The notes below the pieces were generated by a model. The model saw only the letters and a program-made list of their open reading frames with translations, ran no database searches and was not told the DNA's origin. The translations under genes and the position numbers were made by a program. From Uliginosibacterium gangwonense (lineage in GTDB: Bacteria > Pseudomonadota > Gammaproteobacteria > Burkholderiales > Rhodocyclaceae), in NCBI GenBank assembly GCA_020723855.1, contig DYIB01000017.1, positions 1 to 35,312 of the forward strand: a DNA stretch of 35,312 bases, written 5' to 3'. Shown one piece after another: positions 1 to 35,312 of the stretch; the stretch's first letter is position 1, and each line of letters begins with the position of its first letter.

Positions 1-2
1 GC

Positions 3-2765
3 TACATCGACGGCAATCCCGACCATCCGCTGAACCAGGGCGTCATCTGCGCCAAGGGTTCCAGCGGCATCATGAAGCAGTATTCGCCGGCGCGGCTCAC
101 CCGTCCGCTGCTGCGCAAGCAGGGCACCGAGCGTGGCAGCGCCGAATTCGAGCCCATCACCTGGGAGCAGGCCTTCGCCCTGCTGACCGAACGCCTGGCC
201 AGGATCCGCTCCAGCGATCCGAAGAAGTTCGCCCTGTTTACGGGGCGCGACCAGATGCAGGCGCTCACCGGCCTGTTCGCGCGCCAGTTCGGCACGCCCA
301 ACTACGCCGCCCACGGCGGCTTCTGCTCGGTGAACATGGCGCCCGGCATCATCTACATCATCGGCGGCTCTTTCTGGGAGTTCGGCGGCCCCGACCTGGA
401 GCGGGCCAAGCTGTTCGTCATGCTGGGCACGGCCGAGGACCACCACTCCAATCCCCTCAAGATCGCCCTCTCGAAGTTCAAGCGCGAGGGTGGCCGTTTC
501 ATTTCCGTGAACCCGGTGCGCACCGGCTATTCGGCCGTCGCCGACGAGTGGGTGCCGATCCGCCCGGGCACCGACGGCGCGCTGCTGCTGGCCCTGATCC
601 ACGAGATCATCGCCCAGGGGCTGTACGACCGGGAGTTCCTGGTGCGCTACACCAACGCCGGGCAACTGGTGAACCTGGACGAGACGAGCGACGAGTACGG
701 CATGTTCGTGCGCAACGAGGTGCCGGAACTGGAGGGCTGCGTCGAGACCCAGAACGAGCTGTGGTGGGACCGCATAAGCGGCAAGCCGGTGCTCACCCAC
801 AGCGCGGGCGCCGATCCCTATCTGCTCGGCCATTTCGCCCTGCCCGACGGCACCCGGGTGGCGCCGGCCTTCCAGTTGCTGCAGGAGCGCGTCAAGACTT
901 ACACGCCCGAGTGGGCGGCGGCCATCACCGGCATTCCCGCCGGGACCATCCGCCACCTGGCCCAGGAGATGGGCGTGACGGCACGCGACCACAAGATCGA
1001 GCTGCCCATCCCCTGGACCGATTCCTGGGGCAGGGAGCACGAGACGGTGACCGGCAATCCCGTCGCCTTCCATGCCATGCGCGGGCTGGCCGCCCATTCC
1101 AACGGCTTCCAGACCATACGGGCGCTCGCCGTGCTCATGACCCTGCTGGGCACCATCGACCGGCCCGGCGGATTCCGCCACAAGGCGCCCTTCCCGCGGC
1201 CCATCCCGCCCTGCGCCAAGACGCCCAACACCCCCCTGGCGATCAAGCCGAACACGCCCCTGGACGGCATGGCCCTGGGCTGGCCCGCCGAGCCGGACGA
1301 TCTGTTCGTAGACGAGGACGGCACGCCGGTGCGCATCGACAAGGCCTTCTCCTGGGAGTACCCCTTGTCGGTGCATGGCCTCATGCACAACGTCATCACC
1401 AATGCCTGGCGCGGCGATCCCTACCGCATCGACACCCTGCTCATCTTCATGGCGAACATGGCCTGGAACTCGACCATGAACACGGTGGAGGTGCGGCGCA
1501 TGCTCAACGACCGGGACGAGAACGGCGAGTACAAGATCCCCTTCCTGGTGGTATGCGATGCCTTCCAGTCGGAGATGACGGCTTTCGCCGATCTCATCCT
1601 GCCGGACACCACCTACCTGGAACGCCACGACGTGATGTCCATGCTCGACCGGCCCATTTCCGAGTTCGACGGCCCCGTGGACTCGGTGCGCATTCCCGTG
1701 CTGCCGCCCACCGGCGAATGCAAGCCGTTCCAGGAGGTGCTGATCGAGCTGGGCACGCGCCTGAAGCTGCCGGCCTTCGTCACCGGGGACGGCCGCCGCA
1801 GGTACCGGGACTATCCCGACTTCATCGTGAATTACGAGACCGAACCCGGCTCAGGGATAGGCTTCCTGGCGGGCTGGCGCGGGCGCGGGGGCGAGAAGGC
1901 CATGCGCGGCGAGCCCAACCCGGCCCAGTGGGAAATGTACGAGCGCAACGACTGCGTGTTCCACTACGAGCTGCCCAAGTCCTACCAGTACATGCGCAAC
2001 TGGAACAAGGGCTATCTCGAGTGGTCCCAGCGCATGCGCCTGACGCGCTACGCCGAGCCCATCCTGATCCACCTCTACTCGGAGGTGCTGCAGAAGTTCC
2101 GCCTCGCCGCCCGGGGCAAGGGCATCACGCGCAAGCCGCCGGCCCATCTGCGCCAGCGCATCGACACCTATTTCGATCCCCTGCCGTTCTACTACGAGCC
2201 GCTGGAGGCCCAGGTCACCGACCGGCACAAGTACCCGCTGGCGGCGGTGACCCAGCGCCCCATGGCCATGTACCATTCCTGGGACTCCCAGAACGCCTGG
2301 CTGCGGCAGATCCACACCCACAATTACCTGCACGTCAATGCGCAAACGGCACACGCCTTGGGGATAGAGGACGGCGACTGGATCTGGGTCGAGTCCCCCT
2401 GGGGCCGGGTGCGCTGCATGGCGCGCCACTCGGAGGCGGTGGAGCCGGGCACGGTGTGGACCTGGAATGCCATCGGCAAGGCGGCGGGGGCATGGAATCT
2501 GGCGCCCGAGGCGAACGAGGCGCGCCGCGGCTTCCTGCTCAACCACCTGATCAGCGAGGAGCTGCCCCTGGATTCGGGCCGGGTGTCCAACTCGGACCCG
2601 ATCACCGGACAGGCGGGTTGGTACGACGTGCGCGTGCGCATCTACAAGGCCGAAGCGGACGAACCCCAGGAAGTCTCCCCCCAGTTCGAACCCATGAAGC
2701 CGCTGCCGGGCACCCAGCCCCAGCACAGGGGCTGGCTGGCTTATTTCGCCGGGGGGCGCAAGTGA
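3..2765 (+). CDS. soeA: Molybdopterin oxidoreductase, SoeA-like sulfite dehydrogenase catalytic subunit (5' end truncated by window)
   Basis: Frame stays open upstream of the listed ATG at 72 (YIDGNPDHPLNQGVICAKGSSGIM...), matching the molybdopterin oxidoreductase N-terminal Fe4S4 region; molybdopterin and dinucleotide-binding domain motifs follow; FeS subunit and DmsC-type membrane subunit directly downstream. Confidence 0.85.
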   Translation, partial: YIDGNPDHPLNQGVICAKGSSGIMKQYSPARLTRPLLRKQGTERGSAEFEPITWEQAFALLTERLARIRSSDPKKFALFTGRDQMQALTGLFARQFGTPNYAAHGGFCSVNMAPGIIYIIGGSFWEFGGPDLERAKLFVMLGTAEDHHSNPLKIALSKFKREGGRFISVNPVRTGYSAVADEWVPIRPGTDGALLLALIHEIIAQGLYDREFLVRYTNAGQLVNLDETSDEYGMFVRNEVPELEGCVETQNELWWDRISGKPVLTHSAGADPYLLGHFALPDGTRVAPAFQLLQERVKTYTPEWAAAITGIPAGTIRHLAQEMGVTARDHKIELPIPWTDSWGREHETVTGNPVAFHAMRGLAAHSNGFQTIRALAVLMTLLGTIDRPGGFRHKAPFPRPIPPCAKTPNTPLAIKPNTPLDGMALGWPAEPDDLFVDEDGTPVRIDKAFSWEYPLSVHGLMHNVITNAWRGDPYRIDTLLIFMANMAWNSTMNTVEVRRMLNDRDENGEYKIPFLVVCDAFQSEMTAFADLILPDTTYLERHDVMSMLDRPISEFDGPVDSVRIPVLPPTGECKPFQEVLIELGTRLKLPAFVTGDGRRRYRDYPDFIVNYETEPGSGIGFLAGWRGRGGEKAMRGEPNPAQWEMYERNDCVFHYELPKSYQYMRNWNKGYLEWSQRMRLTRYAEPILIHLYSEVLQKFRLAARGKGITRKPPAHLRQRIDTYFDPLPFYYEPLEAQVTDRHKYPLAAVTQRPMAMYHSWDSQNAWLRQIHTHNYLHVNAQTAHALGIEDGDWIWVESPWGRVRCMARHSEAVEPGTVWTWNAIGKAAGAWNLAPEANEARRGFLLNHLISEELPLDSGRVSNSDPITGQAGWYDVRVRIYKAEADEPQEVSPQFEPMKPLPGTQPQHRGWLAYFAGGRK

Positions 2766-2793
2766 CGCAACTCGGAATCAAGGAGCGCTCGCT

Positions 2794-3525
2794 ATGACTC
2801 AGCTCGCGCTGGTCATAGACCTCAACGTCTGCGTCGGCTGCCACGCCTGCGTTACTAGCTGCAAGGAGTGGAACACTTCCGGCGCGGCCGGAGTGCTGAG
2901 CGACCAGCGGCCCTTCGACGCCGATCCCAGCGGCACCTTCTTCAACCGCGTGCAGACCTTCGAGGTGGGGGAGTTCCCCAACACCCAGACGGTGCATTTC
3001 CCCAAGTCCTGCCTGCACTGCGAGGAACCGCCCTGCGTGCCGGTGTGTCCGACGGGCGCTTACTATAAGCGGCCGGAGGACGGCATCGTCCTGGTCGATT
3101 ACGACAAATGCATCGGCTGCAAGTACTGCTCGTGGGCCTGCCCCTATGGCGCGCGCGAGCTGGACGAGCACCAGAAGGTGATGAAGAAATGCACCCTGTG
3201 CGTGGACCGCATCCATGATCCGCAACTGCCGGAGGTCGACCGCAAGCCCGCCTGCGTCAAGGCCTGCCCGACCAACGCGCGCCTGTTCGGCGACATCCAC
3301 GATCCCGATTCGGAAGTGTCGCGCGCCATCCGCGAGCAGGGTGGCTACACCCTCATGCCCGAATGGGGCACGCAGCCGGCCAACCACTACCTGCCGCGGC
3401 GCAAGAACACCATGAAGATCCACGAGGACGAACTGCTGCGGGCCGACAATCCACTCAAGATCGACGGCAAGTTGCCCAAGCCGCGGCTGTCGGAGCCGGC
3501 GCTGGACGACGTCACTTCCTGGTAG
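2794..3525 (+). CDS. soeB: 4Fe-4S ferredoxin-type electron transfer subunit, SoeB-like
   Basis: Multiple CxxCxxC clusters (CVGCHACVTSCKEW, CLHCEEPPCVPVCPTGA, CIGCKYCSWACPYGA); follows soeA. Confidence 0.87.
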   Translation: MTQLALVIDLNVCVGCHACVTSCKEWNTSGAAGVLSDQRPFDADPSGTFFNRVQTFEVGEFPNTQTVHFPKSCLHCEEPPCVPVCPTGAYYKRPEDGIVLVDYDKCIGCKYCSWACPYGARELDEHQKVMKKCTLCVDRIHDPQLPEVDRKPACVKACPTNARLFGDIHDPDSEVSRAIREQGGYTLMPEWGTQPANHYLPRRKNTMKIHEDELLRADNPLKIDGKLPKPRLSEPALDDVTSW

Positions 3526-3532
3526 CGGCAGC

Positions 3533-4510
3533 ATGCGTCCAGCCTTCTCGGTCATCTTCCTCACCACCCTCATCGGCGTCGGCCAGGGCCTGTTCCTGGC
3601 CTTGTACACCGGGCAGACCCACGCCCTGTTCGGGCTGCTGCCGCCCCAGGACGGCCGCGCCTTCCAGGCCATCGGCAGCCTCGTCTCTCTGCTGTTCCTC
3701 GGCGCCGGGCTGGTGGCGTCGGTGTTCCATCTGGGGCGCCCGGAACGGGCCTGGCGCGCCGCGGCGCAATGGCGCACCTCCTGGCTGTCGCGGGAGGTGA
3801 TCGTGCTGCCGGCGTTCATGGCAGCCGTGGCACTCTACGGCGCGGCCCACTGGTTCGGCTGGCGCACACCCCTGTTCGCCCTGCCGGGGGGCTATGGTGT
3901 GGACCCGACGCTGCTGCTCGGCACCCTGGGCGCGCTGCTGTGCTTCGCCCTGTTCGTCTGTACCGCCATGATCTACGCGTGCCTGCGCTTCCTGCAGGAA
4001 TGGCACACGCCGCTCACGGTGGTGAACTACGTGCTGCTCGGCGGCGCTTCCGGCTTCGTGCTGGCCACGGCCTTCGCCGCGCACGCGGCACCGGAGACGA
4101 CCGCGTTCTTCGGCGGCTGGGCGATGGTGCTGACGGCCGCGGCCCTGGTGAGCCGCGGCGCCACCCTGGTGCGCAATGCCCGGCTCAAGCCCAAGTCGTC
4201 GCTACGCACCGCCATCGGCGTCAAGCATCCGAAGATCGCGCAGAAATCCATGGGCTTCATGGGCGGGTCCTTCAACACGCGCGAGTTCTTCCACGGCAGG
4301 AGCGCGGCCTTCCTGCGCTCGGTGAAGTGGCTGTTCCTGCTGCTGGCCTTCGTTCTGCCCCTGGCGCTGCTGGCCGGCGGCATCACCGGAGCGCCGTCGC
4401 TCCTGGCGCTGGCCTTCCTGCTCCAGTATGTCGGCCTGGTGGCGGAGCGCTGGTTCTTCTTCGCCCAGGTCAATCACCCCCAGAACCTCTATTATCAGGT
4501 GGTGGGATAA
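3533..4510 (+). CDS. soeC: DmsC-family membrane anchor, SoeC-like
   Basis: Polytopic hydrophobic protein starting MRPAFSVIFLTTLIGVGQGLFLALYTG with the DmsC-like FHLGRPERAWRA motif; third gene of a CISM operon. Confidence 0.83.
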   Translation: MRPAFSVIFLTTLIGVGQGLFLALYTGQTHALFGLLPPQDGRAFQAIGSLVSLLFLGAGLVASVFHLGRPERAWRAAAQWRTSWLSREVIVLPAFMAAVALYGAAHWFGWRTPLFALPGGYGVDPTLLLGTLGALLCFALFVCTAMIYACLRFLQEWHTPLTVVNYVLLGGASGFVLATAFAAHAAPETTAFFGGWAMVLTAAALVSRGATLVRNARLKPKSSLRTAIGVKHPKIAQKSMGFMGGSFNTREFFHGRSAAFLRSVKWLFLLLAFVLPLALLAGGITGAPSLLALAFLLQYVGLVAERWFFFAQVNHPQNLYYQVVG

Positions 4511-4543
4511 AACCCACCCCATAGGCGGGATAGAAAAATACGA

Positions 4544-4572
4544 TTGCGGCAAGGTTCAAACATTAGTATATT
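4544..4572 (+). promoter_or_regulatory. Candidate sigma70 promoter for tusA-shdr operon
   Basis: TTGCGG (4544-4549), 17-bp spacer, TATATT (4567-4572), in an AT-rich patch within GC-rich surroundings upstream of tusA. Confidence 0.5.
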
Positions 4573-4627
4573 AGGCATATCTAAATTAACATTGGATTCC
4601 GGGGACAACCACTCAAAAGGAAGCGCC

Positions 4628-4855
4628 ATGAATTTCGACAAAGAACTGGACGCCCGCGGGCTGAACTGCCCGCTGCCCATCCTGCGTACCAAGAAGGTGC
4701 TGGCGGAAATGAGCAGCGGCCAGGTGCTGCGGGTGGTCGCTACCGATCCTGGCTCGGTGAAGGACTTCCAGGCCTTCGCCAAGCAGACCGGCAACGAGCT
4801 CCTGTCCCAGCAAGAGAAGGGCAAGGAGTTCGAGTTCTTTCTGAAGCGCAAGTAA
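4628..4855 (+). CDS. tusA: TusA-family sulfurtransferase
   Basis: MNFDKELDARGLNCPLPILRTKKVL with CPxP motif; start at 4628 chosen over the upstream TTG at 4544, which lies in the promoter-like region. Confidence 0.93.
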   Translation: MNFDKELDARGLNCPLPILRTKKVLAEMSSGQVLRVVATDPGSVKDFQAFAKQTGNELLSQQEKGKEFEFFLKRK

Positions 4856-4865
4856 CAGCGTTCCA

Positions 4866-4898
4866 CGCTCCGGTCGGATTCCCTGCCGAACCGGAGCG
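4866..4898 (+). other. Intercistronic RNA hairpin between tusA and shdrC1
   Basis: CGCTCCGGT (4866-4874) pairs with ACCGGAGCG (4890-4898); inner CGG/CCG pairing extends it; no following T tract. Confidence 0.55.
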
Positions 4899-4946
4899 CT
4901 ACAAAGCCGCCTGCGAGCGGCACCACAAGAGGGAAGGAGACAAGAC

Positions 4947-5636
4947 ATGGCGACCTACGCCGAAATGCGCGAGGTGTTCGAGGACATCCGCAGCGATTTC
5001 CGTTACGACCACGAGTTGAACGGCTGCCTCAACTGCGGCATCTGTACCGCCACCTGTCCCTCCGCCCAGTTCTACGACTACAGCCCGCGGGAGATCGTCC
5101 AGCTCCTGTGGACCGAGAACGTGGAACAGGTCTACGACGCCATGCAGGAGAAGATCTGGGCCTGCGCCCAGTGCATGACCTGCGCCGCGCGCTGCCCCTT
5201 CAAGAATTCCCCGGGGGGGCTGGTCGCCATCATGCGCGAGGTGGCGATCAAGCACGGCTTCCAGTCCGCCAAGGATGTGCTGCGTCCCTTCGGCCGCGTG
5301 ATGCTCAAGCTCATCACCACCGGCAACCAGCTTTCCCCCGACATGATCCAGCCGGACCACTTCCCCGACTGGGGCCCCAACATCCAGAAGGTGGAGGGGG
5401 ATCTGCGCACCCTGCGCAAGGCCATTCCCATGAAGACCCTGCAGACCACCAACACCGCCTGGGAGGTGTCCCTCAAGACCTCGGTGGAGATGTACACCAT
5501 CTGGGAAATGACCGGCGTGTTCCAGCAGCTCGAAACCATGGACGAGAACCTCTTCAGCGTCATCGAAGACTTCATCGAGGAGAAAAGGGAAGAGTACGAC
5601 GACTGGTTGGAAGAGCAGGAAGAGGATGACGATTAA
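4947..5636 (+). CDS. shdrC1: sHdrC1, HdrC-like iron-sulfur protein
   Basis: Two 4Fe-4S motifs (CLNCGICTATCPSAQ, CAQCMTCAARCPFKN); first gene of C1-B1-A-hyp-C2-B2 order. Confidence 0.88.
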   Translation: MATYAEMREVFEDIRSDFRYDHELNGCLNCGICTATCPSAQFYDYSPREIVQLLWTENVEQVYDAMQEKIWACAQCMTCAARCPFKNSPGGLVAIMREVAIKHGFQSAKDVLRPFGRVMLKLITTGNQLSPDMIQPDHFPDWGPNIQKVEGDLRTLRKAIPMKTLQTTNTAWEVSLKTSVEMYTIWEMTGVFQQLETMDENLFSVIEDFIEEKREEYDDWLEEQEEDDD

Positions 5637-5674
5637 CAGGCGTTGCGTTACCCGCCACCCATAAGGAGCCAAAC

Positions 5675-7024
5675 ATGATCCCCGACAGCAACGAACCCCG
5701 CGGCATCGCCGGACACGGCGCCTTCTTCCAGCCCACCAACCTGCCCGCCGACCAGGCGGAGAAGGCAACCGACTGGGTGAGAAAGCGCGTGGACCGGCGC
5801 GAGCTGGATCTGGCCGAGCGCATGGACGACGTGCGCGAGCATATGTGGCAGCTGGAGAAGGAGGGCGAGATTATCGTCCACCGCATCACCGACGCCCACA
5901 AGCCGGTGATGGTGAAGACCCTGTTCGGTTGGGACAAGAAGATTCCCACCCTGCAGTTGTGGCACCACAAATCCTGCGGCCAGTGCGGCAACATTCCCGG
6001 CTATCCCACCTCGCTGCTGTGGACCATGAATCAGCTCGGCTACCAGCCGGGCCGCGACTACCTGGACGAGACCGACCAGACGTCCTGTACCGCCTGGAAC
6101 TATCACGGCTCCGGCATCGGCAACGTGGAATCGCTCGCGGCCGTGTTCCTGCGCAACTTCCACCAGGCCTATGTATCGGGCCAGAAGCTGGGACACGGCG
6201 CGGGCCACTTCTTCCCCCTGGTCCATTGCGGCACCTCTTTTGGCAACTACAAGGAGATCCGCAAGTACCTCGTCGAATCGCCCCAGTTGCGCGAGAAGGT
6301 GAAGAAGATCCTCGGCAAGCTGGGCCGCCTGGTGGACGGCAAGCTGGTCATCCCCGAAGAGATCGTGCATTACTCCGAGTGGGTGCACGTCATGCGCCAA
6401 CGCATCGCCTCGGAGCTGCAGAAGATCGATGTGTCCAACATCCGCGTCACGGTGCACATGGCCTGTCACTATTCCAAGATGGTGCACGAGGACGCCATCT
6501 ACGACCCCGACGTGCTGGGGGGCAACCGCGCCGCCACCGGCACCGGCATCGCCCAGGCCCTGGGCGCCCAGGTGATCGACTACTCGACCTGGTACGACTG
6601 CTGCGGTTTCGGCTTCCGCCACATCATTTCCGAGCGCGAGTTTACCCGCTCCTTCACCATCGATCGCAAGATCAAGGTGGCGCGCGAGGAAGCCCAGGCC
6701 GACCTCATGCTGGGCATCGACACGGGCTGCGTCACCACCATGGACAAGAACCAATGGATCGGCCAGGCCCATGAGCAGAAGTATTCCCTGCCCATCATGG
6801 CCGACATCCAGTTCGCCGCGCTCGCCTGCGGTGCCGATCCCCTCAAGATCGTGCAACTGCAATGGCATGCCAGCCCGTGCGAGGACGTGGTGGAGAAGAT
6901 GGGCATTTCCTGGAGCGAGGCGAAGAAGCGCTTCGAGGAGTACCTGCAGGAGGTGAAGGCGGGCAAGATCGAATACCTGTACGACCCGCAGCTTGCCAAC
7001 AGCATGGCCCGGGCATCGGTTTAA
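5675..7024 (+). CDS. shdrB1: sHdrB1, HdrB-like CCG-domain protein
   Basis: Cysteine-rich segments HHKSCGQCGN, MACHYSKMV...WYDCCGFGFRH...GIDTGCVTTM; adjacent to shdrC1 and shdrA. Confidence 0.88.
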   Translation: MIPDSNEPRGIAGHGAFFQPTNLPADQAEKATDWVRKRVDRRELDLAERMDDVREHMWQLEKEGEIIVHRITDAHKPVMVKTLFGWDKKIPTLQLWHHKSCGQCGNIPGYPTSLLWTMNQLGYQPGRDYLDETDQTSCTAWNYHGSGIGNVESLAAVFLRNFHQAYVSGQKLGHGAGHFFPLVHCGTSFGNYKEIRKYLVESPQLREKVKKILGKLGRLVDGKLVIPEEIVHYSEWVHVMRQRIASELQKIDVSNIRVTVHMACHYSKMVHEDAIYDPDVLGGNRAATGTGIAQALGAQVIDYSTWYDCCGFGFRHIISEREFTRSFTIDRKIKVAREEAQADLMLGIDTGCVTTMDKNQWIGQAHEQKYSLPIMADIQFAALACGADPLKIVQLQWHASPCEDVVEKMGISWSEAKKRFEEYLQEVKAGKIEYLYDPQLANSMARASV

Positions 7025-7039
7025 CGCGACGGAGAAGGC

Positions 7040-8089
7040 ATGAACGATACGATTCTGGTGGTGGGTGCCGGCCCCTGCGGCCTGTCGGCGGCCCATGCGG
7101 CGGCGACGGCCGGCAAACGCGTGGTCCTGGTGGAGAAGGAGCAGGTGCTGGGCGGCGCCCCCATCCTCTCGGGCTACGCCAGGCTGGTGCCCTCGGGCGA
7201 ATGGGCCAAGGACGCCATCGGGCGCATGGTGAAGCGCGTGGAGGACGATCCCGCCGTCACCATTCGCAAGGGCAGCAAGGTGACGAAGCTGGAGGGTGAG
7301 GCGGGCGATTTCACCGCCACCCTGTCCAACGGCGAGCCGGTCCAGGCCGGCGCCATCATCCTCGGCACCGGATTCACCCACTTCGATTCCATCAACAAGC
7401 CCGAGTGGGGCTTCGGCACCTTCGAGGACGTGGTCACCACCACCCAGGTGGAGCAGATGATCGGCGCCGGCAAGGTGTACTGTCCCTCGGACGGACGCGT
7501 GCCCGAGCGGGTGTGCATCCTGCTGTGCGTGGGCTCGCGCGACCGCCAGATCGGGCGCGAGTGGTGCTCCAAGATCTGCTGCACCGTGTCCACCAACCTG
7601 GCCATGGAGATCAAGGAGCTGTCGCCCAAGACGGACGTCTACATCTACTACATGGACATCCGCACCTTCGGCCTGTATGAGGACAAGTTCTACTGGCGTT
7701 CCCAGGAGGAATTCCGCACCAAGTTCGTCAAGGCGCGCATCGCCGAAGTGACCCGGGGCGCCGACGGCAGGCTGCTGGTGAAGGGCGAGGACACCCTGGT
7801 CAAGCGCCCCATCGTCATTCCCTTCGACCTGGTGGTGCACGCCATCGGCATGGATCCCAACACGGACAATCCGGAAATCGCCAAGGTGTTCGGCATCGAG
7901 CTGGAAAAGCACGGCTTCATCGCCCGCAACGAGCACTATACCGGCTCCTTCGCCACCAACCGTCCGGGCGTCTATGCCGGCGGCTCGGCCCTTGGGCCGG
8001 AGGACATCGACACCAGCATCTCCCACGGCCTGGCCATGGCCATGCGCGCCATCGGAGACTTGAATGCTCTGGCCCGGAAGGCCGCGTAG
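7040..8089 (+). CDS. shdrA: sHdrA, FAD-binding HdrA-like flavoprotein
   Basis: N-terminal dinucleotide fold VVGAGPCGLSAAHAAATAGKRVVLVEKE; short (349 aa) HdrA-like protein in conserved order. Confidence 0.9.
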   Translation: MNDTILVVGAGPCGLSAAHAAATAGKRVVLVEKEQVLGGAPILSGYARLVPSGEWAKDAIGRMVKRVEDDPAVTIRKGSKVTKLEGEAGDFTATLSNGEPVQAGAIILGTGFTHFDSINKPEWGFGTFEDVVTTTQVEQMIGAGKVYCPSDGRVPERVCILLCVGSRDRQIGREWCSKICCTVSTNLAMEIKELSPKTDVYIYYMDIRTFGLYEDKFYWRSQEEFRTKFVKARIAEVTRGADGRLLVKGEDTLVKRPIVIPFDLVVHAIGMDPNTDNPEIAKVFGIELEKHGFIARNEHYTGSFATNRPGVYAGGSALGPEDIDTSISHGLAMAMRAIGDLNALARKAA

Positions 8090-8936
8090 CACAGACACCG
8101 TCGAGCGGGACTTCATCGCGCCGGCAACCCTGCCGGTGACCCTCGATGAGGCGCTGTTCGAGCGCCACCTGCAGACGCTGGAGCAGGCGGCGGCGCGGGA
8201 CGGCGGCGTGGAAGCCTACCTAGACAGCCTGTCGGCCAAGCAGCGCCTGTTCGCCGCGGCCCTGGCGCCCGAAGCGCTGGCCCGCTTCGATCTGGAGGCG
8301 GCGGAAGTCCTGCTGGAGACGGTGTTTTCCGCCCGGCGCAGGCTGTATCCGCTGCTGGAAGCCATGGAGGAGCGCCTGCCCGAGGTGCTGGAAGACCTGC
8401 TCTACGGCACCGGTGCCCTGGCGGCACGCATGACGGCCTTCGTCGAAGCGTTGCCCTATCCGGCCGCCCCGGCGCGCAAGGTGGCGGCCAAGCTGCGCCG
8501 CGCCGCCTGGGACTTCGCCGCCGAGTGTCTGCACTTCCGCGACCCGGCCCGCTATCCGCTGCTGGCGCGCTGGGTGTGGGATGCCCAGACCATGAGCGGC
8601 GCCCTGCGCGAATTCGTGGCGGGCGCTGCCAGCGATGCCCGCCTGCCCCTGGACAACCGCCCGGAGACGATCGAGGGCGCGCGCGCCTGGCTGGCCGAGC
8701 GCATCGAGCGCCGCGGCATCTATCGGGACGTGGCCCTGTGGGTGGATATGGTGATGGCGGCGGCCTATTCCCACTACTTCCGCGCCATGACCGGCGGCAC
8801 TCTGGGCGGCGACTTCACCCGGGGCATAGGGCCGGAAGAGGAAATCAAGAAGCTGCTGGGCATAGACCCCGCCCGCCGCAGCGGCAAATCGAAGGTGGTG
8901 AAGGCCACAGAGGAAGACAAGCATGCCAATTCATGA
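8064..8936 (+). CDS. shdrH: Conserved hypothetical protein of sHdr clusters (between sHdrA and sHdrC2)
   Basis: 290-aa ORF overlapping the shdrA 3' end and the shdrC2 start; occupies the conserved hyp position; no recognisable domain by eye. Confidence 0.75.
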   Translation: MLWPGRPRSTDTVERDFIAPATLPVTLDEALFERHLQTLEQAAARDGGVEAYLDSLSAKQRLFAAALAPEALARFDLEAAEVLLETVFSARRRLYPLLEAMEERLPEVLEDLLYGTGALAARMTAFVEALPYPAAPARKVAAKLRRAAWDFAAECLHFRDPARYPLLARWVWDAQTMSGALREFVAGAASDARLPLDNRPETIEGARAWLAERIERRGIYRDVALWVDMVMAAAYSHYFRAMTGGTLGGDFTRGIGPEEEIKKLLGIDPARRSGKSKVVKATEEDKHANS

Positions 8937-9699
8937 AAAGTCCCTGCTGACGCCGGATCAGATCATGACCGCCGACAAGCTGGTCATCGACGGCGTCGAC
9001 GTGTCGGGCCACTGGAACACCATGATCAAGCCCCGCACGATCACGGACTACGATCCCGACTTCTACAAGAAGATCGAGGGCCTGCCCGGCGGCGAGAACG
9101 TCTCCCGCTGCTGGCAGTGCGGCTCGTGCACCAACTCGTGCACCATGTACGCCATCAACCCTGACTTCAACCCGCGCTACTGGATCTACTGCACCAACCT
9201 GGGCCTGCAGAGCGAGATCGTCAAGGACAAGGACATCATCTGGCAGTGCGTGTCGTGCAACAAGTGCACCAACATCTGCCCCAAGGACGTAAAGCCCGAG
9301 GGCGTGATGAAGGCCCTGGCCCACTGGCTGGAGCTGGAAGGCCATACGCCCAAGAGCAAGTCCAGCGTGTTCGACGAGGAGTTCACGCGCCAGTGCCTGG
9401 CGCGTGGGCGCATCGAGGACTCGGAAGTGATGTTTAACTTCTTCAAGAAGACCGACCAGGACGTGGTGCGGCTGGTGAAGACCGGCTGGCTGGGTGTGTT
9501 CATCGCCCGCATGAACAAGTGGACCGAATTGCGCGCCGGCCGGTGGGGCAAGTTCCTGGCGCGCATGCCCATCACCGGGCCCCTCAAGATGGCCTGGGCC
9601 ATGGTATTCAAGCCCCGCACCAAGAGCTGGGGCCGCACCGGGGAGGTACTGGCCGCGTACGTGGAAGAACAGAAGCGCAAGGCCCACGCGGCCCATTGA
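8923..9699 (+). CDS. shdrC2: sHdrC2, HdrC-like iron-sulfur protein
   Basis: CWQCGSCTNSCTMY and CVSCNKCTNICPKDVKPEGVMKAL motifs. Confidence 0.88.
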   Translation: MPIHEKSLLTPDQIMTADKLVIDGVDVSGHWNTMIKPRTITDYDPDFYKKIEGLPGGENVSRCWQCGSCTNSCTMYAINPDFNPRYWIYCTNLGLQSEIVKDKDIIWQCVSCNKCTNICPKDVKPEGVMKALAHWLELEGHTPKSKSSVFDEEFTRQCLARGRIEDSEVMFNFFKKTDQDVVRLVKTGWLGVFIARMNKWTELRAGRWGKFLARMPITGPLKMAWAMVFKPRTKSWGRTGEVLAAYVEEQKRKAHAAH

Positions 9700-9715
9700 A
9701 CGGAGAGAGACTGAC

Positions 9716-10633
9716 ATGAGCAAAGCCAAAGTCGCCTATTACCCCGGCTGTGCCCTGGAGGGGTCGGGCGGGCCTTACGACCGGTCCACGCGCGCCCTGG
9801 TGGACGAACTGGGGCTGGAGATGGACGATCTGTCCGACTGGAACTGCTGCGGCGCGATGGAAGTGAAGAACGTCCATCCCATGCTGCAGACCTACATGTC
9901 CGCCCGCAACCTGGCCATCGCCGCCGAGCAGATGGGCTACGACACGGTGATGGCGCCCTGCAATGGCTGCTATCACAACCTCAAGAAAGCCGAGTACGAG
10001 CTGGCCACCTCACCCGAGGCCCTGGAGACCGTGCAGGACCTGGCCAGGAAGTCCGGCGATCCGGTGTACCAGGGCAATGTGCGCACCGTGCACCTGCTGG
10101 AGTGGCTGATGGAGGAAGTGGGCCAGGAGGGCATCAAGGAGCGCATCAGGAAGTCCCTCAACGGCCTCAAAATCGCCAACTACTACGGCTGCATGTACAC
10201 CCGCCCGCGCCAGATCTTCCCCGAGAAGGACCAGGGGCCGGGCTCCGAGTCCAGCTACAAGCCCCATTACATGGACGACCTGCTCGAAGCGGCCGGCGCC
10301 GAGAACGTGGACTTCCCGCTGAAAACCGCCTGCTGCGGCGGCGCCCACACCCTGTCGGATTCGGATACCTCCACCCAGTTGGTGCTCAACCTGCTGCAGG
10401 CGGCGGAGGAATCGGGGGCGGAAGTGATCGCCACCGAATGCCCCACCTGCCACTCGGGGCTGGAGATGCACCAGGTACGCGCCGAGAAGGAGTTCGGCAT
10501 CAAGACCAAGGTCAAGATCGTGTATTTCACCCAGTTGCTGGGCCTGGCCATGGGGCTGTCGGCCAGGAAATTGGCCGTGCATGAAAACGTGAGCGACTCC
10601 CTGGACCTGCTGGAGGAAAAGGGCATCCTTTGA
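9716..10633 (+). CDS. shdrB2: sHdrB2, HdrB-like protein with two CCG domains
   Basis: YYPGCALEG...WNCCGAME...APCNGCYHNLKKAE and YYGCMYTRP...TACCGGAHTLS...TECPTCHSGLEMHQ. Confidence 0.9.
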   Translation: MSKAKVAYYPGCALEGSGGPYDRSTRALVDELGLEMDDLSDWNCCGAMEVKNVHPMLQTYMSARNLAIAAEQMGYDTVMAPCNGCYHNLKKAEYELATSPEALETVQDLARKSGDPVYQGNVRTVHLLEWLMEEVGQEGIKERIRKSLNGLKIANYYGCMYTRPRQIFPEKDQGPGSESSYKPHYMDDLLEAAGAENVDFPLKTACCGGAHTLSDSDTSTQLVLNLLQAAEESGAEVIATECPTCHSGLEMHQVRAEKEFGIKTKVKIVYFTQLLGLAMGLSARKLAVHENVSDSLDLLEEKGIL

Positions 10634-10687
10634 CAAACGGCACGGATTGCACGGATAGTCCCGCTATCTTCATCCATGGCGCGATAG

Positions 10688-11128
10688 ATGGACTGCAACG
10701 ACTGCGAATTTCGTCCGGAGCTCCATTACGACGACCAGTTCCAGATCTGGGTGAAAGCGGAGGCGGCAGGCACCCTGTTGATCGGCATGACGGATCTGTC
10801 CCAGACCCTCGCCGGCAAGATCCTGCACGTGCGCGTGCGCCGGCCGGGCAGCCTGCGGCCGGCCGGCAAGCCCGTGGCGACGGTGGAGACGGGCAAGTGG
10901 GCGGGGCCGGTGCCGAACGTCTTCGACTGCGAGATCGTGACGGGCAATGAGGAAGTGATGGACAACCCTTCGCTGATCAACGCCGACCCTTACGAGCACT
11001 GGATCGCACGCGTGCGGTCCACCGTGGCCGTGGCCCAGGCCCTGGCCGGCCTGCCCACGGGCGAGGCGGCGCGCACTGCCTATTGCGAGAGGGCGAAGAG
11101 AGACAATATCCGGTGCCGCAGAGCATGA
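10688..11128 (+). CDS. lbpA: Lipoate-binding protein (GcvH-like, LbpA type), first copy
   Basis: GcvH-like fold with lipoylation motif VATVETGKWAGPVPNVFDCEIV; directly after shdrB2; stop overlaps the dsrE start as ATGA. Confidence 0.85.
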   Translation: MDCNDCEFRPELHYDDQFQIWVKAEAAGTLLIGMTDLSQTLAGKILHVRVRRPGSLRPAGKPVATVETGKWAGPVPNVFDCEIVTGNEEVMDNPSLINADPYEHWIARVRSTVAVAQALAGLPTGEAARTAYCERAKRDNIRCRRA

Positions 11129-11520
11129 AGGGCGAAGGCTACGTGGACCATGCGGAGAAGACCGTGGTCATTGTCATGACCAGCGGCCCGTCCACGCCCC
11201 ATCGCTGCGCCACGCCCTTCTTCATCGCCATGCTGCTCGCCGCCATGGATGCCCGGGTGTCCCTGTTCTTCACCATGGAGGGCGTCAAGCTTGCCAAGAA
11301 GGGTGTTGCCGACAACCTGGTGGCCCTGGAGGGGGGCAAGCGCATCATCGAATTCCTGCGCGAGGCCAAGGCGGCCGGCGTGAAGATGTTCATGTGCCGT
11401 CCGGCCATGCCGGGCTACGACATCGACGAGTCGGACGTGATCCCCGAAATCGACGAGATCGCCAGCGGCGGCACCCTGGCGGATCTCATCCTGTCCTCGG
11501 ACAAGGCCTTGTTCTTCTGA
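11125..11520 (+). CDS. DsrE-family sulfur carrier/transferase protein
   Basis: DsrE-like alternation VVIVMTSGPSTPHRCATPFFIAMLLAAMDARVSLFFTMEGVKLAKKG...VKMFMCRPAM with a candidate active Cys; ATGA coupling to the preceding lbpA supports start 11125 over 11083. Confidence 0.8.
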   Translation: MKGEGYVDHAEKTVVIVMTSGPSTPHRCATPFFIAMLLAAMDARVSLFFTMEGVKLAKKGVADNLVALEGGKRIIEFLREAKAAGVKMFMCRPAMPGYDIDESDVIPEIDEIASGGTLADLILSSDKALFF

Positions 11521-11544
11521 TTCCTGCTCAAGGGAGAAAAAACC

Positions 11545-11982
11545 ATGGCAACCGTAAGAAACTGCAACCTGCCCGACGACCTCTACTACAGCGTCGAGAA
11601 CAACGTCTGGGCGCGCCTGGAGGCCGACGGCACCCTCACCGTCGGCATGACCGCCTACGCCTGCAACCTGGCGGGCGAAGTGGTGGCCTTCACGCCCAAG
11701 AAAGTGGGCAAGGAGATCGAGCAGAACAAGTCGGTCGCCACCGTCGAGTCGGGCAAGTGGGTGGGCCCGGTGAAGGCGCCGGTGACCGGCGAGATCATCG
11801 CCACCAACGACGCCGTCGCCGCCAAGCCCGGCACCATCAATGCCGATCCCTATGGTGCCGGCTGGCTGGTGAAGATGAAGCCCAGCGACTGGGCCGGCCA
11901 ATCGGGCAGCCTCGTCACCGGGGCGGCGATTGCCGCCGCCTTCGAGGCCAAGATGAACGCCGACGGCTTCGCCGGCTGCTGA
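11545..11982 (+). CDS. lbpA: Lipoate-binding protein (GcvH-like, LbpA type), second copy
   Basis: MATVRNCNLPDDLYYSVENNVWARLEADGTLTVGMTAYACNLAGEVV...VATVESGKWVGPVKAPVTGEI lipoyl-lysine motif; preceded by AGGGAGA ribosome site. Confidence 0.9.
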   Translation: MATVRNCNLPDDLYYSVENNVWARLEADGTLTVGMTAYACNLAGEVVAFTPKKVGKEIEQNKSVATVESGKWVGPVKAPVTGEIIATNDAVAAKPGTINADPYGAGWLVKMKPSDWAGQSGSLVTGAAIAAAFEAKMNADGFAGC

Positions 11983-11992
11983 AGCGAAGCGC

Positions 11993-13114
11993 GTGAACGC
12001 CTGGCAGGACATCGTCACCCGCGTCGAGCCGCTGGAGGACGCGGCCCTCGACACGCGCCTGGTGGACGAGATGGAGCGCCGCCACGGCGGCCTGCACGCC
12101 CGCGCCGGCATCAACTTCTATACGCCCACCTTCAAGGCCTATGCCAGCAGCGAGATCGGCGTCTGCGGCAAGAGCGCCTGGCCGGCGGTTTCCATCACCG
12201 GGCCCGAGTGCAAGCTGCAATGCGACCACTGCAAGGCCAAGCTGCTGGAGCCCATGATCCCGGCGCGCACGCCCGAAGCCCTGTGGCGCGTGGTGAATGA
12301 AAGAATCGAGGCGGGTGCCAAGGGCATGCTGCTCACCGGCGGCTCCAACCACCGCGACGAGGTGGAGTACGGGCCCTTCTATTCCACCATCCGCCGCATC
12401 AAGGACAGCTTCCCGGATTTCAAGATCGCCATCCACACCGCCCTGGTGACGCCGGATGCCGCCCGCTGCCTGGAGCAGGCGGGCATCGACGCGGCCATGC
12501 TGGACATCATCGGTGCCCAGGACACCGTCACCCAGGTGTATCACCTGAAGCGGCCCGTGGCCGACTTCGAGGCCTCGCTGGCCTGCCTCACCGAGACGTC
12601 GCTGAAGGTGGTGCCCCATATCGTCATCGGCCTGCACTATGGGCGCCTGCTGGGGGAGTGGACGGCACTGGAAATGATCCGGCGCCACCAGCCCGCGGCG
12701 CTGGTGCTGGTGGTGATCATGCCCTTTTACGCGCCGGCTCAGCGTCCCTTCGCTGTGCCGCCCAGCGCCGAGGTGGGGCGCTTCTTCATGGACGCGCGCG
12801 CGGCCCTGCCCGACATCCCCCTGCTGCTGGGCTGCGCCCGACCGCCCGGGCGCGCCAAGCAGGAGATCGACGCCTACGCCGTGCTCGCCGGCGTGAACGG
12901 CATCGCCCACCCGGCCGACGGCATGGTCGAGCTGGCGCTGCGCCTGGGGCGCGAAGTGCGGGTGACGCCGGCCTGCTGCTCCATCGCCGTGGGCGACGAG
13001 GTCATGGCGCCGGAGGGCGGCAGCGGCGGCCTGCGGGTGGACCTGCAGCGCCTGATCGAAGCCGAACGCCGCGGGCGCAAGCTCGGCGGCATCAAAGTCG
13101 TGACAACGACCTGA
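11993..13114 (+). CDS. Radical SAM protein of the sLpl/LipS lipoate assembly pathway (LipS1/LipS2-like)
   Basis: CxxxCxxC radical SAM motif GPECKLQCDHCKAKLLEPM; located between lbpA and the lipoate ligase; GTG start. Confidence 0.75.
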   Translation: MNAWQDIVTRVEPLEDAALDTRLVDEMERRHGGLHARAGINFYTPTFKAYASSEIGVCGKSAWPAVSITGPECKLQCDHCKAKLLEPMIPARTPEALWRVVNERIEAGAKGMLLTGGSNHRDEVEYGPFYSTIRRIKDSFPDFKIAIHTALVTPDAARCLEQAGIDAAMLDIIGAQDTVTQVYHLKRPVADFEASLACLTETSLKVVPHIVIGLHYGRLLGEWTALEMIRRHQPAALVLVVIMPFYAPAQRPFAVPPSAEVGRFFMDARAALPDIPLLLGCARPPGRAKQEIDAYAVLAGVNGIAHPADGMVELALRLGREVRVTPACCSIAVGDEVMAPEGGSGGLRVDLQRLIEAERRGRKLGGIKVVTTT

Positions 13115-13124
13115 GGAGAGAGAC

Positions 13125-14183
13125 ATGCAGACCTGGCGAGTGATCGACACGGGCATCCGCCGCGCGGCGGAGAACTTCGCCCTCAACCGGGCGCTGCTGG
13201 AGGCGCGCAAGAACGGCGCCTCTCCCAGCACCCTGCGCTTCCTGCAGTTCAAGCCCAGCGCGCTGCTGGGCTACCACCAGAGCGCCGAGCAGGAACTGAA
13301 GCTCGACTACTGCGCCGAGCACGGCATCGACATCCAGCGTCGCATCACCGGCGGCGGCGCCCTGTACATGGATGAGACCCAGTTCGGCTGGGAACTCTAC
13401 CTGCATAAAAGCGACCTGGGCAGCGCCGACATGACGGCCATCGCCCGACGCATCTGCGAAGCGGCGGCACGCGGCATTTCCAGCTTCGGCGTGGACGCGC
13501 GCTTTCGCCCGCGCAACGACATCGAGGTGGGCGGGCGCAAGATCTCGGGCACCGGCGGCGCCTTCGACGGCGACGCCCTGCTGTACCAGGGCACGCTGCT
13601 GGTGGAGTTCGACGTGGAAAAGATGCTGCGCTGCCTCCGCATCCCGGCCGAGAAGCTGTCGGACAAGGCCATCCAGGACGCCCGCGACCGGGTGGTGAAC
13701 CTCAAGGACCTGTTGGGCTATGCGCCGCCTCTGGACGAGGTGAAGGGCCGGGTGCAGCAGGCCTTTGCGGCGGAGTTCGGCGTGAAGTTCGAGCCGGGCG
13801 GGCTGAACGAGACGGAGCAGAAGCTGTTCCGCGAGGCCCTGGCCCAGATCGACACCCCCGAGTGGATACACCTGGTGCGCAAGCCCCAGTCGGACCTGCC
13901 CATCCTCGAGGCCGGGCAGAAGTTCGCCGGCGGCCTGCTGCGCGCCGCCGTGGCCTACGACCGGGTGGGGAGCCGCATCAAGCAGACCTGGTTTACCGGC
14001 GACATCTTCGTGAACCCGCGGCGCACCGTGGCCGACCTGGAGGCGGCGCTGAAGGACCTGGCGCTGGACAAGCTGGACGAGACGGTGCGCGGCTTCTTCG
14101 CCGGGCGGCAGGTGGACATGCTGACCCTGACCCCCGACGATTTCATCGCCGTGGTGAAGCAGGCCGTGGACAGTGGGCGCTGA
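13125..14183 (+). CDS. sHdr-associated lipoate-protein ligase (sLpl(AB)-like)
   Basis: LplA family: RRITGGGALYMDETQFGWELY and GGRKISGTGGAF with catalytic-type Lys; additional C-terminal accessory region. Confidence 0.82.
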   Translation: MQTWRVIDTGIRRAAENFALNRALLEARKNGASPSTLRFLQFKPSALLGYHQSAEQELKLDYCAEHGIDIQRRITGGGALYMDETQFGWELYLHKSDLGSADMTAIARRICEAAARGISSFGVDARFRPRNDIEVGGRKISGTGGAFDGDALLYQGTLLVEFDVEKMLRCLRIPAEKLSDKAIQDARDRVVNLKDLLGYAPPLDEVKGRVQQAFAAEFGVKFEPGGLNETEQKLFREALAQIDTPEWIHLVRKPQSDLPILEAGQKFAGGLLRAAVAYDRVGSRIKQTWFTGDIFVNPRRTVADLEAALKDLALDKLDETVRGFFAGRQVDMLTLTPDDFIAVVKQAVDSGR

Positions 14184-15240
14184 CCTACGGTGCGACGTAC
14201 TGGTCGTGGGCCTCGGCCCCGCTGGCGGGGCCGCGGCCGCCGCGGCGGCGCGAGCGGGCCTGGACGTGATCGCCATCGAGCGCAAGGCCAGGATCGGCCT
14301 GCCGGTGCAATGCGCCGAGTTCATCCCGGCGCCCCTGGGCCGCCACGCCCGGGCCGAGGGGGTGGAACGGCAGCGCATCCGCGCCATGCGTACGCGCCTG
14401 CCTTCCGGTGCGGCGACTGACACCCCCTTCAGCGGCATCATGGTGGACCGCGCCGCCTTCGATGCGGCCCTGGCCGAACGCGCAAGTGCTGCCGGCGCGC
14501 GGCTCCTGAACAATACCGCGCTCGAGGTCCTGCTGCCGGGACAGCGCGCTCGCCTGCGCGGCGCCGGCAGCGCGCGGGAGATCACCTACCGGCTGCTGGT
14601 CGCCGCCGACGGCCCCGGCTCCCGGGTCGCCCACTGCCTGGGCTTGGCGCCTCTGCAGAGCGTTCATACGCGCCAATACACCGTGCCGCTGCTGACACCG
14701 AGCGAGCAAACGGATATCTGGCTGTCGCCCGCGTACCCGGGCGGCTATGCCTGGCTCTTCCCCAAAGGCGGGCTGGCGAACCTCGGCCTGGGGCTGGACC
14801 GCCGCTTCGCCCGCGATCTCAAGGCGCCCCTGGAGGAGCTGCATGGGCGCCTTGCCGCCGGGGGCATCGTTGCCCGCGACATCCGCTGCCGCACCGGCGG
14901 GCTGATTCCCGTGGGCGGCCTGCGCGGGCGGCTGGTGCAGGATACGGTGCTGTTCGCCGGCGACGCGGCCGGGCTGACCCATCCCGTCACCGGGGCGGGC
15001 ATTGCCGCGGCGGTGATCTCGGGCGAGCGTGCCGGCGCGGCCTGCGCGGCCTGCCTCGGCGGCGATGGCGGCGCGCTGGCCGATTACGAAGAGGACATGC
15101 GCGACCAGTTCGGCGACTCCCTGGCGCGCGCCGTACGCGCCCGCGCTGCCCTGGAACAGGTGTGGAACACGCCGGCGGCGGCGGACGATGCATACCACCG
15201 CCGCGGCTGGATTGCCTTCGACGAATATTACGCCCGGTGA
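14173..15240 (+). CDS. Geranylgeranyl-reductase-like FAD oxidoreductase (LipT-like)
   Basis: N-terminal DVLVVGLGPAGGAAAAAAARAGLDVIAIERK, C-terminal VLFAGDAAGLTHPVTGAGIAAAVISGERAG; GTG start overlapping the ligase stop; position between ligase and second radical SAM. Confidence 0.75.
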   Translation: MGADLRCDVLVVGLGPAGGAAAAAAARAGLDVIAIERKARIGLPVQCAEFIPAPLGRHARAEGVERQRIRAMRTRLPSGAATDTPFSGIMVDRAAFDAALAERASAAGARLLNNTALEVLLPGQRARLRGAGSAREITYRLLVAADGPGSRVAHCLGLAPLQSVHTRQYTVPLLTPSEQTDIWLSPAYPGGYAWLFPKGGLANLGLGLDRRFARDLKAPLEELHGRLAAGGIVARDIRCRTGGLIPVGGLRGRLVQDTVLFAGDAAGLTHPVTGAGIAAAVISGERAGAACAACLGGDGGALADYEEDMRDQFGDSLARAVRARAALEQVWNTPAAADDAYHRRGWIAFDEYYAR

Positions 15241-15248
15241 CGACCCCC

Positions 15249-16382
15249 ATGAGCACGGTACTCGACAATGCCCAGCCTGTGAACTTCTACCGCCCCAATT
15301 ACCACATCAAGACGCCCGACATGCGCTCGCCCGAGTACGTGCAGATGAGCACGGCGGCGGCCATCACCCTGGGCCTGGTGCCGGGCAGGATGCACCGCAC
15401 CGCCTGCACCCACTGCCTCAACCTGCTGGTGACCTACCGGGAAGGCTGCCGTGCCAACTGCGCCTACTGCGGCCTGGCGCGCCACCGGGAGGAGGCGCGC
15501 GACTATGCCGACCGCAACTTCATCCGGGTGGACTGGCCCACGGTGCGCTACGACGAGGTGATCGAACGCGTCAAGAAAGGCGGCGACCGCGGCCAGTTCG
15601 AACGCATGTGCATTTCCATGATCACCCATCCCGAGTCCAATGGCGACACGGTGACGCTGCTGGACAAGTGGGTGGCCGGGCTGCCCCACATCCCCGTGTC
15701 CATCCTGTCCAACCCCACCACCATGGACAAGGCCGACCTGGAGGATCTGCGCCGGCGCGGCGCCGACATCTTCACCGTGGCGCTGGACGCGGTGACGCCG
15801 GCGATCTTCGAGCGCACCCGGGGCAAGGGCGTGGACTCGCCCCACAAGTACGAGAAGTACTGGCAGGCCATCGAGTGGGCGGCGGAAGTGTTCGGCCCGG
15901 AAAAGTTCGGGGCGCATCTCATCTGCGGCATGGGCGAGACCGAGCGCGAAATCCTGGAGGTGTGCCAGAAGATCCGCGACATGGGCGGCCACAATCACAT
16001 GTTCGCCTTCTTTCCCGAGCGCGGCTCCCTCATGGAGGACTGGCCCCCCTGCGACCGGGGCCAGTGGCGGCGCGTGCAGCTCGGGCGCTTCCTCATCGAT
16101 TACGCCGGCGGCCACGTGTCGCGCATGGGCTTCGACGACCAGGGGCGCGTGGTGGATTTCGGCTGCGACGAGGCCACGCTGCAGAGGATCATTGACTCCG
16201 GCAAGCCCTTCCGCACGTCGGGCTGCCCGGGCAAGAGCGACGAAGAGGTATCGGCCTGCAACCGGCCCTACGGCGATTCCACCCCCAGCGACATCCTGTC
16301 GTTCCCGTTCGCGCCCAAGAAGCGTGACCTGGAGAAGATCCGCCGGCAGATGCAGGGGGAGGAGGTGAAGGCGGGGATTTGA
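15249..16382 (+). CDS. Second radical SAM protein of the lipoate assembly pathway (LipS1/LipS2-like)
   Basis: YREGCRANCAYCGLARH radical SAM CxxxCxxC motif; BioB/LipA-like layout; ATG at 15249. Confidence 0.77.
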   Translation: MSTVLDNAQPVNFYRPNYHIKTPDMRSPEYVQMSTAAAITLGLVPGRMHRTACTHCLNLLVTYREGCRANCAYCGLARHREEARDYADRNFIRVDWPTVRYDEVIERVKKGGDRGQFERMCISMITHPESNGDTVTLLDKWVAGLPHIPVSILSNPTTMDKADLEDLRRRGADIFTVALDAVTPAIFERTRGKGVDSPHKYEKYWQAIEWAAEVFGPEKFGAHLICGMGETEREILEVCQKIRDMGGHNHMFAFFPERGSLMEDWPPCDRGQWRRVQLGRFLIDYAGGHVSRMGFDDQGRVVDFGCDEATLQRIIDSGKPFRTSGCPGKSDEEVSACNRPYGDSTPSDILSFPFAPKKRDLEKIRRQMQGEEVKAGI

Positions 16383-16400
16383 GCCGGCCACGAGGCCGGC
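16383..16400 (+). other. Hairpin directly after the radical SAM stop codon (possible weak terminator)
   Basis: GCCGGCC-ACGA-GGCCGGC perfect 7-bp stem; no immediate T tract (T8 occurs at 16433-16440). Confidence 0.4.
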
Positions 16401-16551
16401 CTTCGAATTGCTCTTCGACGCGAGCCCATGCATTTTTTTTAATGCCGGCATCACAAAAATTTTCTGGCGCAAAGACTCTCCCGGGATCATCATTTTGTCA
16501 AATATAAGCAATCCGCCGCATGCTAATGTTCGGCGGGAAGAGGAGACAACC

Positions 16552-17169
16552 ATGGGAGTCACCCCCGACATCGCCACCCTGGACGCCCTGATCCGACAGC
16601 GCCTGGACGAGATCCTGCCCCAGGCCCTGGACGAGAAGCTGGCGCAGATGAGGGCGGCCAGGACGCCGTCGATGACCATCATCGCCACCAAGGGCACCCT
16701 GGACTGGGCCTATCCCCCCTTCATCCTCAGCTCCACCGCGGCTGCGCTGGGCTGGGACGTGTCGATCTTCTTCACTTTCTATGGCCTGAACCTGCTGAAG
16801 AAGGACATCAGCGACCTCAAGGTGAGCCCCCTGGGCAATCCGGGCATGCCCATGAAGATGCCCTTCGGGCCCGAGTGGTTCAGGCACATCAACTGGAACA
16901 TTCCCAACATCGTCCAGGCCAACATGCCCGGCTTCGAGGCCATGGCCACGGCCCTCATGAAGCAGACCATCAAGAACAACGGCGTGGCGGACATCGCCGA
17001 GCTGCGTTCCCTGTGCGTGGAAGCGGGAGTCAATCTGATCGGCTGTCAGATGACGGTGGACCTGTTCGGCTTCACCCATGACGATTTCATTCCGGAGGTG
17101 AAGGAGTACTGCGGCGCCGCCACCTTCCTGCCCATGGCGCAGGAGGCCGACGTCAGCTTGTTCATGTAA
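16552..17169 (+). CDS. DsrE/DsrF/DrsH-like family protein (DsrE2/DsrE3-like)
   Basis: MTIIATKGTLDWAYPPFILSSTAAALGWDVSIFFTFYGLNLLKK and GVNLIGCQMTVDLFG; ribosome site AGGAG upstream of ATG 16552. Confidence 0.82.
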   Translation: MGVTPDIATLDALIRQRLDEILPQALDEKLAQMRAARTPSMTIIATKGTLDWAYPPFILSSTAAALGWDVSIFFTFYGLNLLKKDISDLKVSPLGNPGMPMKMPFGPEWFRHINWNIPNIVQANMPGFEAMATALMKQTIKNNGVADIAELRSLCVEAGVNLIGCQMTVDLFGFTHDDFIPEVKEYCGAATFLPMAQEADVSLFM

Positions 17170-17191
17170 GTCCAAAACGGAGGAGGGGACC

Positions 17192-18505
17192 ATGATGATG
17201 AGGGGGGCCGCCCTGGCGGCGGCTGCGGTATTGCTCGCACCTATGGCACACGCCACCAACGGCTATTTCGCCCACGGCTATGGCATGAAGGCGAAGGGCA
17301 TGGCCGGTGCCGCCACCGCGATGGCCGAAGACACCTTCGGCGGCGCCAACAATCCGGCAGCCATGGTCTGGGTCGGCAACCGCATCGATTTCGGCGCCGA
17401 CCTGTTCAGCCCGCGCCGCCGCGTCGAGCGCAGCGGCAGCACCGGCTTCGGCGGCCTCTACAACGGCTCGGCGGACAGCGACTCCAACTACTTCGTGATT
17501 CCCGAGTTCGGCTACAACCGGATGATCGATCCCGACCTGTCCCTGGGCGTCACGGTGTACGGCAACGGCGGCATGAACACCGACTTCAATTCCTCCCTGC
17601 CGGGGCCGGCCTTCGCGCCCTCCTGCGGCGGGGCGCCGTCCAACATGCTGTTCGGGTGCGGCAGGCTGGGGGTGGATCTGATGCAGCTCATCATCGCACC
17701 GACGGCCGCCTACAAGCTCAACGCCAGCCACTCGATCGGCATCTCGCCCCTGTTCGGCTACCAGCGCTTCAAGGTGGACGGGCTGCAGGCCTTCGACGAG
17801 CTCGGCTTCTCCGGCTCGCCCGGCAACACCACCAACCGCGGCTACGACGACGCCACCGGCTGGGGTGTGCGCATCGGCTGGATGGGCCGGGTCAGCGACA
17901 CGGTGGTCATCGGCGCCGCTTACTCGTCGAAGATCCGCATGAGCAAGTTCGACAAGTACCGCGGACTGTTCGCCGAGCAGGGCGACTTCGATATCCCGGA
18001 GAACTACAGCGTCGGCATCGCCGTCAAGGTAACGCCAGCCACCACCGTGGCCTTCGACATCCAGCGGATCAACTACTCCGGGGTGCGCTCGGTCGCCAAC
18101 GGCGTGACCAACAGTCTGGTGAATCCGGCGGCCGATCCCCTCGGCTCCGCCAACGGTTCCGGTTTCAAGTGGCGCGACCAGACGGTCTACAAGCTCGGCG
18201 TACAACACCAGGTGCAGCCCAATCTCATATTGCGCGCCGGCTTCAACTACGGCGAATCGCCGGTGCGCGGCGACTTTGACAGCGTCACCTTCAACATCAT
18301 CGCCCCCGGCGTGGTCGAAAAGCACCTGACCCTGGGCCTCACCTGGACGCTGGCCGACAAGTCGGAACTGACCGTGTCCTACATGCACGCCTTCAGGAAC
18401 ACGGTCACCGGCCCCTCGGCCACATCCCTGCTGGGCGTCGGCGGCAACGAGTCCCTGCGCATGTACCAGAATTCGATCGGCATCGCCTACGGCTGGAAGA
18501 TGTGA
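17192..18505 (+). CDS. OmpP1/FadL-family outer membrane transporter
   Basis: Signal peptide then TNGYFAHGYGMKAKGMAGAATAMAEDTFGGANNPAAMVWVGNRIDFG (FadL N-terminal signature); beta-rich C-terminus. Confidence 0.87.
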   Translation: MMMRGAALAAAAVLLAPMAHATNGYFAHGYGMKAKGMAGAATAMAEDTFGGANNPAAMVWVGNRIDFGADLFSPRRRVERSGSTGFGGLYNGSADSDSNYFVIPEFGYNRMIDPDLSLGVTVYGNGGMNTDFNSSLPGPAFAPSCGGAPSNMLFGCGRLGVDLMQLIIAPTAAYKLNASHSIGISPLFGYQRFKVDGLQAFDELGFSGSPGNTTNRGYDDATGWGVRIGWMGRVSDTVVIGAAYSSKIRMSKFDKYRGLFAEQGDFDIPENYSVGIAVKVTPATTVAFDIQRINYSGVRSVANGVTNSLVNPAADPLGSANGSGFKWRDQTVYKLGVQHQVQPNLILRAGFNYGESPVRGDFDSVTFNIIAPGVVEKHLTLGLTWTLADKSELTVSYMHAFRNTVTGPSATSLLGVGGNESLRMYQNSIGIAYGWKM

Positions 18506-18533
18506 TCCCACAGAGAGAGAGCGGAAACACCGG

Positions 18534-18558
18534 GGGCCGGGAAAACCCGGCCCTTTTT
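18534..18558 (+). terminator. Rho-independent terminator after fadL-like gene
   Basis: GGGCCGGG-AAAA-CCCGGCCC followed by TTTTT (8-bp perfect stem, T5). Confidence 0.93.
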
Positions 18559-18572
18559 GCTACGCTTAGGGC

Positions 18573-18956
18573 ATGAAAACCATCAGCGTCACCGACGTGG
18601 GCCAGCTCAAGAACGAGCTGGCGAAATACAAGAAGGGCAAGAAGCTGGAGATCCGCCAGTTCAACCAGGCGGCGCGCCTGGCCTGGCTGGGGCTGGCAGT
18701 GCTGTCGCCCCTGGACCCCGAGGACCCCGACTGCCGCGCCTGGCTGCTCTACCTGCAGCGGCCGACAGGGCTGGCGGAGCACGTCCTGCTGGCCGACGAG
18801 GAATTGTTCCTGCACATCCACATGGTGGACGCCGAGCAGGGCGAGGCCCTGGTGCGCATCATCGAGCAGGGGGTGAAGGAACGGGCGGCCCAGCTCGACG
18901 AACTCAACCGGCGCGATTTCTATTTCACCCACTTCTACCGGGGCGATGGCACTTGA
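18573..18956 (+). CDS. Conserved hypothetical protein (127 aa)
   Basis: MKTISVTDVGQLKNELAKYKKGKKLEIRQFNQAARLAWLGLAVLSPL...; overlaps the next CDS by 11 bp. Confidence 0.65.
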   Translation: MKTISVTDVGQLKNELAKYKKGKKLEIRQFNQAARLAWLGLAVLSPLDPEDPDCRAWLLYLQRPTGLAEHVLLADEELFLHIHMVDAEQGEALVRIIEQGVKERAAQLDELNRRDFYFTHFYRGDGT

Positions 18957-19824
18957 CGGCATCGCCGCGCGCTGGATCGACCTCGGCCTGGTGGCGCCCG
19001 GCGAGCTGCACGCCGCCTACACAGGCGTCGCCCATGCCATGGGCGAAGGCGCCGTGCCCGTCGTCGTCTGGGCGCGCGCCCGGCCCCATCTGTGCCTGGG
19101 GCAGAGCCAGGGTTTATGCGAGGTGGCGCCCGACATCGACGTGCCGGTGGTGCGGCGCCCCCTGGGCGGCGGCGCCGTGTGGGTGGATGAGCACCAGCAC
19201 TGCTATGCCCTCGTCACGCCCCGCACGCTTGCGCCCCGCCGCCCGGCCGACTGGTTCGCCTGGGCCCTGGCGCCGGCGCGACGCACCCTGGAAGGCTTCG
19301 GCCTGCCGGCGCGACTGGAAGGCGGCGACCTGTGGGTGCGCGGCCGCAAGATCGCAGGCAGCGGCGCCGCCACCCTGGGGCAGGCCGCCGTGGTCGCCTC
19401 CAGTTTTCTCATGCGCTTCCCCCGCAGCCGCTTCGCCCGCGCCGTTGCCGCGCCCTCGCCGGGCTATCGGCGCTGGCTGGAGGTCGCCTTGCGCGCCGCC
19501 ATGACCGACTGGGAAGGCGAGGGCACGCCACCGCAGGGCGCGGCGCTGGCGCGCGCCTTCCGCGACGCCCTGGGCGCCGTCCTGGGCTGGCACACGGAAG
19601 ACGCGCGGCTGGACGACCGGGAGCAGGCCCAGATCGCCGCGGCGCGCGCCGAGCTCGCCGAGCCCATCGAGCCGGGCCGGCGGCTCACGCCCCACGGCAT
19701 CAAGCTCAACCATCAAACCTTTCTCACCGAAACGCCGGGAACGGGCTGCGTGGTGCGGGAACTGCGTATCGCGGGGCGCGCCCGCCAGCGTGAGGTCGTT
19801 TCCTTGACAGCCGAGCGACCATGA
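18946..19824 (+). CDS. Second lipoate-protein ligase-family protein (BPL/LplA/LipB superfamily)
   Basis: VVRRPLGGGAVWVDEHQHCYAL and VRGRKIAGSGAATLGQAAVVASSFLMRF resemble the LplA RRxSGGGAV and KIxGSA motifs; stop overlaps the next start as ATGA. Confidence 0.8.
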   Translation: MALDGIAARWIDLGLVAPGELHAAYTGVAHAMGEGAVPVVVWARARPHLCLGQSQGLCEVAPDIDVPVVRRPLGGGAVWVDEHQHCYALVTPRTLAPRRPADWFAWALAPARRTLEGFGLPARLEGGDLWVRGRKIAGSGAATLGQAAVVASSFLMRFPRSRFARAVAAPSPGYRRWLEVALRAAMTDWEGEGTPPQGAALARAFRDALGAVLGWHTEDARLDDREQAQIAAARAELAEPIEPGRRLTPHGIKLNHQTFLTETPGTGCVVRELRIAGRARQREVVSLTAERP

Positions 19825-20210
19825 CCCGCCCCACCCTCGCCGCGCGCCTGGCGCGCAAGCTCATCCTCATGAGCACCGACGCGGAAGCCGCGCGCCGCGT
19901 GCGCGCCGCGCTGCCGCCCGGCTGGGAGCTGGTGGAAACCACCGATCTGCGCTCCCTGGGGGACTTCGCCGCGGTGCTGCTGCATCGCTTCATCCTGCTC
20001 GACCTGGACGAGCAGCCCGCCTTCGACCCCCTGGCGGCGCTCCGCCAGGTGCGCATGGAGATGATGCTCAACATCCCCATTTTCTGTTTCGGCGGAGCCG
20101 CCTCCCGACGCGACGAGGCGCGGCTGGCGCGGGCCGACCGCTTCTTCGGGCGCGACGAGCTGGAGGCGGTGCTGCCCCAACTGTGCCGGCAGTTCGGCTG
20201 GGGCGGGTGA
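19821..20210 (+). CDS. Small receiver-like (pseudo-REC) or unknown protein
   Basis: 129 aa; LILMSTDAEAARRVRAAL...HRFILLDLDEQPAFDPLAALRQVR...IPIFCFGG has CheY-like alternation, but canonical phosphorylation residues are not clearly preserved. Confidence 0.5.
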   Translation: MTRPTLAARLARKLILMSTDAEAARRVRAALPPGWELVETTDLRSLGDFAAVLLHRFILLDLDEQPAFDPLAALRQVRMEMMLNIPIFCFGGAASRRDEARLARADRFFGRDELEAVLPQLCRQFGWGG

Positions 20211-20417
20211 GGGGCGTTCGCCGATCCGGCATCAGCATCTGTCCGAGCTTCCCCCGTTTTTCCGGACGGTTTGCTTAGCAGCCCGTTAAGCGCTGCTCGA
20301 ACTGCCCCGGCCAACATAGTCACGCTTGACGCGCTCGAGCCCGGCCACAGCGCTCCTATCACTATCGCGCCCCGAGACCAGTCCCCAACCGCTGAATCGG
20401 CGAAAACGATTCTGCGC

Positions 20418-20476
20418 TTGACAAGAACTCTGAATTCAGAATACAGTGATTTCTGCATTCTGAATTCAGACTGCAG
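20418..20476 (+). promoter_or_regulatory. Candidate dctP promoter with two palindromic operator sites
   Basis: TTGACA (20418-20423); CTGAATTCAG at 20430-20439 and 20460-20469 (30 bp apart); the second sits in a 24-bp palindrome CTGCATTCTGAATTCAGACTGCAG (20453-20476, 11 of 12 pairs complementary). Confidence 0.65.
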
Positions 20477-20581
20477 ATCGCACACATGGCAGACGAACCT
20501 TGGCCTCGGTGACGCGTCGCGTACCGATCCGACGGGCGGCCTTTTGTGTAACACCTTTATATCCAGTAAGGAGGAAAGAAC

Positions 20582-21610
20582 ATGGGGGACTTCACTCGGA
20601 GACACTTTCTCAAAACGGCCGCGTTCGCCGGGGCGGCGGCGATGGCTGGCATCGCGAGGGCGCAGTCGCCTGTCGGAAAGGCTGCGGAGTTCAAATTCAA
20701 GCTTGGGACCGATCTGCCGGTCACCCATTCGGTGAACGTCCGACTCAAGGAGGCGATCGACGCCATCGCCGCGGAGACGAATGGACGGGTTGCCATTCAG
20801 CTTTTTCCCAACAACCAGTTGGGCAGCGACTCCGACATGATGTCGCAGATCCGGTCCGGGGCTCTCGAGCTCGCGACTTTCCCGGGGACGGTCATGTCAA
20901 CGCTCATCCCCGCCACCTCGATCACGGGCGTGGGCTTCGCTTTTTCGAGCTATGACAAGGTCTGGGCGGCGATGGACGGCGCCGTGGGCAACCATATCCG
21001 CCGCGCGATCGAGAAGGTCAACCTGTTCCCATTCGAGGCCGTCTGGGACAACGGATTCCGTCAAGTCACGACCAGCACGCGGCCGATCCGCACGCCCGAG
21101 GACCTCCAGAACCTCAAGATCCGCGTGCCCGTGGTTCCGCTGTGGGTCTCGATGTTCAAGGCCCTTGGCGCCGCGCCCGTCAGCCTGCCGCTGAGCGAGG
21201 CCTATCAGGCGCTCCAGACCAAGGTGGCCGACGCACAGGAAAACCCGCTTGCGCTGATCGAATCCGCGAAGTTCTACGAGGTCCAGAAGTACTGCTCGCT
21301 GACCAACCACGCCTGGGACGGATTCTGGTTCATCGCCAACGGCAGGATCTGGAAGACGCTGCCATCCGACGTGCAGCAGGTGATGCTCAAACATTTCAAC
21401 GCGGCGGCCCGAAAGCAGCGGGACGACATCGCGCGCGCGAATGTCACGCTCCAAAAGGCATTGGAGGAAAAGGGGCTCACTTTCAACAAGGTGGACAACT
21501 CGGCCTTCCGGGAGGTTCTGCGCAAGAGCGGCTTCTATTCTCAATGGCGCGAGAAGTTCGGCACCGAGACCTGGACCTTGCTGCAGCAATACGCAGGTGA
21601 CATCGCCTGA
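20582..21610 (+). CDS. dctP: TRAP transporter substrate-binding protein (DctP family), Tat-type signal
   Basis: TRRHFLKTAAFAGAAAMAGIARAQ Tat-like leader; DctP-like LGTDLPVTHSVNVRLKEAIDAIAAETNGRVAIQLFPNNQLGSDSDMMSQIRSGALEL; AAGGAGG ribosome site. Confidence 0.9.
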   Translation: MGDFTRRHFLKTAAFAGAAAMAGIARAQSPVGKAAEFKFKLGTDLPVTHSVNVRLKEAIDAIAAETNGRVAIQLFPNNQLGSDSDMMSQIRSGALELATFPGTVMSTLIPATSITGVGFAFSSYDKVWAAMDGAVGNHIRRAIEKVNLFPFEAVWDNGFRQVTTSTRPIRTPEDLQNLKIRVPVVPLWVSMFKALGAAPVSLPLSEAYQALQTKVADAQENPLALIESAKFYEVQKYCSLTNHAWDGFWFIANGRIWKTLPSDVQQVMLKHFNAAARKQRDDIARANVTLQKALEEKGLTFNKVDNSAFREVLRKSGFYSQWREKFGTETWTLLQQYAGDIA

Positions 21611-21617
21611 AGCCGAC

Positions 21618-23507
21618 ATGAACCCCACTGCCCAATCCCTGGGCGCGGCCGAGGCTGCGCCCGCCAGTGCCCGCGCGCGCCGGACGCACGTGGCGCGCCT
21701 TGCGGACAAGTTCCTTGTCTCGACAGTCGAGATACTCGCCGCGACCCTGATAGCAGCCGAGATCTGCATCCTCTTCGCAGGTGTGGTCTCGCGCTACTTT
21801 CTGCATCAGCCTTTGGTCTGGACCGACGAGGCCGCTTCGATCCTGTTCCTGTGGCTCGCGAGTCTGGGGGCGGTCGTCGCGTTCCGACGTGGCGAGCACA
21901 TGCGCATGACGGCTCTGGTGGCAAAGACCACGCCGCGCGTACAAGCCTTTCTGGACACGGTGGCCATCGCGGCGGCGCTGGCTTTTCTGCTGTTCGTCCT
22001 GGGCCCGGCGTACGAGTACGCGGCCGAAGAGGCGCACGTCACCACCCCCGCGCTCGAGCTCTCCAACGCCTGGCGTGCTGCCGCGCTTCCGGTTGGCTTG
22101 ACGCTCATGTCGGTGATGGGAGTGATCCGCCTTCTCAGAGTCGGAGATTGGCGCCTCGTCGCCACCGCACTGGCAACGGTGGCGCTGATCTGCGCAACGT
22201 TCTTTGTGCTCGGACCGATGCTGCGTGGCCTTGGCAACGCCAATCTTCTGATCTTCTTCGTCGGAGTGACGGCGGTCACCGTGTTGATCGGAGTCCCGAT
22301 CGCAGTGTCCTTCGGGCTTGCCACCTTCGGCTTTCTCGCGCTGACGACCCATTTGCCGATCATGGTGATCGTCGGACGCATGGACGAGGGCATGTCGCAT
22401 CTCATCCTGCTCTCCGTGCCGCTGTTCGTCTTTCTCGGCCTGCTGATCGAAATGACGGGCATGGCGCGGGCGATGGTGGCCTTTCTGGCCAGCCTGCTGG
22501 GCCATGTAAGGGGCGGCCTGTCGTACGTGCTGGTGGGCGCCATGTACCTGGTGTCCGGAATTTCGGGATCGAAGGCGGCGGACATGGCGGCCGTGGCGCC
22601 GGTCCTGTTCCCGGAAATGAGGGAGCGCGGCGCCAAGCAGGGCGAACTCGTTGCCCTACTCTCGGCAACTGGTGCCCAGACCGAGACCATTCCGCCAAGC
22701 CTCGTTCTGATCACCATCGGATCGGTGACGGGGGTGTCGATTGCCGCACTGTTCACCGGCGGGATGCTGCCCGGCGTTGTGCTGGGGATCGCCTTGTGCG
22801 CCGTCGTCTGGTTCCGCTGCAGGAAGGAAGACTTGTCGCATGTGCGAAAAGCGAGTGCCTCCCAGATCGGGCGCGCGTTCCTGGTTGCCCTGCCGGCGCT
22901 GGCGCTTCCGTTCCTGATCCGCGCGGCAGTGGTGGAAGGCGTCGCCACCGCAACGGAAGTATCCACCCTCGGGATAGCGTATGCGGTGCTTGCCGGGCTT
23001 CTCCTGAACCGGGGGACACAATGGCGACGCCTCTTCCCCATGCTGGTGGAAACGGCAGCATTGACGGGTGCCATCCTGCTCATCATTGGCACCGCGACGG
23101 GCATGGCCTGGTCGCTGACTCAGTCGGGGTTCTCGACCACCTTGGCCCAAGCCATGGCGTCACTGCCCGGAGGCGCGCCCATGTTCCTCGCAGTATCCAT
23201 TGTCGCATTCGTCATTCTGGGCAGCGTGCTCGAAGGCATTCCGGCGATCGTGTTGTTCGGGCCGTTGCTGTTTCCCATCGCCCGGCAATTCGGGGTGCAC
23301 GAGGTGCACTACGCCATGGTGGTCGTTCTTGCGATGGGGGTCGGCTTGTTCGCTCCGCCTTTCGGGGTCGGGTATTACGCGGCCTGCGCCATCGGGCGGG
23401 TCAAGCCTGAAGAGGGTTTCAAACCGATCATCGGCTACATGCTCGCGCTGCTCGTGGGACTGACTGTCGTCGCGGCGGTGCCCTGGATATCAACCGGATT
23501 CCTGTGA
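21618..23507 (+). CDS. Fused TRAP transporter small and large membrane subunits (DctQ-DctM)
   Basis: N-terminal DctQ-like [41 protein letters not shown] followed by DctM-like [18 protein letters not shown]...[28 protein letters not shown]. Confidence 0.88.
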
Positions 23508-23518
23508 GCGGAACATCC

Positions 23519-25279
23519 ATGGCTGAACAAACTATCAGAACCGGTCTTTCGCGCACGCAGCCGATCGCGGTTGCCGAGGTGGTCGCCGCGTTGCTGGTCG
23601 CACGGGGTGTGGATCGGGTATTCGGTTTGCAAGGCGGACACATTCAACCGGTCTGGGATCACCTTGCCATGCGCGGTGTACGCATCGTGGACGTGCGCGA
23701 CGAAGGGGCGGCGGTACACATGGCCCAGGCCCATGCCCAATTGACCGGGCAGCTCGGCGTCGCGCTGGTGACGGCCGGGCCGGGCGTTACCAATACGGTA
23801 TCGGCCATCGCCAATGCTACGCTGTCGCGCATTCCGGTCATCCTCATCGGCGGTTGCCCTCCGCGCCCGCAGGCCAACATGGGGCCGCTGCAGGATATTC
23901 CCCACGTGAACATCATGGCGCCCATCACGCGCCATGCGAGGACAGCGCGCGTCGCCGAACAGGTTGCGCGTGAGCTTGACGAGGCCGTTGCGCGAGCGCA
24001 CGGCGACGCCGGAGAACCCGGCGCCGTGTATATGGAGATCCCGACCGACACGCTGCGGGAAACCGTCGCGCCTGCAGTGGTGCTGGACGAGCATTTGAGC
24101 GGACGGCCGAAGCGGGAGATCCTGCCCGCCGAAGCGGATGTCGCGGCAGCCGTCGAGGCGCTGTGGTCAGCCAGGCGCCCGCTGGTCATCAGTGGACGCG
24201 GTGCGATGGGGGCTGCATCGGAACTCGTGCGACTGCTCGACCGGCTGGGCGCGGTGTACCTCGACACCCAGGAAAGCAGGGGTCTGGTGCCCGCCGACCA
24301 CCCTTCGATGGTCGGCGCCGTGCGCGGACTCGCCATGCAGGAAGCCGATCTGGTCCTGACCATCGGGCGCAAGCTCGACTACCAATTGGGTTACGGCTCC
24401 CCTGCCGTGTTCCGGAGCGCGCCACGCTTCATCCGCCTCGCAGACAACGCCGGAGAGTTGATCGACAACCGCCGCGGTGATCCGGAGCTGCTCGGCTCTC
24501 CGGCGCGGGCGCTGGCGGCCATCCTGGAGCGCGTGGGGGACCGCCCGTCGGGGGCGGACCGAGCCTGGGCCGCTGCGCTTCGCCAACGGCACGAGGAACG
24601 CACCGCCAGTTACGTCAACGCCCTGGCCTCCGCACCGTCTGGCCGTGACGGGCGGATGCACCCCAACCGCATTTTTGCGGCGATCCACGAGGTAGCGGCC
24701 GAGGACGCGATCTTCGTGGCCGACGGCGGCGACATCTTGAGCTTCGCGCGTGTCGGACTGCCCGCCGGCACAGGGTACCTGGACAGCGGCGTCTTCGGCT
24801 GCCTGGGGGTGGGGGTTCCGTTTGCCAATGCCGCCGCCCTGGCATTCCCGGGCCGCCAGGTCATCTCGATCAACGGCGATGGCGCCCTCGGGATCAATGC
24901 CATGGAGATCGATACCGCGGTCCGCCACGGCGCGAAGGTGGTCCACATCGTGGCCAACAATGCGGCCTGGAACATCGAACGCTACGACCAGGAGAGCAAC
25001 TACGGCGGCCGTGTCGTCGGCACGACTCTGCGCTACTCGGACTACGCGGCCGTTGCGCGGGGGCTCGGCGCATATGCCGAGCGCGTCGAGGACCCCGACG
25101 AGCTGGCCGGCGCGCTGCGTCGCGCGCTGGAGAATGCCCCCGCCGTACTCGATGTGGTCCTTACCCAGGACGCGGTCTCCTCGGACGCCCGCAAGGGGCT
25201 GGGATTCGTGCCCGACTACCAGGCGCTGATCGAATGGGACGAGGCCGAGCGTGCCCGCCGGCAACAAAGGAAGGGCTGA
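23519..25279 (+). CDS. Thiamine diphosphate-dependent enzyme (acetolactate synthase / 2-hydroxyacyl-CoA lyase superfamily), paralog 1
   Basis: [15 protein letters not shown], conserved Glu in [19 protein letters not shown], ThDP motif [29 protein letters not shown]; alternative GTG start at 23504. Confidence 0.87.
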
Positions 25280-25284
25280 ATCAA

Positions 25285-26847
25285 ATGAGTCATCTGCTCA
25301 CCGTTTCTGATGCCATTGCCACCCACGCGAGGTTGCAGCCGCGCAAGATCGGCGCCCGCGACTCGAAGCGCACGCTGACCTTTGCCGAATGGGACGATCG
25401 TGCCAGCCGGCTCGCCAATGGCCTGCTCGGGCTGGGCCTGACCAAGGGCGACCGCGTCGCCGTGCTCGCCTACAACTGCGTCGAATGGATGGAGATCTAC
25501 GTCGCGCTCGGGCGCGCCGGGCTGGTGGCGGTGCCGATCAACTTCCGCCTGCTCGGCCCGGAGATCTCCTACATCGTCGCGCACAGCGAAGCACGCGCCG
25601 TGATCGTCCAGCACGAACTGTGCGACCGGATCGAGTCGGTCCGCTCCGAGCTGCCGCTGGAGCCGCACTACTACGTTCATTTCGGCGGCGACACGCCTGT
25701 CGGCTGGCAGGGCTACGAGGCGCTCATCGGTGCCGCGCCGGCGGGTGCGCCGTTGGAGTCGGTCAGGCCCGAAGACCCGTTTGCGCTGATGTACACCTCG
25801 GGCACCACCGGCCGCCCGAAGGGCGCGATCCGCGGCCACGAGGGCAACGCGCTGCTGGCACTCGCCACCGCCCTCGAGTTCGGCTTCTCGCGCGAGGACA
25901 CCGGTCTGCTCGTGATGCCGCTGTGCCATGCGAACTCGCTCTACTTCGGCCTGACGTTCATGTACCTGGGCGCCACGATCGTCGTCGAGGACCGTCAGAG
26001 CTTCGACCCGGAGGCCCTGCTCGCGACGCTTGCGCGCGAAAAGGTCACGTTCACCTCCCTGGTGCCCACGCATTACATCATGATGCTCGGCCTGCCCGAG
26101 GCGGTGAAGGCGAAGTACGACGTGAGCGCCGTCGACAAGCTTCTGATCTCCTCGGCCCCGGCACGCAAGGACACCAAGCTCGCCATCCTCGAATATTTCA
26201 GGAATTCCCGATTGTTTGAGCTCTACGGGTCCACGGAGGCCGGCTGGGTCACGCTGCTGCGGCCGGAAGAGCAGATCGGCAAGCTCGGATCCGTCGGACG
26301 GGAGTGGGTCGGCTCGGGGGCGATCAAGCTGCTCGATCCGGACGGCAACGAGGTTCCCGACGGCGAGGTCGGCGAGTTGTACTCGCGCACGTCCTATGTC
26401 TTCGACGGCTACTGGAAGAACCCCGAGAAGACCGCGGAAGCGTTCCGGGGCGAATGGTGCTCGGTCGGTGACATGGCGCGCCGCGACGCCGACGGCTATA
26501 TCCATCTGGTTGACCGCAAGGGCAACATGATCATCAGCGGCGGCGAGAACATCTACCCCTCCGAGATCGAGGCCGTGCTCGGCGCCCATCCCAAGGTCAA
26601 GGACGTGGCGGTCATCGGCGTGCCCCACGAGAAATGGGGCGAGACGGTCCAGGCGGTCATCGTGCTGCACGAGCGGCAGACGGCGAGCGAGGCCGAGATC
26701 CTCGACTGGTGCAAGGAGCGCATGGCGGGCTACAAGCGCCCGCGCTCCGTGGTGTTCATCTCGGATGCCGACATGCCGCGCACTGCCACCGGCAAGATTC
26801 TTCATCGGGCGTTGCGCGAGAGGCTGTCCCGAGGAGAGTCGCGATGA
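25285..26847 (+). CDS. Acyl-CoA synthetase / AMP-dependent ligase
   Basis: YTSGTTGRPKGAIRGHEG (P-loop), FELYGSTEAG, GEWCSVGDMARRDADGYIHLVDRKGNMIISGGENIYPSEIE, C-terminal RTATGKILHRALRE. Confidence 0.93.
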   Translation: MSHLLTVSDAIATHARLQPRKIGARDSKRTLTFAEWDDRASRLANGLLGLGLTKGDRVAVLAYNCVEWMEIYVALGRAGLVAVPINFRLLGPEISYIVAHSEARAVIVQHELCDRIESVRSELPLEPHYYVHFGGDTPVGWQGYEALIGAAPAGAPLESVRPEDPFALMYTSGTTGRPKGAIRGHEGNALLALATALEFGFSREDTGLLVMPLCHANSLYFGLTFMYLGATIVVEDRQSFDPEALLATLAREKVTFTSLVPTHYIMMLGLPEAVKAKYDVSAVDKLLISSAPARKDTKLAILEYFRNSRLFELYGSTEAGWVTLLRPEEQIGKLGSVGREWVGSGAIKLLDPDGNEVPDGEVGELYSRTSYVFDGYWKNPEKTAEAFRGEWCSVGDMARRDADGYIHLVDRKGNMIISGGENIYPSEIEAVLGAHPKVKDVAVIGVPHEKWGETVQAVIVLHERQTASEAEILDWCKERMAGYKRPRSVVFISDADMPRTATGKILHRALRERLSRGESR

Positions 26848-28565
26848 GTCCAGCAGAAGTCTCCGGGAATTCCGCAGCGGCGGTGATCGCCCGTTTCCTC
26901 AAGTCGCGCGGAGTGGACCGCGTGTTCGCCCTGTGCGGCGGCCACATCATGCCGATCTGGATGCGTCTAGATGCCGAGGGCATCCGCATCGTCGACGTGC
27001 GCGACGAGCGCGCCGCCGTGTACATGGCCCACGCCCACGCCGAGCTGACCGGCGCCCTGGGGGTGGCGCTCATCACGGCGGGACCCGGCGTGACGAACGC
27101 CATGACCGGCATCGCCAACGCGCACGTGGCCCGGGCGCCGGTACTGATCCTGTCCGGAGTGCCGCCGCGGCCCCAGGAGAACCGGGGGGCCCTGCAGGAC
27201 ATGGCGCACACGGATTTCGTGCGCCCGCTCACCCGTTACGCCCGCACGGTGCGTCAGCCGGAGCTGGTGCTGCAGGAGCTGGACGAGGCCGTTTCCCGCG
27301 CCTTCGGCCAGGGCGGGGAACCGGGGCCCACCTACCTCGACTTCCCGGTGGATACCCAGCGCACCGAAGTGCCGCGCGCCGTGCAACTGCCTGAATACTT
27401 TGCGCCCAAGCCAAAGGACCGCCTGTTGCCCGACCCGGACGCGGTGGGGCGGGCGGTGGACCTGCTGTGGTCGGCGCGCCGGCCCCTGTTCATCTCGGGC
27501 CGCGGCGCCCGCGGGGCGAGAGCGTCGCTCGTGAGCCTGATCGAGCGCTTGAGCGCCCTGTATCTGGACACCGGGGAGAGTCGTGGTCTAGTGCCGGAGG
27601 AGCACCCGTCGGTGGTGGCTGCGATGCGAGGTTCCGTCATGAGCGAGGCGGACCTGGTCGTCACCGTGGGCCGGCGGCTCGATTTCCAACTGGCCTACGG
27701 CTCGCCTGCCATTTTCGGCAACGCGCAATTCCTGCGCATCGCCGATTGCGCGTCGGAGCTGCGGGATAACCGGCGCGGTGCCGTGGAGCTCTTCGCCACG
27801 CCGGCAGATGCCCTGGAAGCCATTCTCGAAGCGGCCGGCGACCGCCCGCCTGCGACCGATCGCGAATGGGCGCGCGCGGTGCGCGCCAGGCACCTGGAGC
27901 GCGCGGACAAGTTGCTCGCCTCCATGCGTGCCGCGCCCCCGGGCAGCGACGGCCTCATGCACCCGAACCGTCTGCTCGCCGCCCTGCGCGAGGCCCTGCC
28001 GCGCGACGCGGTGGTGATCGCCGACGGCGGGGATTTCCTCAGCTTCACCCGCGTCGGTCTGCCTGCCTCGACCTATCTCGACCCCGGCTCCCTCGGCTGC
28101 ATCGGCATCGGCACGCCGTTCGGCGTCGCCGCCAGTCTCGCCTGCCCGGAGCGCACTGTGGCCGTGGTGACGGGGGATGGCTCCTTCGGCTTCAACGCCA
28201 TGGAGATCGACACCGCCGCCCGGCACCGGGCGCCGGTGCTGATCGTGGTTGCCAACAACGGCTCTTGGGCCATCGAGGTGCGCGACCAGCAGGAGACCCA
28301 CGGCAAGGTGGTCGGTACCCGCCTGCAGTTCGCCGATCATGCGGCGATGGCGCGCGCCTTCGGCCTGCACGGCGAGCGCGTCGAGCGGGCCGAGGACCTG
28401 CCGGCGGCCATCGAGCGGGCACTGGCCAACCGGCCCGCGCTGCTGGATGTGCTGGTCACCCCGGAGGCCGTCTCCTCGGACGCCCGCTCCGGGCTTGCCT
28501 GGGTGCCGGACCTGCAACCGCTCGCCGCCTGGGACGAGGCCGAGCGCGCGTGGCGCCGATCATGA
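26844..28565 (+). CDS. Thiamine diphosphate-dependent enzyme (acetolactate synthase / 2-hydroxyacyl-CoA lyase superfamily), paralog 2
   Basis: [68 protein letters not shown] overlap with the upstream ligase; C-terminus closely parallels paralog 1 (AVSSDARSGLAWVPD...WDEAERA). Confidence 0.88.
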   Translation: MSPAEVSGNSAAAVIARFLKSRGVDRVFALCGGHIMPIWMRLDAEGIRIVDVRDERAAVYMAHAHAELTGALGVALITAGPGVTNAMTGIANAHVARAPVLILSGVPPRPQENRGALQDMAHTDFVRPLTRYARTVRQPELVLQELDEAVSRAFGQGGEPGPTYLDFPVDTQRTEVPRAVQLPEYFAPKPKDRLLPDPDAVGRAVDLLWSARRPLFISGRGARGARASLVSLIERLSALYLDTGESRGLVPEEHPSVVAAMRGSVMSEADLVVTVGRRLDFQLAYGSPAIFGNAQFLRIADCASELRDNRRGAVELFATPADALEAILEAAGDRPPATDREWARAVRARHLERADKLLASMRAAPPGSDGLMHPNRLLAALREALPRDAVVIADGGDFLSFTRVGLPASTYLDPGSLGCIGIGTPFGVAASLACPERTVAVVTGDGSFGFNAMEIDTAARHRAPVLIVVANNGSWAIEVRDQQETHGKVVGTRLQFADHAAMARAFGLHGERVERAEDLPAAIERALANRPALLDVLVTPEAVSSDARSGLAWVPDLQPLAAWDEAERAWRRS

Positions 28566-28610
28566 CGACCGACGCCCCTGTGAGGGCCCGATTTCATAGG
28601 ACGATACCAT

Positions 28611-29792
28611 ATGGACTTCGCCATCCCCGAGCCGCTCGCGCAACTGCAGGCGCGCATCCGTACCTTCATCGCCGAGCAAGTCATCCCCTACGAGTCAGAC
28701 CCGCGCCAGGGCCCACACGGACCCGATAACTCGCTGTGCCTCGAACTCATGGCCCGCGCTCGGGAAGCCGGCCTGCTCGCGCCCCACGCCTCGAAGGAGT
28801 ACGGAGGCCTCGGGCTATCGCATTTCGGCCGCGCCATCGCCTTCGAGGAGGCCGGTTACTCCCCCCTCGGCCCGGTGGCGCTCAATGTCTTTGCTCCCGA
28901 CGAAGGCAACATGCACCTGCTGGAAACCGTGGCGAAGCCCGAGCACAAGGAGCGCTGGTTGCGCCCCTTGGTTTCCGGCGAGATCCGCTCCTGCTTCTGC
29001 ATGACCGAGCCGCCGCCCGGTGCCGGCTCCGATCCTTCCATGCTCAATACCACCGCGGTGCCCGACGGCGACGAATACGTCATCAACGGGCTGAAGTGGT
29101 TCACCACCGGCGCCGAGGGCGCCCGGCTCGCCATCATCATGGCCAGGATTCCGGAGGTGGGTGCGACCATGTTCCTCTCCGATATGGACGCGTCCGGCAT
29201 CACCGTCGTGCGCAACTTGGACACCCTGGACACCTGCTTTCCGGGCGGACACGGGGTGGTGCGCTTCACCGATCTGCGCGTGCACGCCCGGGACATCCTC
29301 GGCGAGCCGGGGAAGGGCTTCAAGTACGCCCAGGTGCGCCTGTCGCCGGCGCGCCTGACCCACTGCATGCGATGGCTGGGCGCGGTGCGCCGCGCCCACG
29401 ACATCGCCGTGGATTACGCGCGCCGCCGCCATGCTTTTGGCCGGCCGCTGGGCGAGCACGAGGGCGTGGGCTTCATGCTCGCCGACAACGAGATGGACAT
29501 GCACGTGGCGCGGCTCGCCATCTGGCACTGCGCGTGGGTGCTGGACCAGGGGGAGCTGGCGCTGACCGAATCGAGCCGGGCCAAGGTGATCGTGGCCGAA
29601 GCCGTGTGGCGCGTGGCCGACCGCTGCGTGCAGATTCTCGGCGGCCAGGGCGTCACCGGCGAGACGGTGGTGGCGCGCATCTTCGCCGACGTGCGGGCCT
29701 TCCGCATCTACGACGGTCCCTCCGAGGTGCACCGCTGGAGCCTCGCCAAGCGTATCCTGAAGGGCGAGCGCCGGGCCGGGGGCGCCGCATGA
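28611..29792 (+). CDS. Acyl-CoA dehydrogenase, ACAD10/11-like
   Basis: APDEGNMHLLE...SCFCMTEPPPGAGSDPSML...YVINGLKWFTTGAEGARLAII...GGQGVTGETVVARIFADVRAFRIYDGPSEVH. Confidence 0.9.
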   Translation: MDFAIPEPLAQLQARIRTFIAEQVIPYESDPRQGPHGPDNSLCLELMARAREAGLLAPHASKEYGGLGLSHFGRAIAFEEAGYSPLGPVALNVFAPDEGNMHLLETVAKPEHKERWLRPLVSGEIRSCFCMTEPPPGAGSDPSMLNTTAVPDGDEYVINGLKWFTTGAEGARLAIIMARIPEVGATMFLSDMDASGITVVRNLDTLDTCFPGGHGVVRFTDLRVHARDILGEPGKGFKYAQVRLSPARLTHCMRWLGAVRRAHDIAVDYARRRHAFGRPLGEHEGVGFMLADNEMDMHVARLAIWHCAWVLDQGELALTESSRAKVIVAEAVWRVADRCVQILGGQGVTGETVVARIFADVRAFRIYDGPSEVHRWSLAKRILKGERRAGGAA

Positions 29793-30565
29793 GCACCCTT
29801 GCCGAGCATTTTCGTTTGGACGGACGGCGGGCCCTGGTGACCGGAGCCTCGAGCGGACTGGGGCATCATTTCGCCCGCGTCCTGGCGGGCGCCGGTGCGA
29901 CCGTGGTGGTAGCGGCGCGGCGCGCAGACAAGCTCGCCGAAACCGTGGCCGAGATCGAATCCTCGGGCGGAAAAGCCCTGGCCGTGAGTCTTGATGTGAC
30001 CGATCCGGCCAGCGTGCGCGCCTGCTTCGACGAAATCGCGGCCAGGACCGGTACCGCCGATGTGATCGTCAACAATGCCGGCGTCGCGATCACGCGGGCC
30101 GTCCTCGAGCAGTCGGAGTCGGACTGGGACACCGTGCTCGACACCAACCTCAAGGGGGCGTGGCTGGTGGCCCAGGAAGGTGCCCGGCGGATGATCGACG
30201 CCGGGTTGCCCGGCGTCATCGTCAACATCGCCTCCATCACCGGCGAGCGCGTGGCCGGCGGGGTGGCCCCCTACTGTGCGTCCAAGGCCGGCCTGATCCA
30301 CCTCACCCGGGCCATGGCACTGGAACTGGCCCGCAGCCGCATCCGCGTCAACGCCCTCGCCCCCGGTTACGTGCAAACCGAGCTGAATCGCGAGTTCCTC
30401 GCCTCGGAGGCGGGTGAGCGCCTGAAGGCGCGCATTCCGCAGCGGCGTTTTGGCCGGCCCGAGGATCTGGCCGGTCCGCTTCTGCTGCTCGCCTCCGAGG
30501 CCGGGGCCTACATGACGGGGAGTGTCGTCTTCGCCGACGGCGGCCATCTCGTGAGCACCCTATGA
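29789..30565 (+). CDS. Short-chain dehydrogenase/reductase
   Basis: TGASSGLGHHFARVLAGAGA, NNAG, YCASKAG, PGYVQTELN motifs; ATGA overlap with acyl-CoA dehydrogenase stop. Confidence 0.93.
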   Translation: MSTLAEHFRLDGRRALVTGASSGLGHHFARVLAGAGATVVVAARRADKLAETVAEIESSGGKALAVSLDVTDPASVRACFDEIAARTGTADVIVNNAGVAITRAVLEQSESDWDTVLDTNLKGAWLVAQEGARRMIDAGLPGVIVNIASITGERVAGGVAPYCASKAGLIHLTRAMALELARSRIRVNALAPGYVQTELNREFLASEAGERLKARIPQRRFGRPEDLAGPLLLLASEAGAYMTGSVVFADGGHLVSTL

Positions 30566-31629
30566 GGACCGGCATCAGCATGAAATCCCTCCCGACAGAA
30601 CCAGAACTCGCCCGGCACGCGTTTGACACCGACCGTCTGGCGGCCTACCTGCGCGCGCAGGTGTGTGACTTCCGTGGCGCGCTGAGCGTGGAGCCGTTCG
30701 CCGGCGGCCAGTCGAACCCCACCTACCTGATCACCGCCGGAGAGCGACGCTACGTACTCCGGCGCAAGCCGTCGGGCGTATTGCTTCCCGCCGCGCACGC
30801 AGTCGACCGCGAGTACTACGTCATGCGGGCGCTCGCCGACAGCGGCGTGCCGGTCCCCCGGGTCTATGCCCTGTGCGAGGACACCTCGGTAGTGGGGACG
30901 CCCTTCTACGTGATGGAATTCATCGAAGGCCGCGTCCTATGGGACCCGTCGCTGCCGGGCATGACACCGGCGCAACGGGCGGCCGTCTACGATGAGCTGA
31001 ACCGGGTGATTGCTGCACTGCACGGCGTGGACTACCGGGCGGCGGGGCTTGCCGATTTCGGCAAGCCGGGGAACTACCTCACCCGCCAGATCGAACGATG
31101 GACGCGCCAGTACCGGGCCTCGGAAACCGAAACCATCGAGGCCATGGAGCGCCTGATCGAGTGGCTTCCGGCCCACCGGCCCGAAGGGGAGGAGACGGCG
31201 CTCGTCCATGGCGACTACCGTATCGACAACGTGATCTTCCACCCGAGCGAGCCGCGAATTCTCGCAGTGCTCGATTGGGAACTGTCGACCCTGGGACACC
31301 CGCTCGTCGACTTCGCCTACCATTGCATGACCTGGCGCGTGTCGCCCGAGGAGTTCCGCGGGCTCAAGGGTCACGATCTACGTGCGCTTGGCATTCCGCA
31401 GGAAGATGCATATTTGGCTGCCTACTGCCGCCGCACTGGCAGAGACGTCGTCCCCCACTGGGACTACTACCTGGTTTTCAACATGTTTCGCATGGCCGCC
31501 ATCCTGCAGGGCATACTGGCGCGCTCGCGCCACGGGACTGCCGCGAGCGCTGACGCCGCGGAGACGGGAAAACGGGCGCGGCTCATGGCAGAAGCGGGAT
31601 GGCGGCAGGCTAAGCAATTGGAAAGCTGA
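30562..31629 (+). CDS. APH-fold phosphotransferase, ACAD10/11 kinase-domain-like
   Basis: LLPAAHAVDREYYVMRALADSGVPVPRVYALCEDTSVVGTPFYVMEFIEG and LVHGDYRIDNVIFHPSEPRILAVLDWELSTLGHPLVDFAY; ATGA overlap with SDR. Confidence 0.88.
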   Translation: MRTGISMKSLPTEPELARHAFDTDRLAAYLRAQVCDFRGALSVEPFAGGQSNPTYLITAGERRYVLRRKPSGVLLPAAHAVDREYYVMRALADSGVPVPRVYALCEDTSVVGTPFYVMEFIEGRVLWDPSLPGMTPAQRAAVYDELNRVIAALHGVDYRAAGLADFGKPGNYLTRQIERWTRQYRASETETIEAMERLIEWLPAHRPEGEETALVHGDYRIDNVIFHPSEPRILAVLDWELSTLGHPLVDFAYHCMTWRVSPEEFRGLKGHDLRALGIPQEDAYLAAYCRRTGRDVVPHWDYYLVFNMFRMAAILQGILARSRHGTAASADAAETGKRARLMAEAGWRQAKQLES

Positions 31630-31662
31630 ATTCAGAATTCCACATAATATATACTTGTATAT
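31618..31662 (+). promoter_or_regulatory. Candidate gntR promoter/operator region
   Basis: TTGGAA (31618-31623), CTGAATTCAG (31626-31635), CATAAT (31643-31648) and ATATAC-TT-GTATAT palindrome (31649-31662) in the short AT-rich gap before gntR. Confidence 0.5.
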
Positions 31663-31697
31663 GTAGTGACCCCGAACTCGATCATCAGGTTACACGT

Positions 31698-32456
31698 ATG
31701 AAGGTATTATCCACACACCCTAAGCTGGTCGAGCAGGTCTATGAGGCGATTCTCTCCGAGATATCAGAGGGGAAGTTTCCGCTCGGCACGCGGCTCATCC
31801 AGGATCAGCTCGCACACGAGCTCGGCGTATCGCGGCAGCCGGTTCAGCAGGCGCTGCTCCTGTTGCGCAACCAGGGAATCCTCCGGGATGCGCCAGGTCG
31901 CGGACTTATCGTGGCGCCACTGGATCTGGATTACGTGCAGAACTTGTATGAGATCAGAGCGGTGCTGGAAGGACTCGCATGCCGAAAGGCCGCCGAGAAA
32001 AACGCGGAGCGCGCCAGAAAGGTTGGACCGACGCTGATCAAGAGAGGCCGAGACGCGGTGAAAAGCGGATCCGTAGCAAACATGATCGTTGCGGATATGA
32101 AGTTTCACGAGTTTATCCACGAGCTTTCAGAAAATCCGTTGATCGCTGCATCGACCGAGTCACACTGGGTTTACATGCGTCGAGTGATGGGTGAGGTTCT
32201 GATGCAGGATGAGAGGCCGCGCGACATCTGGAATCAGCACGCACGTATTCTGGACGCTATCGCCAAAGGCGACGCGCCAACCGCCGAAGATCTGGTGCGC
32301 CAGCATATCTTGCAGGCTGCAAATTTCATGATCGCACGCTTGCGCAGTCAAAAGAGCGATGTGCCTTTGACGGCGAGCCGCCAGCCTCGTATCGCGGAAG
32401 AGGTGACCGCGAATGCGGAAGGCATCGCAATCCCGGGGGGTGGCGCCCGCCGCTAG
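31698..32456 (+). CDS. GntR-family transcriptional regulator with FCD ligand-binding domain
   Basis: wHTH LGTRLIQDQLAHELGVSRQPVQQALLLLRNQGIL; FCD metal-type residues in DMKFHEFIHELSENP, QHARILDAI, RQHI. Confidence 0.9.
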   Translation: MKVLSTHPKLVEQVYEAILSEISEGKFPLGTRLIQDQLAHELGVSRQPVQQALLLLRNQGILRDAPGRGLIVAPLDLDYVQNLYEIRAVLEGLACRKAAEKNAERARKVGPTLIKRGRDAVKSGSVANMIVADMKFHEFIHELSENPLIAASTESHWVYMRRVMGEVLMQDERPRDIWNQHARILDAIAKGDAPTAEDLVRQHILQAANFMIARLRSQKSDVPLTASRQPRIAEEVTANAEGIAIPGGGARR

Positions 32457-32494
32457 TTAGGCGCCTGCAGCTCCTTCAATTGCTGTGCATCCAT
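32453..32494 (-). pseudogene. Possible 5' stub of an OsmC-like gene (MDAQQLKELQAP then stop)
   Basis: Minus strand from 32494 reads MDAQQLKELQAPN*; the first 12 residues resemble the N-terminus I recall for some OsmC-family proteins; frame ends at the gntR stop region. Confidence 0.3.
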
Positions 32495-32584
32495 GATCGG
32501 TCCGTTCCAGCGGTGCCGCCTGCTTGTCCGCCATATGCCGCCTCGTGGCTCGCGCGCTTGCCCGGATTTCATCTAGCACATGGC

Positions 32585-33829
32585 TCAGGCCGGTGGCCCG
32601 GCCGCAGCGGCCGGATGGGTGGCCAGCGCCTGGCGCACGACGGACAGGCGCGAGGCGAACCATGCGGCGGCGGCGAGGCAGCCGGCGCCGCTCGCGATCA
32701 GGGCGGCCGGGGCACCGAAGTGCTCGGCGACGAATCCCAGGACGAAGTGCCCGATCGGCGCCATGCCCAGGAAGGCTGCCACGTGGAAGCTGACGATGCG
32801 CCCGCGCAGGCGGTCTGGCACCACCGTCTGCAGGATGGTGTTGGCCGAGGCGGTGGTGAGCAGGATGCCGAATCCCACCAGGGGCAGGACAGCCAGCGAC
32901 AGCGCCGGCGTGCGCGACAGGGCGAAGGCGATCAGGCCGGCGCCGGCGCTCGCCGCCGACAGGGCCGTGATCCGCTCCAGGCGGTGGATGCCGCGGCGCG
33001 TGGCGAGAAAGACCACGCCCGCCACGGCGCCGACGCTGGCTGCGCCGTTGAGCCAGCCCAGGGTGCGGGCGTCGCCGCCCAGCAGATCCCGGGCGAACAC
33101 CGGCAGCAGCGAGCTGTAGGGGTTGGCCAGCAGGCTGAGCCACGCCACCAGGGTCAGCAGGGTGCGGCAGGGCAGGTAGTGGGCGGCGAAGTCCACGGCT
33201 TCCCGCAATTCGGCGCGCCAGCGGGACGCCGCCGAGCGTGCCCGGGGCGGCACGTGCATGGCGGCGAGCCCGACGATGATCGCGCCATAGGAGGCGGCGT
33301 TCGCCAGGAAGCACCAGCCTTCGCCGAACAGGGCCAGCAGCAGCCCCGCCAGGGGCGGCCCGATCAGGCGCGAGCCGTTCATGAGGAAGGAGTTGAGGGC
33401 GATGGCGTTGGGCAGCAGTTCGCGCGAGCCCACCATCTCCAGCAGGAAGGCCTGGCGCAGCGGCACATCGAAGGCGTTGATGACGCCCAGGCAGACGGCA
33501 GCGGCGATGACGTGCCATACCTCGACCCGGCCACTGAAGGTGAGGGCCGCCAGCAGCAGGGCCTGGGCCGCGGCCAGCGCCTGGGACACGAGCAGGGTCT
33601 TGCGCCGGTCGAGGCGGTCCGCCAGCAGCCCGCCGAAGGGCGCCAGGAAGAGAATGGGAATCTGGCTGGCGAAGCCGGTCACCCCCAGCAGCAGCGGCGA
33701 GCCCGACAGCCGGTAAACCAGCCAGGCCGCCGCCAGTTGCTGCATCCAGGTGCCGACCAGCGACACGCCCTGGCCGATGAAGAACAGGCGGAAGTTGCGG
33801 CTCGTGAGGGCGCGCAGCAGCTCGGGCAT
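32585..33829 (-). CDS. MFS transporter (enterobactin exporter EntS-like subfamily)
   Basis: LLRALTSRNFRLFFIGQGVSLVGTWMQQLAAAWLVYRLSGSPLLLGVTGFASQIPILFLAPFGGLLADRLDRRKTLL; 12-TM-like hydrophobicity. Confidence 0.9.
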   Translation of the reverse strand: MPELLRALTSRNFRLFFIGQGVSLVGTWMQQLAAAWLVYRLSGSPLLLGVTGFASQIPILFLAPFGGLLADRLDRRKTLLVSQALAAAQALLLAALTFSGRVEVWHVIAAAVCLGVINAFDVPLRQAFLLEMVGSRELLPNAIALNSFLMNGSRLIGPPLAGLLLALFGEGWCFLANAASYGAIIVGLAAMHVPPRARSAASRWRAELREAVDFAAHYLPCRTLLTLVAWLSLLANPYSSLLPVFARDLLGGDARTLGWLNGAASVGAVAGVVFLATRRGIHRLERITALSAASAGAGLIAFALSRTPALSLAVLPLVGFGILLTTASANTILQTVVPDRLRGRIVSFHVAAFLGMAPIGHFVLGFVAEHFGAPAALIASGAGCLAAAAWFASRLSVVRQALATHPAAAAGPPA

Positions 33830-33850
33830 CGAGGCGCCGTTCGCCCCGCC

Positions 33851-35312
33851 CTAGCCCAGGCGCGCCAGTTGTTCGCCCAGCTTGTCGCGCAGGGCCGTGA
33901 AGCCCGTCAGCCGTTCCTTCTCCTGGGCCACCACGGCCGCCGGTGCCCGCTCGACGAAGCTGGGATTGGCGAGCTTGCCCCGGGCCTTGGCGATCTCGCC
34001 CTCGACCCGGGCGATCTCCCTGGTCAGGCGCTCACGCTCGGCCGCCTTGTCCACCTCGATTCTCAGCATCAGGCGGAAATCGCCGACGATCTGCACCGGC
34101 GCCTCCGATTCGGGCAGCGTCTCGCCCACCGCCGTCACTTCCGACAGCCGGGCCAGGGCCTGGAGATAGGGTGCGAAGCTGCGCACCCGGGCGGCGTCCC
34201 CGGCGGCCAGCAGGGGCACGCGCTGGGACGGCGACAGGTTCATCTCGCCGCGCAGGCTGCGGCAGGCGTTCACCAGGTCCTTGAGCATCTGTACCTCCGC
34301 TTCCGCCTTCTCGTCGATGCGGGATGTATCGGCGAGCGGGTAGGGCTGCAGCATGACGCTTTCGCCCGTGCGTCCCGCCACCGGGGCCACTTTCTGCCAC
34401 AGCTCCTCGGTGATGAAGGGGATGAGGGGATGGGCCAGGCGCAGCGTGGTTTCCAGCACGCGCACCAGGGTGCGGCGCGTGGCGCGCTGCTGCGCCTCGG
34501 TGCCGTTCTGGATCTGCACCTTGGCCAGCTCCAGGTACCAGTCGCAGTACTCGTCCCACACGAACTCGTATATGGCCCGGGCCAGCAGGTCGAAGCGGTA
34601 CTCGGCGAAATACTGGGCCACTTCGCCTTCCATGCGCTGCAGCCGGCTGACGATCCAGCGGTCCGCCGCCGAGAAATCCAGGTAGGCGCCGGTGCAGGCG
34701 TCCGTGCCGTGCTCGGCCAGGCCGCAGTCCTTGCCCTCGCAGTTCATCAGCACGAAGCGCGTGGCGTTCCACAGCTTGTTGCAGAAGTTGCGGTAGCCCT
34801 CGCAGCGGGACAGGTCGAACTTGATGTCGCGTCCGGGCGAGGCCAGCGACAGGAAGGTGAAGCGCAGGGCATCGGTGCCGAAGCCCGGTATGCCGTTGGG
34901 AAACTCCTTACGCGTGCGGCGCTCGATGCCCTCTGCCTGCTTCGGGTTCAGCAGTCCGCTGGTGCGCTTCTCCACCAGGGACTCCAGGTCGATGCCGTCG
35001 ATGAGGTCGATGGGATCGAGCACGTTGCCCTTGGACTTGGACATCTTCTGGCCTTCCGCGTCGCGGATGAGGCCGTGCACATAGACGTGCCGGAACGGGA
35101 TCTTGCCGGTGATGTGCCGGGTCATCATGACCATGCGCGCCACCCAGAAGAAGATGATGTCGAAGCCGGTCACCAGCACCGACGAGGGCAGGTAGAGGTC
35201 CAGGGCCGGGTTGGATTTCGCCGGGTATTCGGGCGTCCAGTCCAGGGTGGAGAAGGGCCACAGGGCCGAGGAATACCAGGTGTCCAGCACGTCCGGGTCG
35301 CGCTCCAGGGGG
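33851..35312 (-). CDS. valS: Valyl-tRNA synthetase, C-terminal portion (5' end beyond right window edge)
   Basis: [46 protein letters not shown]-terminal coiled coil; frame remains open to 35312. Confidence 0.95.

Follow-up and report, generated by a model that had tools for sequence, protein, structure and literature searches.

The window analyzed here, a stretch of 35,312 nucleotides of Uliginosibacterium gangwonense (contig DYIB01000017.1, positions 1 to 35,312), contained six intact, open genes between 23519 and 31629, all on the forward strand. These were predicted to encode a ThDP-dependent 2-hydroxyacyl-CoA lyase of the AcHACL type (HACL1, or ThDP1; 23519..25279), an AMP-forming acyl-CoA synthetase, hereafter the ligase (25285..26847; PF00501 and PF13193), a second 2-hydroxyacyl-CoA lyase from a separate clade (HACL2, or ThDP2; 26844..28565), an LvaC-like acyl-CoA dehydrogenase from a sister clade of ACAD10/ACAD11 (ACAD; 28611..29792; assigned by residues, tree, and PDB matches), an SDR oxidoreductase that is LvaD-like in position and class (29789..30565; PF13561), and an LvaA-like APH-fold kinase of the ACAD10/11 kinase-domain type (30562..31629; PF01636, 210 bits). 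ATGA overlaps joined the ligase to HACL2 (at 26844), the ACAD to the SDR (at 29789), and the SDR to the kinase (at 30562), and the other gaps were 5 bp (HACL1/ligase) and 45 bp (HACL2/ACAD). Translation agreed with the original prediction, which had placed six genes with these three overlaps at the same coordinates and a ligase between two paralogous ThDP enzymes (the proteins are 57% identical); each of the enzyme classes that it proposed was backed by Pfam and NCBIfam profiles.

The extent given to the operon was nevertheless too narrow, because two TRAP transporter genes precede the six genes and a regulatory gene follows them, all on the forward strand. The solute-binding protein DctP (20582..21610) scored above the cut-offs of PF03480 and TIGR00787, and the permease, a DctQ-DctM fusion in a single frame with PF04290 and PF06808 (21618..23507), was located 7 bp from DctP and 11 bp from HACL1. 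A GntR/FCD-family transcriptional regulator (31698..32456; PF00392 and PF07729) starts 68 bp 3' of the kinase gene. Only two promoter-like sites were identified on the forward strand of this region, at 20418 (5' of DctP) and at 31619 (5' of GntR). The palindrome CTGAATTCAG, a proposed GntR operator, occurs twice across the former (20418..20470; TTGACA/TACAGT), at 20430-20439 and 20460-20469, and a third time 5' of the GntR gene (31626..31635). The transcription unit very likely begins upstream of ThDP1, at the TRAP genes. A hairpin splitting the operon between HACL2 and ACAD was rejected, as the RNA fold was weaker than that of shuffled sequences (z +1.1) and terminator calling was negative. 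Genes encoding a thiolase, a hydratase, or formyl-CoA-handling enzymes were absent from the operon.

Both ThDP proteins exceeded the curated cut-off (600 bits) of NF058623, the NCBIfam equivalog for 2-hydroxyacyl-CoA lyase, with 980 bits for HACL1 and 826 bits for HACL2. Their best PDB match was AcHACL of Actinomycetospora (7pt1; 736 and 611 bits, respectively), followed by the next PDB family at 231 and 239 bits. The catalytic residues E493, Q128, H44, and T88 of AcHACL and its size-limiting residues L127 and I492 were all identical in HACL1 and HACL2, and the C-terminal lid (AcHACL 556-590) could be aligned in the two proteins, that of HACL2 carrying substitutions. By these sequence criteria the two proteins are 2-hydroxyacyl-CoA lyases of the AcHACL type; the equivalog and the conserved active-site residues make specific what had been a guess at lyase function. 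The competing identity, acetolactate synthase, which the original prediction had named as a challenge to itself, or oxalyl-CoA decarboxylase (OXC), has almost no probability. The fold and Pfam domains are held in common, and the two proteins scored 346-363 bits to PRK05858 and 240-252 bits to the OXC model, but these scores were far under the respective cut-offs of 587 and 557, whereas both proteins passed the HACL cut-off. Furthermore, both contained the E493 of AcHACL, where acetolactate synthases have Val (PMC13327070); the scores and this residue ruled out either identity.

The two lyases differ in pocket residues. The signature of HACL1, QHTLQNIE, is that of AcHACL and was common to 87 sequences; Q41 and N491 of AcHACL were kept in HACL1 and in 87/87 sequences with this signature. 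HACL2 has the signature CHTLQAIE, with Q41C and N491A (AcHACL numbering); the clade into which it falls (support 97) comprises 23 sequences, each with Cys at position 41 and either Ala or Gln at position 491. A search with HACL2 across 399 genomes of the order found matches in 33. The HACL2 clade is uncharacterised and, as judged from these residues, appears to be a lyase subfamily with a changed pocket.

The ACAD contained R626, H634, and R637 (HCMR) and the catalytic D753 of mouse ACAD11, located in VRLSPARLTHCMR and IYDGPSEVH, all of which are key active-site residues in the mouse enzyme (PMC12440821). The same four residues were found in every HACL-linked ACAD, and the best PDB matches were 4hr3 and ACAD11. 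The diagnostic residues thus bear out the proposed ACAD10/11-like assignment, but not membership of that clade itself, since a quick tree, which had long branches and left out authentic LvaC, placed the ACAD in a clade (support 86) that is sister to that of ACAD11/4hr3 (support 100). Its position outside the characterised ACAD10/11 clade means that the hydroxyl position handled may differ. The kinase matched 3dxp (479 bits) and ACAD11 (8v3v, 284 bits), and the motifs HGDxxxDN, DRE, and RQ were kept in LVHGDYRIDN, AVDREYYVM, and LTRQIERWTRQY; these include the LvaA/ACAD10-11 residues, namely the catalytic Asp (HGD), the Asn (DN), the Arg by the alpha-C Glu, and the Arg of RQ. SDR/ACAD pairs were present in many loci. 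The SDR LvaD reduces levulinyl-CoA to 4-hydroxyvaleryl-CoA (PMC6692424), which suggests a natural role for the SDR of the operon. On the basis of these comparisons the ACAD, SDR, and APH proteins are assigned as corresponding in kind to LvaC, LvaD, and LvaA. No LvaB-like small protein was encoded within the window, as had been noted before. DUF6285 proteins, which may represent LvaB, adjoin another kinase type in four loci (L146, L016, L189, and L206). The diagnostic motif was also present in three more ACADs of the source genome, and a second kinase adjoins one of these. Among 20 loci that were picked by ACAD alone, some (L189, L206, and L208) resembled complete lva-type operons.

The neighborhoods of the best 80 of 486 HACL relatives in GTDB genomes were surveyed. 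An LvaC-like ACAD and an APH kinase were both located within 6 kb of HACL in 11/80 loci, where chance would give 0.4-1.2 (Poisson P 5e-13 to 4e-8, which is rough because the loci are mutually related), and chance clustering was ruled out by this excess. Genes in the neighbor loci were called by a simple caller, and linkage was under-counted because many contigs were short. Three more loci with HACL, ACAD, and APH (L038, L146, and L165) were found. Two of these fall within the HACL2 clade, and L165 has the order HACL2-ACAD-SDR-APH as in the window (70, 69, 60, and 55% identity, respectively). Loci of the Stappia, Ruegeria, or Jannaschia type (L049, L082, and L084) carry the same operon. According to quick trees without bootstrap, the linkage label changed 2-3 times among the HACL1-side branches of the HACL tree, with two HACL2 lineages in addition, and at least four times on the ACAD tree. 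The co-occurrence of the ThDP and ACAD10/11-like pairs, which was originally proposed as a check, is therefore real and recurrent among unrelated bacteria in several separate lineages.

In contrast, no HACL was found near the ACAD in the 20 loci picked by ACAD alone (0/20). The presence of ACAD, SDR, and APH without HACL in all of these loci indicates that the module is independent and that the two halves of the operon may act in parallel. The single linear route envisaged originally, in which an acid is activated, reduced, phosphorylated, dehydrated, and cleaved, is a hypothesis. The independent occurrence of ACAD-SDR-APH, along with the 45-bp gap between HACL2 and ACAD, could even mean that two unrelated catabolic modules lie side by side with no biochemistry in common. 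This is quite improbable, because the association recurs across several HACL and ACAD lineages, the genes are tight or overlapping under one operator, and the same slot holds kinases of two different subfamilies: in L016, L056, and L146 it is occupied by a different APH type, which is followed by a DUF6285 protein in L146 and L016.

In the source assembly of 3.12 Mb, CTGAATTCAGA occurred only 5' of DctP (twice) and 5' of GntR (once, at 31626). It occurred 36 times in 1.81 Mb of HACL loci, against 0.6 expected, and most sites were within about 150 bp 5' of GntR, ACS, or HACL, whereas HACL-less ACAD loci contained none. CTGAATTCAG marked HACL operons out to Actinomycetospora, where one site was located between GntR and HACL (L074), and GntR relatives adjoined HACL in 39/80 loci. 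When the same 399 genomes were searched for the 14-mer TTCTGAATTCAGAA, it was found in 8/33 genomes with the lyase and in 6/366 without (Fisher P 2e-6), and in all eight lyase genomes it occurred at the lyase locus. The palindrome is a candidate operator to which the GntR protein may bind in regulating the operon. Further sites were located 5' of alcohol-dehydrogenase clusters in L016, L056, and L082. Alcohol dehydrogenases (PQQ- or GMC-type) and ALDH were encoded in the islands L016, L056, L082, L146, and L038; together with L162, these related islands add genes for alcohol/aldehyde dehydrogenases and for class III PHA synthase. Such gene content fits the oxidation of diols to hydroxy acids and their conversion to CoA esters, the products of which are destined for storage or beta-oxidation.

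Substrate hints for the lyases came from the gene neighborhoods. In L164, the HACL2-clade gene directly adjoins a match to the large subunit of 2-hydroxyisobutyryl-CoA (2-HIB-CoA) mutase (4r3u, 1120 bits), and the same operon encodes a match to 2-HIB-CoA ligase (6hdw, 966 bits) 5' of HACL2. The source genome has its own mutase of this type elsewhere (980 bits), along with a partial 2-HIB-CoA ligase gene at a contig end. This neighborhood and the mutase of the source genome point to a 2-hydroxyisobutyryl-CoA-like compound as the best guess for the lyase substrate. DctP was 56% identical to its closest solved structure, PDB 4oan, which we take to have been modelled with 2-acetolactate. This compound is among the TRAP ligand classes (PMC5812351), and homologs of DctP (63-77% identical) were present in 12 HACL loci. 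The mutase in the genome also makes it possible that the operon works in the synthetic direction, in which acetone or butanone and formyl-CoA would be joined into a 2-hydroxyacyl-CoA and isomerized by the B12 mutase to a 3-hydroxyacyl-CoA; in that case, the SDR would act as a 3-hydroxyacyl-CoA dehydrogenase, with a side product left to the kinase and ACAD. Sulfate reducers are described as formylating acetone to 2-HIB-CoA (PMC7888143), and related islands hold the PHA synthase genes described above. On the other hand, the operon is headed by a TRAP importer for an acid, acyl-CoA synthetase relatives travel with the lyase genes, adjoining HACL in 71/80 loci, and the characterised relative cleaves in vivo (PMC7176365), so that synthesis appears unlikely.

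The best explanation, which we regard as about evenly poised between right and wrong, is a GntR-controlled operon for the CoA-dependent catabolism of short-chain hydroxy acids, with two halves that share the ligase, importer, and regulator and are used in parallel. The TRAP transporter would bring in the acid, and the synthetase would convert it to the CoA thioester, supplying both branches: thioesters with a C2-hydroxyl would pass to the lyases, and those with a C4 oxo or hydroxyl group to the SDR, kinase, and ACAD. HACL1 and HACL2 would split 2-hydroxyacyl-CoAs (2-hydroxyisobutyryl-CoA-like, probably C4-C5) into formyl-CoA and a ketone or aldehyde, and their different pockets may broaden the substrate range. 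In the other branch, the SDR would interconvert 4-oxoacyl-CoA and 4-hydroxyacyl-CoA as LvaD does, the kinase would phosphorylate the 4-hydroxyl as LvaA does, and the ACAD would eliminate the phosphate, as in LvaC, to yield an enoyl-CoA or a 3-hydroxyacyl-CoA. C2- and C4-hydroxy acids derived from 1,2- and 1,4-diols could thus be used in parallel. In favor of this explanation are the lyase identity of HACL1 and HACL2, the mutase and ligase neighborhood, the retention of the AcHACL lid and of L127 and I492 (PMC8760513), the Lva-like traits of the second half, the recurrent linkage, the candidate operator, and the dehydrogenases and ALDH of the islands, which fit diol oxidation; the placement of the ACAD outside the characterised ACAD10/11 clade, the lack of thiolase, hydratase, and formyl-CoA-handling genes in the operon, the independence of the ACAD/SDR/APH module, and the two pocket positions at which HACL2 differs from AcHACL count against it. 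The sequences themselves show the enzyme classes, the catalytic residues, the conserved linkage, and the shared operator; the substrates, the parallel use, and the pairing of regulator with operator are inferred.

The two halves could alternatively operate in series. A 2-hydroxy acid with a second carboxyl (2-hydroxy-2-methylglutarate-like) would lose C1 as formyl-CoA through HACL. Once re-activated, the resulting 4-oxo acid (levulinate or similar) would follow the lva pathway exactly, with reduction by the SDR and then phosphorylation and dehydration. Such a route is attractive, as it accounts for the occurrence, in several lineages, of an lvaCDA-type set under one operator and in one operon with a lyase that forms methyl ketones, all of the required enzyme classes are present, and carboxylates are substrates of the TRAP carrier family. 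However, the conserved AcHACL lid, which restricts acyl groups to about C5 (PMC8760513), argues against such a large substrate, a dicarboxylic 2-hydroxy acid of this kind is not known as common, and the ACAD set is absent from most HACL loci, which renders the series improbable. A new route from a tertiary 2-hydroxy acid through an oxo acid formed by a ThDP lyase and a phosphorylated 4-hydroxyacyl-CoA to beta-oxidation is likewise doubtful. If true, it would run on the HACL2 subfamily and the ACAD10/11-like clade, both uncharacterised, under one GntR operator common to Actinomycetota and Pseudomonadota.

HACL enzymes are wanted for one-carbon synthesis, and the chemistry of mammalian ACAD10/11 has been explained only recently. 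A natural operon that couples the two chemistries provides test cases for their natural substrates, the HACL2 clade with its changed pocket residues adds test material for lyase substrates, and the conserved operator can serve as a regulon marker for locating the remaining pathway genes. No literature on a combined lyase and levulinate-type pathway was found among open-access papers, and neither the joint operon nor HACL2 nor the operator appears to have been described. The original interpretation was borne out in part: its enzyme classes and its lyase guess stood, and the co-occurrence that it proposed to check is real, but its ACAD10/11-like assignment held for the diagnostic residues and not for the clade, and its single route is hypothetical. 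The pathway that it regarded as undescribed is known by halves, as the lyase-ligase half is a published module for 2-hydroxyisobutyrate degradation (PMC7176365) and the levulinate-type half is also known.

In the lyase-HCL cluster of Actinomycetospora chiangmaiensis, which degrades 2-hydroxyisobutyrate (PMC7176365, PMC8760513), an AcHACL-type lyase adjoins a CoA ligase and a GntR regulator as in the present operon, its catalytic residues are identical in HACL1, and the proposed operator palindrome of the present operon also occurs in a related Actinomycetospora (L074). The present operon differs by its second lyase, its TRAP importer, the additional ACAD, SDR, and APH genes, and a ligase that is FadD-like rather than PaaK-like. 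The lva operon of Pseudomonas putida and P. citronellolis (PMC6692424, PMC12440821) contains the same classes of kinase (LvaA), ACAD (LvaC), SDR (LvaD), and CoA synthetase (LvaE), and that of P. citronellolis also lacks LvaB. It differs in that the ACAD described here belongs to a sister clade, the HACL pair and TRAP transporter are added, no LvaB is encoded here, and the regulator is GntR instead of the sigma-54-type LvaR. Mammalian ACAD10/ACAD11 (PMC12440821, PMC11342911) likewise combine a kinase with an ACAD that has the diagnostic Arg, HCMR, and Asp, whereas here the two are separate proteins, the ACAD falls in another clade, and Thr instead of His precedes HCMR. The 2-hydroxyisobutyryl-CoA mutase operon (HcmA/HcmB/MeaH/HCL; 4r3u, 6hdw) works on the CoA ester that is proposed for the lyases here and adjoins HACL2 in L164, but it encodes a B12 isomerase that is located elsewhere in the source genome and is not part of the present operon.

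In locus L164, the stretch 9130-15699 contained a complete 2-hydroxyisobutyryl-CoA mutase/ligase operon with HACL2, the second 2-hydroxyacyl-CoA lyase copy, immediately adjoining it, and judging from sequence this one operon would unite a lyase and a mutase acting on the same CoA ester. The Uliginosibacterium genome itself harbored the mutase large subunit and a MeaB-like GTPase (L209, contig 99, 8522-11933), together with a partial ligase gene where the contig stops; glycine-cleavage-like genes lie next to them. It also contained a second kinase (G000:C130:13390-15658), 69% identical to that of the window, adjoining an ACAD that clustered with ACAD11, apart from the window's ACAD.

Islands combining a PQQ alcohol dehydrogenase, HACL and ACAD/APH/SDR genes were present in L016, L056, L082, and L146, with PHA synthase PhaE/PhaC-like genes also found in L016, L056, and L146; no description of such islands was found in the open-access literature. 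LvaA-type kinases immediately adjoined DUF6285 proteins of 110-123 aa in L146 (13986-14357), L016 (13994-14326), L189 (8920-9276), and L206 (11105-11476), and these proteins are candidates for LvaB, the small protein of the levulinate pathway. The ACS-HACL contigs L023, L026, and L037 come from MAGs classified as Afifella, as a gammaproteobacterium, and as Chromatiaceae; they were almost identical, reflecting either recent transfer or binning contamination. The 14-mer TTCTGAATTCAGAA occurred in G092, G111, G117, G128, G149, and G349, although these genomes had no HACL match at E <= 1e-120; other targets of related GntR regulators are a possible explanation.

Elsewhere in the window, positions 72-4510 encoded a PhsA/DMSO-reductase-like molybdopterin oxidoreductase large subunit, scoring far under the cut-offs, accompanied by an Fe-S subunit and a third gene. 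A sulfur-oxidation-like cluster (4947-17169), which looks like an sHdr-type system, encoded HdrC/HdrB/HdrA-like proteins along with another HdrB-like subunit. It also encoded lipoate-binding proteins of GcvH-like type (10688-11128 and 11545-11982), a pair of radical SAM proteins, one protein resembling a lipoate ligase and one resembling DsrE2.
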